This document shows positions 1 through 64,000 of a DNA stretch of 64,000 bases, piece by piece; positions within the stretch are counted from its first letter, which is position 1, and the number at the start of each line of letters is the position of its first letter. Source of the DNA: Yoonia sp. SS1-5 (GTDB taxonomy: Bacteria > Pseudomonadota > Alphaproteobacteria > Rhodobacterales > Rhodobacteraceae); the NCBI RefSeq assembly GCF_038443705.2, contig NZ_CP151767.2:3711501-3775500 (forward strand). Reading direction: 5' to 3'. Both the position numbers and the translations under genes were made by a program. The notes beneath the pieces are model-generated. The model made no database searches, was not told where the DNA came from, and saw nothing but the letters and a program-made list of their open reading frames with translations.

Positions 1-2522
1 CCGAAGATTTGCGCCCGCAGATTCCGCTGACCCGGACGGCCACCAAGGCGTTCAACATCGCCTGCGAAGAGATCGAAGGGTTCGAGGCGGATGATATCAT
101 CGCAACCTTGTCCCATCAGGCCCGCGATGCCGGTGGGCGCGTGACCATCGTGTCCTCTGACAAGGACCTGATGCAGTTGGTCGGTGATGGGGTTGAAATG
201 CTTGATCCCATGAAAAACAAGCGTATTGACCGCGACGGGGTGGCCGAAAAATTCGGTGTTGGCCCCGACCGTGTGGTTGATGTGCAAGCGCTAGCCGGGG
301 ATTCGGTGGATAACGTGCCAGGCGCCCCGGGGATCGGGATCAAGACCGCCGCGCTGCTGATCAATGAATATGGTGATCTGGAAAGTCTTCTGGATCGTGC
401 GGGTGAGATTAAGCAGCCCAAGCGCCGCCAAACCCTGATTGATCACCGCGCCCAAATCGAATTGTCCAAGACCCTTGTGCAACTGGATTGCGCGATGGAC
501 CTTCCCTTTGGCTTGGATGATCTTGAGATACGCGATGCGGATCCTGACGTCTTGATGGGTTTTCTGGCCGAAATGGAGTTTCGCACGGTCACCAAACGGA
601 TCGCCGAAAAACTGGGTGTCGCGCCGCCGGTCATCGAAGCTGCACCGGTGGCCGAGGTCGCTGCCCCGGAAGCCGTGCCATTTGATCCCGAAAAATATGA
701 ATGTGTTGCTGATGCCGCTGCGTTGGATGTCTGGATCACCCGGATCAGGGAACGCGGCTATGTGGCGATAGACACAGAGACCACAGGCCTGAACGAGATG
801 ATTGCCGATCTGGTGGGCATCTCGCTTTGCGTCGAGCCGGGGCAGGCCTGCTATATCCCGTTGACGCATAAGGCCGCATCATCGGACGATCTGTTCGGGT
901 CCGACGATATTGCGGCCGGTCAGATGGATTTCGAGACCTGTCTGGCGATGCTCAAGCCGGTTTTGCAGGATCCTGCGATCCTGAAAATCGGGCAGAACAT
1001 GAAATATGATGCCAAGATTTTTGCCCGGCTTGATATCGCCGTCGCCCCAATTGATGACACGATGCTAATGTCCTACGCGATGAATGCGGGCCTGCATAAT
1101 CACGGGATGGATACGCTGTCTGACCGGTATCTGGCGCATACCCCCATCCCGATCAAGCCGCTGCTTGGCACGGGTAAGTCAGCCATCACCTTTGATCGGG
1201 TGCCGATTGAAAAGGCGGTCGCTTATGCGGCCGAGGATGCGGATATTACCTTGCGTCTTTGGCAGCAGTTCAAGCCGCAATTGCATGTCAAACGGGTGAC
1301 CACGGTCTATGAGACCCTTGAACGGCCGCTTGTCCCGGTGCTTGCCCAGATGGAACGTCATGGCATCAAGGTTGATCGCGATACGCTGTCACGCATGTCC
1401 AATGCCTTTGCCCAAAAAATGGCGGGTCTTGAGGCCGAACTGCACGAGATGGCCGAACGCCCCTTTAACGTACAGTCGCCCGCGCAGGTGGGTGAGATCA
1501 TGTTTGATCAGATGGGCTTTGAGGGTGGCAAGAAAACCAAGACCGGGCAGTGGTCAACACCTGCGGATGTTTTGGAAGATCTGGCGACAGAGCATGATTT
1601 CCCCGCCCGCGTGCTGGATTATCGGCAACTGCAGAAGCTGAAATCAACCTATACGGACGCATTGCAGGAACATATAAATGCTGAAACCGGCCGTGTGCAT
1701 ACCTCGTATTCCATTGCGGGCGCCAATACCGGACGGCTTGCATCGACCGATCCGAACCTGCAGAACATCCCGATCCGGACCGAAGAGGGGCGGCGCATTC
1801 GCGAGGCCTTTGTCGCCGAACCTGGCAAAGTCATTGTTGCACTGGATTACAGCCAGATCGAGCTGCGCATTCTGGCCCATATCGCCGGGATTGATGCGCT
1901 GAAACAGGCGTTCCTTGACGGGATCGACATTCACGCGATGACCGCGTCCGAGATGTTTGACGTGCCACTGGACGAGATGACCCCAGAGGTCCGCCGCCAG
2001 GCCAAGGCGATCAATTTCGGCGTCATTTACGGCATTTCCGGGTTTGGTCTGGCGCGTAATCTGCGCATTCCCCGGGGCGAGGCGCAGGGGTTTATCGACC
2101 GCTATTTCGAACGCTTCCCGGGCATCCGCAAATATATGGATGATACGGTCGGCTTTGCCAAAGAACATGGCTATGTGCAGACGCTGTTCGGGCGCAAGAT
2201 CAACACGCCCGAGATCAATGCCAAAGGGCCACATGCCGGATTTGCGAAACGTGCAGCAATCAACGCACCCATTCAGGGCACGGCAGCGGATGTGATCAGG
2301 CGGGCCATGGTCCGGATGCCTGCGGCGATTGACACGCTTCCGGCCAAGATGTTGCTACAGGTCCATGACGAATTGATCTTTGAAGTGGAGGCGGCAGCCG
2401 TTGATGACCTGATCGGTATCGCGCGCGATGTCATGGAAAACGCAAGTGATCCTGCCGTGAAACTTGATGTGAAGCTGGCCGTTGATGCAGGGCAGGGGGC
2501 AAACTGGGCCGAGGCGCATTAA
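1..2522 (+). CDS. polA: DNA polymerase I (5' end outside window)
   Basis: Family A DNA polymerase for Okazaki-fragment processing and repair synthesis. The frame is open from position 3 and has no start inside the window; about 839 residues are visible, so roughly the first 90-100 of a usual ~930 are missing. Visible in order: the end of the 5'-3' exonuclease with its H3TH stretch (AGDSVDNVPGAPGIG), the 3'-5' proofreading domain with an intact first carboxylate motif (AIDTETTGL), and the polymerase domain with motif A (LDYSQIELR), motif B (RRQAKAINFGVIYG) and motif C (QVHDELIFE). All three activities therefore look intact. The stop codon TAA shares its last base with the ATG of the next gene (TAATG), so the two are probably translationally coupled. 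Identity is certain. Confidence 0.97.
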   Translation, partial: EDLRPQIPLTRTATKAFNIACEEIEGFEADDIIATLSHQARDAGGRVTIVSSDKDLMQLVGDGVEMLDPMKNKRIDRDGVAEKFGVGPDRVVDVQALAGDSVDNVPGAPGIGIKTAALLINEYGDLESLLDRAGEIKQPKRRQTLIDHRAQIELSKTLVQLDCAMDLPFGLDDLEIRDADPDVLMGFLAEMEFRTVTKRIAEKLGVAPPVIEAAPVAEVAAPEAVPFDPEKYECVADAAALDVWITRIRERGYVAIDTETTGLNEMIADLVGISLCVEPGQACYIPLTHKAASSDDLFGSDDIAAGQMDFETCLAMLKPVLQDPAILKIGQNMKYDAKIFARLDIAVAPIDDTMLMSYAMNAGLHNHGMDTLSDRYLAHTPIPIKPLLGTGKSAITFDRVPIEKAVAYAAEDADITLRLWQQFKPQLHVKRVTTVYETLERPLVPVLAQMERHGIKVDRDTLSRMSNAFAQKMAGLEAELHEMAERPFNVQSPAQVGEIMFDQMGFEGGKKTKTGQWSTPADVLEDLATEHDFPARVLDYRQLQKLKSTYTDALQEHINAETGRVHTSYSIAGANTGRLASTDPNLQNIPIRTEEGRRIREAFVAEPGKVIVALDYSQIELRILAHIAGIDALKQAFLDGIDIHAMTASEMFDVPLDEMTPEVRRQAKAINFGVIYGISGFGLARNLRIPRGEAQGFIDRYFERFPGIRKYMDDTVGFAKEHGYVQTLFGRKINTPEINAKGPHAGFAKRAAINAPIQGTAADVIRRAMVRMPAAIDTLPAKMLLQVHDELIFEVEAAAVDDLIGIARDVMENASDPAVKLDVKLAVDAGQGANWAEAH

Positions 2523-2914
2523 TGCCGGCATTCAGCCTTTCAGACGCAACAGAATGCTTTGGTATCATCCTCGGAACAGAGCGTTTTGCAGCGTGCCTGA
2601 CTTTCTATCGCGATACGCTGGGCCTGCCGGTCTGGTACGAAAAAGAGGCGCTTGTCTGTCTGCGGTTTGGTGCTGGCTATCTGATGATCGAAACAGGTGG
2701 CATGGCGCGCGACGGGCGCAAACCCAATCGCGAGAACCCCACGATGTTGCGTTTCAATGTGGACGATGTGGATCAGGCCGCCGACGCCTTGATTGCGCGC
2801 GGGGTGGACGTGACCGTGCGCGTGTTTGATTGGGGGAAAGTCGGGACCTTTCATGACCCCGACGGGAACGCCTGCGAACTCAAGAACGCAGACGATCCAT
2901 TCTTTCAACTGTAA
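2522..2914 (+). CDS. VOC-family (glyoxalase/bleomycin-resistance-like) protein
   Basis: A 130-residue single-module vicinal-oxygen-chelate protein. The opening segment (GIILGTERFAACLTFYRDTLGLP) and the closing segment (FHDPDGNACEL), whose Glu is the usual metal ligand, are typical of the glyoxalase superfamily. These proteins bind a divalent metal and act on varied small substrates, so the substrate cannot be told from sequence. It begins inside the polA stop codon and shares its direction, which implies co-transcription. No signal peptide is visible, so it should be cytosolic. Family call is firm; function is open. Confidence 0.85.
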   Translation: MPAFSLSDATECFGIILGTERFAACLTFYRDTLGLPVWYEKEALVCLRFGAGYLMIETGGMARDGRKPNRENPTMLRFNVDDVDQAADALIARGVDVTVRVFDWGKVGTFHDPDGNACELKNADDPFFQL

Positions 2915-2964
2915 CTTTCGGCATGTGTGGGAAGACCCGAGGTATCCGGCCTTCCCTGCAAGCT

Positions 2965-3432
2965 TTAGTTAACCGATTTCGCCTCGACCAGGTTCGCATC
3001 GGTCTTGCCGGCTGCCGAAATCTCGATCCGGCGCGGTTTCAGCGCCTCAGGCACTTCGCGGACAAGGTCGATGTGCAGCATGCCGTTTTCATGGCTGGCC
3101 TCGGTCACGCGGACATGATCGGCCAGGTGGAAACGGCGCTCGAACGCCCGCGTGGCGATGCCGCGATGCAGGTATTTGCGGTCCGCATCGTCATCAGCCT
3201 TGCGGGCCGTCACATGCAGTGACCGGTCCTTGACCTCGATGGCGAGGTCATCATCAGCGAAACCGGCGACGGCAATCGAGATGCGCCAGGCGTCATCATC
3301 GGTTTTTTCAATATTGTATGGGGGGTAGCTGTTTTGGCCGACGTCACTGGCCAGCGCCCGATCCATCAGATCGGCAATCTGGTCAAAGCCAACGGTGGCA
3401 CGGTAAAGCGGTGTAAGATCAAAACTACGCAT
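2965..3432 (-). CDS. Small heat-shock protein, Hsp20 family
   Basis: A 155-residue alpha-crystallin-domain chaperone that holds unfolding proteins for ATP-dependent refolding. The N-terminus (MRSFDLTPLYRATVGFDQ) resembles the IbpA/HspH class. The core carries the usual beta-strand pattern (WRISIAVAGF near residue 49, then GIATRAFERRFHLADHV). The C-terminal IxI-type motif is recognisable as IEI (PRRIEIS), followed by a tail ending KSVN. It is convergent with the VOC gene and lies 140 bp from the protease gene in the same direction. No clear sigma-32 promoter was found by eye in the short upstream gap. Confidence 0.93.
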   Translation of the reverse strand: MRSFDLTPLYRATVGFDQIADLMDRALASDVGQNSYPPYNIEKTDDDAWRISIAVAGFADDDLAIEVKDRSLHVTARKADDDADRKYLHRGIATRAFERRFHLADHVRVTEASHENGMLHIDLVREVPEALKPRRIEISAAGKTDANLVEAKSVN

Positions 3433-3572
3433 ATTTGGTCATCCTCTATCAAGCGATAACAGTGTTTTGCCTTCCCGAATGGGACAGGCGTCTGGTTGCC
3501 GGGGCCCTTCATGGCACCCCGGTATTGCCAATGTGGGAAGGACAAACCGGGGTTTCAAGACCCCCTGCGCAG

Positions 3573-4385
3573 TCAGTTGGATCGGACGAATTTCGCGCCG
3601 GTATCGTTGCGCTCGCCGGTGGTGATCAGCCGTTGTGTGCCGCCGGGGCGGGCGGGCCCGAAGGCTGCGAAATGCGACAAAAGGGTTGTTAGCGGCCCGT
3701 TCAGCGAGGTGCCCAAGGACACTTTTTCCCCATCAACCTGCGCCATGGCCGAGACAACCGACGCGATCCGCGTTTCACCATCGCGGATCACAAAAACAGG
3801 CGCCCCGCTGGACCCGAATTCAACATCGCAGGTCATTACAATGACCCCGGTTTGCCGGCCCAGCACGGTGCAGACCTCCTGCAGGCTGGCAGCCTCTTCA
3901 CGGCCACGGCCATAGGATACAACGCCAACTTCGTCACCCGTCAGGGGCCGCTCGGCGATCTGATATGGTTTTACCCGCGTTGTCCGGATGGCTTGCGACA
4001 ATTCCAGAACGGCGATGTCCTTGGCTACCCCGGCAGGGTCAGTTGCGGTGTCATCGTGAATGTAGTCGGGATGGGCGACGGCGCGAATGATGCGCCGCGT
4101 TGCCTCGGCCCTGCCATCGCGCAGCCCGGCCCGAAACTCGAACCGATCAGTGCTGATCAGGCTTCCATCGCGTTCATAAAGACAATGGGCCGCTGTCAGG
4201 ATCAGCCGTTCGCGGATCAAGGCGGCGGTGCAAAAGCCTTTGCCGCGGATGTCCAGACGCCCCACGCCTTCCCAGCCGCGGCTGTCCTGCCGCGTTTGCA
4301 GCGTGACCAAATCAGAGGATTCCTGCGCGGCCAGCTGCGCGGCGCCGAAAACCCAAAAAACAACTAAAAGTAGAAACTGCCGCAT
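3573..4385 (-). CDS. Secreted trypsin-like serine protease
   Basis: A 270-residue chymotrypsin-fold (S1) endopeptidase. Residues 1-20 form a signal peptide (MRQFLLLVVFWVFGAAQLAA, cut before Q21). The catalytic triad is readable: His67 in LTAAHC, Asp123 in KDIAVLEL and Ser193 in GSSGAPV. The oxyanion-loop sequence GSSGAP differs from the GDSGGP of digestive trypsins and resembles V8-like bacterial enzymes. There is no PDZ domain, so this is not a DegP-type protease. Cysteines at positions 52 and 68 could form the usual disulfide near the catalytic His. Its upstream neighbour on the same strand is glcF, but a gap of about 57 bp suggests an independent gene. Confidence 0.88.
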   Translation of the reverse strand: MRQFLLLVVFWVFGAAQLAAQESSDLVTLQTRQDSRGWEGVGRLDIRGKGFCTAALIRERLILTAAHCLYERDGSLISTDRFEFRAGLRDGRAEATRRIIRAVAHPDYIHDDTATDPAGVAKDIAVLELSQAIRTTRVKPYQIAERPLTGDEVGVVSYGRGREEAASLQEVCTVLGRQTGVIVMTCDVEFGSSGAPVFVIRDGETRIASVVSAMAQVDGEKVSLGTSLNGPLTTLLSHFAAFGPARPGGTQRLITTGERNDTGAKFVRSN

Positions 4386-4442
4386 CGCCTGACCTTATTC
4401 GCTCGGCTTACGATGCGAAAGAGATACGGCAGCATTATGACG

Positions 4443-5762
4443 TCAACGTAGCATTGGTACCGCAGGGGCGGGATTATCTTGCGCCAATAACGCGGGCGGC
4501 TGCGGCCCGCCTGTCGCCCAATCCAGCAGTTCGACCGTGTGCACAATCGGCACATCGGTCGCGCCGCCGATCTGCATCATGCAGCCAACGTTGCCGGCAG
4601 CAATGATATCGGGGGTCAAAGCCTCAAGCGTCTGAACCTTGCGCGTCTTGAGTTGTTTGGAAATCTCGGGCTGCATCAGGTTATAGGTCCCTGCCGACCC
4701 GCAGCACAGATGGCTATCTGCCGGTTCCAGCACTGTGAACCCCGCACGTTTGAGCAGATCTTTCGGGAACGTCTTGATCTGTTGGCCATGTTGCAGTGAG
4801 CAGGCGGCATGATATGCGACTTTCGTGTCGTTGTTGTCGCCTTCGGGCAAGTCCAGCTTCATCAGGATTTCAGACACATCCATCGCAATGGCCGACACGC
4901 GCGCCGCATCTTCGGCCAGTGGATCATTGCGGAACATATGCCCGTAATCCTTGACCGTCGTGCCGCAGCCGGAGGTATTGATGACGATGGCATCAAGGCC
5001 ACCGTTGTCGATTTCCTTGGCCCATGCCCTGATGTTTTTGGCGGCGGTCGCGTGGCTTTGGTCTTCCTTGCCCATGTGATGGGTCAGCGCGCCGCAGCAA
5101 CCGGCGCCTTCGGCTACCACAACCTCGGCCCCGAGCCGCGTCAGCAGCCGGATTGTGGCGTCATTGATATCGGTGTTCAGCGCTTTTTGCGCGCAGCCTG
5201 TCATCAGGGCAACGCGCATTTTCTTGTCTTGCGCGGGAAATGTCTGCGGGTCGTCATTGCGGCTGACCGGGGGGATCGTCTTAGGGGCCATTTCCAACAT
5301 TGCCCGCAGCCGCGCGTCGGGCATGAACCGCGCAAAGGGACGCCCAATCTTGGCCCCCAGCAAGGCGACCCGGAACCGCATCGGGTAGGGCAGAATGCGG
5401 GCAAGCATCCACCGCAGCGCCCTGTCCGACCACGGCCGGTCATAGTTCTTTTCGATATAGGCGCGGGCGTGATCGACGAGATGCATGTAATGCACGCCCG
5501 AAGGGCAGGTCGTCATGCAGGCCAGGCAGGACAGGCAGCGGTCAATATGTTTGACCGTCCTTTCATCGGGCACATGCTCGTTCTCGAGCATATCCTTGAT
5601 CAGGTAAATCCGCCCGCGCGGGCTGTCCAACTCATCACCCAGGACCTGATAGGTGGGACAGGTGGCGGTGCAAAAGCCGCAATGCACACATCTGCGCAAA
5701 ATCTCGTTGGCGCGCTGGGTGCCGGGATCAGTAAGCTGTTCGGGGGTGAAAGTTGTTTGCAT
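4443..5762 (-). CDS. glcF: Glycolate oxidase iron-sulfur subunit GlcF
   Basis: A 439-residue electron-transfer subunit of the membrane-associated glycolate oxidase (glycolate to glyoxylate). It has two ferredoxin-type 4Fe-4S motifs (CVHCGFCTATCPTY and CLSCLACMTTCPSG) followed by two cysteine-rich CCG domains (GAGCCGAL and LCCGSAGTYN). It is last in the glcD-glcE-glcF operon: the glcE stop and the glcF start share base 5762. Length matches E. coli GlcF (about 407) with a modest extension. The complete DEF set argues for a working enzyme, relevant to marine bacteria that use algal glycolate. Confidence 0.96.
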   Translation of the reverse strand: MQTTFTPEQLTDPGTQRANEILRRCVHCGFCTATCPTYQVLGDELDSPRGRIYLIKDMLENEHVPDERTVKHIDRCLSCLACMTTCPSGVHYMHLVDHARAYIEKNYDRPWSDRALRWMLARILPYPMRFRVALLGAKIGRPFARFMPDARLRAMLEMAPKTIPPVSRNDDPQTFPAQDKKMRVALMTGCAQKALNTDINDATIRLLTRLGAEVVVAEGAGCCGALTHHMGKEDQSHATAAKNIRAWAKEIDNGGLDAIVINTSGCGTTVKDYGHMFRNDPLAEDAARVSAIAMDVSEILMKLDLPEGDNNDTKVAYHAACSLQHGQQIKTFPKDLLKRAGFTVLEPADSHLCCGSAGTYNLMQPEISKQLKTRKVQTLEALTPDIIAAGNVGCMMQIGGATDVPIVHTVELLDWATGGPQPPALLAQDNPAPAVPMLR

Positions 5763-6859
5763 TAGGTCATCATCCCCAGATTAAGTATGCCGCGCGGGTC
5801 GAATTTGGACCGCAGGCCTGCAGTGATCGCGGCCAGCGGTGCGGGTTCTGGTTGGAAGGTGGGGGCATCGGTTTTGCCCCGGATCAGGGTCGCGTGGCCG
5901 TCGAAATCGCCCATCCGTGCGCGCAGATCGCCGCCCTCGCTGAGCGCCCAGATCAGCCCGCCGCCCCAGTCGTATTGCACGGCCTTTGCGCCCATTTTGC
6001 CCGCCAGCGCCTCGGCGTCAGAGGGTTTGACTGATATCCGCCAGACATCGCCGGGTTGGCCGGCAAAGGCGGTCACATCGCGGATGGCGGCCCAGGTTGC
6101 CGCGACTGTTTTGGCGTCATGATCGCTGTTTGCCGTCCCAAATTTTGACAACAGCTTTGTCACCTGTTCCGCGCGGTAGGCCACTGAACTTGCGAAACCT
6201 TCCAGGCGGAATTGGGTTTTTCCAGCAATTGGATCATGCGCCACGCCTGTGACCTCAAACGGGGAGGAAAGTGCGGCCGACATCGCGCTGATGGCTGTTG
6301 CATCGTCCAGCCCATCAAGGGTCAATGTCGCTTGCGCCTCGACCCCGGGCAGCACCTTGAGCGAGACCTCAGTCAGCACACCAAGCGTGCCGTAAGACCC
6401 CGTCATGAGTTTGACCAGATCATAGCCGGTCACGTTTTTCATCACCCGCCCGCCGTTTTTGATGATCGTGCCAGCACCGTCGACAAAGCGGACGCCCAGC
6501 ATGAAATCGCGACATGCGCCGACGGATATGCGGCGGGGGCCAGAGACGTTACCAGCGACCACACCACCAATGGTTGGCGTGCCTTCGGTGCCCAATAACG
6601 CGCGGTGGTCCATAGGTTCAAACGCAAGGCGTTGGTTCTGTTTGGCCAGCGTTTTTTCAATCTCTGCCACCGGGGTGCCCGCATGCGCGACAAGCGTCAA
6701 AGCGCCTGGTTCATGCAGTGTGATTCCGCTGATCTTGGCCGTGCTCAGCGTCGCCCCTTCGTTGGTCCCAATCGGGCGGGTGCCGCCGCCTATGATATGC
6801 ATTGGGCTATCAGCGCTCGCGATGATCGCCGCAAGCTCGGCTTCGTTTTTGGGTGTCAT
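5762..6859 (-). CDS. glcE: Glycolate oxidase FAD-binding subunit GlcE
   Basis: A 365-residue FAD-binding (PCMH-type) subunit of glycolate oxidase. The flavin-binding segment is visible (MHIIGGGTRPIG near residues 20-31, then GGVVAGNVSGPRRISVGACRDF around residue 120, and NVTGYDLVKLMTGSYGTLG near residue 160). It is shorter than GlcD and lacks the large C-terminal cap, as usual for GlcE. It sits 9 bp after glcD and shares a base with glcF. E. coli GlcE is about 350 residues, so the gene looks complete. Confidence 0.95.
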   Translation of the reverse strand: MTPKNEAELAAIIASADSPMHIIGGGTRPIGTNEGATLSTAKISGITLHEPGALTLVAHAGTPVAEIEKTLAKQNQRLAFEPMDHRALLGTEGTPTIGGVVAGNVSGPRRISVGACRDFMLGVRFVDGAGTIIKNGGRVMKNVTGYDLVKLMTGSYGTLGVLTEVSLKVLPGVEAQATLTLDGLDDATAISAMSAALSSPFEVTGVAHDPIAGKTQFRLEGFASSVAYRAEQVTKLLSKFGTANSDHDAKTVAATWAAIRDVTAFAGQPGDVWRISVKPSDAEALAGKMGAKAVQYDWGGGLIWALSEGGDLRARMGDFDGHATLIRGKTDAPTFQPEPAPLAAITAGLRSKFDPRGILNLGMMT

Positions 6860-6868
6860 TTGAATGCC

Positions 6869-8302
6869 TTATGCTGCCCGACGTGATTGTGACGTATCAA
6901 GCGGAAAGACCTTGGCCGCGTTTAGTAGCCATTTGGGGTCAAACACATCCTTGATCGCCATCTGTGCTTCCAGGTCCGCCGGATCAAACTGCACATTCAT
7001 CAGATCGCGTTTTTCGATGCCGACGCCATGTTCGCCGGTCAGGCAACCACCAACCTCGACACAAAGCTTGAGGATTTCGGCCCCGAATTCTTCGCAGGTT
7101 TCCAGATCGCCGGGTTTGTTGGCGTCAAACAGGATCAACGGGTGCATGTTGCCGTCACCTGCATGAAACACGTTACCCACATCCAGACCGAATTCCTTTG
7201 ACATTTCACCAATGCGCTTCAACACGAAAGGCAGAGAGGAAACGGGGATCGTGCCGTCCAGGCACATGTAATCGTTGATTTGGCCCATCGCCCCAAACGC
7301 AGATTTGCGGCCCAGCCAGATGCGCCCGGCTTCTTCGGCATCCTTCGCTTCGCGCAGTTCGACCGGGTTATGTTTGCGCGCGATTTCCATGATGAGCGCC
7401 AGCTGGTCGTCAATCTCTTGTTCTGAGCCTTCGACCTCTACTATCAGCAGTGCTTCGCACATCGGATAGCCCGCTTTGGCGAAATTCTCGGTCGCTTCGA
7501 TGCAGGGGCGGTCCATGAATTCGATGGCGACGGGTAGGACGCCTGCCTTGATGATGTCGGTCACAACCTGGCCGGCCACTTCGGAACTGTCATAGCCCAT
7601 CAGCACGGGCCGCGCGCCTTCGGGTTTGTGCAGGATGCGCAATGTGGCCTCGGTCACAACGCCCAACTGCCCTTCAGAGCCGCAGATCAGCCCCAGCAGA
7701 TCAAGCCCGCCTGCGTCCAGATGCGCCCCGCCGATATCAACAATCTGACCGTCCATGGTGACCATTTTGACGCCCATGAGATTGTTGGTCGTGACCCCAT
7801 ATTTGAGGCAATGCGCGCCACCGGAGTTCATGGCGATATTCCCTGCGATGGCGCAGGCCAATTGGCTGGACGGGTCAGGGGCGTAGAAAAACCCTTCTGT
7901 TTCAACGGCCCCGGTCACTGACAGGTTCGTGCGCCCGGTCTGGACCCGGATGTAGCGGTCGTCGTAATTGGTTTCCAAAACCGCGTTCATCTTGGCCACG
8001 CCAAGGATGACACTGTCGGCCGTAGGCAGCGCGCCACCGGCCAGCGATGTGCCCGCACCACGGGGCACGACAGGCACGTTCAGTTCGTGACAAATCTTTA
8101 GCACCGCCGCCACTTCGTCCGTGTTTGCCGGCAGGACGGCACACATTGGTGGGCAGCGATAGGCGGTCAGCCCGTCACATTCATAGGCGCGTGTTTCGGC
8201 AATATCAGAGATCACGGCATCAGACGGCAGGGCGGCAGAGAGGCGGCTGACAATCAGCGCTTTGCGCGACAGAACATCGGCGTCAGGGGTCGGCATTTCC
8301 AT
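6869..8302 (-). CDS. glcD: Glycolate oxidase subunit GlcD
   Basis: A 477-residue FAD-linked oxidase, the catalytic subunit of glycolate oxidase. The FAD-binding motif (VPRGAGTSLAGGALP) lies near residue 80 and the C-terminal FAD-oxidase signature (NVFHAGDGNMHPLILFD) near residue 365; a late GEHGVGIEKRDLM segment is also typical. The start at 8302 is preceded by a good ribosome-binding site (GGAGG about 8 nt upstream on the minus strand). It heads the glcDEF operon and faces a DUF599 gene across 55 bp that contain an 8+8 bp inverted repeat of GntR/FadR type (8327-8349), the likely control point. No glcC regulator gene lies nearby. Confidence 0.96.
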   Translation of the reverse strand: MEMPTPDADVLSRKALIVSRLSAALPSDAVISDIAETRAYECDGLTAYRCPPMCAVLPANTDEVAAVLKICHELNVPVVPRGAGTSLAGGALPTADSVILGVAKMNAVLETNYDDRYIRVQTGRTNLSVTGAVETEGFFYAPDPSSQLACAIAGNIAMNSGGAHCLKYGVTTNNLMGVKMVTMDGQIVDIGGAHLDAGGLDLLGLICGSEGQLGVVTEATLRILHKPEGARPVLMGYDSSEVAGQVVTDIIKAGVLPVAIEFMDRPCIEATENFAKAGYPMCEALLIVEVEGSEQEIDDQLALIMEIARKHNPVELREAKDAEEAGRIWLGRKSAFGAMGQINDYMCLDGTIPVSSLPFVLKRIGEMSKEFGLDVGNVFHAGDGNMHPLILFDANKPGDLETCEEFGAEILKLCVEVGGCLTGEHGVGIEKRDLMNVQFDPADLEAQMAIKDVFDPKWLLNAAKVFPLDTSQSRRAA

Positions 8303-8326
8303 GATATATACCTCCGGATCAATGTG

Positions 8327-8349
8327 ATTGGTAAAAATATATTACCAAT
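8327..8349. promoter_or_regulatory. Inverted-repeat operator, GntR/FadR type
   Basis: The 23-bp sequence is ATTGGTAA, a 7-nt AT spacer, then TTACCAAT. The arms are perfect inverted repeats. TGGT...ACCA arms are characteristic of FadR-subfamily GntR operators (PdhR, LldR, GlcC). It lies 25 bp upstream of the glcD start, between divergent glcD and the DUF599 gene, so one regulator could control both. The regulator itself is not encoded in the window. Confidence 0.65.
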
Positions 8350-8357
8350 TTTGAGAT

Positions 8358-9092
8358 ATGGCAAGTCTACAAGCAAATGGTTACACAAATCGCATGATCA
8401 TATTGGACCATCTGAACTTGTTGACTGCTCTGGATTGGATCGCCGCGGGGCTGATTGTCTTGTGCTGGATCGTGATCGGCTTGTGGATTGAACATCCGGG
8501 CCTCAAGCGGCCATCGGTCACAGTTCTGATGTCGGACCGGCGCCGGGACTGGATGCGCGTTTTTGTTGGTCGCGATCCGCGCATCTTTGACAGCCAGATC
8601 CTGACCAGCCTGCGTCAGGGGACGTCCTTTTTCGCATCAACCTGCCTGCTTGCGATTGGCGGGGTTCTGGCGCTTGTGGGCAATACAGAGCCGTTGCGCG
8701 GCCTGTCGGCAGAAGTGACACAAATGCCCGTGCCTGTTCTTGTCTGGCAGTTGAAGCTGGGCCTTGTGGCGCTGTTTCTGACCAATGCATTCCTGAAATT
8801 TGTCTGGGCCAACCGCGTGTTCGGCTATTGCGCGGTTCTGATGGCATCCGTGCCCAATGATCCGGCCGACCCGGTTGCGTTTCCGCGGGCTGCCCAGGCG
8901 GCGGAATTGAATATTCGTGCGGCCATCAACTTTAACAGGGGGCTGCGTTCGATGTATTTCGCGTTGGGGGCGCTGGCATGGTTGATCGGACCATATGCCT
9001 TGTTCGCATCCACGCTGACGGTGTTCTGGGTTTTGTGGTCACGCGAATTTGCATCCGTCCCGCGCAGTATTCTGCTAGAAGAGGCATCATGA
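8358..9092 (+). CDS. DUF599-family integral membrane protein
   Basis: A 244-residue membrane protein that looks like the DUF599 family, whose function is unknown. About four hydrophobic helices are visible: ALDWIAAGLIVLCWIVIGLW at the N-terminus, FASTCLLAIGGVLALVGNT, LKLGLVALFLTNAFLKFVWAN and a C-terminal pair ending LFASTLTVFWVLW. A second in-frame ATG at 8394 gives MIILDHLNLLTALDW, which matches the usual family start better; the true start may be there, leaving 8358-8393 as leader. It is divergent from glcD and shares four bases with the next gene. Confidence 0.8.
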   Translation: MASLQANGYTNRMIILDHLNLLTALDWIAAGLIVLCWIVIGLWIEHPGLKRPSVTVLMSDRRRDWMRVFVGRDPRIFDSQILTSLRQGTSFFASTCLLAIGGVLALVGNTEPLRGLSAEVTQMPVPVLVWQLKLGLVALFLTNAFLKFVWANRVFGYCAVLMASVPNDPADPVAFPRAAQAAELNIRAAINFNRGLRSMYFALGALAWLIGPYALFASTLTVFWVLWSREFASVPRSILLEEAS

Positions 9093-9427
9093 AATATTTT
9101 GCATTGTTCACGCTGCTTGCAGCGCCTGTTTTTGCCGATGAGCCCGTTGTCGAGGCCGTCACAATCGAAGGTGACCGGGTCAGTGTGACCCTGTCGCACC
9201 CGGATACCGGCTGGGATCACTATGCCGATGGATGGGAAGTGCTGGATGCGGATGGCAACAGTCTGGGGATTCGCGAGCTTGCCCATCCCCATGTGAACGA
9301 ACAGCCATTCACCCGTTCACTTGGCGGGGTGCAGATTCCCGCCGGGGCGACATCGGTTTTTGTACGCGCCCGCTGCAATGTCGATGGCTGGTCGGACACT
9401 CTGTTCGAGGTCAGCCTGTCACAATAG
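9089..9427 (+). CDS. Small exported protein of unknown function
   Basis: A 112-residue protein with a clear signal peptide (MKYFALFTLLAAPVFA, cut before DEP). The mature part is beta-rich in character (SVTLSHPDTGWDHYADGWEV, then TSVFVRARCNVDGW) and has one cysteine. The ATG overlaps the stop of the DUF599 gene (ATGA), so the two are translationally coupled. I do not recognise a named family. The WDHYADGWEV segment, together with the export signal, suggests a small periplasmic domain. A longer in-frame extension upstream lies inside the DUF599 gene and was discarded. Confidence 0.75.
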   Translation: MKYFALFTLLAAPVFADEPVVEAVTIEGDRVSVTLSHPDTGWDHYADGWEVLDADGNSLGIRELAHPHVNEQPFTRSLGGVQIPAGATSVFVRARCNVDGWSDTLFEVSLSQ

Positions 9428-9454
9428 CGTCGATGGTCGTCTCGGTCGCGCCGC

Positions 9455-10570
9455 CTAGATATTGAACCTTGACGGGCGGAACGTGGTGTTCACCAGATCG
9501 TTTTCGGGGTCCAGCACAAGCGGACGCCGGATGCCGGGCAGGGCGCAGACATCGTAAATCTCGGATGCAGGCCCGTCGATTGTCAGATGGTGGACCCGCA
9601 CACCGCGATCCAGATCAATGATCGAGACCTGACAGAGCGGGTCCTCGCCTGCATCGGCCAACCGCCGGTTCAGGGGGGTGGCATCATTTCCCTCGAACAC
9701 GCCTGCGCGCCTTGGTTTGGAGCTGCCAACAATCGCGAAGTTCTTCCAGAACGAAACCCCACGGGTAAACCCCGGGACCTCGCAGATGGTCTTGTAGGTT
9801 CCGGTCTCAACATCGACAGAGCCGAATTCCCCACGCCCGCTATTGGCCAGATAGAGCGTGTCGCGATGCATCTGCGGCGAGTGGGGCATATGCAGCCCGT
9901 CGCAAATGATCTGATCGGTTTGCACGTCAATCACCAGACCGGTGGCCTGATCCCGGGGCAGGTCGCGCCATCCGTTGACCGTGTTGGTCTGGGCAAAGCA
10001 GGTGGCATATTTCGGATGCCCCCGATGAAGGGCCAGGCAATTCAGGTGGCATCGGTCACCATATTCAAGCCCGTCAATAAAGGGCGGTTTCCAGACCGGC
10101 TCGAAACTCCACTTTTCATGCAGTTTTCCGATGCAGTTGAAATTGCAGGAGACAAAGAAAACGCCTTCATGGGACACCCGCACATCATGCAGGTTCACCA
10201 TACCGGTGGTGGTCGCCCCCATCGGCACAAACACCGCGTCATTCCCTTGTGCGCTTTGCCCGGCACCCAGAAAATTCTCGAACCGCCAGACCTGATTATG
10301 CGATGCCATCCACAACGTATCGCCATGCAGGCTGATCCCCATCGCGCGCGGGAATGTCGCGTCGCAGAATTGCAGCTGTTCCATGTCGTTGACCCCGACC
10401 ATGAACAATTTGCCCACATTGTAGGTATTGAACGCGATCGAAAGCTTGTTTTCGGCAAGCCATTTCTTGAAGCCGGATGAAGGCGTCAGCCCGATTGTCC
10501 TGCGTTCGACGTCTTTTGACGTGGGCGCGCGCAGGTCAAATTCGGCAATGTTTGTTTTTGAGTCGCTCAT
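9455..10570 (-). CDS. TIGR03032-family conserved protein
   Basis: A 371-residue protein that I recognise as the TIGR03032 family of uncharacterised proteins. Its middle is a series of beta-propeller-like blades (GISLHGDTLWMASHNQVWRF, LANSGRGEFGSVDVETGTYK, CEVPGFTRGVSFWKNFAIVG). It has no signal peptide. A C-terminal DVCALPGIRRPLVLDPENDL segment precedes an Arg-containing tail. The gene stands alone between convergent and divergent neighbours. Activity is not known; substrates cannot be inferred. Confidence 0.75.
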   Translation of the reverse strand: MSDSKTNIAEFDLRAPTSKDVERRTIGLTPSSGFKKWLAENKLSIAFNTYNVGKLFMVGVNDMEQLQFCDATFPRAMGISLHGDTLWMASHNQVWRFENFLGAGQSAQGNDAVFVPMGATTTGMVNLHDVRVSHEGVFFVSCNFNCIGKLHEKWSFEPVWKPPFIDGLEYGDRCHLNCLALHRGHPKYATCFAQTNTVNGWRDLPRDQATGLVIDVQTDQIICDGLHMPHSPQMHRDTLYLANSGRGEFGSVDVETGTYKTICEVPGFTRGVSFWKNFAIVGSSKPRRAGVFEGNDATPLNRRLADAGEDPLCQVSIIDLDRGVRVHHLTIDGPASEIYDVCALPGIRRPLVLDPENDLVNTTFRPSRFNI

Positions 10571-10667
10571 ATCAAGATGTTAGGGCATCTTGTGCGGACA
10601 GGGTATCACTAGCTGTGCTTTATGGGCGAATGGCACCGGCCTCTGTAGCGAATGGGACAATAGCGCG

Positions 10668-11162
10668 ATGCAAGACACACCAGACCAAGGCGGAATGATC
10701 GCGGTCTCACCTCTTTACCCCAACGATGATGTCATCAAGATCGTGGGCGAGGTCTGCTTTTTATGTTTTCATTCGACATTGTACCGGCATTGGTCAATGC
10801 GCGACATTGGCCGTGTTTTCGAGCCGCCGGTATACCTCAAGCAGTTTCATCTCTACCGCGCCCGCAACGTGGCGCGGGGGCTGGTCACTTGGGCGAAACT
10901 TGATGCCGCCGCAGAGGCCAAGCACATGTCCGGCGCAGGTCTTGACGATTTTGAAGAGTGGCGGTCAGGCGATCAATTCTGGATCATGGACTTGATGGCG
11001 CCCTGGGGCCATGGCCGGACTATCATCAAAAGCATATTGGCGACGTTCCCGGCAAATGACTTCAAGACCCTGCGTGTTCACAACGGAAAGCGGGCTGTCA
11101 TGCACTGGACCCGGGCATCAGCGTCATCCCCATGGCGCCTGCACCGAAGCGCGTTGTCATAA
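10668..11162 (+). CDS. HlyC-type (RTX toxin-activating) lysine acyltransferase homologue
   Basis: A 164-residue protein matching the HlyC family, which moves fatty acyl groups from acyl-ACP to lysines of RTX protoxins. The alignable blocks are STLYRHW (37-42; HlyC SPLHRNW), RGLVTWAKL (70-78) and EWRSGDQFWIMDLMAPWG (97-114; HlyC DWTSGDRKWFIDWIAPFG). The catalytic Asp (HlyC Asp92) is kept as Asp108, but the position of catalytic His23 is Tyr39 here, with His36 and His41 close by. The ATG at 10668 was chosen because it leaves a HlyC-sized protein. No RTX toxin gene adjoins it; the next gene is a VCBS/Hint protein that could be its partner (inference). Confidence 0.75.
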   Translation: MQDTPDQGGMIAVSPLYPNDDVIKIVGEVCFLCFHSTLYRHWSMRDIGRVFEPPVYLKQFHLYRARNVARGLVTWAKLDAAAEAKHMSGAGLDDFEEWRSGDQFWIMDLMAPWGHGRTIIKSILATFPANDFKTLRVHNGKRAVMHWTRASASSPWRLHRSALS

Positions 11163-11235
11163 TCATGCCTGTTTTTCTTGGCAAAACCCGTGTAATGCAT
11201 AGTCAACGCATCAATACGATCAAGAGTAAGCGACC

Positions 11236-12228
11236 ATGGTAAGTTTGTCCGGCCCAACCACCGCCACCATCAGCGAAGACATCGATGGTGCCGGCACTGA
11301 AACGATCAGCGGCGTTGTCGCGAATAACGAACCCGGTGCCTTTGCGTGGCTTGCGGGTGGGTATACGGTTGTTGACGGCGTTGGTGCGGGCAACGGTACA
11401 TTGACGATTGTCCAGAACACCGCGGATGGCGAAGGCGGCTATACTTGGACCTACACATTCGACTCGGATGATCCGTTTCTGGACGATCTGGATGATGGCG
11501 AAACACTGACACTCGATTTTACAATTCGGGTGACGGACGTCTCTTACACGCCGGGCGGCGGAAGCACGGTCAACGGCACGCAGGTCGTCGACACCCATAC
11601 CGTCACCATCACGATCAATGGCCGCAACGAGGTCTGCTTTACGCCGGGCACCGAGATCATGACCCCAAGCGGGCCGGTATTGATCGAAAACCTGCGGGTA
11701 GGTGATATGGTTCTGACCCGGGACAATGGCGCAAAACCGATCCGATGGATTGCGTCGGCCAAGGTGGGTCACGCTTACCGGCGCGGGAACGACAATCTGG
11801 AACCCATCATGATCGCGGCTGGTGCGATATCGCCGGGCGTCCCTGCGAAAGACCTTGTCGTCTCGCCGCAGCACCGGGTGCTTTTGACGGGGCAGCATTG
11901 CGACCTTCTTTTTGGGGAACAGGCGATCCTTGCCAGCGCAAAGAACTTGTTGAACGGCGACACCATCCGCCATTGCGGTGACGCCTTTGCCGATCTCGAA
12001 TATTGGCACATGATGTTCGATGATCACGAGATCGTCTTTGCCAATGGGTGCCCGACGGAAAGTCTCTATTTTGGCGATGTGGCGACGAACACATTGCCGG
12101 CTGCGCAATTGGCCGAACTACGTCATCTGTTTGGCAATGACCATGCGACCACAAAGCTGGCGTTTCCGGAACTCAAGGCGCATGAGGCTGCAGTACTGAT
12201 GGCGTCGCCATCCGTGGCCAAACACTAA
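11236..12228 (+). CDS. VCBS/Hint-domain protein
   Basis: A 330-residue protein in two parts. Residues 1-130 look like a VCBS/cadherin-like repeat (DPFLDDLDDGETLTLDFTIRVTD, then DTHTVTITINGRNE). Residues 135-300 form a Hint (hedgehog/intein-like) domain: an initiating Cys in VCFTPGTEIMTPSG, then IENLRVGDMVLTRDNG, then VSPQHRVLLTG and a C-terminal DDHEIVFANGCPTESLYFG. Stand-alone Hint proteins are abundant in Rhodobacterales and are often linked to type I secretion; most are uncharacterised. There is no N-terminal signal peptide, consistent with a C-terminal export signal. It lies 73 bp after the HlyC-like gene in the same direction. Confidence 0.8.
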   Translation: MVSLSGPTTATISEDIDGAGTETISGVVANNEPGAFAWLAGGYTVVDGVGAGNGTLTIVQNTADGEGGYTWTYTFDSDDPFLDDLDDGETLTLDFTIRVTDVSYTPGGGSTVNGTQVVDTHTVTITINGRNEVCFTPGTEIMTPSGPVLIENLRVGDMVLTRDNGAKPIRWIASAKVGHAYRRGNDNLEPIMIAAGAISPGVPAKDLVVSPQHRVLLTGQHCDLLFGEQAILASAKNLLNGDTIRHCGDAFADLEYWHMMFDDHEIVFANGCPTESLYFGDVATNTLPAAQLAELRHLFGNDHATTKLAFPELKAHEAAVLMASPSVAKH

Positions 12229-12447
12229 ACGCGCGTAACTTTCTGCGGCGGCGCGACGCGTTTGGCGCCGCAAATATGCGGCCGTGGCCTCTCCCGTTTG
12301 CATGCAACTTGCCCTGGAAAATTGAGGCCGTTTTGCCAGTTGTGCAGTCTTGATGGAATTTAAATTTCACATTACGAAAAGGGAGTCCTGTAAAATGAAA
12401 TAGGCCTGCGACACGACGCTGCTGGATTTTTGAGAGGGGTTCAAAGC

Positions 12448-13461
12448 ATGTCTCACGTTAGCAATACATCTGTTGAGGAGCCGGCCGGGCAATCGCGCGA
12501 GTGGAATTTCCACCCCAAGCTGCCCATCGACATGTCACCTGTGTTTGACCTGCCGCCCAAACCAAAGGCGGCGCTGGCCTGGTTGCTTGGGACATGGACG
12601 AAACTGACCCCACCGGTGAACCACCTGGCTTTTGCCTTGATCGCGTTTTTCTTCTTTTGGCCTGCGATGGAAACGATGCAGACCTTTGACTGGCGGTGGG
12701 TCGGGCAGATTTTTGCGGTGAACTTCGGGTCCGTGGTTATCCTGGCGGGGGCCTTGCATCTCTACCTCTATGTGTTTGCAGGCCAGAAAATGCGGCTGAA
12801 ATTTGACGTCCGTCCGATGGAAAAAAGCTCGCGTTTTACCTTTGGGCATCAGACCTGGGACAATATTTTCTGGGCGCTGGCCTCGGGCGTTCCGATCTGG
12901 ACCGCATGGACCGTTTTGTACTTTTACGTCGCCGCAAACGGCTGGGTACCAACGCTTGACGGCTTCTCGACATCACCGGTCTGGTTTGTGCTGATGTTCT
13001 TCGTCATCCGTTTTTGGCAGTCGTTCCACTTTTACTGGATACACCGGCTGATCCACATGCCGTGGCTGTTCAAGAATGTGCATCACCTCCACCATCGTAA
13101 CGTCAATGTTGGGCCGTGGTCGGGACTGGCCATGCACCCGATTGAACACTGGTTTTACTATTCGGGTATCCTGATCCACTTTGTCCTGCCATCGCATCCT
13201 GTTCATGTCCTGTTTCACCTGTTTGCCCTGAACCTCGGCGCGATTATCTCGCATGCTGGGTTCGACAAACTGCTGATCCGCGATGCCGAGGCGATCAAGG
13301 CCGGGTCATTCCATCACCAACTGCATCACCGTTACTTCGAATGTAACTACGGGTCCGAAGAAATTCCGCTGGATCGCTGGTTTGGGAGTTTTCATGACGG
13401 AACGCAGGCCGCGACCAAACGCATCCGCGCCCGCAAGAAACTGATTTTCGCGCGTAAATAA
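12448..13461 (+). CDS. Sterol desaturase / fatty acid hydroxylase family membrane protein
   Basis: A 337-residue integral-membrane di-iron oxygenase of the fatty-acid hydroxylase superfamily. The His clusters are visible: HFYWIHRLIH, HHLHHRN and the C-terminal FHHQLHHRYFECNYG. Hydrophobic segments flank them (LAFALIAFFFFWPAM, WVGQIFAVNFGSVVILAGALHLYL, PVWFVLMFFVIRFW). ATG 12448 has a GAGAGGGG ribosome-binding site. The substrate is unknown. The downstream PDR/VanB reductase in the same direction is a plausible electron donor (inference), although a PanB-like gene lies between them. Confidence 0.88.
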   Translation: MSHVSNTSVEEPAGQSREWNFHPKLPIDMSPVFDLPPKPKAALAWLLGTWTKLTPPVNHLAFALIAFFFFWPAMETMQTFDWRWVGQIFAVNFGSVVILAGALHLYLYVFAGQKMRLKFDVRPMEKSSRFTFGHQTWDNIFWALASGVPIWTAWTVLYFYVAANGWVPTLDGFSTSPVWFVLMFFVIRFWQSFHFYWIHRLIHMPWLFKNVHHLHHRNVNVGPWSGLAMHPIEHWFYYSGILIHFVLPSHPVHVLFHLFALNLGAIISHAGFDKLLIRDAEAIKAGSFHHQLHHRYFECNYGSEEIPLDRWFGSFHDGTQAATKRIRARKKLIFARK

Positions 13462-13481
13462 GCCCATAGGACAGAACAGAC

Positions 13482-14321
13482 ATGAAACATATCTTCACGT
13501 ATGGCGGCCAGTACGCGCAGCGCCATCTGACTGTCGGCTGCCTGCTCAAGAACAAGGCAGACGGCAAGCGGATGACCCAGGTCACCGCATTCGACGCAGA
13601 GGAGGCGGCGGCCGCTGCGGCCCAGAACATCGACACGCTGACCATTGATTGCGGGATGATCGAACCGATCAGGGCCGCAACCCCCCATATCTTTATCACC
13701 GCGGCGCAATATATGCGCCAATACGTGACCGAGGATGAGGCGTTGGGCGGTGCGATCGACACGATGGCGAAAGGTGCTGATGCTATCTATTCCCCAAGGG
13801 GGCTGACAACCATTGAACGCATCGCGCGCGAGGGGATCAGCGTGCAGGGTCACACCGGTCTGTTTCCCGCCCGGGCCACCCAGTTCGGCGGCTAGCGGAC
13901 CGTCGGAAAGACCGCTGATGAGGCCCTTGCCCTGCTGCAGGATTTCCGCCGCCTGGAAGAGGCCGGCGCCTATTGCGCCGAGGTCGAATGCGTTGCCGAA
14001 GATGCCCTGGCTGCAATCAAGCCGCACACCAACCTGCTGCTGGTGACGATTGGCGCAGGTTCGTCCGGGGACATCATTCTGTCCTATATGTCGGATTTGT
14101 GCGGTGACACCCCGAACGCCCCGCGACATGCCAAGGCCTTCGGCGATGTGGGCAGTATTCGCAAACAGCTGGCCGCCGAACGTGACAAGGCACTTGCGGG
14201 ATATCGCGGGGCTGTGATGGATGGCTCGTTCCCGGATGCGGCCACGTCAATTTCAATGTCGAAGGGCGAATTGGAAAAGCTGGCAGAAGGCCTCGATAAA
14301 TTGCGGCCGGTACATCAGTAG
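13482..14321 (+). pseudogene. PanB-like protein (ketopantoate hydroxymethyltransferase family) with in-frame amber codon
   Basis: A 280-codon frame is open from ATG 13482 to TAG 14321 except for one TAG at 13893-13895. Both halves align with PanB: GHTGLFPARATQFGG before the stop corresponds to E. coli GHLGLTPQSVNIFGG, and RTVGKTADEALALLQD...EEAGAYCAEVECV after it corresponds to KVQGR...EAAGAQLLVLECV. The amber codon sits where PanB has Tyr (FGGY), so one change of TAC or TAT would explain it. The Mg-binding Asp of ADLPF is not conserved, so even the intact protein may not be a true ketopantoate enzyme. It lies between a membrane oxygenase and a reductase with short spacing. It could be a recent pseudogene, two fragments, readthrough, or a sequencing error. 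Confidence 0.75.
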
Positions 14322-14330
14322 GGGGACAAA

Positions 14331-15290
14331 ATGACTCTGATCAATGTCAAGGTCGCCAAGGTTACGCGCGAGGCGGATGGCATCAAATCCTTTACGCTTG
14401 CCAAACCCGGCCTGTTCAAGCTGCCCGCCTACGAGCCTGGCGCGCATATTGATGTGCATTGCGGCGAAGGTATCATTCGTCAGTATTCCTTGTGCGGCGA
14501 CCCCGCTGACCGTCGCAAGTTCATGATCGCCGTCAAACAGGGGGATCCATCGCGCGGGGGATCTGATCTGATGCATCTGGCGGTGAAGGAAGGCGACAGG
14601 CTAGAGATAGGCAGCCCGCGCAACAACTTCCCCCTCGACGAAGACGCGCCCCACACTGTGCTGCTTGCCGCCGGGATCGGGATTACACCGATTATCGCGA
14701 TGGCCGATCGTCTACATGCCTTGGGTAAGTCCTTTGCCCTGCATTACTTCTCGCGCGCCACAGGGCATACTGCCTTCCGCGCCAGGCTTGCCGATGGCGC
14801 TTACGCGGAACATGTCCACTTTTACGAAGGTCTGGAAAGGGCACAGACGGGCAACCGATTGCGCGAAATCCTCGCCACGCCTGTTGCCGGTGGTCAGGTC
14901 TATATGTGTGGCCCCGGCCCGTTCATGGATGCGGCCGAAGCGCTGGCATTGGAAAACTGGCCAGCCGATGCGGTCAACCTGGAACGTTTTGCGGCCAATC
15001 CGGCCTTGGCAGGCGCCCCGACACATGCGTTTGAGGTGGAACTGGCCCGCACGGGTGTCTCGCTCCAGGTCGGTGCCGATGAGACAATCCTGGACGTGCT
15101 GGACGCCAACGGAATTGATGCGGCATTCTCGTGCGAGCAGGGGGTTTGCGGCACCTGTGTGACAGATGTGATCGCGGGTACGCTGGATCACCGCGACAGT
15201 TTTTTGTCCGACAAACAACGCGCGGCTGGCAAACAGATGTGTCTATGTGTGTCGCGCGCAAACGGTGACAAGCTCGTTCTGGACTTGTGA
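14331..15290 (+). CDS. PDR/VanB-family oxidoreductase (FMN/NADH/2Fe-2S)
   Basis: A 319-residue phthalate-dioxygenase-reductase type protein that passes electrons from NAD(P)H through flavin to a plant-type 2Fe-2S centre and on to an oxygenase. In order: flavin domain (IIRQYSLCGDP), NAD-binding domain (TVLLAAGIGITPIIAMADRL and VYMCGPGPFMDAAE), and a C-terminal ferredoxin domain with the cluster ligands in SCEQGVCGTCVTDV plus a later Cys (MCLCVSR). The partner oxygenase is unknown; the di-iron membrane protein at 12448 is the nearest candidate (inference). The start lies 9 bp after the PanB-like frame. Confidence 0.92.
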   Translation: MTLINVKVAKVTREADGIKSFTLAKPGLFKLPAYEPGAHIDVHCGEGIIRQYSLCGDPADRRKFMIAVKQGDPSRGGSDLMHLAVKEGDRLEIGSPRNNFPLDEDAPHTVLLAAGIGITPIIAMADRLHALGKSFALHYFSRATGHTAFRARLADGAYAEHVHFYEGLERAQTGNRLREILATPVAGGQVYMCGPGPFMDAAEALALENWPADAVNLERFAANPALAGAPTHAFEVELARTGVSLQVGADETILDVLDANGIDAAFSCEQGVCGTCVTDVIAGTLDHRDSFLSDKQRAAGKQMCLCVSRANGDKLVLDL

Positions 15291-15469
15291 ACGACATTGC
15301 CGCGACCGCTGCAGTTTTGGCCACGCCCGCGTGTTACCCCGCATGGAAGTGAATGGCGGCTTCATGACCCGCAGATTGCAGCACAAGTGGCTCACAATGA
15401 TGATTGTAAGCCTCAGTAAAACATGGGCTATACTCAAATTACTGGAGTTCTCAGGTCAACAAGTTTGAG

Positions 15470-15543
15470 TGGAGGCGAGTACCGGAATCGAACCGGTCTA
15501 CACGGATTTGCAATCCGCTGCATAACCTACCTGCCCACTCGCC
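15470..15543 (-). tRNA. tRNA-Cys (GCA)
   Basis: The minus strand folds as a 71-nt tRNA plus encoded CCA. The acceptor arms GGCGAGT and ACTCGCC pair fully. The anticodon stem GCGGA/TCCGT encloses the loop TTGCAAA, giving anticodon GCA. The T arm carries GGTTCGATTCC. The discriminator base is U, as expected for cysteine tRNAs. The terminal CCA is encoded (15470-15472). It lies alone between the PDR reductase and the isoaspartate methyltransferase. Confidence 0.97.
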
Positions 15544-15669
15544 GCTGGGGCGCAGATATACCATGGTCGGGGGCTGCGCAAGAGACGTGCCGCATTCGAT
15601 CAGCCGTTGCTGTGCCGCCCCTTCTGTGGCATGACAAAGCAAGATCACCGAACAAAAAGAGTTTCCCCC

Positions 15670-16323
15670 GTGAGCGACTATGAAACCCGCCGCACAATGA
15701 TGGTCGATACGCAAGTGCGCCCATCTGATGTCACGAAATTCCCTATCATCGACGCGATGCTGGACATCCCGCGCGAGGCATTTGTCCCGACTGGCCTGCG
15801 TGAGGCTGCCTATGTGGGCGAAAATCTGGACATTGGCGGCGGTCGTACCCTGCTTGAGCCGCGCACATTGGCAAAAATGCTTGAGGCGCTGGATATCCAG
15901 CCGCAGCATGTGGCGTTGGATGTGGGATGCGGTCTGGGCTATTCGACAGCTATTCTGGCGCGTTTGTGCGATTTCGTTGTGGGCCTTGAAGATGACGAGG
16001 AACGTGCGGAAGAGGCCCAGCAGTTGCTGTCAGAGCATGGTTTTGACAACGCCGCCGTTATGGCCGGCACGTTGACTGAGGGTGCGGCTAAGTCCGGACC
16101 CTATGACGCGATACTGGTCCAAGGGGCCGTTGAGACGGTCCCCGATGCGCTGTGTGATCAGTTGCGCGATGGTGGCCGGATTGCCTGCGTCTTTGCCGAA
16201 GGGGCGCTTGGCGTGGTCCGGATTGGCCACAAACATGATGGGACGATCAACTGGCGATTTGCGTTTAATGCCGGCGCGCCGGTGTTGCCGGGTTTCCACA
16301 AACAGGATGCATTCGTGCTTTAA
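15670..16323 (+). CDS. Protein-L-isoaspartate O-methyltransferase family
   Basis: A 217-residue SAM-dependent methyltransferase of the PCMT family, which repairs isoaspartyl residues. The GTG start at 15670 gives (M)SDYETRRTMMVDTQVRPSDVT, which matches the conserved alphaproteobacterial N-terminus. SAM-binding motif I reads VALDVGCGLGYSTAILA (near residue 80), and later blocks include YDAILVQGAVETVPDAL. It lies 63 bp before tolC in the same direction; this pairing is common in Rhodobacterales (from memory), so co-transcription is likely. A longer reading into the tRNA region was rejected. Confidence 0.92.
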   Translation: MSDYETRRTMMVDTQVRPSDVTKFPIIDAMLDIPREAFVPTGLREAAYVGENLDIGGGRTLLEPRTLAKMLEALDIQPQHVALDVGCGLGYSTAILARLCDFVVGLEDDEERAEEAQQLLSEHGFDNAAVMAGTLTEGAAKSGPYDAILVQGAVETVPDALCDQLRDGGRIACVFAEGALGVVRIGHKHDGTINWRFAFNAGAPVLPGFHKQDAFVL

Positions 16324-16386
16324 AGCTGGTCATTTCGCCCAGCTAAGGTACTTATTGAACAAAAAATAAGTCGTGAGGGCAGAAAA

Positions 16387-17745
16387 ATGATCAAACGCAT
16401 GGGATTAGCCGCCGTAGCTGCGGTAATTTCAATTGGGTTTGCCGGTGCGGCGAAAGCCGAGACGCTGGCAGATGCCTTGACGGCTGCATATAACAATTCG
16501 GGCTTGCTGGAACAGAACCGCGCCTTGCTGCGTGCCGCTGACGAGGATCTGGCGCAGGCCATTGCCACGACCCGCCCGGTGATCAGCTGGGTGATGTCCG
16601 CGTCGAACACGCGTCAGAACAGCGTTATCAACGACCTTGATCAGGCAAGCGCCCGGCTGGCCGGATCGCTGTTGCTTTATGATGGTGGTGTAAGTGCGCT
16701 GGCGGTTGAGGCACAGAAAGAAACTATCCTTGGCACACGCCAGGCTTTGCGCGGTGTGGAGCAGGACGTGCTGCTGCGCGCGGTACAGGCCTATATGAAC
16801 GTTCGCCGCGACGCGGCTTTTGTATCGCTACGCGAAAACAACGTGCGGCTGATTACACAGGAATTCCGCGCAGCCCAAGATCGCTTTGACGTGGGCGAGG
16901 TTACCCGCACAGATGTTTCACTGGCCGAGGCCCGGCTGGCCGCCGCCCGCAGCCAATTGGCTGCTGCACAAGGCACGTTGGCCCGGTCCCGCGAGGAGTT
17001 TCGCGCAGCCGTTGGTCGCGCACCACAAAGTCCAAACCCTGTTGGGCCTGCGCCTGTCTCGCGTGGCATCGCGGATGCAAAAGCGTTTGCCGTGCGCAAT
17101 CACCCCAGCATTCTTCAGGCGCAGCACGGCGTTAGCGCCGCAGAGCTGAATATTCGCCGCGGTGCCGCAGCCCTTGACCCGACCGTGTCGCTGGAAGGCT
17201 TTGTCGGCACGGACCAGGACGGCGAAATCTCGCATCAGTTGGGTATTCAGGCGACGGGCACGATTTATCAGGGTGGCCGCTTGTCCAGCCAGATCCGTCA
17301 ATTCATGTCGCAAAGAGACGCGGCGCGTTCCGCGCTGCATGTGACCCGGCTTGGGGTTGAACAGCAGGTTGGCAATGCGTTCTCGTTTCTGATGGTGGCG
17401 CGCGCGTCGCTTCAGGCCTCTAACCAGCAGATCAGGGCGGCGCAGGTTGCCTTTGACGGTGTGCGCGAAGAGGCCACATTGGGGTCCCGGACCACGCTTG
17501 ATGTGCTCAACGCCGAGCAGGAATTGCTGGATGCGCGGGCCAATCTGATCTCGGCGCAGGCTGAAGAGGTCATCGCCTCTTATTCGGTGCTGGCTGCGAT
17601 GGGCCTACTGAATGCAGAGCATCTGCGGCTGCCCGTGCAGCAATATGATCCATCGGCCTACTATAATATCGCCAAGCAGGCCCCGACCTTTGATTCCACG
17701 CAAGGGCAGGCGCTGGATCGCATTTTGCGCGCGTTAAACGAGTGA
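16387..17745 (+). CDS. tolC: TolC-family outer-membrane efflux/secretion protein
   Basis: A 452-residue outer-membrane channel protein for type I secretion and drug efflux. A signal peptide is evident (MIKRMGLAAVAAVISIGFAGAAKA, then ETLADALTAAY). The body has the two repeated alpha-helical OEP domains (FDVGEVTRTDVSLAEARLAAA around residue 165, and LGSRTTLDVLNAEQELLDARANL around residue 365), which are TolC hallmarks. The length fits the family. No ABC or membrane-fusion partner gene adjoins it, so it probably serves several systems. Confidence 0.95.
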   Translation: MIKRMGLAAVAAVISIGFAGAAKAETLADALTAAYNNSGLLEQNRALLRAADEDLAQAIATTRPVISWVMSASNTRQNSVINDLDQASARLAGSLLLYDGGVSALAVEAQKETILGTRQALRGVEQDVLLRAVQAYMNVRRDAAFVSLRENNVRLITQEFRAAQDRFDVGEVTRTDVSLAEARLAAARSQLAAAQGTLARSREEFRAAVGRAPQSPNPVGPAPVSRGIADAKAFAVRNHPSILQAQHGVSAAELNIRRGAAALDPTVSLEGFVGTDQDGEISHQLGIQATGTIYQGGRLSSQIRQFMSQRDAARSALHVTRLGVEQQVGNAFSFLMVARASLQASNQQIRAAQVAFDGVREEATLGSRTTLDVLNAEQELLDARANLISAQAEEVIASYSVLAAMGLLNAEHLRLPVQQYDPSAYYNIAKQAPTFDSTQGQALDRILRALNE

Positions 17746-17815
17746 TACTGGATTTTGTTGTCTCAATCGTTGCATTGCGTTAGCGTGCAACGTGGGGGTG
17801 ACAACGGGATAACCA

Positions 17816-18445
17816 ATGTCCGATTCTAATCAAATGAGTCAGCTGCGCGCCAACGTGTCCGCATCTGGCGCCGCAAATTCTGCCGAATTGCTGGAACCCC
17901 CTCGCAACGATCGTTTCTTGCTGACCCCTGCATTGCGGGTCGACCCGCCGGAATCTGAACCAACGCCTGATGTCGCAGGCGAGGGCAAGGTGTTTGTGCT
18001 GGAGCAGCCCAAGCGCGCTGAACTGGCCGGGCTGGAAGCCACGATCGCAGAGCTGGAGGCCGCTGTGACTGCACAACCTGAAGACTGGGAGGCCGATGAG
18101 GGCGAAGGCTTTGACCAGAAAGATGACTGGGCCGAGAGCGCGTTTTCATCCCCTGCAGCAGAAGCCCTGGATGGCTATCTTGTCGATGAAGGTTTTGACA
18201 AGCTGGTTCCACCTGCGGAGCCCGACGAAGACCCGACAGCGTCGGCTGACGCGCCGGATAATGCCGCTGCCGCTGAGCCGGTAGCGGTTGCACAGGTTGA
18301 TCCAGACATGCTGCGCGACATGGTCGCACAGATCATCCGCGAAGAATTAAGTGGCGAGATCGGCGAAAAGATGACTGGCAGTATTCGCAAGCTTGTGCGC
18401 CGGGAAATCAACCGGATCCTGTCTGCCCGCGATATCGCCGAATAG
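17816..18445 (+). CDS. Acidic protein of unknown function with conserved basic C-terminal helix
   Basis: A 209-residue protein. Residues 1-155 are low-complexity, acidic and Pro/Ala-rich (PPAEPDEDPTASADAPDNA), so probably disordered. The last ~50 residues form an amphipathic helical region (MLRDMVAQIIREELSGEIGE, then SIRKLVRREINRIL). The overall design, a disordered acidic body and a short conserved C-terminal helix, resembles polar-organising PopZ/DUF2497 proteins, but I would not assign it. It lies 70 bp after tolC in the same direction and is convergent with cobQ. Confidence 0.7.
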   Translation: MSDSNQMSQLRANVSASGAANSAELLEPPRNDRFLLTPALRVDPPESEPTPDVAGEGKVFVLEQPKRAELAGLEATIAELEAAVTAQPEDWEADEGEGFDQKDDWAESAFSSPAAEALDGYLVDEGFDKLVPPAEPDEDPTASADAPDNAAAAEPVAVAQVDPDMLRDMVAQIIREELSGEIGEKMTGSIRKLVRREINRILSARDIAE

Positions 18446-18449
18446 GGCC

Positions 18450-19922
18450 TTAAGACATGGTGGCAGGCGCTTCGATAGCTGCCGCTATGGTCAGCAGCGC
18501 GTCCAGATCAAGGTGCTGTTCAACATGCGCGGCCAATGCGTCCAGCGTGGCGTCCACCATGTCATCATACCGGTAATCTGAAATGCTGATGTCGCAATGC
18601 CTCAAATAGGCACCCCGAAACGCGTCGGCCGCAAAAAGCCCGTGCAGATAACATCCCTGGATGCGTCCGTTCGCGGATGCAGCCCCGTGCGGGATACCGT
18701 CCACGGCCAGCCACGCATTTTCGCAGTCCGGCCCGGTGGTTGTTCCAAGATGGATTTCGTATCCTGAAACCGGATCATGTGTCGGCAGGTAGGTCGCGTC
18801 CGACAGGGCGAGCCGCTTTTGCGGCCGCATTACCGTTTCCACATTCAAAAGGCCCAAACCGTCAACCCGCGATGGCGGCCCTTCCAGGCCCTCATCGTCG
18901 ATGATGTGCTTGCCCAGCATTTGGTAGCCACCGCAGATCCCCAAGACCCGGCCACCCCGGCGGATATGGGCCATCAGGTCGATATCCCATCCCTGCGCCC
19001 GAAAATACGCCAGATCGGCGATTGTTGATTTGGACCCTGGAATGATCACAAGGTCTGCATCACCGGGCAGCGGGCGGCCTTCGGCAATAATCTCGACGCT
19101 GACATCGGGTGTGGCCGAAAGTGGATCGAGATCGTCAAAATTGGCGATGCGGTTCAGGCGCGGCACGGCGACCTTGAACTTGCCCTTGCCGTGGCTGGCG
19201 ATATCCATCACGTCTTCGGCTGGCAGTTTCCAGGCATCCGCAAACCACGGCAGGATGCCAAGTGGATGCCAGCCTGTATGGTCTGCGATAGCTGTCATTC
19301 CGTCAGCGAAAAGGGTGGGATCGCCGCGGAATTTGTTAATCGCAAAGCCTTTGATCCAGGCGCGGTCATCCGGTGGCAGGACCGCATGCGTTCCGACCAA
19401 TTGTGCAATGACGCCGCCCCGGTCAATATCCCCGATCAGGGCGACGGGCACCTTGGCCGCATTGGCAAACCCCATATTGGCGATGTCACCGTCGCGCAGA
19501 TTGACCTCGGCCGGGCTGCCCGCACCTTCGACAATGACCAGATCGCGCCCCTGACTGAGCTTGTAAAAGCTTTCAAGGACAGCGGGCAACAGGGTGGCTT
19601 TGTGCTTGCCATAGTCGCGGGCCTTTAGCGTTCCAACGCGCTTCCCCTGGACAATGATCTGCGCGCCGGTATCTGTTTCGGGTTTAAGCAGGACGGGGTT
19701 CATGTCGATCTGCGGGGCCAGGCCGCAGGCCCGGGCCTGTAGCGCCTGTGCGCGCCCGATCTCGCCCCCATCGGCTGTGACGGCGGCATTGTTGGACATG
19801 TTCTGAGGCTTGAACGGGGCAACAGACAAACCACGTTTTACACAAGCGCGGGCAATCCCGGCGACAAGCACCGACTTGCCCACATTTGAACCGGCCCCCT
19901 GGATCATTATCGCCTTGGTCAT
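18450..19922 (-). CDS. cobQ: Cobyric acid synthase
   Basis: A 490-residue amidotransferase that amidates four side chains of adenosyl-cobyrinic acid a,c-diamide during B12 synthesis. The N-terminal dethiobiotin-synthetase-like ATP domain shows [15 protein letters not shown] and [13 protein letters not shown]. The C-terminal class I glutaminase domain has the nucleophile Cys in [11 protein letters not shown]. The ATG at 19922 was chosen over upstream ATGs because a strong AGGAGG lies just before it and the protein then starts [11 protein letters not shown] as in known CobQ. It is divergent from the membrane-protein gene at 19975, with 52 bp between them. No cobalamin riboswitch is visible in that gap. 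Confidence 0.95.
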
Positions 19923-19974
19923 CACGCCTCCTGCCTCTAGGTTCATAGGTGTAGGGATTGCGCAGGGAAAGAGC

Positions 19975-20553
19975 ATGAATACACCAGCGCACCTGATTTT
20001 CGGACTGACGGCATTTGGCAAGGCAGGGCGACCTGCCGTCACCGGGGCGGCGCTGGCTGGTGCGCTACTGCCCGATCTGTCGCTTTATCTGATGGCGGGG
20101 TGGCACCTGCAGGTTCTTGGCACGGCGCCAGAAGTGGTGTTCGGGCGGCTGTATTTCTCGGACGCGTGGCAAAGCATTTTTCGGATCGACAATTCGATCA
20201 TCCTTTGGGGTATCGCGCTGGTGATCGGGTTGATGTGGCGGGCGCCAGTGATGGTGGCGCTGTGCGGGGCGGCACTGTTGCATCTGGGGCTTGATTTTCT
20301 GCTGCATCATGATGACGGGCGCGCGCATTTCTGGCCGATCAGCAACTGGATATTCCAAAGCCCGGTCAGCTATTGGGACAGCAATCACTATGGGAATATC
20401 GTTGGGCCGATCGAAATCATTCTGTCATTGGGTTGCTGCGTCGTTCTTTGGCGCCGGTTTCAGGGCGCCGCGATGCGGGTGCTGATTGTGCTGCTGGGGC
20501 TGATGGAATTTGCGCCGGTCATCGTCTTTACCCTGATGTTTGCGGGCGGCTGA
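19975..20553 (+). CDS. Integral membrane protein, putative membrane-bound hydrolase type
   Basis: A 192-residue protein with about five hydrophobic helices ([83 protein letters not shown]). An Asp/His-rich cluster ([19 protein letters not shown], then WDSNHYG) together with LLPDLS near the N-terminus recalls the YdjM/DUF457 membrane-bound metal hydrolase layout. In Rhodobacterales it is often next to cobQ (from memory), but no direct role in B12 synthesis is shown. ATG 19975 was chosen because the longer frame runs into the cobQ start region. Confidence 0.7.
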
Positions 20554-20565
20554 CGAATAACCCAA

Positions 20566-20598
20566 CAAAAAACGCAGCGCCAAAGCACTGCGTTTTCC
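20566..20598. terminator. Bidirectional intrinsic terminator
   Basis: AAAACGCAG at 20569-20577 and CTGCGTTTT at 20588-20596 form a 9-bp stem with a 10-nt loop, with A-rich sequence on one side and TTTT on the other. It lies between two convergent genes (the membrane protein ending at 20553 and the DUF6280 gene ending at 20621) and can serve both. Confidence 0.75.
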
Positions 20599-20620
20599 GA
20601 AATCATTGATGTTGCGACGC

Positions 20621-20944
20621 TCAGGCGGCTTTTGCTTCCTGCTCTGCGGCATTGCGCCGCTCGCTTTCTTCGCGTGACAGGGCAACAGAGGTCCGCACGC
20701 CCTTGCCAACAAATTCCATCAGGCCTTCGACCACACGTTCATTGGGGTCAATCCCCGCGCAGGACAGAACTTCACGGCCATCGCGCGAACGCGCCCAGCG
20801 GGCGATCTGTTCGGGGCCATTTCCATATTTCTTGTCATCTGCAATTGCATCATCCAGTGCAGCAAGCACCACTGCGGCAAACAGCTTACGGGCACGGTTA
20901 CCTTGTTCATTGTTGAACGCTGTACCGTCGACGAAGTCTCGCAT
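20621..20944 (-). CDS. DUF6280-type small protein
   Basis: A 107-residue soluble protein beginning MRDFVDGTAFNNEQGNRARK, which I recall as the conserved start of the Rhodobacterales DUF6280 family. It is mostly helical, with conserved-looking blocks KYGNGPEQIARWARSRDGRE and GIDPNERVVEGLMEF, and an Ala/Glu-rich tail. Function is unknown. It has a good ribosome-binding site (AAGGGAAA) and a single-gene arrangement, divergent from efp with a 224-bp gap that must hold both promoters. Confidence 0.7.
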   Translation of the reverse strand: MRDFVDGTAFNNEQGNRARKLFAAVVLAALDDAIADDKKYGNGPEQIARWARSRDGREVLSCAGIDPNERVVEGLMEFVGKGVRTSVALSREESERRNAAEQEAKAA

Positions 20945-21168
20945 TCTAATTTCCCTTTTTTTTGCTCTTGTAGTTCCGCGTGACCGCCAATATGCCCAAT
21001 CGAGACCGATTCGGGGGCTCTCTTTTGGAATGGCAGCTATGCTTCCGGCGCATGGCTAAGGCTCCCCAAACCCTATATTTCCTGGCCTTGCGCGGCGGTC
21101 ATCAGACAGATATAGCCTTCGTTAACGACATATCAAGCATTCCCCCGGTTTTTAACAAGAAGTGACCA

Positions 21169-21732
21169 ATGCCAAAAATCAATGGTAACGAAATTCGTCC
21201 CGGAAACGTTTTGGAACATGACAGTGGCCTTTGGGCTGCCGTCAAGGTGGACCATGTGAAACCGGGCAAGGGTGGCGCATTTGCGCAAGTTGAGCTGAAA
21301 AACTTGCGTGATGGTCGCAAGTTGAACGAGCGTTTCCGGTCCGCGGACAAGGTTGAACGCGTGCGGCTTGATCAAAAGGACCAGCAGTTCCTGTTCGAAG
21401 CGGATGATATGCTGACCTTCATGGATACAGAAACCTATGACCAGATCGCGTTGCCTGCTGATATTCTGGGGGACCGCCGTCCGTTCCTGCAGGACGGTAT
21501 GACCGTCAAGATCGAATATTACGGCGAAGAGGCCCTAAACGTCACCTTGCCGCAAAAGGTAACCTGCAAAGTGGTCGAGACCGAACCGGTGGTCAAAGGT
21601 CAGACGGCTGCCAACAGCTTTAAGCCAGCCACGCTTGATAACGGCGTCCGGGTCATGATCCCGCCCTTTGTGGGGCAGGATGAGGATATCGTGGTCAATA
21701 CCGAGACATTTGAATACGCCGAACGCGCCTAG
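21169..21732 (+). CDS. efp: Elongation factor P
   Basis: A 187-residue translation factor that rescues ribosomes stalled at polyproline stretches. It has the three-beta-barrel architecture: KOW-like N-domain ([19 protein letters not shown]), OB domains and the C-terminal signature (TNVTLPQ-like [14 protein letters not shown], then [12 protein letters not shown]). The modified-residue position is Lys34 in the loop KPGKGGAF, so a lysine modification system (EpmA type) would be expected rather than EarP rhamnosylation of Arg. The stop codon TAG lies inside a 20-bp palindrome (21728-21747). Confidence 0.97.
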
Positions 21733-21747
21733 GGTCCTGACCCTAGG
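21728..21747. terminator. 20-bp palindrome between efp and ygfZ, shared stop codons
   Basis: CCTAGGGTC CT GACCCTAGG is a perfect 9-bp inverted repeat with a 2-base centre. It contains the efp stop (TAG on plus) and the ygfZ stop (TAG on minus). The same core (TAGGGTCCTGACCCTA) recurs at the putA 3' end (40554-40569). It has no T-run, so it is a dispersed palindromic end-of-gene element or a rho-type/processing structure rather than a classical terminator. Confidence 0.6.
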
Positions 21748-22477
21748 TCGCGCGCGTCACGGTGGCATCGCCCGCCTGCATCGGCCCATTGGCCCGATCA
21801 AAACGCAGATAGGCGATGCCCGCGTCACCGCTGATAGTGTGCAGGGTGCCCACCGACTTGCCATCTGCCGTAATCGCATCGCCCGGCTGCGCCGATCCCG
21901 TCAGACGCACCTTGGCCAGACCTTTTCGCAGCTCGGTTTTATGTTTCATGCGCGCCACGATCTCTTGGCCCACATAACATCCCTTTTTGAAGTCAACGCC
22001 GTTCAGCGCCTCGAACCCCGCCTCGAGGATATAGCTTTCGGGGGTAAGTTCGATCCCGCTTTCGGGGATCGTATGCATCACCCGCAGCTTGTCCCAATCG
22101 GTTTCATCGCGTGACAGGGTAGGGGCGTAGCGCCGCCATCCCAGCGCCGGATGCCGCGGATCGGCCAGAGCCCCGTCAGGCGCGGGGCCCGTGCCGCGGG
22201 ATACAACCAGATCCGTTTGGGTGATCTGCACATCCGCGCGCAATCTGTACATGTTCAATCGCTGCATCAATTGCGGCCCCAGCAGGTCAGCCACATCCAC
22301 CAGCAACTGGTCGCTTTCGACGATCACAAAGAAGTCCGCGATGTATTTGCCCTGCGGCGTCAGCAGGGCTGCATAAATGATCGTGCCGGCGGGCTTGTCC
22401 ACATCATTGGTCACCAATCCCTGCAGAAAGCTGACCCGGTCCGCGCCAGTAATCGCGAGCACATGTCTATTGGTCAT
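21743..22477 (-). CDS. ygfZ: YgfZ/CAF17-type folate-binding protein
   Basis: A 244-residue tetrahydrofolate-dependent protein that supports iron-sulfur cluster enzymes. The family fingerprint K-G-C-Y-x-G-Q-E is present (KKGCYVGQEIVARM) with its conserved Cys. The N-terminus reads MTNRHVLAITGADRVSFLQG, as in GcvT-like proteins. The ATG at 22477 overlaps the end of the ABC transporter gene by 11 bp, so the two are probably one operon. Its stop lies in the palindrome shared with efp. Confidence 0.9.
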   Translation of the reverse strand: MTNRHVLAITGADRVSFLQGLVTNDVDKPAGTIIYAALLTPQGKYIADFFVIVESDQLLVDVADLLGPQLMQRLNMYRLRADVQITQTDLVVSRGTGPAPDGALADPRHPALGWRRYAPTLSRDETDWDKLRVMHTIPESGIELTPESYILEAGFEALNGVDFKKGCYVGQEIVARMKHKTELRKGLAKVRLTGSAQPGDAITADGKSVGTLHTISGDAGIAYLRFDRANGPMQAGDATVTRAT

Positions 22478-24257
22478 CTGCACCCTCTTTTGATTTGCTG
22501 AACTGCAGACGGTGCAGATCTGCATAGATCCCGCCGCGGGCCAGCAATTCTTCATGTGTGCCCTGATCGGCAACCCGCCCTTGATCCATCACGACAATCG
22601 AATGTGCGTTGCGGACGGTGGATAGCCGGTGGGCGATGACAAGCGTTGTGCGCCCTGCCGACAACTCGTCCAGCGCCGATTGCACGATGGCTTCGGATTT
22701 GGTGTCGAGCGCGCTAGTGGCCTCATCCAGCAAGAGGATCGGTGTATTGCGCAACAGCGCGCGCGCGATGGCGACCCGCTGGCGCTGCCCGCCCGACAGG
22801 TTGGACCCGCGCGGCCCTGCGGGGCTGTCAAGACCGTCAGACAGCATTGGCAGAAAATCGGTGACATGGGCTGCATCAAGGGCCTGCTGCAACCGGGCCT
22901 CTTCGATCGCGGTCTGGCCCAGAAGGATGTTGTCGCGCAGGGTCTCGTCAAACAGGGCTGCATCCTGTGTGACAACCGAAAAAAGCCCGCGCAGGTCGGT
23001 CAGCTTCATCTCGTGGATGGGCTTGTCGTCGATGCGGACCATGCCAGAGGAGGGTTCGACCAGGCGGGTCAGAACATTGAAGATCGTGCTTTTGCCCGCC
23101 CCGGATGCCCCCACCAGCGCAGTTGTCTTGCCTGCTGCGGCCGTGAATGTCGCACCGCGCAGCACTGGCAATTCGCCATAGTTCATCTCGACATTCTGCA
23201 AGGTGATTTCGGGCGCGCCATCGGGCCGCGCAAGTGGTACCGGCGGGGATAGGATGGTTGGCGCAATATTGAGAACCGCAAGCAGCCGTTCGACGCTGGC
23301 TGCCGCGCGCTGCCATTGACCGCTCATCGCGCCAAGGCGGCGCAGCGGGTCAAAAGCCAGCGACATGGCGGTGAAAAACGCCATGAATTCGCCATTGGTC
23401 TTCTCGCCCGAGATAATCTCGGCCCCGCCATAGATCAGCACCCCCAGAAACCCCAGCCCGGTCATGATATCAATCAAGGCCGGCACGGCGGCTTGCCCGA
23501 CAGATGTTTTGACCTCGGCAGAGACGCTTTCGTCGATCAGCCCATCATAGCGCTTGGCCTGATAGTCTTCGAGCGCGTTCAGCTTGATCGGGTTGATCCC
23601 GTGAAAGACCTCATCCAGCCGGGTCGAGATGCGCCCCGCAATTTCACGGGCCTGACCCGCCCGCCTGCGGATGAATTGCTGGACCAGCAAGGATGGCAGA
23701 ACCAACAGCGGGATTCCAACGACCGCGATCAGGGTCCAGCGCCAATCAATCCACAACGCAACCGAAAACAGCCCAACCAGTGAGATCAGATCCCGCGAGA
23801 GGGCCGTCAGAATGCTGCCCCACACCGAATTGATGACCCCGACATCCCCTTGGACCCGTTCAATCAACTGCCCGGGAGGATGACTTTGGAAAAAGCTGCT
23901 ATCCAGCGACATCAGGTGCCGCAACAGATCCCGCCGCATATCGGCAGCGGCAAGTTGCTGTATCATCGTCATCAGGATGCGTTGCGCCGAGGAGGTCAGC
24001 GCCCGGATCACGAAAATGCCCATCACCCCAAAGCCAACCCAGTAGAGCGCGGCCTTGTCCCCGGCCGCAAACACGTCGTCGAACATCGGCTGCACCATCC
24101 GGCTGAGCAGTGCCAGCATCGACCCTTCGATTGCCATCAAAAGCATCGCGCAAATCAGCAACCCTTTGCGGTGGCGCAGATAATCCTGCCACAGCCACCA
24201 GAACAGGGCCGTCGCTGATTGTCGCCTGTCTGTGGGCGCTGGGCGGTTGATTGCCAT
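22467..24257 (-). CDS. ABC exporter, MsbA-like (permease fused to ATPase)
   Basis: A 596-residue half-transporter. Residues 1-330 form a six-helix exporter membrane domain (GLLICAMLLMAIEGSMLALL; LISLVGLFSVALWIDW). Residues 345-590 form the ATPase with Walker A (GASGAGKST), the signature (LSGGQRQRVAIARALL), Walker B (ILLLDEATSALD) and the H-loop (LVIAHRLSTV). It is of the lipid A/drug exporter type; a lipid or glycolipid substrate is likely but not proven. It is upstream of ygfZ with an 11-bp overlap, a combination with no obvious functional logic. Confidence 0.92.
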   Translation of the reverse strand: MAINRPAPTDRRQSATALFWWLWQDYLRHRKGLLICAMLLMAIEGSMLALLSRMVQPMFDDVFAAGDKAALYWVGFGVMGIFVIRALTSSAQRILMTMIQQLAAADMRRDLLRHLMSLDSSFFQSHPPGQLIERVQGDVGVINSVWGSILTALSRDLISLVGLFSVALWIDWRWTLIAVVGIPLLVLPSLLVQQFIRRRAGQAREIAGRISTRLDEVFHGINPIKLNALEDYQAKRYDGLIDESVSAEVKTSVGQAAVPALIDIMTGLGFLGVLIYGGAEIISGEKTNGEFMAFFTAMSLAFDPLRRLGAMSGQWQRAAASVERLLAVLNIAPTILSPPVPLARPDGAPEITLQNVEMNYGELPVLRGATFTAAAGKTTALVGASGAGKSTIFNVLTRLVEPSSGMVRIDDKPIHEMKLTDLRGLFSVVTQDAALFDETLRDNILLGQTAIEEARLQQALDAAHVTDFLPMLSDGLDSPAGPRGSNLSGGQRQRVAIARALLRNTPILLLDEATSALDTKSEAIVQSALDELSAGRTTLVIAHRLSTVRNAHSIVVMDQGRVADQGTHEELLARGGIYADLHRLQFSKSKEGADDQ

Positions 24258-24387
24258 GCAAAAGGGTCCATTTTCCTACCGGTTCTGTCGGTCTAGTCGC
24301 AAATGGGGTCATAGGGCAAGTTGGGCAAGCTTGACCCCGCGCCGATGGTCCTTAATGTCCGACCAGATCGTCTATGAAAGCAGTCTT

Positions 24388-25578
24388 ATGTCATTGTCAC
24401 AGGGCCGTCCCTATCTGGCCATTCCTGGCCCTTCCGTCATGCCCGATCAGGTCTTGCAGGCGATGCATCGCGCGTCCCCCAATATCTACGAAGGAGAGTT
24501 GCACGACCTGACCCATGCGCTGATCCCGGACTTGAAGGCGGTGGCCCGGACGGTGCATCAGGTTGCGATCTATATTGGCAATGGGCATGCGGCCTGGGAG
24601 GCCGCATTGACCAATGTCCTGTCCCCCGGTGACACCGTTCTTGTCCTGGCGACGGGCCAGTTTTGCATCGGCTGGGGCGCAGTGGCTGAAGGGTTGGGAT
24701 GTACCGTTCAAACCATTGACTACGGCCCGCAATCACCCATCGACCTGACCCAGGTGCAAGCGGCGCTGGCGGCTGATCAGGACGGGCGCATCAAGGCGGT
24801 TCTGGCCGTTCATGTGGACACATCAACCAGCGTCAAGAACGATATCGCCGGTTTGCGGCATGTGATGGACAAGACAGGCCATCCTGCACTTTTGATGGTC
24901 GACTGCATCGCATCATTGGGCTGCGACCGGTTCGAAATGGACGTCTGGGGCGTCGATGTGATGGTCTCCGCCTGTCAGAAAGGATTGATGACGCCGGCGG
25001 GTATCAGTTTTGTCTGGTATAATGACAAAGCCGCCGCGCAGCGCGGCGCCTGTGTGACCCGGTATTGGGATTGGGCGCCACGCACCGCGCCCGAATTCTA
25101 CTATCAATACTTCAATGGCACCGCCCCGACCCATCACCTGTACGGGTTGCATGCCGCGCTTGGCATGATCAAGGCCGAAGGTCTGGACCATGTCTTTGCC
25201 CGCCATGCCCGTCTGGCGGAGGCAATTTGGGCAGCGGCAGAGAAATGGGCCTGCGACGGGGGGCTGGCGCTGAATATCGCGGACCCGGCCTACCGGTCGC
25301 ATGCGGTCACCTCCATCGCGATGACCTCACCCGATGCAGATCGTTTGCGGCAATGGTGCGAAGAGACTTGCGGCCTCACGCTTGGGATCGGTTTGGGGCG
25401 CGATCCGGCAGACGCCTATTTCCGCATCGGTCATATGGGTCATGTGAATGCGCATATGATCATGGGCGTGCTTGGCACGATCAATGCCGGGCTTCGGGCG
25501 CTTGATATACCGCATGGCCCCGGCGCGTTGGATGCGGCATCCGCCGTGGTTGCCGGGGCGGATGTCACGCCGCCTTGA
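24388..25578 (+). CDS. Class V aminotransferase (serine/alanine-glyoxylate type)
   Basis: A 396-residue PLP enzyme of the alanine-glyoxylate / serine-glyoxylate aminotransferase family. Family blocks are RPYLAIPGPSVMPDQVLQAM at the start, YIGNGHAAWEAAL, DCIASLGCDRFEMDVWGVDV, and the PLP lysine in SACQKGLMTPAG. The C-terminus contains GHVNAHMIMGVLG, as in serine-glyoxylate enzymes. A glyoxylate-consuming aminotransferase fits with the glycolate oxidase operon elsewhere in the window (inference). ATG 24388 was taken as the start; ATG 24355 is an alternative with 11 more residues. Confidence 0.85.
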   Translation: MSLSQGRPYLAIPGPSVMPDQVLQAMHRASPNIYEGELHDLTHALIPDLKAVARTVHQVAIYIGNGHAAWEAALTNVLSPGDTVLVLATGQFCIGWGAVAEGLGCTVQTIDYGPQSPIDLTQVQAALAADQDGRIKAVLAVHVDTSTSVKNDIAGLRHVMDKTGHPALLMVDCIASLGCDRFEMDVWGVDVMVSACQKGLMTPAGISFVWYNDKAAAQRGACVTRYWDWAPRTAPEFYYQYFNGTAPTHHLYGLHAALGMIKAEGLDHVFARHARLAEAIWAAAEKWACDGGLALNIADPAYRSHAVTSIAMTSPDADRLRQWCEETCGLTLGIGLGRDPADAYFRIGHMGHVNAHMIMGVLGTINAGLRALDIPHGPGALDAASAVVAGADVTPP

Positions 25579-25747
25579 GCCGACCAACCCATTTGAAGAT
25601 GCGGTCAATGCCATAGGCTGTCACGGCGACCCATGCGTAGCCAAGTGCGGCGGCGATCATCCAGAACACCATGAACAGGAACACACCAAGTGTTCCCAGA
25701 AAGGCATCTGTATAGTCTTCGACCGGTTCAATCGGCGGACGCGACAT
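25565..25747 (-). CDS. Small single-span membrane protein
   Basis: A 60-residue protein with a long hydrophobic segment (LGVFLFMVFWMIAAALGYAWVAV) and a short basic tail (RIFKWVGRLKAA). A proper ribosome-binding site (AAGGATC) precedes the ATG at 25747. It overlaps the end of the aminotransferase gene by 14 bp tail-to-tail. No function is known; the translation start, spacing and helix make it a likely real gene. Confidence 0.6.
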   Translation of the reverse strand: MSRPPIEPVEDYTDAFLGTLGVFLFMVFWMIAAALGYAWVAVTAYGIDRIFKWVGRLKAA

Positions 25748-25801
25748 GTCGGATCCTTAGTTTCCTCAACGGCTATGATCTTAGCGCAGTTTTACGGTGG
25801 T

Positions 25802-26923
25802 TCACCCCAATTTTTCGCGAGCGGCGCTGAGTGCGGGCCCAAAGGCCGCCTCAAAAACATCAAGCTGTTCGGTTGTGCCGCAACTGACCCGAATGCACCG
25901 GTTTTGCGGTGCGACAAATGGCATGCGCACAAAGACATCCCGTGCAATCAGTTGATCAAGCACCTCGCGCGCAAATGCACCATCCGCACCGCAGTCAATT
26001 GTCACGAAATTGGTGGCTGAGGGCAGTGGTGCCAGGTTGTGCCGGCGCGCAATGGCGCCGATGCGTTCGCGGGCAGCCTCCACTTTCTGGCGGATATCGG
26101 CCAACCAGTCCGGATCCTCAAGCGCCGCAAGCGCGCCCGCCTGACTGATGCGGGACATCCCGAAATGATTTCGGACCTTGTTGAAGGCGCTGATTGTTTC
26201 GGTTGCGCCGATCACATAGCCAACCCGCGCCCCGGCCATCCCATGCGCCTTGGAAAAGGTTCGCATCCGCATGACGTTGGTGGTCGTGATGTCAATTGCC
26301 GGGGCCGTGTCTGCGGGGGCGAGTTCGATATAGGCCTCGTCCAGCACCAGCATGCAGCCATCGGGCAACCCTGCGATCATGCGATTGATCACGTCACCAT
26401 GGTGCCAGCTACCCATCGGGTTATCCGGATTGGCGATGTAGATCATTTTGGCGCCGACCGTGTGTGCTGTGTCGATCAGCGCGTCGGGGTCTTCGTGGTC
26501 ATCCTTGTAGGGCACGCTGTGAATGGCTCCGCCAAAACCGGCCACATGGTAGTTGAACGTCGGATACGCCCCCGCAGAGGTGACAACCGGATCACCGGCG
26601 CCGATATATAGACGTACCGCCAGCCCCAAAAGCGCGTCGATCCCTTCGCCGATCATGATGTTTTCGGGTGCGACCTGATGGTGGTTTGCAATGGCGTGGC
26701 GCAATTCATGGCTTTCGGGGTCGGCATACATCCAGGTTTCGGATGCGGCGGCCTGCATGGCTGCGATGGCCTTGGGCGCGGGGCCAAAGCTGCTTTCATT
26801 CGCCCCAAGCCGTGCCTGAAATGGGCGGCTGCGCTGCCGCTCCTGCGCCTCTGGGCCCACAAAGGGGACGGTGGCGGGGAGCGTTGCGGCGAGCGGTGTT
26901 AGTTTGGGTGTTCTCATGGTCAT
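25802..26923 (-). CDS. Class I/II aminotransferase, HisC-like
   Basis: A 373-residue PLP-dependent aminotransferase resembling histidinol-phosphate aminotransferase. Blocks visible are RLGANESSFGPAPKAI, MIYIANPDNPMGSW, VLDEAYIEL and the PLP lysine in RTFSKAHGMAGARVGY, with the C-terminal Arg in IRVSCGTTEQ. It could be HisC itself or a paralogue acting on aromatic amino acids; it is not in a his operon here, so I leave the symbol blank. Two adjacent in-frame starts (26923 and 26917) are equally possible. Confidence 0.85.
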   Translation of the reverse strand: MTMRTPKLTPLAATLPATVPFVGPEAQERQRSRPFQARLGANESSFGPAPKAIAAMQAAASETWMYADPESHELRHAIANHHQVAPENIMIGEGIDALLGLAVRLYIGAGDPVVTSAGAYPTFNYHVAGFGGAIHSVPYKDDHEDPDALIDTAHTVGAKMIYIANPDNPMGSWHHGDVINRMIAGLPDGCMLVLDEAYIELAPADTAPAIDITTTNVMRMRTFSKAHGMAGARVGYVIGATETISAFNKVRNHFGMSRISQAGALAALEDPDWLADIRQKVEAARERIGAIARRHNLAPLPSATNFVTIDCGADGAFAREVLDQLIARDVFVRMPFVAPQNRCIRVSCGTTEQLDVFEAAFGPALSAAREKLG

Positions 26924-26994
26924 AGCTAAGCAAGCCCTTGTAATTGTGGCAAGTGTTCTTACATGAGAATCGTTCGCAACTAAAGGACGTCCCG

Positions 26995-27153
26995 ATGAAG
27001 ATGAGTAGACGCGGATTTTTGGTCAGTTCCGGGGCGGCCTTGGCGGCGCGTGGATTGCCGCAGATGGCCCGGCCTGGTGGGCGGCGGATATTGACGCTTG
27101 TCTATGACAAAGCGTTGGGCGCGATGCGGGCGGTGGAACGTGTGGTGCCATGA
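26995..27153 (+). CDS. Short Tat-signal-like protein
   Basis: A 52-residue frame from ATG 26995, with AAGGACG as ribosome-binding site. It starts MKMSRRGFLVSSGAALAARG, which matches the twin-arginine motif (S-R-R-G-F-L-V) and an Ala-rich hydrophobic region. The remaining ~25 residues (RRILTLVYDKALGAMRAVER) are too short for a normal Tat cargo. It may be a real micro-protein or the relic of a longer Tat substrate. It faces away from the HisC-like gene and is convergent with valS, so no operon context helps. Confidence 0.5.
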   Translation: MKMSRRGFLVSSGAALAARGLPQMARPGGRRILTLVYDKALGAMRAVERVVP

Positions 27154-27199
27154 CGGGTGACGCGCGTCTGCGACGACGCCCCACCCGCCATCCCGTTTC

Positions 27200-30100
27200 T
27201 TAGCCGAGTTCCTGCAGCCGTGCGATGGCGGCTTTGATCTCGGCCTCTTCCCCTTCGCGCAGCCGCAGGTTTTCGCGGGCTTCGGCCACGACATCCTCGG
27301 GCGCAGAGGCTGCGAATTTGGGGTTGTTCAGACGTCCACGCAATCCGCCCAACTCCTTGGCCAGTTTCTGCATGGTTTTCTCGAGCCGCCCGATTTCGGC
27401 ATCCACGTCGATCAGCCCTTCGAGGGGAATACCAAAAGTGCCGCCGTCCATGGGGATGGTGACGCAGCCTTTGGGGAAGCTACCCACATGTTCTAGGCTT
27501 TCGATCCGGGCAAGCCGTTGGATCAGCACATGGTTGTTGTCCCAGGCGGATTGCCCCTTGGCATCCAACCCTGTGACCAGCAGCGGCACTTTGGCGCCTG
27601 CGGGTACATGCACCTGCGCGCGGGCAGAGCGGGTGTTTTCGATCAACCCGATCACCCAGTTCATTTCCCGGTCTGCATCCGCATCAACCAGATCAGCGGT
27701 GTAGCTGGGCCAGTCCGCATGGATCAGCATTTTGGCGCGTTGGTCTGCCATGCCCCACAGCTCTTCGGTGATGAAGGGCATGATTGGGTGCAGCAGGATC
27801 AGGCATTGGTCGAGAACCCAGCGCAGGGTTTGTTCCGTCTCGGCCTTGGCTCCGGCATCGTCGCCCTGCAGGATGGGTTTGGAAAATTCCAGATACCAGT
27901 CGCAAACCTTGCCCCAAGTGAACCCATAAAGCGCATCGGCTGCGTCGTTGAACCGGTAAGCGGCGAGGGCGGCGTCGACGGTTTCGCGCACTTTGCCGGT
28001 TTCACCGATGATCCATTTGTTGAGTGTTTGCGTGGCGGTGGTGCGCGCCGGGTCGCCAGGGTAGGGAATGGCGTAATGATCGGCGAAGCTGAAGGCGTTC
28101 CAAAGCTTGGTTCCAAAGTTGCGGTATCCTTTGATCCGATCCTCTGAGATTTTCAGAACACCGCCCAAGGCCGCCATTTGCGCATTGGAAAACCGCAGTG
28201 CGTCGGCCCCGTAGGCGTCGATCATGTCGAGCGGGTCGATGACGTTGCCGGTGGTTTTCGACATCTTCTTGCCCTGCGCGTCGCGGACCAGTTGGTGCAG
28301 ATAGACCGTGTGGAAGGGGATGTCGTCCATCACCGCCTCTGACATCATCATCATGCGGGCGACCCAGAAGAATAGGATGTCCTGCCCTGTGACAAGCACA
28401 TCACCGGGGAAGTATTTTTTCAGCTCGTCCGTTTGTTCGGGCCAGCCGAGCGTGCCGAACGGCCAGAGACCGGAAGAGAACCACGTGTCGAGGACGTCGG
28501 GGTCGCGCCACAGAGCAACCGGTAGCATGCAGCCATCTTCGTCACCAATGTCGTGGGCGTGGGATGCATCCTCTGCAATGCCAACCCATTTCACATCAGG
28601 GCCTAGAAGGTCGGTGTAATAGGCCATTGCCATATCTTGAACCTCAGCCACCGTTACCGCGCAGAAGTGTACTGGTTCTTTGTAGTTATATGCAAAACCC
28701 GCCACATCGTCGTCCGAGATATCTTCGATGCTTGGCCCATACCAAACCGGGATCTGGTGCCCCCACCAGAGTTGGCGCGAGATGCACCAAGGCTCGATGT
28801 TTTCCAGCCAGTGGTAATACACCTTTTCGCCTGACTCGGGCATGATCTTGGTCCGGCCTTCCTTGACCGCGTCCAGCGCGGGGCCGACGACCTTTTCGGC
28901 GTCGACGAACCATTGGTCGGTCAGCATTGGCTCGATCACAACCTTGGACCGGTCGCCGAAAGGCTGCATGATCTTTTTGTTTTCGACGTAAGGAATAGTT
29001 TCCGGCACATCGTTCTGGTCGCCGTCGCGCTCTTCGGCGGCCTCAAAGGCGGGGTTTGCGATCATGACCGCGTTGCCCTCTGCCGTGATGTCGGCGACGA
29101 CGCGTTTGCGGGCCTCGAACCGGTCGAGCCCGCGATACTCTTCCGGCACCATGTTCATGGCGGCGATCTTGTTTTCGTCAAAATCTTCTTCACCATTGGC
29201 AATCCGCTGGGCGGTGGCGGCTTCTTCGGCATAGGGTTTGCCGTCGGCCCGCATATGCCCTTTGGTATCCATCAGCGAATACATCGGGATGTTGCCGCGT
29301 TTGGCGACCTCATAGTCGTTGAAATCATGTGCGCCGGTGATTTTCACCGCACCGGACCCGAAATTCATATCGGGGTAGGGGTCGGTGATGATCGGGATCA
29401 GGCGGCGCTGTTCTTTGGGACCAACTGGGATTTCACACAGCTTGCCGACGATGGGCGCATAACGCGGATCATCTTTGTGCACGGCCACGGCCCCATCGCC
29501 CAGCATGGTTTCGGGGCGGGTTGTCGCGATTGAGATATAATCGCGGGTCTCGCGCAGGGTGACGTTGCCGTCTTCGTCTTTCTCGACATATTCGTAGGTT
29601 TCCCCACCGGCGAGCGGGTATTTGAAGTGCCACATGTGGCCGTCAACTTCGATATTCTCGACTTCAAGGTCGGAGATCGCCGTTTCGAAATGCGGGTCCC
29701 AGTTCACGAGGCGCTTGCCGCGATAGATTAGCCCATTGTTATACATATCCACGAAGACCTTGAGCACGGCGTCGTGGAAGTTGCCGGGCTTTTCGCCCTC
29801 GGGCGCGCTTTCGGCGCCTGACATGGTAAAGGCGGACCGTTCCCAATCCAGCGAATTGCCCAAACGGCGGCCCTGTTGTTCGATCATGCCGCCATTGTCG
29901 GCCTTCCATTCCCAAACTTTTTCGAGGAATTTCTCGCGCCCCATTTCAGTGCGTTTGGGTTGCTGGGTTTCGGCCAGATGCTTTTCGACCATCAGCTGCA
30001 CGGCGATGCCCGCGTGGTCCAGCCCCGGCTGCCACAGCGTGTCGTAGCCCTGCATGCGCTTCCAGCGGATCAGGATATCCATCAGGGTCTGGGAAAAGGC

Positions 30101-30262
30101 GTGGCCCACATGCAGGTGACCGGTGACATTGGGGGGCGGCAGCATGATCGTAAAGGTTTCATCCCGCGATGCGTTTGCGCCAGCGCGGAAGGCGCCAGCC
30201 TCTTCCCACATCTTGTAGATCCGGGCCTCTGCCTCGGCCGCGTTGAATTTTTCCATCGCCAT
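27200..30262 (-). CDS. valS: Valyl-tRNA synthetase
   Basis: A 1020-residue class I aminoacyl-tRNA synthetase. The HIGH-type motif ([15 protein letters not shown]) is near residue 42 and the KMSKS motif ([11 protein letters not shown]) near residue 590. An editing (CP1) domain and a C-terminal coiled coil ([20 protein letters not shown]) are present, the latter typical of ValS. The start at 30262 (MAMEKFN) was chosen for the AAGGACGG ribosome-binding site; earlier ATGs lack one. It is divergent from the DUF3592 gene, with 68 bp between them. Confidence 0.97.
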
Positions 30263-30330
30263 GATCTTGCCGTCCTTATGTGCTTGCATGCCTCTTAACC
30301 AAAGCGGACAGGACACAAAAGAGGGCAAAG

Positions 30331-31080
30331 GTGTCAAAACTCAAGCTGACAGAACCACGCAGCTGGTTCAGCCTGTTTCTGGCCCATTATGGCTGGGCTG
30401 CGATGATTGCCGGGCTTGCCTTGCTGGGGCTGACGATTGCCAGCACCTATAATTACCGTGTCGGTGCGGAGTTTGCGCGCGCCGGCCAGTCGATCACAGC
30501 CGAGGTTGTCGATCGCGATATCGAGGTCGATGATGGCGACAAGAGCTATTACTTGACCTTTCGCTTTACCCCCAAGGGTCGGGTCTATGCGATCCGCAAA
30601 AAGGTGGGGGAGCGCTATTACAATCGGCATGAACTGGGCAGTTCGGCCGAGATTTATTATTTGCCCCGCAAGCCCGCCATCATTCAGACGTATCAGGGCG
30701 AGTATCGCAATGACGGTATTTTGCTGCAGGTCTTTGCCTTGATTGCCGGGGTTGCGGCGTGCGTCGGGCTTGTGTGGTCTGGGGGATATGCCAACAGCGC
30801 GGTCAAGGCCCGCCGCTACGGCGCACGGATCGCAGCGGAGGTTGTCAGCCAAGAGGTGGTTCGCGACCGGCATGGCGACGATTCCGGTGATCGGCGTCTG
30901 ATCTGGCGTGATGCCGATGGGCGCCGGGGCCGGTCGCTGCCTCATGGCAAGGCCTATCTGAAAAGCTGGCCCGCTGGTGCGACGATCCATGTCTATCGTG
31001 GCCCCAAGCGCAGTTGGTGGGAGGGCGATGTCGGCCCGCGCGCGCCGCATCCGCGCCCGGTTCCCCGGGTCGATCAATGA
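30331..31080 (+). CDS. DUF3592-domain membrane protein
   Basis: A 249-residue protein with two transmembrane helices ([21 protein letters not shown] near the N-terminus and [20 protein letters not shown] in the middle) bracketing a soluble beta-rich DUF3592 region ([20 protein letters not shown]). The GTG start at 30331 is chosen because an upstream extension runs into the valS leader. The C-terminal domain repeats the same type of segment ([18 protein letters not shown]), followed by a basic proline-rich tail. Function unknown. Confidence 0.75.
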
Positions 31081-31161
31081 CCGTTGTCACGTATGCAAAT
31101 CGCTGGACAGTCTGCACAGAGTCTCTAGGTTCTAGCGCAAATAGCAGCGGAGCAGCATGAC

Positions 31162-33462
31162 ATGGAAAAGTTCGGGAAAAGCCAATCGGTCAAACGGGTC
31201 GAGGACACGCGGTTTCTGACGGGCCATGGCCGATATGTCGACGATCTGGTGCCGGACGGGGCGCTACACGCCTATTTCCTGCGATCCACCGTTGCACATG
31301 GCCGGATCACGGAACTGGATGTGGCAGATGCCCGCGAGGCGCCGGGCGTGCACATGGTTGCCACTGTGCATGATCTTGAAGAGGCGGGGGTCAAGACCAA
31401 GCTTGGCGGTGTGACCGTCAAGAACCGCGATGGCTCGCGCGGGGCTGCCCCGGTCCGCCCGATGCTGGCCAAGGATCGCGTTTGCCATGTGGGCGAGGCC
31501 ATCGTGATGATTGTCGCAGACAGTCTTGCCGCGGCCCGTGATGCGGCCGAGCTGATCATGCTGGATATTGATGATTTGCCCGTTCATGTCGATTTGGCCA
31601 TCGGTGGTGATCAAATCCATGAAGAGGCCCCCGAGAACCTCGCGTTTGATTGGGGCCTGGGTGATGAGGCCGCCACGGAGGCCGCCATCGGCGAAGCCGC
31701 GCATGTGGTCACGGTGGACGTCTTTGACAACCGGGTCATCGTCAATTCAATGGAACCGCGTGGCTGCTATGCCGCGCTGGAAGATGGCCGGCTGCATCTG
31801 GCTTTTGGTGGCCAGGGGGTCTGGGGGACCAAGGCCGATCTGGCCAATTACCTTGGCATGGACGCGGCGGATATTCGTGTCACAAACCCCGATGTGGGCG
31901 GTGGTTTTGGCATGAAGGCCATGCGTTACCCCGAGTATTACTGCGTCGCACATGCCTGTCGCACCCTTGGTCAGCCTGTGCGCTGGATGTCGGACCGGTC
32001 CGAGGCGATGTTGTCGGACAATGCTGGGCGCGATCTGACCACAAAGGCAACACTTGCCTTTGATGCTAACTATAAAATCACCGCCTATCATATTGATACG
32101 ATTGCAAATATGGGCGCCTATAATTCGCAATTTGCGCAGCCGATCCAGACAGATTTGTTCTCGAAAGTTCTGATGGGCACCTATGATGTGCAGACAGCCT
32201 ATATGCGCACGCGCGGGATCTTTACCAATACCACACCTGTTGATGCCTATCGTGGGGCGGGCAGACCAGAGGCGATATTCGTGTTGGAACGGGTCATGGA
32301 TGAGGCGGCACGGCAATTGGGGATCGACCCCTGGTCGCTGCGCGAGAAGAATTTCATCGCGCCCGCGAAGTTTCCCTATACCACCGTATCCGGCGTTACC
32401 TATGATGTCGGTGACTTCATGCAGGTTCTGAACGCTGCGGCGCGCGAGGCGGACAGGGATGGCTTTGCTGCCCGAAAGGCAGAGTCGGTGAACGCTGGCA
32501 AATTGCGCGGGCAGGGCCTGTGTTATTATATCGAAAGCATCCTTGGCGATCCGACCGAAACCACAAAGGTCGCGTTCACCGACGATGGCGCACTGATCTA
32601 TGTTGGCACGCAGTCGAACGGGCAGGGGCATGAAACAGTCTATGCGCAGTTTCTGTCTGACCATACCGGCATCCCGGCAGATCAGATCACGGTCATTCAG
32701 GGCGACTCGGACCAGATTGCGACAGGTGGCGGAACCGGCGGCTCACGCTCTGTCACTGTGCAGAACACAGCGACGCTGGCAACGGTAGAAACCATTGTCG
32801 AGACGTTCAGCGCATATCTGGCCGATAAAGAGGGTGTGGCGGCCGCAGCGGTCAGTTTCGATGATGAACGGTTCCGGATTGCCGGATCGAACCTGACACC
32901 CACAATGCTGGATGTTGCCGAGATGGCCCGCACGGATGGCCGCGACGATCTGTTGACCCAGTCCGCGCAAATCACACTAGAAAACCGCAGTTTCCCCAAT
33001 GGGGCCCATGTGGCCGAGGTCGAGATCGACCCGGATACCGGCGTGGTTACCGTGGCGCGCTATACGGTGGTGGACGATTTCGGCAATCTGATCAATCCGA
33101 TGCTTGCCGAAGGGCAGGTCCATGGTGGGGTCGCGCAGGGGATTGGTCAGGCGCTGACCGAACATGTTGTGTATGACGAAGATGGTCAGCTGCTCACGGC
33201 GAGTTTTATGGACTATGGAATGCCGCGGGCCGACAATATCCCCATGATCGCTTTCTCAACCGAATGCACACCGTCGTTGTATAACCCGATGGGGATGAAA
33301 GGATGTGGCGAGGCGGGCACCGTTGGCGCCCTCGCTGCCGTCACTAACGCGGTCATCGACGCGCTTTGGGATGTGGGTGTGCGTGAGGCGGAAATGCCGT
33401 TCACCCCGCACCGGATCTGGCAATTGATCGAAAAGGCAAAGGGTGACAGTGCAGCTGCGTGA
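31162..33462 (+). CDS. Molybdenum hydroxylase large subunit (xanthine dehydrogenase / CoxL form II type)
   Basis: A 766-residue molybdopterin-cytosine-dinucleotide-binding catalytic subunit. The active-site loop reads AYRGAGR at residues 362-368, the form II signature; true aerobic CO dehydrogenase (form I) has AYxCSFR. The catalytic Glu is Glu717 in GCGEAG. The N-terminus (VKRVEDTRFLTGHGRYVDDL) is standard. The medium (FAD) and small (2Fe-2S) subunits that normally adjoin it are absent, so this is an orphan subunit. It overlaps the next gene by 20 bp. The substrate is unknown. Confidence 0.9.
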   Translation: MEKFGKSQSVKRVEDTRFLTGHGRYVDDLVPDGALHAYFLRSTVAHGRITELDVADAREAPGVHMVATVHDLEEAGVKTKLGGVTVKNRDGSRGAAPVRPMLAKDRVCHVGEAIVMIVADSLAAARDAAELIMLDIDDLPVHVDLAIGGDQIHEEAPENLAFDWGLGDEAATEAAIGEAAHVVTVDVFDNRVIVNSMEPRGCYAALEDGRLHLAFGGQGVWGTKADLANYLGMDAADIRVTNPDVGGGFGMKAMRYPEYYCVAHACRTLGQPVRWMSDRSEAMLSDNAGRDLTTKATLAFDANYKITAYHIDTIANMGAYNSQFAQPIQTDLFSKVLMGTYDVQTAYMRTRGIFTNTTPVDAYRGAGRPEAIFVLERVMDEAARQLGIDPWSLREKNFIAPAKFPYTTVSGVTYDVGDFMQVLNAAAREADRDGFAARKAESVNAGKLRGQGLCYYIESILGDPTETTKVAFTDDGALIYVGTQSNGQGHETVYAQFLSDHTGIPADQITVIQGDSDQIATGGGTGGSRSVTVQNTATLATVETIVETFSAYLADKEGVAAAAVSFDDERFRIAGSNLTPTMLDVAEMARTDGRDDLLTQSAQITLENRSFPNGAHVAEVEIDPDTGVVTVARYTVVDDFGNLINPMLAEGQVHGGVAQGIGQALTEHVVYDEDGQLLTASFMDYGMPRADNIPMIAFSTECTPSLYNPMGMKGCGEAGTVGALAAVTNAVIDALWDVGVREAEMPFTPHRIWQLIEKAKGDSAAA

Positions 33463-34525
33463 TTGGTTCTTTGGTCTTTTTGGGCGACAGGCGCGAACCG
33501 AGGAAGGTGGATCGCGCAAACGGGGCCCGGCCACACATGTCGTCATTCTTGACGGAACGATGTCCTCGCTGGATGACGGGCATGAAACCAATGCAGGGCT
33601 GACCTTCAAGCTGTTGAACGAAGCCAGCCGTCGCGCAAACCTGACCGTCTATTACGAGGCTGGTATTCAATGGCGCGACTGGTCGGGCACATGGGGCGTG
33701 ATGACCGGCAAGGGGATCAACCGGCAGATCAAGCGCGCCTACGGGGTGTTGGCGTCACGCTACAGGCCAGGTGACCAGATCATTCTGGTGGGGTATTCCC
33801 GCGGCGCCTATGCCGTGCGGTCGCTTGCCGGCGTCATTGATATGGTGGGGCTTGTGAAGGCCGAATGCGCAACGGTCCGTGCCGTGCGCCAGGCCTATCG
33901 CCACTACCGGACAGGCGCGCGCAGCCCGGTCGCGCAGGCATTCCGGGACGTACATTGCCACCCGGATGTCGAGATTGAGGCCGTCGCCGTCTGGGACACG
34001 GTCAAGGCGCTTGGCCTGCGGCTGCCCATTGTCTGGCGCTGGGCGCAGTCACAGCATGATTTTCACAATCATGCGCTGGGCGATCATGTCCGCAACGGAT
34101 TTCACGCACTTGCCATCAACGAAAAACGCGAAGCCTATGCGCCCGTCCTGTGGGCGCGCCCACAGGGGTGGAATGGGAATATGGAACAGGTCTGGTTTCG
34201 CGGAAACCACGGCGATGTCGGTGGGCAGGTTGGCAGATATCCCGCCGCACGCCCTTTGGCGAATATCCCGCTTGTCTGGATGCTGGAAAAACTTGAGATG
34301 TGCGGCGTGTCCCTGCCTGAGGGCTGGCAAAGCCGCTTTCCGGAGAACGCGCAAGCGCCATCCATTGGCAATTGGCGCGGCTGGTCCAAGATTTTCCTGT
34401 CGCGCCGGCGGCGGATGATCGGGCAATGCCAGTCAGAACGGCTTCATGACACTGTGCGCGAAAAACCCCGAAACCGTACTGAGGTATTAGCGCTGGGTCG
34501 GTTTCATAATCAGGCAAGTGGTTGA
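33443..34525 (+). CDS. DUF2235 alpha/beta-hydrolase-like protein
   Basis: A 360-residue protein with the DUF2235 (T6SS phospholipase effector Tle1-like) fold: THVVILDGTMSSLDDGHETN near residue 31, the nucleophile elbow GYSRGAYAVRSLAG (Ser near residue 120), and a conserved EAVAVWDTVKALGLRLP block. The GTG start at 33443 lies within the end of the molybdenum hydroxylase gene. No signal peptide and no type VI secretion gene are nearby, so an effector role is not supported here. Stand-alone DUF2235 proteins are common in Rhodobacterales and mostly uncharacterised. Confidence 0.8.
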   Translation: MTVQLRDWFFGLFGRQARTEEGGSRKRGPATHVVILDGTMSSLDDGHETNAGLTFKLLNEASRRANLTVYYEAGIQWRDWSGTWGVMTGKGINRQIKRAYGVLASRYRPGDQIILVGYSRGAYAVRSLAGVIDMVGLVKAECATVRAVRQAYRHYRTGARSPVAQAFRDVHCHPDVEIEAVAVWDTVKALGLRLPIVWRWAQSQHDFHNHALGDHVRNGFHALAINEKREAYAPVLWARPQGWNGNMEQVWFRGNHGDVGGQVGRYPAARPLANIPLVWMLEKLEMCGVSLPEGWQSRFPENAQAPSIGNWRGWSKIFLSRRRRMIGQCQSERLHDTVREKPRNRTEVLALGRFHNQASG

Positions 34526-34972
34526 GCCGGTTGCATAAAGCTTGCCGTCTGCTGCCCCTCTGATTTCACCATGCGCGACGGCGGTACTGCGCCCGCCATG
34601 ATCCAGCATACCGGTCGCGACGATTTCACGATCAAGGGGAATGGCCCCGGTCAGGTTCACCTTGTATTCAAGCGTGGTGTAAACGGATCCCTGCGGCACG
34701 ATTGTCATCACCGCGCAGGCCATGCAGCTGTCCAGCAATGTGCCATACCAGCCGCCGTGCACCCCACCCATCGGGTTGGTGTGATCAAAACCGGGGGTGC
34801 CACGAAAACTGACCTGCCCTTCGGATACGCTGTCCAGCGTGTAGTTCAGCAAGGCCGAAATCGGCGGACGGGCGATTTCGCCGCGTTGCATGGCTTGCAT
34901 GAACGCAAGGCCAGACATCGACAATATCGTGTCGCGATCCGGCAATTGGTCTGGTTGTGTGGCAGTGAACAT
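34487..34972 (-). CDS. PaaI-type hotdog thioesterase
   Basis: A 161-residue acyl-CoA thioesterase of the PaaI/4HBT group. The active-site block is visible as NPMGGVHGGWYGTLLDSCMACAV: the HGG turn followed by the helix with the acidic residue. It is convergent with the DUF2235 gene and overlaps it by 39 bp at the 3' ends. The substrate is not predictable. The start is at ATG 34972; metF lies just upstream on the same strand. Confidence 0.88.
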   Translation of the reverse strand: MFTATQPDQLPDRDTILSMSGLAFMQAMQRGEIARPPISALLNYTLDSVSEGQVSFRGTPGFDHTNPMGGVHGGWYGTLLDSCMACAVMTIVPQGSVYTTLEYKVNLTGAIPLDREIVATGMLDHGGRSTAVAHGEIRGAADGKLYATGSTTCLIMKPTQR

Positions 34973-35008
34973 GGGGCCTCGGTCATAGATCTGGCCAAGG
35001 CTGGCCCG

Positions 35009-35875
35009 TCAGGCCACGTTTTGCAACCGTGCTTTCGGCGTGACGCCAAGTGCGTGGCACACATCCCGTGTCAATTCGGGGCGGTTCAGCGTGTAAAAGT
35101 GCAGATGCTCAACGCCGCCTTCGACAAGCTCGTCACACAGTTCCGTCGCCAGCGCAGTTGCCAGAAGATCGGTGGTGCCATCGCGGGTTGCATTGGCAAA
35201 GGCATCGCGGATGACCGCCGGGATATGCGCGCCACATTGGGCCGCGAAACGCTGCGTGCCTGTCCAGTTCTCGACCGGCAGAATACCCGGGATGATCGGG
35301 GCATCAATGCCTGCCTTGACGCATGCATCCCGGAACCGAAAGAAGGTGTCAGCCTCAAAGAAGAATTGCGTAATGGCCGCCGTTGCACCGGCGTCAATTT
35401 TACGTTTCAGAAAGGCGATGTCTGCTGCCTTATCGGCAGCCTCGGGGTGTTTTTCGGGATAGGCACCAACCTTGATGTTGAAGTCGCCAGTATCGGCCAA
35501 GGCGCTGATCAGCGCGACAGAACTGTCGAACCCGTCCGGGTGTGGGCGAAAGCCGTCGCTGCCTTTTGGCGCATCGCCGCGCAGGGCCACAATGTCGCGT
35601 ACGCCAGCCTTTGCGTAATCCGCGGCGATGCCCATGGTTTCGGTCTGTGTGCTGTCGACGCATGTCAGATGCGCGGCGACTGTCAATCCGCTGGTGCGGT
35701 GAATGGTTGTCACGGCGTCGTGGGTCAGTTTACGGGTCGTGCCACCCGCCCCGTAGGTCACGGACACAAATTCCGGGCCAAGTGGGGCCAGCGTGTTCAC
35801 GCAATCCCACAGTCGAAAGGATGCCGCCAGTGATTGCGGCGGAAAGAATTCAAACGAAACGGATGGTGTAGACAT
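35009..35875 (-). CDS. metF: Methylenetetrahydrofolate reductase
   Basis: A 288-residue flavoprotein that makes 5-methyl-THF for methionine synthesis. Family blocks: SFEFFPPQSLAAS near the N-terminus, VSVTYGAGGTTRKLTHD, AHLTCVDSTQTE, DIVALRGDAPKG and KRKIDAGATAAITQFFFE. The ATG at 35875 has GAGAGAGG upstream; a longer reading into the intergenic region is not needed. It is divergent from the LysR gene, with a 13-bp MetR-type box between them (35923-35935), so MetR/homocysteine control is likely. Confidence 0.95.
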   Translation of the reverse strand: MSTPSVSFEFFPPQSLAASFRLWDCVNTLAPLGPEFVSVTYGAGGTTRKLTHDAVTTIHRTSGLTVAAHLTCVDSTQTETMGIAADYAKAGVRDIVALRGDAPKGSDGFRPHPDGFDSSVALISALADTGDFNIKVGAYPEKHPEAADKAADIAFLKRKIDAGATAAITQFFFEADTFFRFRDACVKAGIDAPIIPGILPVENWTGTQRFAAQCGAHIPAVIRDAFANATRDGTTDLLATALATELCDELVEGGVEHLHFYTLNRPELTRDVCHALGVTPKARLQNVA

Positions 35876-35922
35876 CGGACGGACCTCTCTCTTGCAACGT
35901 CCTGATCTCATATCTATTAAGT

Positions 35923-35935
35923 TGAAACAAATTCA
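35923..35935. promoter_or_regulatory. MetR-binding box
   Basis: TGAAACAAATTCA fits the classical MetR consensus TGAA-N5-TTCA exactly. It sits 47 bp upstream of metF and 34 bp upstream of the LysR gene start, between the divergent pair, as expected for autoregulation plus activation of metF. Confidence 0.8.
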
Positions 35936-35969
35936 TAAATCTCACTACGATCATGAGGGCGGCTCAAAG

Positions 35970-36890
35970 GTGCATATTGAATTCAGACATCTGCGTACGA
36001 TCCAGGCGATCCATGAGACCGGTGGTCTGGCCCGTGCGGCGGATCGGCTGAACATCACGCAGAGCGCCTTGTCCCATCAGATCAAGGGGATCGAAGATCA
36101 GGCAGGGGTGGAGCTGTTTGTGCGCCGCTCTAAGCCGCTGAAATTGTCGGCGGCGGGCATGAAGATGCTGGCTGCGGCCGAGGAAATATTGCCGCGCGTG
36201 GCCGCGTTGGAGACCGAGTTCACCGGCCTGATCGCAGGCAGTGCGGGCCGGTTGCATATCGCGATTGAATGCCATGCGTGCTTTGAGTGGCTGTTTCCTG
36301 TGTTGGAACAGTTCCGCAAGGCCTGGCCCGAGGTCGATGTCGATATCCGTCCCGGACTGGCCTTTGATGCTTTGCCGGCCTTACGCAAAGAGACTGTCGA
36401 TCTGGTTGTTTCCTCGGATCCCGAGGATCTGCCGGAGACTGATTTTACGCCGCTCTTTGACTATGAGCCGGTTTTTGTCGCCGCTGCAGCGCATCCGCTG
36501 GCCAACAAGCCGTTCATTGAGGCGCCGGATTTTCGCGGTGAGACGCTGATCACCTATCCGGTGGATCGGACCCGTCTGGATGTCTTTACCGAGTTGCTGA
36601 CCCCGGCCAAGGTTGAACCGGCTGCAATTCGGCAGGTGGAATTGACGGCTGTCATTCTTTTGCTTGTGGCGTCCAATCGTGGTGTGGCGGTCTTGCCCGA
36701 TTGGGTTGTGCGGCAGGTGCGGTACAATTCCGACTACGTGACCCGGCCGTTGACAAAAACCGGCCTGACCCGCCGGTTGTATGCGGCGACCCGCGCCGAT
36801 GACACCAGCCGCCCGTTCATGGCCCATCTGATCCGGTTGGCGCGGCAGGAGGCGGTAAAGCTTCAGCGTGCCGAGAGACCCCCCGGCTGA
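35970..36890 (+). CDS. metR: LysR-family regulator, MetR-like
   Basis: A 306-residue LysR-type regulator. The N-terminal winged HTH reads IEFRHLRTIQAIHETGGLAR and LNITQSALSHQIKGIEDQAG; the C-terminal effector domain begins near residue 90 (GRLHIAIECHACFEWLFPVL), a stretch typical of MetR. The GTG start at 35970 gives the usual length; in-frame upstream codons would run into the metF leader. The divergent metF and the MetR box between them support the name. The 3' end overlaps the GGDEF-EAL gene by 74 bp on the other strand. Confidence 0.88.
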   Translation: MHIEFRHLRTIQAIHETGGLARAADRLNITQSALSHQIKGIEDQAGVELFVRRSKPLKLSAAGMKMLAAAEEILPRVAALETEFTGLIAGSAGRLHIAIECHACFEWLFPVLEQFRKAWPEVDVDIRPGLAFDALPALRKETVDLVVSSDPEDLPETDFTPLFDYEPVFVAAAAHPLANKPFIEAPDFRGETLITYPVDRTRLDVFTELLTPAKVEPAAIRQVELTAVILLLVASNRGVAVLPDWVVRQVRYNSDYVTRPLTKTGLTRRLYAATRADDTSRPFMAHLIRLARQEAVKLQRAERPPG

Positions 36891-38826
36891 TGGCGCGCGG
36901 AAATTTCCCCTGTGGCGTTTGCGCCAGAAGTCTGACCATGGTTTCGTCAAACGGTTGCGCTGCCCCGTAATAATACCCCTGAACCAGACAACACCCCATG
37001 TCGCGCAGCATGTCACGTTGCTGGCCTGTTTCGACCCCCTCGGCGACAATCTCGACGTTCAGGCCTTGGGCAATTGTGATCAGCCCCTGAACCAGAACAT
37101 GCGCGGCAGGGTCGATCCCGAGGTCACGAATGAAACCTATATCAAGTTTAAGTTCGTCGAACTCTAACTCCTTGAGGTGCTGTAGCGACGCAAACCCGGT
37201 GCCAAAGTCATCCAGTGAGATACGCACACCCGCCCGGCGGAAGCGGACAATGGACTCGCGGATGATATCGCCCGCGCGGGCAATAAAAATGTCCTCGGTG
37301 ATCTCAAAGGTCAGGTGCTTGCGCAAGCCGGGATAGCGATCAATAGAGGCGAATAATTCGTCGCGCCCAGACAATGTGGCCAGTGCCATTTCGGGAATGT
37401 TGATGGAAACATGCCCGGGGTCCAGACCATCCTCGATCAGGTCGGACAGATTATGCAAGACATGATCGACCGTGTGGATCATGAAGGCGCCCTGCAGCCC
37501 CAACTCGTTGATCATGGGCAGAAATTCTGAAGGGGACAGGATGCCGCGGGTCGGGTGGTGCCAGCGCGATAGCGCCTCGAAACCAACGATTGTGCCATTC
37601 CGCAGGCTGACTTTTGGTTGATAATGCGGGATGATCTCGCCGTCTTCCATCGCCCGCATCAGGATTTGGCGATGCTCAAGCGTGGCCCGCACGGGAAAGG
37701 CCGATTTGTCATATATGCGCGGTCTGCCTTCGGGGTCCTGCTTGGCCAGAAACATCGCTTGGTCGGCGCCTGACATCAGTGCGTTTGGCGTGCTGGTGTC
37801 ACTGCCCTGACGGGCGATGCCGATACTGGCACCGATGACCAGTTTCTTTTGCTCAAACGGGATCGGTGCCTGCAGCGCCGTCATGATATCGGCCGCAAAT
37901 CTTCGCGCCTCGCGGGTCGAGGTGATGCCGCTGAGCAGGATGGCAAATTCGTCCCCCCCCAACCTGCCAACCTTGCCGTTTTGCCCCACAAGCCCGCCCA
38001 GCCGTTCGGCCACAGCGCGCAGCACCGCATCACCAGCCTCGTGACTATAGCTGTCATTGATCGGCTTGAAACTATCAAGGTCGATCAGAAAGACGGTGAT
38101 GCCCTGTTTGTTGGCGTGCTGATGCATCATGCTTTGCACAACCTCGTCAAAGGCGCGCCGGTTCATCAGCCCGGTGAGGCTATCAAGACGCGACAGGCGT
38201 TCCAGTTCCATCAGCCGGGTGTTCGCCTCTTCGCGTGCCCGCGAGAGTGCTTGATGCGTGTCTTTTTGCCGGTTCATCGTGTCAAATGTGTTCACGATAT
38301 AGACGATCATCAACATCACGGTCATCACCCAGTGGACCGGCATTGTGGCAAATGTTTCATTCCGGGACAGGTTCCAGAGCATGATAAAGATGGTCCCGAA
38401 TGCGGGTGTCATCTGGCTCCAATTATAAAGGGGCAGCAGGCCGAATGTGTTGCTGACATGGATGAAGATGCCAAACGCCCACAGATACCCGCATAGAATA
38501 AGGGGCAGTGAACTGCTTTGTGACAGGATCACCGAAAAGCTGAGGAATGGGATCATGGCCCCCCAGTTGACCAGAAACACGCAGATGGCTGTCCCAAGTT
38601 CCAGACGCTTTTCAAAGCGGCTGGCGCGCTTGTTCAGTGGATAAGCGCAGAGTTCCAGCAGGATTATGCACAGGCCTGCAATAAGCCCCTGCACCCAGAA
38701 ACCGCCGATACCGCACACGCCAACCATCATGCCGGCCGTGCCAACACGTTTGACCACGTCACGGCCCGAAATATGCCCTGCGATCTGGGATTGGTGCAGG
38801 AATTGGTCAACCAAGTTGCGGAACAT
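36817..38826 (-). CDS. Membrane GGDEF-EAL protein (cyclic-di-GMP turnover)
   Basis: A 669-residue protein. Residues 25-180 hold about six membrane segments (VQGLIAGLCIILLELCAYPL, VHWVMTVMLMIVYIVNTF). The GGDEF domain follows, with an intact motif at 290-294 (LGGDEFAILLSG); the residues before it (NGKV) do not form the RxxD product-inhibition site. The EAL domain has E417-A-L419 in GFEALSRW and later LDDFGTGF and AEGVETGQQ, so phosphodiesterase activity is plausible. Both activities are possible; direction cannot be told from sequence. The 3' end overlaps metR by 74 bp. Confidence 0.9.
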   Translation of the reverse strand: MFRNLVDQFLHQSQIAGHISGRDVVKRVGTAGMMVGVCGIGGFWVQGLIAGLCIILLELCAYPLNKRASRFEKRLELGTAICVFLVNWGAMIPFLSFSVILSQSSSLPLILCGYLWAFGIFIHVSNTFGLLPLYNWSQMTPAFGTIFIMLWNLSRNETFATMPVHWVMTVMLMIVYIVNTFDTMNRQKDTHQALSRAREEANTRLMELERLSRLDSLTGLMNRRAFDEVVQSMMHQHANKQGITVFLIDLDSFKPINDSYSHEAGDAVLRAVAERLGGLVGQNGKVGRLGGDEFAILLSGITSTREARRFAADIMTALQAPIPFEQKKLVIGASIGIARQGSDTSTPNALMSGADQAMFLAKQDPEGRPRIYDKSAFPVRATLEHRQILMRAMEDGEIIPHYQPKVSLRNGTIVGFEALSRWHHPTRGILSPSEFLPMINELGLQGAFMIHTVDHVLHNLSDLIEDGLDPGHVSINIPEMALATLSGRDELFASIDRYPGLRKHLTFEITEDIFIARAGDIIRESIVRFRRAGVRISLDDFGTGFASLQHLKELEFDELKLDIGFIRDLGIDPAAHVLVQGLITIAQGLNVEIVAEGVETGQQRDMLRDMGCCLVQGYYYGAAQPFDETMVRLLAQTPQGKFPRAISRGVSRHAEALPPPAAPTGSDGP

Positions 38827-38989
38827 ATGCGTCTTTCGCGGCCTCCTGTCGTCCAGATAGCAAAGCCGATGTAATAACCGGTTAACCCGCGCCCGTTTCG
38901 ACCACCCTGGTTAAGGCGTTCTTGCCCCTTGTGACCCCGTCAAGGACGGCCTATACGCCGCGCTTGATCCCGAAACCGGAGACGATGGC

Positions 38990-39778
38990 ATGGCCGGCAG
39001 TGCAAACCTGAATGTAATGATGAAGACAGCCCGCAAGGCCGGGCGCGCCTTGCTGAAGGATTTCGGTGAAGTCGAGAACCTGCAGGTCAGCACCAAGGGG
39101 CCCGGTGACTTTGTCAGCCGCGCGGATAAGGCCGCTGAGGCCACGATCAAAGAGGAACTGATGCATGCCCGCCCATCCTATGGATTTCTTGGCGAGGAAG
39201 GGGCCGAGATAGAGGGTGAGGACCCCACAAGACGATGGATCGTGGACCCGCTGGACGGCACAACGAATTTTCTGCACGGCCTGCCGCATTGGGCTGTTTC
39301 CATCGCGCTGGAACATAAGGGACAGATTGTCGCCGGGGTCATCTACGACCCGACCAAGGATGAGATGTTCTATGCGGAAAAAGGTGCCGGCGCGTGGATG
39401 AATGAAAGCCGTTTGCGCGTATCCGGTCGTCATCGCCTGATCGAGAGCATCTTTGCGACGGGCCTGCCTTTTGCCGGTCGCCCTGAGTTGCCCGAATCCC
39501 TGCAGGATCTGGCGCGTCTTTTGCCGGCGACTTCGGGTATTCGCCGCTTTGGTGCAGCGGCCCTGGATTTGGCCTATGTCGCCGCCGGTCGCTATGACGG
39601 CTTTTGGGAGCGTGGCCTGCACCCATGGGATATCGCCGCCGGTATCGTGATTGTTCGCGAAGCGGGCGGCATTGTAGAGCCGTTGCAACCGGGTGGCGAC
39701 ATTCTGGCGGATGGCCAGATCATCTGTGCCAATGAGCCGATTTTCGAGACCTTTGCAAAGGTCATCCGCAAGTCCTAG
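38990..39778 (+). CDS. suhB: Inositol-1-monophosphatase family protein
   Basis: A 262-residue Mg-dependent phosphatase of the SuhB/IMPase family. Metal-binding motifs are visible: GEEGAEIEG (motif with Glu), WIVDPLDGTTNFLHGLPHWA (motif I), and the late GFWERGLHPWDIAAGIVIVREAGG (motif II). The N-terminus MAGSANLNVMMKTARKAGRA matches roseobacter SuhB. It is monocistronic and its stop overlaps that of the convergent rhomboid gene by 4 bp. Likely substrates are inositol phosphates or related sugar phosphates. Confidence 0.92.
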   Translation: MAGSANLNVMMKTARKAGRALLKDFGEVENLQVSTKGPGDFVSRADKAAEATIKEELMHARPSYGFLGEEGAEIEGEDPTRRWIVDPLDGTTNFLHGLPHWAVSIALEHKGQIVAGVIYDPTKDEMFYAEKGAGAWMNESRLRVSGRHRLIESIFATGLPFAGRPELPESLQDLARLLPATSGIRRFGAAALDLAYVAAGRYDGFWERGLHPWDIAAGIVIVREAGGIVEPLQPGGDILADGQIICANEPIFETFAKVIRKS

Positions 39779-40512
39779 CGCCTGCGCACCACTGGTACAT
39801 TGCTGCGCCCATATGTGGCCGCAGGGTGGTCGGGGTGTCCATCGGTTCGCACCCAGAACCTTTGCCCCCCAAGGCGCAGCCAGAGCGGCAGCGTTGCCAC
39901 AAATCCAATGATGAACCCGCCCGCATGCGCCCAATAGGCGACGCCCCCGGCTGTCGTATCCGTATTCAACCCATTGAAAAGCTGGAGCCCGAACCACAGG
40001 ACCAGCATGATCCAGGCCGGTATCGGTAGAATCCGGAAAAAGACGACAAAGAAGATGAAGATATCGACCCGCGCCTTGGGAAAGAGCAGCAGATAGCCCC
40101 CCATCACGCCCGCGATCGCGCCCGAGGCACCGACTGTCGGGATGGTCGATGTCGGTTCCGTCGCGAATTGCGCCAGGCTCGCCCCGATGCCGCATAGCAG
40201 GTAGAAGAACAGGAACGGGACATGCCCCATCTTGTCTTCCAGGTTGTCGCCGAAAATCCACAAAAACAGCATGTTACCAGCCAGATGCATGAACCCTGCA
40301 TGCAGAAAGATCGACGTCAACAAAGCGGCGTAATTCTCTCCATCCGCCAACCGGGCGGGGATCATCGCATAGTGATGGTAAAGCGATGCTTGTGCCTGTT
40401 CGGTCTGCACCAAAGCCAGGCCAAGCAAAAAGATCGCGATATTCACCCCCATCAGTATGAATGTCACATAAGGGATACGCTCGGACGGGTTATGATCGCG
40501 GATTGGTAACAT
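39775..40512 (-). CDS. Rhomboid-family intramembrane serine protease
   Basis: A 245-residue membrane protein with six or seven helices. The catalytic dyad is readable: Ser130 in GASGAIAG and His196 in AHAGGFIIGF. The segment FLHAGFMHLAGNMLFLWIFGDNLED is the standard rhomboid L1/TM2 block. It follows putA on the same strand, with the putA stop 55 bp upstream. Substrates are not predictable. Confidence 0.93.
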   Translation of the reverse strand: MLPIRDHNPSERIPYVTFILMGVNIAIFLLGLALVQTEQAQASLYHHYAMIPARLADGENYAALLTSIFLHAGFMHLAGNMLFLWIFGDNLEDKMGHVPFLFFYLLCGIGASLAQFATEPTSTIPTVGASGAIAGVMGGYLLLFPKARVDIFIFFVVFFRILPIPAWIMLVLWFGLQLFNGLNTDTTAGGVAYWAHAGGFIIGFVATLPLWLRLGGQRFWVRTDGHPDHPAATYGRSNVPVVRRR

Positions 40513-40553
40513 GGGCTGACCGTCCCCGATGCATAGGGTGGGGTCAAGCGCCT

Positions 40554-40569
40554 TAGGGTCCTGACCCTA
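40554..40569. repeat. Palindrome TAGGGTC-CT-GACCCTA at the putA 3' end
   Basis: A 7-bp perfect inverted repeat with a 2-base centre, overlapping the putA stop (TAG, minus strand, 40567-40569). It is the same core as the 21728-21747 element that overlaps the efp and ygfZ stops. It has no T-run. Confidence 0.7.
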
Positions 40570-43500
40570 GCCCGCGACCTCTGCCAGAAGTGACGCATTT
40601 CCGCCTGCCGCGGTTGTGTCGATACAGACATGCCGTTCATGCATGACATGTGCCAGATCGGGCGTGTCCGTAATCAAGGCCGTGATCGGGCCGTCGCGTT
40701 TGGCCAATGCCATTTCGATCTTGCGCCCGGTCGCTGCATCACCCCACCAGATCGCAGCCGCGATGGGCAGGCTTTCCAGTGTCTCTGGCGGAATCGACCC
40801 CGCGCTGCTGACCCCATAGCCACCCAATGCATCAACCAGCGCGACCTGTTGTGCCGCTGCGGCCTTGCCCGGACCCAGGCATAACACCGGGCCGCGCGGG
40901 CGGGTGCTGTGCTGGTTGGATTCGCCGGTCGGCCCAGGCATCTGGGTGGGTGCGCTTGGGCTCTGGCGCGGGGCCGCCTTTAGCGTATCGGTCAGCGCCT
41001 CAAGATCAGCTGACTTGTCCCAGCTATCGGCGATGGGTTCGCGTGTTTCACCGCTAAAGCGCGGCAGATAGTGCGGCCCGCCAGCTTTGGGGCCGGTGCC
41101 TGAAAGCCCTTCACCCCCGAAAGGTTGGCTGCCAACGACAGCACCGATCTGGTCGCGATTGACATAGATATTCCCCGCATCGACCCGTTCAACGATGGCT
41201 TGAACCCGATCGTCGATCCGTGTGTGCAGCCCAAAGGTCAGCCCGTAGCCCGTGTCGTTGATCGCGGTGATAACCTCGTCGAGCGCCTCGGCCCGGAACG
41301 TGGCCACATGAAGGACGGGGCCAAAAATTTCCCGATCCATCTGCGCGATGCTGTCGACCCGGATTGCGGTTGGTGGAATGAAATGGCCCTGTCTGGGGGC
41401 ATCAAGCTGATGAATAATCCGGCCTTCGGCCTGCGCCTGCTGGATGTAGTCGGCGATATTCTGATGCGCTGCCTTGTCAATGACCGGCCCAAGGTCGGTT
41501 GATATGTCCCATGGGTCATCAGCCCGCAATTCGTCCATGGCGCCCTTGAGCATTTTCAGAAGCTTTGGCGCGATATCGTCCTGAACATAAAGGCAGCGCA
41601 GCGCCGAACATCGCTGCCCCGCCGACCGGAACGCCCCGTTGATAATGTCCCGGATTGCGTGTTCGGGCAGGGCGGTGCTGTCCACGATCATCGCGTTCAG
41701 CCCGCCGGTCTCTGCGATGAGGGGGGTGCCGGGATTGCAATGCATGGCCATGGACGCCCTGATCTTGCGGGCGGTTGCGGTTGAGCCTGTAAAAGCAACG
41801 CCGTTGATCCGGACATCTGCCGTGAGGGCCGCACCAACGGCACCGCCGCCCGGCAGAAGCTGAAGCACATGCGCAGGCACGCCGGCCTGATGCAGCAATG
41901 CGACGGCAAAGCTTGCGATCAACGGGGTTTGCTCTGCCGGTTTTGCGATCACGGCATTGCCAGCCGCAAGTGCGGCGGCAATCTGGCCTGTGAAGATGGC
42001 CAGGGGGAAGTTCCATGGGCTGATACAGGTCCAGATGCCCCGCGCGGACCGGTCAGGGCGGGCCTGTGCTGCATAGTAGCGCAGAAAATCCACAGCCTCG
42101 CGGATTTCGGCCACCACATCGGGCATGGTCTTTCCAGCCTCGCGGGCCAGTAGGGCAAATATCTGGCCTGCATTGGCCTCGTACGCGTCGGCGGCCGCGT
42201 TCAAAATGCGCGCGCGTGTTGCGACATCTGCGTCCCAGGGCTGTGCTGCTGCGAGGGCCGTGTCGATGTCAGCATGCGTTGCCGCAGCGACATGACCAAC
42301 AAGATCGTCTGGCTTTGCGGGATTGTATATTGGTGTCGCGTCCGCCGCCGGGCTGCGTGGGTCGTCCGGATTTGTTGCGGTCAATGGCTGCGCTGCGAAC
42401 TGGGTCGCGGCAAACGGCTTCCGGGCGGCGTCAATATCCACAAGGGTCGGCATGTGCGTCAGGTCCCAGCCCTTGGCGTTCTGCCGTTCGGGCGCGTAAA
42501 GATCAGGGCCTTTGGTCAACGCCACATTTGCGCCCAGCTGATCAAAAGGGCAGGCGGCCACAACGTCTGGCGGAACATCCTCATCAACGATCTGGTTGAC
42601 GAAGCTGGAATTTGCCCCGTTTTCCAGCAGACGGCGCACCAGATAGGCCAGCAGGTCTTCATGCGCGCCCACTGGCGCATAGATCCGACAGTTGGTGCCT
42701 TGTTCCTTCAGGACGAGGGTATGCAAAACCTCGCCCATGCCATGCAGGCGCTGGAATTCGTAGCTTTGCGGGTCTCTTTGAAGGTCACGCGCCATATGCA
42801 GGATGGCGGCAACCGTGTGCGCGTTATGCGTGGCAAATTGCGGGTAGATTCGGTCTGTCAGACCAAGGAGTTTGCGTGCATTGCTGATATAGCTGATATC
42901 GGTGTGCTGTTTCGCCGTGAATACCGGAAACCCGTCCATGCCCTGAACCTGCGCATGCTTGATCTCGGCGTCCCAATAGGCGCCTTTGACCAGCCTGACC
43001 ATGATCTTGCGGTCCAACCGGGTCGCAAGGGCGTGCAGGTGATCAATCACCAGACCTGCCCGTTGCCCGTAGGCCTGCACAACCACGCCAAACCCTGTCC
43101 AGCCGGCAAGGGCGGGTTCGGATAAGACAGCTTCGATCACGTCGAGCGACAGTGACAGCCGGTCGGCTTCTTCGGCGTCAATATTCAGACCCATCCCGGC
43201 GGATTTGGCAAGCATTGCGAGGGCGCGCGCGCGTGGCACAAGTTCGGCCATCACGCGGTCGCTCTGGGCCACTTCGTAGCGCGGATGCAGGGCAGAGAGC
43301 TTGATCGAAATACCCGGATTTTCCGCAACACTATCGTGTGTGCAATGTGTCGCGATTGCGCTGATTGCCCGCGAATAGGCGAGGTGATAATTTCTGGCGT
43401 CTGCGTCGGTGCGGGCCGCCTCACCCAGCATATCGTAGCTATAGGTGAACCCCTTTGCCTGCATGCCTTCGGCGCGGCGCATCGCCTTGGTGATGTCCTC

Positions 43501-44025
43501 GCCCAACACAAACTGACGGCCCATTTCGCGCATGGCCCGCGCGACGGCTGTGCGGATCAGCGGCTCGCCCAGTCGTTTGATGGCGCCGCGCAATTGGCCT
43601 GTAATGCCAGGTTGCTCGTCATCCAGCACGCGACCGGTCAGCATCAGCGCCCAGGTTGATGCATTCACCAGTGATGAGGCGGATCGGCCCAGATGTTTGC
43701 CCCAATCCGACGGGGCAATCTTATCCTCGATCAGTGCGTCAATTGTTTCGGCGTCAGGCACACGCAGTAAGGCTTCGGCCAGGCACATCAGCGCGATGCC
43801 TTCATCTGTCGAAAGAGCATACTCCGCCAGAAAGACCTCCATCAGGCCGGGCTCGGCGCTGTTGCGGATTTTTCGAACAAGGGTGGCGGCAGCGTCGCTG
43901 ATCTCGGCCCGGTCCGTATCTGAGAATGCGGCCTGGCTGATCAGTTCGGCCAGACATGTGGCCTCATCGGCGTAAGCCCGGGCGTCGATTTCCTGGCGCA
44001 AATACGGATGATCATCGCGTGGCAT
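40567..44025 (-). CDS. putA: Bifunctional proline dehydrogenase / P5C dehydrogenase
   Basis: An 1152-residue enzyme that oxidises proline to glutamate. The proline dehydrogenase domain (about 100-480) has the FAD-barrel blocks GISIKLSALHPRYEVAQ and RLVKGAYWDAEIKHAQVQG. The aldehyde dehydrogenase domain (about 560-1010) has RGIWTCISPWNFPLAIFTGQ, IAETGGLNAMIVD and the catalytic Cys in AFRSAGQRCSALR. The C-terminal ~130 residues are extra. There is no N-terminal ribbon-helix-helix DNA-binding domain, so it is not self-regulating; the divergent Lrp-type gene is the probable regulator. Confidence 0.96.
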   Translation of the reverse strand: MPRDDHPYLRQEIDARAYADEATCLAELISQAAFSDTDRAEISDAAATLVRKIRNSAEPGLMEVFLAEYALSTDEGIALMCLAEALLRVPDAETIDALIEDKIAPSDWGKHLGRSASSLVNASTWALMLTGRVLDDEQPGITGQLRGAIKRLGEPLIRTAVARAMREMGRQFVLGEDITKAMRRAEGMQAKGFTYSYDMLGEAARTDADARNYHLAYSRAISAIATHCTHDSVAENPGISIKLSALHPRYEVAQSDRVMAELVPRARALAMLAKSAGMGLNIDAEEADRLSLSLDVIEAVLSEPALAGWTGFGVVVQAYGQRAGLVIDHLHALATRLDRKIMVRLVKGAYWDAEIKHAQVQGMDGFPVFTAKQHTDISYISNARKLLGLTDRIYPQFATHNAHTVAAILHMARDLQRDPQSYEFQRLHGMGEVLHTLVLKEQGTNCRIYAPVGAHEDLLAYLVRRLLENGANSSFVNQIVDEDVPPDVVAACPFDQLGANVALTKGPDLYAPERQNAKGWDLTHMPTLVDIDAARKPFAATQFAAQPLTATNPDDPRSPAADATPIYNPAKPDDLVGHVAAATHADIDTALAAAQPWDADVATRARILNAAADAYEANAGQIFALLAREAGKTMPDVVAEIREAVDFLRYYAAQARPDRSARGIWTCISPWNFPLAIFTGQIAAALAAGNAVIAKPAEQTPLIASFAVALLHQAGVPAHVLQLLPGGGAVGAALTADVRINGVAFTGSTATARKIRASMAMHCNPGTPLIAETGGLNAMIVDSTALPEHAIRDIINGAFRSAGQRCSALRCLYVQDDIAPKLLKMLKGAMDELRADDPWDISTDLGPVIDKAAHQNIADYIQQAQAEGRIIHQLDAPRQGHFIPPTAIRVDSIAQMDREIFGPVLHVATFRAEALDEVITAINDTGYGLTFGLHTRIDDRVQAIVERVDAGNIYVNRDQIGAVVGSQPFGGEGLSGTGPKAGGPHYLPRFSGETREPIADSWDKSADLEALTDTLKAAPRQSPSAPTQMPGPTGESNQHSTRPRGPVLCLGPGKAAAAQQVALVDALGGYGVSSAGSIPPETLESLPIAAAIWWGDAATGRKIEMALAKRDGPITALITDTPDLAHVMHERHVCIDTTAAGGNASLLAEVAG

Positions 44026-44128
44026 GTGGTGTCCTTTCCCCGTTGGCCCATCATACCGGATTGAACGGGTATTTATTGCCTGCTATTTTAATTCCGACGA
44101 GGCAAATGAACTGCAATTTGAGGTTTTC

Positions 44129-44620
44129 GTGGGCGATTTGTTTTCCGAACTGGACAGTTTTGATCGTAAGATCGTTGATATTCTCGCGGTAGAGGGCCGG
44201 ATCAGCGTAACGGCGCTGGCACGGCGTATATCGCTATCCAAGTCGCCGACCCAGGCCCGTTTGAAACGGCTGGAAGAGTCCGGTGTCATTCGCGGATATC
44301 GCGCCTTGTTCGACCCGATACGCCTGGGGCGCGATCATGTGGCATTTGTAGAGGTCAAACTATCTGACACCCGTGAGACGGCTTTATCTGCCTTTGCCGC
44401 GGCAGTGATGCAAATTCCCGAGGTAGAACAATGTCATCTGATTGCCGGCGCGTTCGACTATCTGCTGAAGGTTCGCACATCCGGCATGACAGGTTATCGT
44501 GCTGTTCTGGCTGAGAAAATATCGACCTTGCCGCATGTGTCGAACACATCGACCTATGTGGCGATGCAGGCGATCAAGGAGAATGGGGCAAACCCGCCCA
44601 CGCTTGGCGTTCCATCGTGA
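44129..44620 (+). CDS. putR: Lrp/AsnC-family regulator of putA
   Basis: A 163-residue regulator. The N-terminal HTH reads ELDSFDRKIVDILAVEGRIS and SLSKSPTQARLKRLEESGVI; the C-terminal RAM domain ends with PHVSNTSTYVAMQAIKE. The GTG start at 44129 (with TTGAGG upstream) was preferred because the region before it is non-conserved. Divergent from putA with 103 bp between them, the typical PutR arrangement; proline-responsive activation is therefore expected. Confidence 0.88.
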   Translation: MGDLFSELDSFDRKIVDILAVEGRISVTALARRISLSKSPTQARLKRLEESGVIRGYRALFDPIRLGRDHVAFVEVKLSDTRETALSAFAAAVMQIPEVEQCHLIAGAFDYLLKVRTSGMTGYRAVLAEKISTLPHVSNTSTYVAMQAIKENGANPPTLGVPS

Positions 44621-44656
44621 CTTGACTGAAACCGAATTGGGCGCAGATCATGCAAT

Positions 44657-45196
44657 ATGAAGTGGATCATCTTGCCTGCCGTTCTGGCCCCGCCCGCCTT
44701 TGCCGATATATGCCCGCCGGTCGCTGATCATTCCGCGCGACTGGGTGAAATCATCGTTGATCTGGGCCAGGCCCGTGGTCAGGGCGAGGCGCAGGTCCTG
44801 AGCCAGCAGCTTTGGTCTTTGTGGACGGATGCGCCGGATGCCAAGGCGCAAGCGCTTTTGGATGAGGGCATGCGCAAGCGGTCCAGTTTCGATTTTCTGG
44901 GCGCGCGCGACACGCTTGACGCGCTTGTCGAATATTGCCCGGATTATGCGGAAGGCTATAACCAAAGGGCATTTGCAAGCTACCTGCGACAGGATTTCGA
45001 GGCCGCCTTGATTGATCTGGACAAGGCGTTGTCAATCATGCCCAATCACATTGCTGCATTGTCCGGCAAGGGCCTGACCTTGATGGGTCTGGGCCGTCAC
45101 GACGAGGCGCAGGATGCGTTGCGCGCTGCGGTTGAAATGAACCCTTGGCTGCAAGAGCGGGCGCTGTTAGTGGAACCACCCGATATCGAGCTCTGA
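44657..45196 (+). CDS. Secreted tetratricopeptide-repeat protein
   Basis: A 179-residue protein with a signal peptide (MKWIILPAVLAPPAFA, then DICPPVAD). At least two TPR-like helical pairs follow (GYNQRAFASYLRQDFEAALIDLDKALSIMPNHIAALSGKG, then LTLMGLGRHDEAQDALRAAVEMNPW). It is probably periplasmic, acting as a protein-binding scaffold. It lies 36 bp after putR on the same strand. It precedes the type III secretion locus by 283 bp but has the base composition of the core genome, so I do not count it as part of that locus. Confidence 0.8.
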   Translation: MKWIILPAVLAPPAFADICPPVADHSARLGEIIVDLGQARGQGEAQVLSQQLWSLWTDAPDAKAQALLDEGMRKRSSFDFLGARDTLDALVEYCPDYAEGYNQRAFASYLRQDFEAALIDLDKALSIMPNHIAALSGKGLTLMGLGRHDEAQDALRAAVEMNPWLQERALLVEPPDIEL

Positions 45197-45479
45197 TCCC
45201 GCTTGCTCGGCATGCATGGAATGGCCCATGCTGGATGCGGGCGTGTTGATCTACGCGGCTTACCATTGAATTTTGACCAAGCGTTGCTTCGATATTTGAC
45301 CGAACGACGGGCTTTTAATTTCGCTCGCAACTGAAACGCGAAATACTCAGTAGCTACTAGCATTGCTACGTAGTCCTCCGCAGACGACCGGAGTGATCCC
45401 TTATTCGAAAATTTCGCACCCCCTGTCACATTCGACAGTGATCAAGCTTGATCTTTGTCGGAATAGGGAGGCGGCTTAA

Positions 45480-46208
45480 ATGGTTCATCGTCGAATTCGC
45501 ACTTCGTTGCTGCTCGCATTGCCTTTGCTGCTGATGGGCTGCAAGGAGGCGATCTATACCAATTTGAGCGCGCGCGCTGTGAATGAAATGGTTGCGACGC
45601 TTATTTCCGCGAATGTCTCGGCCAGCCGGAAAGAGGTCGAGGCTGGTGTCTATTCCTTGATGATCGACAAGCAGGATTTGGCAATCGCAACAATCATTCT
45701 GGACCAGCATGGGCTGCCATCACGCGAGTTCCGCGCAATGGATGATGTCTTCACTGCCGAGGGGTTGGTTGGAACGCCCTTTGAAGAGCAAGTCAGATAT
45801 GCCTTCGCTTTGGAACAACAGCTTACTCAGGATATTGTTTCTATCGCAGGCGTGCGGGACGCTGGTGTGACGATCAGCTTGCCAAGAGACGAGCAGCGGG
45901 GGCGAAACGAGGCTCGGCCCGGCTCGGCGTCTGTGATTGTCCATCATGAGGTGAACTTCAATGTTCAGGCCGCAATTCCGAAAATCAAAACACTGATTTC
46001 GGGTGCGATTGCCGATCTCGACTATGAGCAAGTGGCGGTCGTGTCATTTCCTGTCGTCCGATCTGAAGTTACGGTGACCGCCCCGGAAGTGAGCGAAGCC
46101 AACGTCTTTGGCATGAACTCAGCGTTATTTATTGCAGCTGGGCTTCTGATGGCGATTTGCTTTTGTATTTACCAACTTGCCTGCGCAGCACTGAGAAGCC
46201 GGAGATAA
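45480..46208 (+). CDS. sctJ: Type III secretion inner-membrane ring lipoprotein SctJ
   Basis: A 242-residue protein of the YscJ/EscJ/HrcJ family, which builds the inner ring of the injectisome. A lipoprotein signal ends in the lipobox LLMG-C21. The periplasmic domains are recognisable (EMVATLISANVSASRKEVE; DGIVSIAGV-like DIVSIAGVRDAGVTISLP). A C-terminal transmembrane helix (NSALFIAAGLLMAICFCIYQ) anchors the ring. Flagellar FliF lacks the lipobox and is much longer, so this is a non-flagellar system. It heads the operon; the next gene starts 5 bp later. Confidence 0.92.
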   Translation: MVHRRIRTSLLLALPLLLMGCKEAIYTNLSARAVNEMVATLISANVSASRKEVEAGVYSLMIDKQDLAIATIILDQHGLPSREFRAMDDVFTAEGLVGTPFEEQVRYAFALEQQLTQDIVSIAGVRDAGVTISLPRDEQRGRNEARPGSASVIVHHEVNFNVQAAIPKIKTLISGAIADLDYEQVAVVSFPVVRSEVTVTAPEVSEANVFGMNSALFIAAGLLMAICFCIYQLACAALRSRR

Positions 46209-46213
46209 CTGAG

Positions 46214-46819
46214 ATGACCGAAACAGCGACTTTCGAACTGACCCCAGAAATCATGGGAGGATATGCCCGCAGTATCATTTTGCGTGAAATTGAATCCCAC
46301 GAACTGCGCAACAGCATTATGTCCAATCCGGATCTGTGGGATGAAATTCGTCAAGAGGCCTACAGCGCTACCGGATATACTGGCCAGCTGACAAAACAAG
46401 ATCGCGGACATATCGACGAGGTGAATTGGTTCATCTCGCAAGATTTGGTCATGTTGCCAATCATTCTTGGGATCGCGAGATTTGCTGAGCAGATGGTCAT
46501 GGAGCTCAACAATCCGCTGAGCCGAGCGCTGCTTCAACAGCTTCCGGGGCCGCTGGTTCGCCTCGCGCTGAGTTTCAGAAAGAAGCATGATCTTGGGTTC
46601 TCGGCGCATAAGACGCCGCTGCCACCGTTGGAGGAAATTTCTTCGGACGGCATGCAAACGATCGCGTGTTGGATGCAGACATTGCCCAGCAACAGTCGCG
46701 CGCAGATTCTGTTGCAGATACCCGACCTCAAACTGCCGCGAATTGGCCTGACGGATTGTGGTGCGCGCGTTATTTTGATGACGCAGTTCATCTCTCGCGC
46801 ACGTGTCTTCGAAGTCTGA
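46214..46819 (+). CDS. Type III secretion accessory protein, SctK position
   Basis: A 201-residue soluble protein between sctJ and sctL, the place of sctK in Ysc-type operons. I see no strong motif; features are a WFISQDLVMLPIILGIARFA segment and an amphipathic helix (RALLQQLPGPLVRLALSFR). In known systems SctK is a divergent cytosolic sorting-platform protein that links SctD to SctQ/SctL. The assignment rests on position only. Its TGA overlaps the sctL ATG (ATGA), indicating translational coupling. Confidence 0.65.
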   Translation: MTETATFELTPEIMGGYARSIILREIESHELRNSIMSNPDLWDEIRQEAYSATGYTGQLTKQDRGHIDEVNWFISQDLVMLPIILGIARFAEQMVMELNNPLSRALLQQLPGPLVRLALSFRKKHDLGFSAHKTPLPPLEEISSDGMQTIACWMQTLPSNSRAQILLQIPDLKLPRIGLTDCGARVILMTQFISRARVFEV

Positions 46820-47499
46820 TGATCCCTGCTGAACAGCCTCAATTTTCTGCAAAGTTGCTGAGTGCGGCGGAGTTTGACGCGTATAATGCGACCCGCCTCG
46901 GTCGCGCGGCCGCCGACGAGGCGCGAGAGGAGATGTTGAGAGAAGCAAAGCAAGAGGCCAGAAGCATCATCGATAGGGCGAAGGACAATGCCGCCGAATT
47001 GTTGGCGCGGCGTACCGAGGCGCTTGACGAGGATGTTTCGGCTTGGGTTGAAAAACAAAAGTCCCAAAGGCTAGGCACAGAGCTTGCCGCGCTTGACAAG
47101 GAAATCGCTGCCATTGGCCAAACGTTCGAAAAGGCCCTGCCGGCCATTTCTGATCTCATCATTCAAACGACCAAAAAAGTCATCGGCGCAATGCCTGACG
47201 CAAAAAAATATCGGATGATTGTGCAGAAGGCGTTGGATGATCTTCCGACAGGTTGCGCTGTTACGCTGGAGGTCGCACCCGACCGTGCGGGTCAGATCAA
47301 CGATGCGATAAAGGCCGCAAAGGCGGAAAAATTTGCCAACCTATCGGTCAATGTCAACCCGAATGCCGATGCAGGGGCCATGCGCCTGTTGGTGCAAGAA
47401 GGCTCGATTGACTTTGGTCTGGCAGATCAGTTCAGCCGGATTGAGGCGGTGCTTCAAGAAACGCTCGGGCGGGTCGATAGCGAAGGGTCGCCGGAATGA
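46819..47499 (+). CDS. sctL: Type III secretion ATPase regulator SctL
   Basis: A 226-residue protein of the SctL/FliH family, the stator that binds the ATPase. An Ala/Glu/Arg-rich coiled coil (EEMLREAKQEARSIIDRAKD, then VEKQKSQRLGTELAALDKEIA) spans residues 30-100, followed by the compact C-terminal domain (SDLIIQTTKKVIGAM; GAMRLLVQEGSIDFG). It begins in the stop codon of the previous gene, and its own TGA overlaps the sctN ATG. Confidence 0.88.
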   Translation: MIPAEQPQFSAKLLSAAEFDAYNATRLGRAAADEAREEMLREAKQEARSIIDRAKDNAAELLARRTEALDEDVSAWVEKQKSQRLGTELAALDKEIAAIGQTFEKALPAISDLIIQTTKKVIGAMPDAKKYRMIVQKALDDLPTGCAVTLEVAPDRAGQINDAIKAAKAEKFANLSVNVNPNADAGAMRLLVQEGSIDFGLADQFSRIEAVLQETLGRVDSEGSPE

Positions 47500-48827
47500 C
47501 CCTGTTGCTGGACCGGCTTGAGGCAACGCGCGCGGCGCTTTACGGGATGACGCCACGCCCGCCACAGGGCCGTGTCACCCGGCTTTCGGGTCCGGTGATC
47601 AGGGCTGTATTCTCGCACGCCATCATCGGTGAAATCTGTGAAATCCATCGTACGGCTGGACAGCCCGCCATCATTGGTCGTGTTGTCGGTCTTGACGATA
47701 ATGAAGTGATCATCAGCCCCTTTGGCGCGTGTACAGGTTTGGCAGTTGGTGCGCCGGTGCGCAGTTATGGCCGCGAACTTACCGTCGCCGTGGGTCACCA
47801 ACTTTTAGGCCGCACCCTTGATGGGATGGGCAACCCGATTGACGGGTTGGACCCGCTTCCCCCGGGCATGATGCGTCGTCCTGTCACCTGTGATGCCCCG
47901 CCACCGATGACGAGGCCATTGATCGAACGCCCGATGATCACGGGCATGAAAGCCATCGATTTTGCGACCACCTTGGGCCGAGGGCAAAGGGTGGGGATTT
48001 TCGGGTCCGCCGGAACCGGGAAATCGTCAACCCTTTCAGCGATCGCCCAGCATTGTGAAGCAGATATCATCGTGATCGCCATGATTGGCGAACGCGGCCG
48101 CGAGGTGCGGGAATTTCTTGAGCGCAGCTTGCCAGCCGAAAAGCGGCGCAACACCGTGGTTGTTGCGGCGACGTCGGATCGATCACCGATGGAGCGGCTG
48201 AACGGCGCCCATGTGGCAACCGCAATTGCCGAAAGCTTTCGCGACGAAGGCAAATCCGTGCTGTTGATGATGGATAGCCTGACCCGTGTTGCACGTGCCT
48301 TGCGTGAAATCGGCCTTGCCGCCGGCGAGGCCCCGACGCGTCGCGGCTACCCCGCGTCGGTTTACCCGGCACTCCCTGAATTGATCGAACGCGCAGGCCG
48401 CAATGTGCATGGGGATATTACCGGTCTGTTTACCGTCCTTGTCGAAGGCGATGACGCCAATGACCCGATTGGTGAGGAGGTCCGCAGCCTGACAGATGGC
48501 CATATCATTCTGGACCCCAAAATCGCTGCCGAGGGCCGCTATCCGGCAATTAATGTTGCCCGCAGCCTTAGTCGGATCATGGGTGATGTCACTGACGACA
48601 CGCATCGGGAAATGATGATCGAGGTCCGCCGGTTGATCGCCATTTATGAGCGGATCGAAATCCTGGTGCAGATCGGGGAATACGAACCCGGTCAGGACAA
48701 GGACAATGATCGCGCGGTCGCGCTGGTCCCGAAAATAAACGAAGCCTTCAAACAGAAGATTGAGGAGAAGTTCGCGCTGGAAGACACTTTTGCTCTTTTC
48801 AAGAAAATTCTGTCCGATGCAAAGTAA
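47496..48827 (+). CDS. sctN: Type III secretion ATPase SctN
   Basis: A 443-residue hexameric ATPase of the FliI/YscN family that unfolds and feeds substrates. Walker A is at 170-177 (GSAGTGKS), the catalytic segment IGERGREVREF near residue 200, and Walker B in LLMMDSLTRVARALRE. The type III signature GYPASVYPALPELIERAG and the C-terminal EKFALEDTFALFKKIL are present. Length equals the family's. It overlaps sctL (4 bp) and sctO (11 bp). Confidence 0.96.
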   Translation: MTLLLDRLEATRAALYGMTPRPPQGRVTRLSGPVIRAVFSHAIIGEICEIHRTAGQPAIIGRVVGLDDNEVIISPFGACTGLAVGAPVRSYGRELTVAVGHQLLGRTLDGMGNPIDGLDPLPPGMMRRPVTCDAPPPMTRPLIERPMITGMKAIDFATTLGRGQRVGIFGSAGTGKSSTLSAIAQHCEADIIVIAMIGERGREVREFLERSLPAEKRRNTVVVAATSDRSPMERLNGAHVATAIAESFRDEGKSVLLMMDSLTRVARALREIGLAAGEAPTRRGYPASVYPALPELIERAGRNVHGDITGLFTVLVEGDDANDPIGEEVRSLTDGHIILDPKIAAEGRYPAINVARSLSRIMGDVTDDTHREMMIEVRRLIAIYERIEILVQIGEYEPGQDKDNDRAVALVPKINEAFKQKIEEKFALEDTFALFKKILSDAK

Positions 48828-49308
48828 GTCGCTCGATCTTATCCTGGAAGTCCGCAATTTTCGTGAAAAGTTGGGGCAGGCGCGACTGGCAAGTGCGCGA
48901 CGAGACGTGAAGCGCAAATCCGTTGCCGTGCAAGAAGCTGAGCAAGATCTGCAATCATCCGTCGCAAACCATTATAAATCGGTGGAAAAGTCCCTGCGGG
49001 CTGCTGAAGAGACCAAGGATCCTCAGGCACGCTTTGCCGTTGTTGCACTCGCGCTTAGCCGGGGCCGGCGCGCCATTCGCCGTGCGGAAGATGACGTAAA
49101 TGGTGCCCATGATGATGTTGAAGTTGCGCAATCAACAAAGAAGCAGGCTGGCCGGACACTGCGCCAGGAAGCCATTGAACGCATCAAATTAGAGCGGCTG
49201 AAAGACAAGCTTGAAATTAAGGAACGCCGCGAGGCCGACATGCTTGAGGAAGATGAATTTGATGAGGTTGCAACAGTCATGTGCCAGCCAAGGGGGCGCA
49301 GCGCGTAA
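48817..49308 (+). CDS. sctO: Type III secretion stalk protein SctO
   Basis: A 163-residue coiled-coil protein at the expected place after the ATPase (FliJ/YscO). It is almost entirely charged helix (LQSSVANHYKSVEKSLRAAE; ERIKLERLKDKLEIKERREAD) with no enzymatic motif. It would act as the central stalk in SctN. The sequence is poorly conserved in all families, so the name rests on size, coiled-coil character and position. Its stop overlaps the sctQ start (TAATG). Confidence 0.82.
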   Translation: MQSKSLDLILEVRNFREKLGQARLASARRDVKRKSVAVQEAEQDLQSSVANHYKSVEKSLRAAEETKDPQARFAVVALALSRGRRAIRRAEDDVNGAHDDVEVAQSTKKQAGRTLRQEAIERIKLERLKDKLEIKERREADMLEEDEFDEVATVMCQPRGRSA

Positions 49309-50369
49309 TGCCAAGAGATCACGCAGATAATGGCCAGGCAAGCAGTCGGCCGCTGACCGAAAGAGATCGCAAGATTCTCATTGAAAAGTTTAATGCCAGC
49401 GCGATCAATCTTGCGGATCTTAGACTTCAGTTCGTTGACGATGCGTATGATGGCGTCGTTGCTGATTGGGACAAACTGACCGTCGTTGTCGGCGAAGAAA
49501 CCTGTCATGTGTATGTGCCAACATTGGCGCTTCGAATGATTTTTTTGAACGCCGGGTATAATGAAAAGACACGGGCATGGACCGACCGCCTGCGCAAGAT
49601 CATGTACCGGCACCTGCTGTCCGAAGAACTTGGTAAGTTACACGACCAACAGGGCGTTACCGTGTTGATCACGCAATGTGAGGCGGTTCAGAGCGATCCC
49701 GGCATTTTGCCTGCCTCATTGCTGTTCAGCATCAATCTTTCAGACGCAAATGTGCAGCCGTTGCCGCTCCTTATCGATACGCTGCCGTCCGTCATGCGCG
49801 ACTGGATGGGTGGTGAAGATGAAGCTGCGGGCGGGTCGGCAGATGGCGTATCGACTGACGCCGAGGGGATCATCGTGCCAGTATCGGTGCGCAGTCCCGA
49901 TTTCCAGATCCCGCTTCATGTGATCAAAGACGCGGCCAAGGGCGACGTCATCTTGCTGGATCGGTCATGGAACCGGACCACCGATCGCATAATTCGCATC
50001 GCAAACACACAGTTGTGGAGGGCGACGCGTCGCCGCAGTGGCAAAATTATCCTGGGAGACAAAATGGACATTGAACAAATAGACGCAGATGGTGCTATCG
50101 CGCAGGAAACACCTGATCGTTTGGACGGCGATGATGTCTTTGATGCACGCGAAATTCTCGTGAATGTCAGCATCGAGCATTGCAGAGCGCAGATCAGTCT
50201 TCAGGAAGTTACGGGCATGAGAGGTGGAGAAATTCTACCGATAAATCCGCCGGAAAACGATGTGGTTCGCGTTCTCGTAAATGGCAAATTTCTGAGATAT
50301 GGAAAACTGGTCGACTACGAGGGGCAGGTCGGTGTTCAGCTTTTAGCTGAGCACGACCGTACGAGCTAG
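49308..50369 (+). CDS. sctQ: Type III secretion C-ring protein SctQ
   Basis: A 353-residue protein of the FliM/FliN-SctQ family. The C-terminal SpoA domain is clear (VSIEHCRAQISLQEVTGMRG, then INPPENDVVRVLVNGKFLRYG). A second, more divergent SpoA-like region precedes it (QIPLHVIKDAAKGDVILLDR). The first ~180 residues are variable. It forms the cytosolic sorting platform with SctK and SctL. An internal start producing a short SctQ-C is possible but not evident. Confidence 0.85.
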   Translation: MPRDHADNGQASSRPLTERDRKILIEKFNASAINLADLRLQFVDDAYDGVVADWDKLTVVVGEETCHVYVPTLALRMIFLNAGYNEKTRAWTDRLRKIMYRHLLSEELGKLHDQQGVTVLITQCEAVQSDPGILPASLLFSINLSDANVQPLPLLIDTLPSVMRDWMGGEDEAAGGSADGVSTDAEGIIVPVSVRSPDFQIPLHVIKDAAKGDVILLDRSWNRTTDRIIRIANTQLWRATRRRSGKIILGDKMDIEQIDADGAIAQETPDRLDGDDVFDAREILVNVSIEHCRAQISLQEVTGMRGGEILPINPPENDVVRVLVNGKFLRYGKLVDYEGQVGVQLLAEHDRTS

Positions 50370-50377
50370 CCGCGCGT

Positions 50378-51016
50378 ATGGATTACACTTCACCTCTCGT
50401 CATTGGCTTTCTGGCTTCCTTCTTCTTGCTGGCCGTGTTGTCCATGACAGCTTTCGTCAAGCTGTCGGTTGTGTTCATGATAATTCGCAACGCTATGGGC
50501 TTGCAGCACGTCCCGTCAAATGCGGTTTTGATGGTGCTTGCATTCTTTTTGGCGCTGTTCATATCACTGCCAACGATCAATGCGGCGGTCGGTGCGATTC
50601 AGGACACTGACATTAAGCTAGAAAGCCCTGCAGATTTTGTAGCCTTATGGAATATCGGCATTGCACCCTTCCAGATATTTTTAGAGCGCAATATTGACGA
50701 GGCTCAAAGCCTTTTCTTCACCGATATTGCGAATGAGCTGTGGGAGGGATCCGGACTCGTCGCAACGCCAGAAAGTTTCATCATACAAGTCCCAAGCTTT
50801 CTGGTGACGGAGCTGACCGAGGCGTTTGAAATCGGATTTTTGCTCTACCTGCCATTTGTTGCAATTGACCTTGCGGTCACAGGCATCCTCATGGCGTTGG
50901 GAATGCAGATGGTGCAGCCAAACATAATCGCGGTTCCCTTCAAGTTGCTGATCTTCGTCATGGTTGATGGATGGGCAAAATTGGTGAGCGGACTGGTCGT
51001 AACATATCTGGGGTAG
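50378..51016 (+). CDS. sctR: Type III secretion export apparatus protein SctR
   Basis: A 212-residue protein of the FliP/SctR family of the export gate. Typical blocks: STAFVKLSVVF-like MTAFVKLSVVFMIIRNAMGL, VPSNAVLMVLAFFLALFI, and the late helix IGFLLYLPFVAIDLAV. The periplasmic loop near residues 65-110 is intact. It starts 9 bp after sctQ and is followed by sctS after 4 bp. Confidence 0.94.
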   Translation: MDYTSPLVIGFLASFFLLAVLSMTAFVKLSVVFMIIRNAMGLQHVPSNAVLMVLAFFLALFISLPTINAAVGAIQDTDIKLESPADFVALWNIGIAPFQIFLERNIDEAQSLFFTDIANELWEGSGLVATPESFIIQVPSFLVTELTEAFEIGFLLYLPFVAIDLAVTGILMALGMQMVQPNIIAVPFKLLIFVMVDGWAKLVSGLVVTYLG

Positions 51017-51020
51017 TGAT

Positions 51021-51290
51021 ATGGCAGAGGGTACTTTTGCACATTATTTGATTGCGTTTATGATGAACGTTGTCCTATTAGCCGGGCTGCCATTGGCGGT
51101 GGCGACGGTCAGCGGACTAATTGTTTCAATTATCCAGGCAGTCACCCAGATTCAGGATCAGACGCTTTCGCAAACAATGAAGATCGTCGCCATCACAGCG
51201 ATGTTGCTTAGCTTTGGTGGGTCCCTGGTTGCGCCGCTATTGAGCTCGACACGCGAGTTGTTCAGTTCATTCGGAAATCTGGGCTTCTAG
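51021..51290 (+). CDS. sctS: Type III secretion export apparatus protein SctS
   Basis: An 89-residue two-helix protein of the FliQ/SctS family (LAGLPLAVATVSGLIVSIIQAVTQIQDQTLS, then MKIVAITAMLLSFGGSLVAP). The T-Q-I-Q-D-Q-T-L block is the family hallmark. Part of the RST export gate. It is followed by sctT after 3 bp. Confidence 0.94.
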   Translation: MAEGTFAHYLIAFMMNVVLLAGLPLAVATVSGLIVSIIQAVTQIQDQTLSQTMKIVAITAMLLSFGGSLVAPLLSSTRELFSSFGNLGF

Positions 51291-51293
51291 CCT

Positions 51294-52106
51294 ATGAGCC
51301 GGGACATTGTTTTACAGTTTGTGAATGTGCCATTCGAGACTGGAATGGCAGTGTTTATTATATGTTCGTTACGGATGTTTGGGATCTTTTACTCATTCTA
51401 TCCCTTTAGTTGGGGGTTCTTTTCCGACCGTATCATGCGTCTGAGTGTTGTTGTCGCCTTGACCGCACCACTTATGTTGCTGGAATATACGACTGTGGCC
51501 GAGGGCGTCGCCACAATGTCATCTTTGACAATCGCGCTGCTTGCGGCGAAGGAATTCGCAATTGGGTACGGGCTGGGGTTGCTGGCATCCAGCCCGTTTC
51601 GTGCTTTGCAATATGCCGGGGCCGTGTCAGACACGTTCCGTGGTGAGAATGACAGCGGCCTGACATCGCCGGACGGGAGCGGCATTCAAACGACGTCACT
51701 TTTCTATCTGATAATTGGCTTTGCTGTCTTTTTTGGCAACGGTGGGCTGATCTACATCGTTGATATGATCTATGCGACCTATGCGATATGGCCGCTGATG
51801 GAGACGTTGCCGTTTTTGGTCGACGGCACCGCAGATATCGCATTAAGAGCGCTCGGAAAGGCGTTACGTCTGGCCGTCAAGATCATCGCGCCGGTGATCC
51901 TTCTTTTGTTTATCGTCGAGCTTGTTCTGGCAATCGCCGAAAAGCTTGCTCGGCGCTTTGGCATCTTCCAACTTTCGTTTGTTGTGAAGAACCTCGTTAC
52001 AAAACTCACGCTGCCATTAACTGCAATGCTCATACTCAGGGTCGCAGATGCCGAGCTTATTGCAGCTTTTGATGCAGTTGACGTTATGCGTTCGTACTTT
52101 CCATGA
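51294..52106 (+). CDS. sctT: Type III secretion export apparatus protein SctT
   Basis: A 270-residue integral-membrane protein of the FliR/SctT family with about seven helices. Recognisable: MAVFIICSLRMFGIFYSFYP at the N-terminus, AAKEFAIGYGLGLLASSPFRALQYAG (conserved KE...G.G) and the late LLLFIVELVLAIAEKLARRF. It completes the R-S-T gate. The stop overlaps the sctU start (ATGA). Confidence 0.93.
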   Translation: MSRDIVLQFVNVPFETGMAVFIICSLRMFGIFYSFYPFSWGFFSDRIMRLSVVVALTAPLMLLEYTTVAEGVATMSSLTIALLAAKEFAIGYGLGLLASSPFRALQYAGAVSDTFRGENDSGLTSPDGSGIQTTSLFYLIIGFAVFFGNGGLIYIVDMIYATYAIWPLMETLPFLVDGTADIALRALGKALRLAVKIIAPVILLLFIVELVLAIAEKLARRFGIFQLSFVVKNLVTKLTLPLTAMLILRVADAELIAAFDAVDVMRSYFP

Positions 52107-53143
52107 GCGACTCACAACCGAAAAAACATAATGCGTCCGAAAAGAAGCTGCGTAAACAGCGTGAGGAAGGCAATGTTCCACAATTCTCGGATGTGACGAG
52201 CCTTTGGAATTTCGCAGTCGCCTTGGTTGTCATTCCAATTATCGCGATGATAATCATAGAGCATTTGATGTCGCTATTCTCTGTTGTTGAACGGGCAGAG
52301 GTTCTTGATTTTATGGTTGTTTATAGACCTGCCATTCTTGCCGCACTTAATGCCGTTTTCCTGAGCGTTGGGGTGCTCATTTTGGCGAAAATTGTAATTA
52401 GCGTCTTCACATCAATGATCCTTTTGAAGGGTATCAATTTTGCGCTAAAGCCCTTGGTACCCAAACCAAACCGCTTGTCCCCGGCGGCTGGCCTCAAGCG
52501 CATGTTCGGGAAACGCACCTGGGTTGAGGTCGGTCAGGGGTTATTGCGGCTGACAGCGTGGTTCGCGGTTGTTCTTTTAACACTCTATCTTTATTTGGAC
52601 GATCTTTTTCACCTTGATCGATGCAATGAGAACTGCGCGATCATTCTGGCGTTACGAATCTTTGGGATCCTGTCGACGACCGCAATCGTCATACTATTGG
52701 TGTCGGTTCTTATCGAGGTCCCGCTTCAGCGTGGCCTTTATCTCAAAGAGCAAAAAATGACCGATGAGGAAGTGAAAAAGGAGCGCAAGGAGCAATTCGG
52801 CTCTGATGAGGTCCGCCGCGAACGCAACCGCATACGGGATGAAATGGCGCGGACCGCCGGTAGCGCCGGTGTTGATAAAGCGAACATGATCTTCTTCTTC
52901 GAAGATCGTGCAGTTGCCATTCGCTATCATCCGGATCATGCGCCAATCCCCATCGTCGCAGCAAAGGCTGGCACCCCAGAAGCCGTCGAAAAGCTGCGCG
53001 CGGCCGTCAAGGAAAACGGCTTTAGTGAACTCCAGGACCAAGAGATCGTTGAGACCTCGTTTGGTACCGAACCGGGATATCAAGTGGACGAAATTGCCTT
53101 CAAACCGTTGGTACGTGGGATGCAAGCCATCTTTGGCGGTTAA
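52103..53143 (+). CDS. sctU: Type III secretion switch protein SctU lacking the NPTH motif
   Basis: A 346-residue FlhB/YscU-family protein. The N-terminal block (KKLRKQREEGNVPQFSDV), four membrane helices (residues 33-215) and the cytosolic domain (EVKKERKEQFGSDEVRRERN, residues 223-241) are standard. The autocleavage site N-P-T-H should fall at residues 265-268 but reads F-F-E-D (MIFFFEDRAVAIRY against VVVTNPTHYAVALKY). Autoproteolysis is therefore not expected. The rest of the C-terminal domain is readable but its end is divergent. Codons 265-268 are at 52895-52906. Confidence 0.92.
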   Translation: MSDSQPKKHNASEKKLRKQREEGNVPQFSDVTSLWNFAVALVVIPIIAMIIIEHLMSLFSVVERAEVLDFMVVYRPAILAALNAVFLSVGVLILAKIVISVFTSMILLKGINFALKPLVPKPNRLSPAAGLKRMFGKRTWVEVGQGLLRLTAWFAVVLLTLYLYLDDLFHLDRCNENCAIILALRIFGILSTTAIVILLVSVLIEVPLQRGLYLKEQKMTDEEVKKERKEQFGSDEVRRERNRIRDEMARTAGSAGVDKANMIFFFEDRAVAIRYHPDHAPIPIVAAKAGTPEAVEKLRAAVKENGFSELQDQEIVETSFGTEPGYQVDEIAFKPLVRGMQAIFGG

Positions 53144-53178
53144 GAGCGCAATAAAGTAGGCCGCCAATACGTAGAAAA

Positions 53179-53209
53179 CTAGGTGGTTGAGTCAGCTATC
53201 ACCCTAGGT
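53179..53209. promoter_or_regulatory. Imperfect palindrome with CTAGGTGGT word
   Basis: CTAGGTGGT (53179-53187) faces CACCCTAGGT (53200-53209) across a 12-nt centre. The same 9-bp word occurs at 56440-56448 and 56680-56688 (as ACCACCTAG). All three lie in intergenic DNA in front of the accessory genes linked to the secretion operon. A shared regulator site is an inference. Confidence 0.4.
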
Positions 53210-53833
53210 CCTCGCTCCGCTATCATGAAGTGTAAATTGCACGCCAATCGGAGGCACAGCAACTATGAAACCCGTACCGACAACCGCACCGCCAATGATG
53301 GCCCAACCGGAGCAACCCGAAGGGCCCGTTTTCTCCTTTGATACTGCCCAGGGCCCCGGGGCGAAGGCGGACAAAAATATTTCGAAAACTAAACCGAACG
53401 CGGATTCAAAGTCGGCGAAAGCCGCTGAGAAAGTCTTGGATACCTTTGTCGAAGCTGTGGAAAATGACGATTCCCGTGAAGATGTTGAAAGCATGATAGA
53501 TGGGAAAACAGAGGACGAACGTTCAAAGAAAGAGCAACGCGATGTAACCGCAACTGTTGTCGAGGCTGGCGATACCATCGAAAAGGATGTCACCGTTGTT
53601 GTCGTGAAAGATGACAAGGAAACAGTGGTCAAGACGGATTCTGGAGCAGAGGTTGATGTCAGTCTTGATAAGAATGAGGAATCAAAAGTTACAACAACTG
53701 ACGATGGCGAAGTTATTCTTGTTCTCAGCGACGATTTGACGCCGAAGGAAAGTAAAGAAAAAGCCGTTGAGGTTGTTGAGCAACTTTTGCACGATTCTGC
53801 ACAAGAACATAACGTTTCTGTCTCAGCGCATTT

Positions 53834-53840
53834 CTTGAAG
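53834..53840. repeat. Target-site duplication, left copy (CTTGAAG)
   Basis: The 7-bp word CTTGAAG directly precedes the IS left end; an identical copy at 55021-55027 directly follows the right end. Perfect duplication indicates a recent insertion. Confidence 0.92.
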
Positions 53841-55020
53841 TGTAAAACTTCAGACTTGATCTGACGGACATCTCAGCTTGCGACGCTGAGAACGGGTTGC
53901 GCACTGTCCGATTGGTCGTGCGTTTTGATCGTCTTCTCGACAGCGATGTGTAGCGTTTCGCGGAAGGTCTGCATAGGTGTTTTGCCATAGCAGTGACGTC
54001 CCGAATGTGGCCGCTGTTCGTTGTACTTTGCCAGCCACGCATCCAGATCGGCCTGCAACTCTTCGACTGACCGATACAGTTTCTTGCGGAATGCGATGTC
54101 GTAGAACTCATCCTTGATGGTGCGATGGAACCGCTCGCAGATGCCGTTTGTTTGCGGAGAATTGGCCTTGGTTCGGGTGTGGTCCACGTCCTCGACGGCC
54201 AGATAAAGCTGGTAGGCGTGGTTCTCGACCTTGCCACAGTATTCCGTGCCCCGGTCTGTCAGGACGCGCAGCAGGCTGATCTCATGCTCTGCAAAGAACG
54301 GGATCACGCGGTCGTTCAGCAAGTCGGCCGCGGTGATTGCCGTCTTTTCAGTGTAGAGCTTGCAGATCGCCACGCGGGCATAGGTATCGACAAAGGTCTG
54401 TTGATAAATGCGTCCGACGCCCTTCATTGTGCCCACATAATAGGTGTCCTGGCTGCCCAGATAGCCAGGGTGGTGGCTCTCGATCTCGCCATGGGCTTCT
54501 TTCTTGGCCTTGGCTTTTTCCAGCGCGGCCAACTGATCCTCGGTGAGCAAGATACCCTCTTGGGCGGCACGGGCCTCCAGGGCCTTGAGGCGCTTTTTCA
54601 TGGTTTCCAGATCATTACGCAGCCAGATCGACCGGACGCCCGACGATGACACCATGATGCCTTTCTGCTGCAGCTCCCACGACGCCCGTTTCTGACCCAG
54701 AGCCGGGTTGTCGATGGCCAGTTCGATGACCGCCTTCTCGACATGTTCTGGCACGCGGTTTTTCATCACCGGCTTGCGGCGGCTGAGATCCATCAGGGCT
54801 TCTTCGCCACCCTGATCGTAAAGTTCTCTGAACCGGTAAAAGCTGTCCCGCGAATAACCCATCACTTTGCAGGCCTGCGACACGCTTCCGAGCTGTTTGG
54901 CCAGTTCCAACAGCCCCAGCTTCGGCTTGATGATCTTCTCTTGAATACTTGTCATTGATCGACACTCCTTGATTGCGCTCCAGAAGAGCAGAAATGTCAG
55001 ATCAAGTCGTGTGTTTTACA
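53841..55020 (-). mobile_element. IS481-family insertion sequence (1180 bp)
   Basis: A complete insertion sequence. The ends are imperfect inverted repeats of 25 bp (53841-53865 and 54996-55020) that agree at 21 positions, beginning TGTAAAAC and sharing GACTTGATCTGAC. One transposase gene lies between them. The element is flanked by the 7-bp repeat CTTGAAG and sits inside the acidic gene after sctU. Confidence 0.93.
53873..54955 (-). CDS. IS481-family DDE transposase
   Basis: A 360-residue transposase. An N-terminal helix-turn-helix (LGLLELAKQLGSVSQACKVMGYSRDSFYR) is followed by an rve integrase core. The catalytic triad is readable: first Asp in TFVDTYAR, second Asp in LTDRGTEYCG, and Glu in GICERFHRTIKDEF. 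The full length, an AAGGAG ribosome-binding site and intact catalytic residues suggest an active element. It reads against the interrupted host gene. Confidence 0.95.
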   Translation of the reverse strand: MTSIQEKIIKPKLGLLELAKQLGSVSQACKVMGYSRDSFYRFRELYDQGGEEALMDLSRRKPVMKNRVPEHVEKAVIELAIDNPALGQKRASWELQQKGIMVSSSGVRSIWLRNDLETMKKRLKALEARAAQEGILLTEDQLAALEKAKAKKEAHGEIESHHPGYLGSQDTYYVGTMKGVGRIYQQTFVDTYARVAICKLYTEKTAITAADLLNDRVIPFFAEHEISLLRVLTDRGTEYCGKVENHAYQLYLAVEDVDHTRTKANSPQTNGICERFHRTIKDEFYDIAFRKKLYRSVEELQADLDAWLAKYNEQRPHSGRHCYGKTPMQTFRETLHIAVEKTIKTHDQSDSAQPVLSVAS

Positions 55021-55027
55021 CTTGAAG
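55021..55027. repeat. Target-site duplication, right copy (CTTGAAG)
   Basis: Second copy of the 7-bp repeat that flanks the IS481 element; the interrupted reading frame resumes directly after it at 55028. Confidence 0.92.
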
Positions 55028-55183
55028 AATTTTCGAGCTGAGTTTATGCAGTATTTTATTGATTTGGACGACACAAGAATTTTCTGGCCGACTTGGGTCG
55101 ATCTGAGCGTGCGCATCACAAACGATGATCCTGTGGCCGAAAGAGTTCTTAAAAAGCTGATGGCCAGGCGAAATGCTCAATAA

Positions 55184-55588
55184 CCTTTTTCCGACGCTTT
55201 TCGTAATATGCAAACTGCGGTGGAACATTGGCGGCTTCCGGCCATAGCGCCGCTCGTTAGATATATTGTTCCACTATGAATGCTTTAACATCGCTTGCTG
55301 GACTTTCTGAAAACTCGCACCTCCTTTTCATCGTGGTGGAAACCTGCGGCGAAGCCTATAACGCCGGCCAGTTTTGAACCTAGTGTGATGAGTAAGGGTC
55401 TGCGGCTGATGTTGTCGCTCTACGCCTGACCCGAAGCACAATGACCGCAACACGATGTTCAGATCCCGCATCACATCTCGGGATGTTCCGCTATCTGAGT
55501 CTGTTGCTCGATTGATCCGCGTCGTTACTATTCAGTTACAAAGATGAGTGCTTGTGCCGCCGGTTGGCCGTGCCGGTCTGCGCGGCGA
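55184..55588. other. Gene-poor gap after the interrupted gene
   Basis: About 400 bp with no convincing coding frame on either strand. A short frame reading KPAAKPITPASFEPSVMSKG (about 55345-55405) faintly recalls the tail of an IS3-type transposase, but this is too weak to call. Composition is mixed. It may be degraded DNA left from earlier insertions. Confidence 0.4.
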
Positions 55589-55627
55589 CAAAAAAGTACC
55601 ACGCCCCGTTTTGTTGGGACGTGGTGC
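55589..55627 (-). terminator. Intrinsic terminator for the EF-hand gene
   Basis: On the minus strand CCACGTCCC, an 8-nt loop, then GGGGCGTGG (one mismatch) is followed by TAC and six T. A stem of 9 bp plus the T-run is a standard rho-independent terminator. It lies about 120 bp past the stop of the EF-hand gene. Confidence 0.75.
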
Positions 55628-55746
55628 GGACGTTCAAAGATGCCTCGATAGCAACGCGCGCCTGGGAGAAACACGGCCGCGGTTGATGTGGCTTGAACCG
55701 ACGGGATGTCGCGTCTCTCGTCGGTTCTAAGGTCTGCCAGGCGAGC

Positions 55747-56343
55747 TTAGCCTTTGCCACCGCCGACGTCGCCGCCGCCACTTTCGCCGCCGCCTTCGCC
55801 TTCAGCGCCGTTTTCTTCTTTGGCAGCTGCCAGTTCTTCTTTGTCGATTTCACCGTCGCCATTCTTGTCGGCTTTCTGGAACTCTTCCTTACTGATCTTG
55901 CCGTCTCCATCTTTATCAAGCGCAGAGATCAGATCTTCGATAGAGATTCCGCCGAAGCTGCCAGCAACACCGCCGCCGCCAGAGCCGCCGCCGCCTTGTT
56001 CACCGCCACCTTGTTCGCCACCGCCTTTTTCGCCGCCGCCGGATTGCTCACCGCCACCCTGACCGCCGCCCTGGCCGCCGCTGCCCTGACCACCTTGCGA
56101 GGCCTCCGACTGTTCGAGAATGTTTGCGATCTCTTGCTGATCAAGCATGCCGTCGCCGTTTGAGTCAGCTGCGTCGAATTCCTTCTGGCTGATCTTGCCA
56201 TCGCTGTTCTTGTCGAGGGCTTGCGACAGCTGCTGCATGCCTTGCTCGCCGCCGAAAGCATCCTTCACCATGTTGTCCATTTGTTGTCCGCCACCATTTA
56301 GCTGGGCTAAGTTGACGCCGGCACCTTGTACACCATTGATCAT
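55747..56343 (-). CDS. Glycine-rich four-EF-hand calcium-binding protein
   Basis: A 198-residue protein with four canonical EF-hand loops: DKNSDGKISQKEF (from D44), DSNGDGMLDQQEI (from D60), DKDGDGKISKEEF (from D143) and DKNGDGEIDKEEL (from D159). The two pairs are separated by a Gly/Gln/Glu-rich linker (residues 82-126), and the C-terminus is also Gly-rich. There is no Sec or Tat signal; the N-terminus (MINGVQGAGVNLAQLNGG) is polar and flexible, as in type III substrates, which is only suggestive. A strong AGGAGG precedes the start. It is opposite in direction to the T3SS operon and 4 kb beyond its end. Confidence 0.85.
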   Translation of the reverse strand: MINGVQGAGVNLAQLNGGGQQMDNMVKDAFGGEQGMQQLSQALDKNSDGKISQKEFDAADSNGDGMLDQQEIANILEQSEASQGGQGSGGQGGGQGGGEQSGGGEKGGGEQGGGEQGGGGSGGGGVAGSFGGISIEDLISALDKDGDGKISKEEFQKADKNGDGEIDKEELAAAKEENGAEGEGGGESGGGDVGGGKG

Positions 56344-56881
56344 TCGTATCGTCCTCCTGTGAGTTGTGTTCGCTTCTGTACATTATGACGGGGACGATGC
56401 GGCTGCTGTGCGGACCACTACCTAAAACTCTTGCGTGTCACCACCTAGATGGCAGCCCGCACCCACGCAGCTGACGCTGTCATCGCCCCGTTTGCCGCAT
56501 ATGGACGCCGTATCAGTATGAATGTGGTCGCGATCTGCGCCGTATTGTTCCCGATTGTTGGGTGAGACGGGCGCATGGTCACACCGCCGCGTCGCTGCTG
56601 CCCAGATCTGTTGCGCACCGATACGTAGTGATTTGGGTGATTGCTTTGCACGACCTGCGTTGAGGCCACCGATCCTGCCACCACCTAGCAGGTGCTAGTT
56701 CGAACGCCAAGTCGGAGCCTGGATCCGGGAGTGCGTCTTGAGAGCCGTCGTCACGACGACTGGCGAAGCTCGATGCCCCCCGTATTTCAATGATGTCCTG
56801 ACCGACCCACGTTCTGCCTGGCGATGGCTGCGCAGCTGAGAAAACAGAATTGGTGGGCTCTGAGCCCCTTGGAGCGAAGAA
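56344..56881. other. Intergenic region between EF-hand and lysozyme-like genes
   Basis: 538 bp with no supported gene. It must hold the divergent promoters of the two flanking genes. Two copies of ACCACCTAG are visible (56440-56448 and 56680-56688); the second is part of CTAGCAGGTGCTAG, a near-perfect dyad. A minus-strand frame of 79 codons (56445-56684) has no ribosome-binding site or recognisable features. Confidence 0.5.
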
Positions 56882-57562
56882 ATGTGCGTGAAGAAAATCA
56901 GTAAGGCGGGGTTGGTCCTGGGTTTGTCGACCCTAGCGGGCATGACAGGCTCGGCGGCTGCCGCAGATGATCAAACGCGATATGCTGGCATGATGGCCGG
57001 TCAGCCAGCGATCACTGCGGCAGATACCGCGATATCGTCACGCACAACGCCAGTTTCGGCCGCAAATCGGCCTGATCAGGATGCGGCCATGTCCCAGCTA
57101 CTGGCACTGATAAGCCGGGCGGAAAGCCCGGTGCACGGTTACGACAGCGTTCACTTTGGCGCCCGAATAAAGCCAGGCAAACCACCGTCACAACTGACCG
57201 TTGCAGAGATACAGGCCTGGGTCCGCGCCACGCCGGGCCAGCCCCATGCCATTGGTCGCAATCAGATCATTCCCGCAACCTTCAATCGCCTTGTCAGTGC
57301 GTTGGGGTTGTCCGGAGATACCGTCTATGATCGGCCGACACAGGACCGTATGGGACGCTATCTGATCGAAGAGGCAGGCTATGCCCGTTTCATTGCGGGC
57401 CGTATGTCCCATGATGCGTTTATGGATCGGTTAGCTAAGGTTTGGGCCGGTTTGCCGATGGCCGACGGTCGCTCTGCCTATCACCGATACGCGGGCAATC
57501 GTGCGACGATTACACGGGCTGAATATGCCTCGGCGATCATGACAATTTTTCCAATGCGGTAG
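56882..57562 (+). CDS. Secreted lysozyme-like (muramidase) protein
   Basis: A 226-residue protein with a signal peptide (about residues 1-27, KAGLVLGLSTLAGMTGSAAA). Residues 66-225 show a lysozyme-like fold: the likely catalytic Glu81 in LISRAESPVHGYDSVHFGAR, then QLTVAEIQAWV, HAIGRNQIIPATFNRL, and TQDRMGRYLIEEAGYARF. This is similar to phage-type and specialised muramidases. Many type III systems carry a wall-cutting enzyme (IagB, EtgA), so the location next to the T3SS genes makes a role in assembly plausible, but it is not proven. An in-frame GTG at 56888 is an alternative start. Confidence 0.75.
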   Translation: MCVKKISKAGLVLGLSTLAGMTGSAAAADDQTRYAGMMAGQPAITAADTAISSRTTPVSAANRPDQDAAMSQLLALISRAESPVHGYDSVHFGARIKPGKPPSQLTVAEIQAWVRATPGQPHAIGRNQIIPATFNRLVSALGLSGDTVYDRPTQDRMGRYLIEEAGYARFIAGRMSHDAFMDRLAKVWAGLPMADGRSAYHRYAGNRATITRAEYASAIMTIFPMR

Positions 57563-57639
57563 GCAGTTAGTCAAAGATGCGTGCCGATTTTGCTGGCGGA
57601 AAGGAAATTGTCGTGCGGGGCTGCCAGATCAGGCTTTGT

Positions 57640-57805
57640 AGATATCCAACACGCGACGACGTCAGACGGGATTTATTCGATTGGCCGGATGAAACGTGCC
57701 CTGGCGATCCGCGCGTTGAAGGGGGCCATCGCATTCCGCGCACCGCTCAATGGCTTTTCCAATCCGCGTCGACGGCACGCTGCACTCGGGTGGAAAAGCA
57801 GTGGC
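57640..57805 (+). pseudogene. Degraded IS3-type transposase C-terminus
   Basis: In one frame RYPTRDDVRRDLFDW (57640-57684) and, after a 70-bp insertion that shifts the frame, FSNPRRRHAALGWKSSG (57755-57805). Together they resemble the C-terminus of IS3-family OrfB proteins (..TRDEARR.LF..IE.FYNPRRRHSALG..SP). No intact transposase or ends are present. It lies just before the tRNA-Leu gene and suggests past transposition at the edge of the accessory region. Confidence 0.45.
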
Positions 57806-57843
57806 CTTTGGCGTCTTTGTGTGTGATATCCTCAACAATGGAT

Positions 57844-58173
57844 GCGGACGTGGTGGAATCGGTAGACACAAGAGACTTAAGCCATGTTTTGAGTGCCTCG
57901 GAGGAAACTCCGGGAGTAGAACTGCTCAAATTCGGGGAAAGCTAACGGCCACAATGATGGCTTATGCCAATCCCGAGCCAAGCCGTTCGGGACCAGTGTC
58001 CGAACGGAAGGTGTAGAGACTAGACGGGCAGCACCTAAGGCCGGGGACCGGCGATGGTGAAGGGATAGTCCAGACCACAAACGGCGCTTTGGCGTCGGCG
58101 GTGAAAACCGTAGCGGGTAAGAAAATCTCTCGATCGTATGATCGTGCGGGTTCAAGTCCCGCCGTCCGCACCA
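57844..58173 (+). tRNA. tRNA-Leu (UAA) interrupted by a group I intron
   Basis: The exons are 57844-57878 (35 nt) and 58122-58173 (52 nt including encoded CCA). Joined, they fold as an 87-nt tRNA with acceptor GCGGACG/CGTCCGC, anticodon stem AGAGA/TCTCT with loop CTTAAAA (anticodon TAA), a long variable arm (CGATCGTATGATCG) as expected for leucine, and T arm GCGGG-TTCAAGT-CCCGC. The intron separates U34 from A35. Confidence 0.93.
57879..58121 (+). ncRNA. Group I intron in tRNA-Leu(UAA), 243 nt, no ORF
   Basis: The element starts after U34 of the anticodon and ends with G (58121), the conserved terminal omega-G. P1 is visible: exon-intron ACTT|AA (57875-57880) pairs with TTGAGT (57889-57894), with the required U-G wobble at the splice site (57878). 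The P7 strands GACTA (in AGAGACTAGACGGG, from about 58015) and TAGTC (in AGGGATAGTCCAGACC, from about 58061) pair as in group I cores. Other stems include GCCGTTCGG/CCGAACGG. No homing-endonuclease frame fits inside. Confidence 0.9.
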
Positions 58174-58409
58174 AAACAAATCTGATGGTCTGGAAGTCCT
58201 CTTAAGTATTTGAAAATTTATAATTTAGTGGTTCTAGGGTGCTAATTTCGGCCGCATCTGATGCGGTTTGTGGAGGCGTCCAAAGACTGGCATCTGGTGC
58301 AGCTCTTGGCTTCGCGCCGCGCCTTTCCGAGTGGTTGCGCGTTTACGCTATCTTTACCCTGTTCCGTTTTGATGCCTGCATCGGATCGGACGACCGGAAA
58401 GGATTGCCC

Positions 58410-58703
58410 ATGCGGGTGCTTGTCAGAATTGGATTTGTTGGCCTGATGCTGGTGCCGGGTGCTGTGTCGGCGCAGGATTTGCAGGATCCCACAATCGTGG
58501 CACGATTAAATGCGGCCTGCGAGCCGCTGGGTGTTGCGGGCGCTGTGGTCAGCGAGCCGGGCGTCATTCGCGTGACCTGCGGCGAAGACGCGACAGCGTT
58601 TGTTCCATTGCTGGGCGGGTTGGCGCCGCTGGTGGGTGCCGGTGTGGTGACCGCCATTGCGTCTGGCTTGACCGGCGGGAATACGACGCCTGATACGCAG
58701 TGA
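58410..58703 (+). CDS. Small exported protein of unknown function
   Basis: A 97-residue protein with a signal peptide (MRVLVRIGFVGLMLVPGAVSA, then QDLQDP). The mature part has two cysteines in conserved-looking spacing (NAACEPLG...IRVTCGED), possibly a disulfide, and a hydrophobic Gly-rich C-terminus (LLGGLAPLVGAGVVTAIASG). ATG 58410 has GAAAGGA upstream. Function unknown. It converges with the next gene, 3 bp apart. Confidence 0.65.
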   Translation: MRVLVRIGFVGLMLVPGAVSAQDLQDPTIVARLNAACEPLGVAGAVVSEPGVIRVTCGEDATAFVPLLGGLAPLVGAGVVTAIASGLTGGNTTPDTQ

Positions 58704-58706
58704 TCC

Positions 58707-59177
58707 TCAACATGACGGATAGCCCAGCTGAATAAGTTGTGCGCCTCTCAGTTGGTAATATCCCACGATACGATGCCGCCCTTCCTGCATGAACCAATTG
58801 CGTAAAGCTGGCTGATAATGGCGGGCCATGACATCGGACCAATGTTCAAATCGCTCTGCCGGAAGCGGTTGGCCGTAGCGACTTGGCCCATGAAAGCCGA
58901 AGGTTGTGTTCGCACTGACACATACATCATCGGCGCCCAAGTATAATGTGCAGGATGAATAGCAGATCCGGCCACGTAGCTCGACCCGGGCCTGTTCGGC
59001 ATTGATTTGGGCAATTTCACGTACCCGGGCGCCGATCAGTCCGCCCCGATCATTTCCAATAACATGGACTTGCCCGCCTTGCGCTGTCACAAGTTGCGTG
59101 GAGATCAGCATGATGCCGATGCCCGCTATCAATCGGCCGAACGCGACAAGCGTCCAGCCACGAAGTGTCTGTACCAT
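58707..59177 (-). CDS. Periplasmic ClpP/crotonase-fold-like protein
   Basis: A 156-residue protein with an N-terminal hydrophobic export segment (LVAFGRLIAGIGIMLISTQL). The middle reads RGRICYSSCTLYLGADDVC and ANTTFGFHGPS, which resembles predicted periplasmic proteins with a ClpP-like fold (Ser-rich turn and a following His). Whether it is a peptidase is unknown. ATG 59177 was preferred over 59207 because it starts closer to the hydrophobic segment. Confidence 0.6.
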   Translation of the reverse strand: MVQTLRGWTLVAFGRLIAGIGIMLISTQLVTAQGGQVHVIGNDRGGLIGARVREIAQINAEQARVELRGRICYSSCTLYLGADDVCVSANTTFGFHGPSRYGQPLPAERFEHWSDVMARHYQPALRNWFMQEGRHRIVGYYQLRGAQLIQLGYPSC

Positions 59178-59207
59178 AAAATGTTCCACTCTACCCGTTC
59201 GCAACAA

Positions 59208-59472
59208 GTACGAATCCCAGCGTGAGTGAAGCGCGTGGTGTCTTAACGCGATCTTGCCGCCGTGCTTTGAATTAAGTTTGCTTAAAAGCCTTTAGGCGTC
59301 GAAATACACGCATGACGTGTGTCATCGTCTTGCCTGCAATAAATTTTCCTAAAATTCGCAGTTTTTTCCCCCTCAGGGGGGCGTATTTAAGAACTCTTTA
59401 ACCGCCCCGTTTCAGGTTTCTTAAGAAGACTGGCCCGTAAGGGTTTGTAATTAAGTTAACTTTTATGAATCC
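59208..59472. promoter_or_regulatory. AT-rich leader upstream of the sugar transferase
   Basis: A 265-bp AT-rich stretch without a gene. It contains the dyad ATGAC-GTGT-GTCAT (59312-59325) and a C5/G5 hairpin (59368-59380), which could be operator and leader structures for the polysaccharide gene. No sigma factor consensus could be assigned with confidence. Confidence 0.4.
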
Positions 59473-60144
59473 ATGGGCGCGGTAATGTCATATATTCAAG
59501 GGGATGTTTTCGAAGTTGATCCAGACGGGCCAGACGCCGTGGTGGCACCGACACCCCAAGGCCCGCCACTTCCGGTCAAACGGGCGTTTGACCAGATCGT
59601 TGCTGTCATGCTGCTTCCACTTTTGGCCATCCTCATGGTGTTATTGATCGCTGTGAACCCGATTGCCAATCGCGGGCCGCTATGGTTCTGGCAGGATCGC
59701 ATGGGATATCGTTGCAGGCGTTTTTCGGCGCTCAAATTTCGGACGATGCGACATGAGGGCACCAATAGTCGCGGTGCGTTTGACCAGCTTGAGACGGATC
59801 GGATCACCCCCTTGGGCCGTTTGCTGCGTAAAAGCCGTATTGATGAATTGCCCCAGATTATCAATGTCCTGCGCGGCGAGATGAGCTTGATTGGTCCGCG
59901 CCCGGACAGTTATGATCATGCCTGCGTTTATGTGCGCGTTGTTCCGGGCTACCGGCATCGGCATCAGGTGATGCCGGGCATCAGCGGGCTGGCGCAAACC
60001 GAAATCGGCTATGTCGACGGGTTGGAGGGCGTGCGCCGCAAGGTCAGCGCCGACTTGCATTATATTGCGAATACGACACTGACATTGGATTTGTGGATTG
60101 CCTGGCGCACGATCATCGTGGTGCTGTCGGGCCGGGGTGCCTAG
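59473..60144 (+). CDS. Undecaprenyl-phosphate sugar transferase (exopolysaccharide/capsule)
   Basis: A 223-residue bacterial sugar transferase of the ExoY/WcaJ-C type that starts polysaccharide repeat synthesis on the lipid carrier. Blocks: KRAFDQIVAVMLLPLLAILM (membrane entry), GPLWFWQDRMGY, LKFRTMRHEG, LRKSRIDELPQIINVLRGEMSLIGPRP and PGISGLAQTEIGYVDG. The catalytic D-E pair in RIDELPQ is present. An alternative start at 59485 (MSYIQG) is possible. The same direction as the two spike genes that follow 95 bp later suggests a link to surface polysaccharide. Confidence 0.92.
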   Translation: MGAVMSYIQGDVFEVDPDGPDAVVAPTPQGPPLPVKRAFDQIVAVMLLPLLAILMVLLIAVNPIANRGPLWFWQDRMGYRCRRFSALKFRTMRHEGTNSRGAFDQLETDRITPLGRLLRKSRIDELPQIINVLRGEMSLIGPRPDSYDHACVYVRVVPGYRHRHQVMPGISGLAQTEIGYVDGLEGVRRKVSADLHYIANTTLTLDLWIAWRTIIVVLSGRGA

Positions 60145-60238
60145 GGCCGGGCGCCCAGGGCAAGCAACGTACGCTGCCAAAAGTGGTTGGTAACATCGCG
60201 TCGGTAATCAGGGGCTTCAACCATTTATTGGAGGCCCC

Positions 60239-60496
60239 ATGCCAGATCCATTTGAAACCGATTACGTCAATCTGACATCCCCTGCCGTTTCGCATTACGC
60301 GGTGATCCCGGCTGACGGTGCTGATCTGCCTGTCCGCCCACGCGCGCTATATGTCAATGGATCGGGGACGGTCGCGTTGCAGGATCAGGATGGCGAGGTC
60401 GTCAGCTATGAGGTGGCCGCCGGAACAGTCCTTAGTCTGCGCCCTGTCCGTGTTCTCGCAGCCGGTACGACGGCTCAGCTGATTGCGTGGTACTAA
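60239..60496 (+). CDS. ghsA: GTA head-spike base protein (Rcc01079-like)
   Basis: An 85-residue protein beginning MPDPFETDYVNLTSPAVSHYAVIPADGADL and ending GTTAQLIAWY. This pattern (N-terminal SPA...AV.P.DGADL, then RALYVNGSGTVAL, then GT.L.LRP.R) matches the RcGTA head-spike base family Rcc01079 as I recall it. In Rhodobacter capsulatus the head spikes bind the capsule of recipient cells. It is 3 bp from the fibre-like gene. The family call is from memory, not from a search. Confidence 0.7.
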   Translation: MPDPFETDYVNLTSPAVSHYAVIPADGADLPVRPRALYVNGSGTVALQDQDGEVVSYEVAAGTVLSLRPVRVLAAGTTAQLIAWY

Positions 60497-60499
60497 TCC

Positions 60500-62116
60500 A
60501 TGATCGGGTTTGAGCTGTCTCCCGGATGGGGGCAGCGCATCCAGTCGGAGATCATTCCACTGGCTGCGTTCTTTCCACCGGCGACGGGCCAGTCTGTGGC
60601 TGTGTCAGAACGCAGAAACGGTGGCATCAACCTGTGGACAGAGCTGGCGCCGAATTATGCCGCCTGCATGCGTCTGGACAATGACAATGCCGCCACCCGC
60701 CTGTCATGGCGTGAAACGCTGGTGATGGAGCTGCGCAATATCTATCCGGTTGGTGACCTCACCCTGACCGGCAACTGGGTACAATTGCAGACCTCCGGGG
60801 TGGGGTTTAACGGCAGCTACACCGGCAATCGCGCCGTCAGCACCTCATCGACATCGCCGACCGCGTCCGTCACGGTTGACCGGTCGGCCCCTTATGATCT
60901 TTGGATCTATTTCACCGCCCGGACCAGCGGTGCGTTTGCCCGGGTCGATATTGATGGGTCACAGGCCCTCGTTGACGCAATTGATGATCCGGCCGGTCTG
61001 GGTTTCAAGGCGTTTTCAACCTATAGCGCGGCCGATTTGCAGCGCCGTCAGGCCGTAAAGGTCGCAACCGGTTTGACCGGCAGCCATACCGTCACGATCA
61101 GCAATGGCGGCGGGGCCACACCGGGTGGCACCACCCTGATGCTGGAGGCCGTGGGCATATCAGGATCACTGGAGGATCCGCGCATCCTCCCACCGGCATG
61201 GCAGCCGAATACCGACTACGCAATGGGGGACGAGGTCCAATACCAGGGCATCTATTATGCCGCCCGCGCGACCGGGACCAGCGGGACAGAGGCCCCAACG
61301 CATACCGGTGGTATCGACACGGATGGCGCATTGGACTGGCGTGCCGACAACCGCCCGACCTATCCGCAATTCGTCTGCATCGACTACGCGTCCGAGCGCG
61401 AATATGCCGTCAGCTTTACCGAAAGCGGCCCAAGCATCGAGGTCGGTGGCCAGACCCATGGCAACGAGGATCTGCAATCACGCACGATCCTTGTCGATGA
61501 TAGCCCATGGGCTCCGGCCCCTGCCGGTGCGGGGTTGAGCGTTGGTGCAAATATCACCATCACCGAACAGACCGTGTGGCAGGCTGGCGCCGCCGGTGAT
61601 GCGGCCAATTGCACCCTGGTCCGTCGCATCACACCGGGCGCCGTCCAGCATGAGGTCAACGTGGTTGGTATCGGCCCCACCTTGGCGTTTGACTGGTGTT
61701 ATCTGGGTATGGCCCCATTTGTCCCTTGGGATGGCGAAAGCCGCAGCCTGGTCGCGGATAGCTTGCAACCGGCCCAGGGCGCGACCGTGACCCTTGCGGA
61801 CTATGAGAGTGTCAGCAATGCGAGTATCGACTTTGATGACGTAAGTCGCATCGGCATCACCGCGACGGTCGGGGATGCAAGCTTGCGCTATGGCCACGAG
61901 GCCGGTTTGCTGGCGGGTCCCAATAACCGCGTTAACCAATTAGACACCTTTCTGCGGCCAAATCTAAATGCCACTGCGGCTGGCAGTGGTCTCGATTGGC
62001 TGGCGAAGGCTTATATCGTGGGAAGTGCTGATGGTGGCCTGACGCTGACCTCTGGGGATGCGTTGCGGTTTTTCAGTCGTCATGTGCTGACCATTGATCT
62101 GCCCGCGTCCGGCTGA
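60500..62116 (+). CDS. Probable GTA head-spike fibre protein
   Basis: A 538-residue protein rich in beta structure. A carbohydrate-binding module-like segment (AWQPNTDYAMGDEVQYQGIYYAARA, residues 233-257) lies in the middle. Other parts (SVTVDRSAPYDLWIYFTART; AKAYIVGSADGGLTLTSGD) look like phage fibre or tailspike strands. It has no signal peptide, so it is a virion-type rather than a Sec-exported protein. Position directly after the spike-base gene supports the role of the fibre subunit (Rcc01080-type). A polysaccharide-binding fibre next to a sugar transferase fits a receptor-recognition role. Confidence 0.6.
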   Translation: MIGFELSPGWGQRIQSEIIPLAAFFPPATGQSVAVSERRNGGINLWTELAPNYAACMRLDNDNAATRLSWRETLVMELRNIYPVGDLTLTGNWVQLQTSGVGFNGSYTGNRAVSTSSTSPTASVTVDRSAPYDLWIYFTARTSGAFARVDIDGSQALVDAIDDPAGLGFKAFSTYSAADLQRRQAVKVATGLTGSHTVTISNGGGATPGGTTLMLEAVGISGSLEDPRILPPAWQPNTDYAMGDEVQYQGIYYAARATGTSGTEAPTHTGGIDTDGALDWRADNRPTYPQFVCIDYASEREYAVSFTESGPSIEVGGQTHGNEDLQSRTILVDDSPWAPAPAGAGLSVGANITITEQTVWQAGAAGDAANCTLVRRITPGAVQHEVNVVGIGPTLAFDWCYLGMAPFVPWDGESRSLVADSLQPAQGATVTLADYESVSNASIDFDDVSRIGITATVGDASLRYGHEAGLLAGPNNRVNQLDTFLRPNLNATAAGSGLDWLAKAYIVGSADGGLTLTSGDALRFFSRHVLTIDLPASG

Positions 62117-62128
62117 CCCGCGCGCCTT

Positions 62129-62163
62129 TTCCGCCCGGGACCTTTTGGCAGGATCGGGCGGAA
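62129..62163 (+). promoter_or_regulatory. Hairpin in the yjbH leader
   Basis: TTCCGCCCG (62129-62137) and CGGGCGGAA (62155-62163) are perfect 9-bp inverted repeats with a 17-nt loop. No T-run follows; the GAAGAAGGGG ribosome-binding site of the next gene begins within the second arm. It could restrict translation of yjbH or reduce readthrough from the fibre gene. Confidence 0.5.
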
Positions 62164-62175
62164 GAAGGGGTTGGG

Positions 62176-64000
62176 ATGCAAAAAGGCCTGTACTTGGCGA
62201 TCTTGGCTGGCCTTGCAGCGCAAGCCGTTGCCGCAGACGAGGCGGGCTTTCGCTATAACACCTACGGCGCCCCGGGCCTGATTGACCTGCCAACCGCCCG
62301 TTCCGCGCCGGATGCGGAACTGGCCTTTACCGTCAGTCACTTTGCCGACCAGACCCGCAGCACCGCGACCTTTCAGCTTGCCCCCCGCCTTTCCGCCAGC
62401 TTTCGTTATGCCGGGCTAAATGGTGTTCGCGCACAGAACGGCCTGATCTATGATCGCGTTCTGGATCGCAGTTTCGCACTGCATTACCGTTTGTCGGATG
62501 AAACAGCCCGGTGGCCCGCTATTGCTGTCGGGCTGAATGATTTTCTGGGGACAGGGATTTATAGCAGCGAATACGTTGTTGCTAGCAAAACGCTGCGCCC
62601 CGGTGTCACGGTGACCGGTGGTTTGGGCTGGGGGCGTCTTTCCGGGGTCGGGGCCATTGGCGCCCCGTTTGGCGACCGCCCGATCAGGGATCTGGCCCAG
62701 GGCGGGAATGTCACCCGGAATACGTTTTTTTCGGGTGATGTTGCCCCGTTTGGCGGTGTGCATTGGCAGATGACCCGGCGCGCAGAGGCGGTGCTTGAAT
62801 ATTCTTCTGATGCCTATCCGTTCGAGGATGGCGTGTCGTTTGATCGCAAGTCGCAGATTAATGCCGGGCTAAGCTATGCGTTGCGCCCCAATCTGCATCT
62901 GTCGGTATATTACCTGTATGGGGCCGAAATCGGCGCGCAATTATCCTATGCGATTAATCCCGGTCAGTCGCGGCATGGTGGCGGTTATGATACCGGGCCC
63001 GTGCCGGTCGTCACAACGCCGCGCATGGCTGATCTGGACAAGGCGCGATTGCGCCGTGATCTGGCCGCTGACGGGATGACCTTGCAGGGCCTGTCCCGAC
63101 AGGGCGCCAGATTGCATGTTGCGATTGCCAATGACCGCTATATTGCCTCGGCGCAGGCGATCGGGCGGGCCGCCCGCATTCTGACCGCACATGCGCCGGC
63201 GGGCGTGTCTGCCTTTGAAATTACGTTAGTAGAAAATGGTGTGGCCGGTGAGACGTTTTTGATCAATCGGGCCGATCTTGGCCGATATGAATTTGCCCTT
63301 GATGGGGCCGGGGCTGTCCGTGCCCGAACGGTTGTGCGTCGCGATATTTCCCGCAATCCCGCGCGCGGTGGAACAGCCCCGAACTGGTCCATCGGCCCCT
63401 ATCTGACAACAAACCTCTTTGATCCTGACAATCCGCTGCGCGCTGATCTGGGCATCGCGCTGGATGGCAGGTGGTCGCCTGTGCAAGGGCTCGTCTTTGC
63501 CGGGACCGTGCGGCAGCGCGTGACTGGTAACCTTGATCAGGCAACGCGCATGTCGGATTCCATTCTGCCGCGCGTGCGCAGCGACTTTGCCCTTTATGAT
63601 CGCGAGGGCGATTTGGACCTGATTGATCTGACGGCCGCGTGGTACGCCCAGCCGTCTGACAGCGTAACAACCCGCCTGAGTTTTGGCCTGCTGGAGGAGA
63701 TGTTCGCCGGTGTCTCGTCAGAGGTGCTCTGGTCGCCGCCCAACAGTCCGTTTGCCTTGGGCCTAGAGTTTAATCATGTGCGCCAGCGCGATGTCGAAAG
63801 CGATTTCGACATACTGGATTACGACGTCACATCCGGTCATGCATCGCTCTATTGGGATATGGGTGCCGGATATCACGTGCGGTTGGATGCGGGGCGCTAT
63901 CTGGCTGGCGATTGGGGCGGCACGCTGACATTCGCGCGCAGTTTCGACAATGGCTGGATGATTGGCGCCTTCGCCACCCTGACAGACGTGCCGTTTGAGG
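62176..64000 (+). CDS. YjbH-type outer-membrane exopolysaccharide protein (3' end outside window)
   Basis: The frame is open from ATG 62176 to the end of the window (608 codons). A signal peptide (MQKGLYLAILAGLAAQAVAA, then DEAGFRYNTYGAPGLIDLPT) is followed by a beta-barrel-like sequence. The opening GAPGLIDLPTARSAPDAELA is characteristic of YjbH, an outer-membrane protein in the yjbEFGH exopolysaccharide operon. Later segments (SYALRPNLHLSVYYLYGAEI; ARTVVRRDISRNP) are also typical. It agrees with the sugar transferase upstream. Confidence 0.9.
   Translation, partial: MQKGLYLAILAGLAAQAVAADEAGFRYNTYGAPGLIDLPTARSAPDAELAFTVSHFADQTRSTATFQLAPRLSASFRYAGLNGVRAQNGLIYDRVLDRSFALHYRLSDETARWPAIAVGLNDFLGTGIYSSEYVVASKTLRPGVTVTGGLGWGRLSGVGAIGAPFGDRPIRDLAQGGNVTRNTFFSGDVAPFGGVHWQMTRRAEAVLEYSSDAYPFEDGVSFDRKSQINAGLSYALRPNLHLSVYYLYGAEIGAQLSYAINPGQSRHGGGYDTGPVPVVTTPRMADLDKARLRRDLAADGMTLQGLSRQGARLHVAIANDRYIASAQAIGRAARILTAHAPAGVSAFEITLVENGVAGETFLINRADLGRYEFALDGAGAVRARTVVRRDISRNPARGGTAPNWSIGPYLTTNLFDPDNPLRADLGIALDGRWSPVQGLVFAGTVRQRVTGNLDQATRMSDSILPRVRSDFALYDREGDLDLIDLTAAWYAQPSDSVTTRLSFGLLEEMFAGVSSEVLWSPPNSPFALGLEFNHVRQRDVESDFDILDYDVTSGHASLYWDMGAGYHVRLDAGRYLAGDWGGTLTFARSFDNGWMIGAFATLTDVPFE

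Follow-up and report, generated by a model that had tools for sequence, protein, structure and literature searches.

A foreign, intron-bearing tRNA-Leu(UAA) gene in Yoonia sp. SS1-5 and the integrative elements that carry its relatives

In Yoonia sp. SS1-5 the native tRNA-Leu(UAA) gene has most probably been replaced by a xenologous one that contains a group I intron and that has spread among bacteria on integrative elements inserting into the anticodon loop of this tRNA. The gene lies in the stretch of 64,000 nucleotides analysed here, which we call the window (Table 1). In the mechanism that we propose, an incoming element would insert into the anticodon loop of the resident tRNA-Leu(UAA), breaking it, and would bring an intron-bearing tRNA-Leu(UAA) as a replacement for the broken gene. 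Because the elements would carry the gene as a replacement, it would spread as one unit, exons together with intron. The intron, a compact ribozyme of the tRNA type, would then be excised by two guanosine-started transesterifications and leave a normal tRNA, as judged from its structure.

When ARAGORN was run with introns allowed it placed a 243-nt intron at gactt^aaaat, between U34 and A35, and thus returned the same gene boundaries, intron length and insertion point that had been given in the initial annotation. Joined, the exons give an 87-nt tRNA-Leu(taa) of regular form, with the standard cloverleaf that had been predicted and with an encoded CCA. Without the intron option the program misses the gene at 57844-58173; gene finders of this kind miss such genes in general, so that genomes can seem to be without a tRNA-Leu(UAA). 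The Rfam group I model RF00028, suggested earlier as a check, matches window positions 57869-58093 with 54.0 bits (E-values of 2.1e-12 for a 2 kb search and 6.6e-11 for the window), and the intron at 57879-58121 is its only match in the whole genome. Since this score exceeds the Rfam cut-off of 50 bits by only 4 bits, the identification was not rested on RF00028 alone.

Table 1. Features of the window discussed in the text, with positions numbered from the first nucleotide of the window.
Feature	Position	Strand	Basis
tRNA-Leu(UAA) gene with group I intron	57844-58173	+	RF00028, ARAGORN, covariation
5' exon of tRNA-Leu(UAA), last nucleotide U34	57844..57878	+	ARAGORN on the joined exons and with introns allowed
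Group I intron, 243 nt	57879..58121	+	RF00028, 54 bits; covariation over 50 relatives
3' exon, CCA encoded	58122..58173	+	ARAGORN on the joined exons and with introns allowed
P1, ACUUAAG/UUUGAGU, U.G at the 5' splice site	57875..57894	+	pairs drawn on the sequence; U.G in 50/50
P2 hairpin, GAAA loop	57897..57914	+	all 7 pairs change on both sides; 90.3% of cells paired
P3-P6 core	57922..58031	+	pairs drawn on the sequence and alignment
P3	57922-57927/58026-58031	+	pairs drawn on the sequence and alignment
P4 (P5 and P6 in the same core)	57931-57936/57972-57977	+	pairs drawn on the sequence and alignment
P7, GACUA/UAGUC, guanosine-binding helix	58018-58022/58066-58070 (58018..58070)	+	100% of cells paired
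P8	58032..58059	+	pairs on the 50-sequence alignment
P9 hairpin, GAAA loop	58098..58111	+	outermost pair kept in only 25/50
Block conserved beside tRNA-Leu(UAA) across the genus, marking the resident locus	40612..45196		congener comparison
Stretch of 12.6 kb between resident locus and tRNA, without match in the congener loci compared	45197..57843		

The fold of the ribozyme provides the independent evidence. From sequences in hand we aligned 50 intron-bearing relatives (alignment A1), over which the 54 pairs proposed for the window's intron amount to 2,643 cells. Of these cells 95.0% are paired, compared with 84.7% in shuffles, and 30 of the 54 pairs show changes on both sides. None of 500 shuffles reaches any of the five measures used, and when the partners are slid by 1 to 3 columns pairing falls to 30-46%. 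The folding z-score of the intron is -3.4. Three elements singled out in the initial annotation are all found: a P1 helix with a U.G wobble at the splice site, which is present in 50 of 50 relatives, a P7 whose pairing is complete throughout the alignment, and a terminal G, although the presence of this last nucleotide in all 189 genes that we reconstructed follows from the construction of the search pattern. In P7 one pair changes from A-U to G-C in 14 of the 50 relatives. By eye, the UUU of the P1 strand is also able to pair with the AAA of the 3' exon, forming a candidate P10. Again by eye, CCUAAG/GAUGG in P8 resembles the 11-nt tetraloop receptor and would be a possible dock for the GAAA loop of P2. 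More generally P5 and P8 look like tetraloop receptors and L2 and L9 are GAAA loops, and on this reading of the sequence the intron may be a candidate for subgroup IC3, the tRNA type. With the P3-P9 core, the P7 helix and the covariation all in place, the element at 57879-58121 is a group I intron.

The genome yields 36 matches to the tRNA model, 35 of them other tRNAs and one the 3' exon of this very gene. The remaining leucine tRNAs have the anticodons CAA, UAG, CAG and GAG. The initial annotation had considered that a rival, complete tRNA-Leu(UAA) might exist elsewhere, and inspection of these 36 matches found no second one; the intron-bearing gene is the sole tRNA gene found in this genome for the codon UUA.

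The position of the intron is the one occupied in cyanobacterial and plastid tRNA-Leu(UAA), and the initial annotation had contrasted it with proteobacterial tRNA introns, mostly in tRNA-Arg and tRNA-Ile. The site is correctly assigned, in a genome of the Rhodobacteraceae type. The implied rarity does not hold: 27 of 394 genomes of the family (its own included) match over most or all of the gene, thinly scattered, the gene occurs in several phyla and proteobacterial cases, Beggiatoa and Thiomargarita, are in print. Within the genus the distribution is sparse. Among 56 congeneric genomes (its own included), 53 show a match that crosses the anticodon without a break, two have the intron gene (the window's genome, G000, and G041, with genes 94% identical) and one, an assembly that is 83% complete, shows no match. 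ARAGORN reads 35 of the 53 unbroken genes as intronless Leu(taa), and the other 18 are counted from the match. A strict-filter search of the genus with RF00028 returned only the window's own genome (1 of 56) and missed G041, whose intron gene is shown by the exon search; our presence counts consequently rest on exon or gene searches.

Comparison of exons sheds light on where the gene came from. The window's exons are only 76-84% identical to the 35 intronless congener genes, whereas they are 100% identical to those of G041 and of G341, a genome of another Rhodobacteraceae genus, 99% to those of Hoeflea, 98% to HGW-Alphaproteobacteria-1 and 97% to the gammaproteobacterium Carnimonas. The tree of intron genes tells the same story. 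A clade of ten members containing the window's gene (SH-aLRT 94 in one tree and 97 in the tree used for the AU test) unites Rhodobacterales with Hoeflea, two Parvularculales MAGs, an unplaced alphaproteobacterium and Carnimonas. For the AU test we used a tree of 96 rows, from which viral, cyanobacterial, acidobacterial, Bacteroidota and unplaced rows had been excluded; gathering the Rhodobacterales intron genes (37 of the 96 rows) into one clade was rejected, with a p-AU of 3.6e-49 and a log-likelihood lower by 275, in a tree where 42 of 92 inner branches are open and many are weak, and where some of the rows counted outside Rhodobacterales are MAGs with no named order, from uncultured assemblies that can be contaminated. 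From a larger tree, of 213 rows, rows identical to or contained in family rows had been dropped beforehand. The question of vertical descent or transfer, raised at the outset, is thus answered by exon identities and the AU test in favor of transfer, with the whole tRNA gene as the unit. Vertical inheritance from an ancient source, followed by many losses, would account for an intron scattered over several alphaproteobacterial orders, and the cyanobacterial rows do stay almost together (2 label changes), but with the single Rhodobacterales clade rejected and the intron present in 2 of 56 congeners, with foreign exons, we consider it most improbable here. These objections concern this genus and Rhodobacterales, for which the comparisons argue against vertical descent; deep vertical descent may hold elsewhere.

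Group I introns can move by homing or reverse splicing, and the insertion site is the same in every gene that we compared, as would be expected if the intron alone invaded resident tRNA-Leu(UAA) genes. However, the exons travel too: they are 97-100% identical between genera, between orders and over one class border, in contrast to 76-84% toward the 35 intronless congeners. Moreover, at 243 nt the intron has no room for a homing endonuclease gene, and none lies inside it; the open frames listed across the intron encode 100-122 amino acids and extend over exons and flanks. Homing with long co-conversion of such short exons could mimic part of this pattern, and yet mobility of the intron by itself appears unlikely. 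The comparisons instead point to exons and intron having moved together, as a whole gene, from other bacteria.

A vehicle for such movement is visible in relatives. Three elements, of 58, 35 and 31 kb, interrupt a resident tRNA-Leu(UAA) in its anticodon loop and are bounded on either side by CTTAAAA. A tyrosine integrase is encoded close to one end of each element, and a replacement tRNA with an intron stands some 160-180 bp inward from the opposite end. In all three cases (Enterovirga, AGun1 and SW_2) joining the flanks restores a complete tRNA-Leu(taa). The first, in Enterovirga aerilata, spans 58,434 bp and presents in order the broken 5' half, the intron tRNA, the integrase and the displaced 3' half. 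Its protein domains include TrbI, CagX, TrbL, a TraG P-loop, T2SSE, coupling-protein and ParA-type domains, kdp cargo and the tyrosine integrase. With its att repeats, integrase and conjugation genes it is an integrative conjugative element. The second, in Bradyrhizobiaceae AGun1 (34,661 bp), has an integrase 63% identical to that of Enterovirga; the third, in SW_2 (31.3 kb), has a more distant tyrosine integrase, 31% identical, and a shared core longer than CTTAAAA. In these two the att halves and the integrase were seen, conjugation genes having been looked for in Enterovirga only. Single-query searches of the three genomes returned, as other leucine tRNAs, only those with anticodons CAA or UAG.

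In 135 intron-bearing rows the 450 nt upstream of the gene were scanned for a broken 5' half scoring at least 25 of 32, and three of the rows that had one were followed to the other end. A broken half precedes 11 of the 135 rows (in 10 genomes, L105 being the same as L192), compared with 1 of 221 random stretches, so that most copies do not show the vehicle. In G448 and in G449 (G448:C1:4082397-4082673 and G449:C3:205263-205535) a complete tRNA-Leu(CAA) is preceded, at a distance of about 160 bp, by a tRNA 5' half, which suggests that this tRNA may serve other elements in the same way.

The resident locus of the window's genus has a comparable history. In the congeners tRNA-Leu(UAA) lies downstream of a conserved block containing a long dehydrogenase-like protein, which we take to be PutA-like, an Lrp-like regulator and a TPR protein, and the opposite side differs between strains. 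In the window this block is separated from the tRNA by the strain-specific stretch listed in Table 1, which carries a type III secretion cluster (SctJ, SctN, SctR, SctT and SctU-like) and an rve-type transposase. The cluster, at 45480-53143, is of the non-flagellar kind, with YscJ, an EscN-type ATPase and FliN-, FliP-, FliR- and FlhB-family proteins.

At 36 congener loci we classified the tRNA as foreign-type intronless (12), resident or resident-like (23) or intron gene (1, G041). A broken 5' half was found within 450 nt upstream at 6 of the 12, 0 of the 23 and 1 of 1, respectively, at a threshold of 27 of 40 that one of the six just reaches, the maximum in 80 random stretches being 23 of 40. 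In G041 the resident 5' half is retained 227 nt upstream of the intron gene; the displaced 3' half was searched for in that genome and not found. The insertion in G010 has both ends. About 100 bp beyond the resident 5' half comes a complete foreign tRNA-Leu(UAA) that lacks an intron, and the resident 3' half marks the other end. The two ends have GACTTAAAATC in common, and the joined flanks give a complete tRNA-Leu(taa). One open frame of this element was first read as an integrase, which it does not resemble, and no integrase was seen in the 2.7-kb remnant. In G032 the broken half stems from a foreign-type tRNA, which implies that a replacement tRNA was itself broken later. The same genome (L071, 7768-8060, reverse strand) has a decayed tRNA-Leu copy, another that is broken at the anticodon loop and a third that is complete, all in a row, an arrangement best read as successive insertions stacked at one site. 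These loci identify tRNA-Leu(UAA) as a probable integration site of the genus, with the window's gene in the same hypervariable region.

In the window's own genome neither half of the resident tRNA was found, the only match being a weak one inside tRNA-Leu(CAA), and a search at E 1e-15 found no relative of the Enterovirga integrase; next to the window's own tRNA, att halves and an integrase were looked for and not found. The vehicle can be recognized in the three elements of relatives and, from the leftover 5' half, in G041, and from these we infer that the window's own copy probably arrived on such an element as well.

Beyond the family, scans of GTDB genomes located the gene in Alpha-, Beta- and Gammaproteobacteria, Acidobacteriota and Bacteroidota, among the matches listed. 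The pattern scans gave at least 118 genomic and 89 viral stretches, of which 18 (9 and 9) did not yield a tRNA-Leu(taa) on reconstruction and were set aside. The reconstructed genes include at least 22 from cyanobacteria, with the exon border at the same place. Similar DNA is found on plasmids too, with matches in 1,275 of 72,556 records, 1,249 of them covering at least 80% of the gene, mostly in Enterobacterales and Acinetobacter. In three resistance plasmids (L001 6001-6299, which is pCTX-M3, L414 4001-4299 and L415 4001-4299) the tRNA-Leu(UAA) gene with its intron has aac(3)-II and the gene of a small AAA ATPase as neighbors. The plasmid copy, in three records, has the same left element end as Enterovirga, and its nearest relative is the Enterovirga gene (97%). 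This match of its upstream end to the left end of an alphaproteobacterial element hints at the origin of the resistance segment. Relatives of the integrase occur in 120 plasmid records, and in the two that were inspected no tRNA-Leu half was found. The intron also matches 625 of 5,426 complete E. coli genomes; in 8 of 8 among the matches listed no annotated feature lies under the match. RNA genes are not recorded in the plasmid table, whose blanks are uninformative in this respect.

Viral contigs are a further potential source. In IMG/VR, searched with one pattern, 80 of the 89 stretches rebuild to tRNA-Leu(taa) with the intron, and of 9 contigs tested against PHROGs 8 gave one match or more, several of them to proteins of the virion, the tail or lysis; judged by eye, the genes of at least one contig, L319, look bacterial. 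Phages might on this evidence have brought the gene to these bacteria. In the same one-pattern sample, however, the viral rows lie far from the window's clade, at least 0.89 changes per column separate any of them from the nearest non-viral row, and the rows nearest to the window are bacterial, which makes a phage origin very unlikely. A 2014 review states that up to then introns of phages had been observed in protein-coding genes only (PMC3984707); an intron-bearing tRNA-Leu(UAA) in viral contigs goes beyond that statement. ARAGORN also finds tRNA-Leu(taa) introns of 205 and 700 nt in two uncultured huge phages of 735 and 595 kb (L167 1501-1791 and L166 868-1654), and in Gordonia phage Daredevil (L168 1379-1690), at about 0.6 kb from the integrase gene, a tRNA-Lys(ttt) whose 238-nt intron has a core of the same type.

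Transport on integrative elements leaves the question of whether the intron itself contributes anything. An element that inserts there would have to supply a replacement tRNA, and an intact one would be a target of the same integrase. Located inside the att core (CTT^AAAA), the intron would split CTTAAAA in the DNA, while splicing would restore the tRNA in the RNA, and we propose that the replacement could for this reason not serve as an attachment site. The intron might then be an immunity device of the element, hiding the att site of the replacement tRNA from its own or a rival integrase. We regard this idea as tentative and rather doubtful. The att core is re-formed at the exon-intron border in only 1 of 87 genes from other bacteria and 0 of 22 from cyanobacteria, among the matches listed, and in 1 of 80 viral genes. 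This destruction of the core was rejected as evidence for a shield, since any insertion at this position destroys it. The loss is also found in cyanobacteria and in phages, and so does not indicate that elements were under selection for it. The same observation favors a passenger without effect on integration, which would be found in element-borne replacement tRNAs because intron and integrases both favor the conserved anticodon loop. Replacement tRNAs in the genus are, in addition, mostly intronless (12, versus 1 with the intron, at 36 loci). On the other side, intronless replacements have themselves been broken by later elements, as in G032, a cost that an intron could prevent. On balance we incline slightly to the passenger.

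Several components of this picture are familiar. Agrobacterium-type tRNA-Arg(CCU) and Azoarcus tRNA-Ile introns are small ribozymes of the tRNA type, in another tRNA and at another insertion position than the window's. Introns in tRNA-Arg(CCU) with a similar core made up 10 of the 14 core-only family loci that were fetched (ARAGORN). Introns with the same core occur in other tRNAs of the family as well (L151, L159, L157, L163), with two in tRNA-Thr(GGU) and, by eye, one each in tRNA-Arg(UCG) and tRNA-Thr(UGU). Vepritskiy reportedly described in 2002 a tRNA-Leu(UAA) intron in a subsurface Pseudomonas. The cyanobacterial intron shares tRNA, insertion site and a homologous core with the window's; its rows are almost alone in the tree, whereas here a whole tRNA gene crosses orders and has relatives on integrative elements. 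The class of intron, its site and its presence in Proteobacteria are already known from the relevant passages of two papers (PMC4033280, PMC4853749). The second of these describes, like the present case, an interrupted tRNA-Leu-TAA in Proteobacteria, namely in the gammaproteobacteria Beggiatoa BOGUAY and Thiomargarita; unlike here, the passages concerned say nothing of a vehicle, of an att site or of a resident gene being replaced (PMC4853749).

On the side of the elements, the sections on ICEMh1 and ICEPmu1, integrative conjugative elements of Pasteurellaceae, describe a direct repeat that is the anticodon loop of a tRNA-Leu, with one whole and one broken tRNA left after insertion (PMC6861422). 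The attachment site is thus of the kind seen here, but the target is the tRNA-Leu for UUG, and in that text the word "intron" is absent (PMC6861422). Tycheposons resemble the present elements in having a tRNA at the island border and a tyrosine recombinase; in the passages concerned no intron is mentioned (PMC10872708), and the elements described here insert in the anticodon loop and, in the one examined for them (Enterovirga), carry trb-type conjugation genes. In literature that excludes most subscription papers, we found no paper joining group I introns with element-borne replacement tRNAs or with anticodon-loop att sites, nor one describing a plasmid copy of the intron-bearing tRNA-Leu(UAA). 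What appears new is the joining of a group I intron in tRNA-Leu(UAA) with anticodon-loop attachment sites, each part being known separately.

The three elements bear on two questions, namely what keeps group I introns in bacterial tRNA genes and how, in the absence of endonucleases, these introns move. Each element combines the two broken halves and an integrase with a replacement tRNA that has an intron, and together they supply a concrete vehicle and a testable reason. If the shield idea were true, a ribozyme would here be used to conceal an attachment site.
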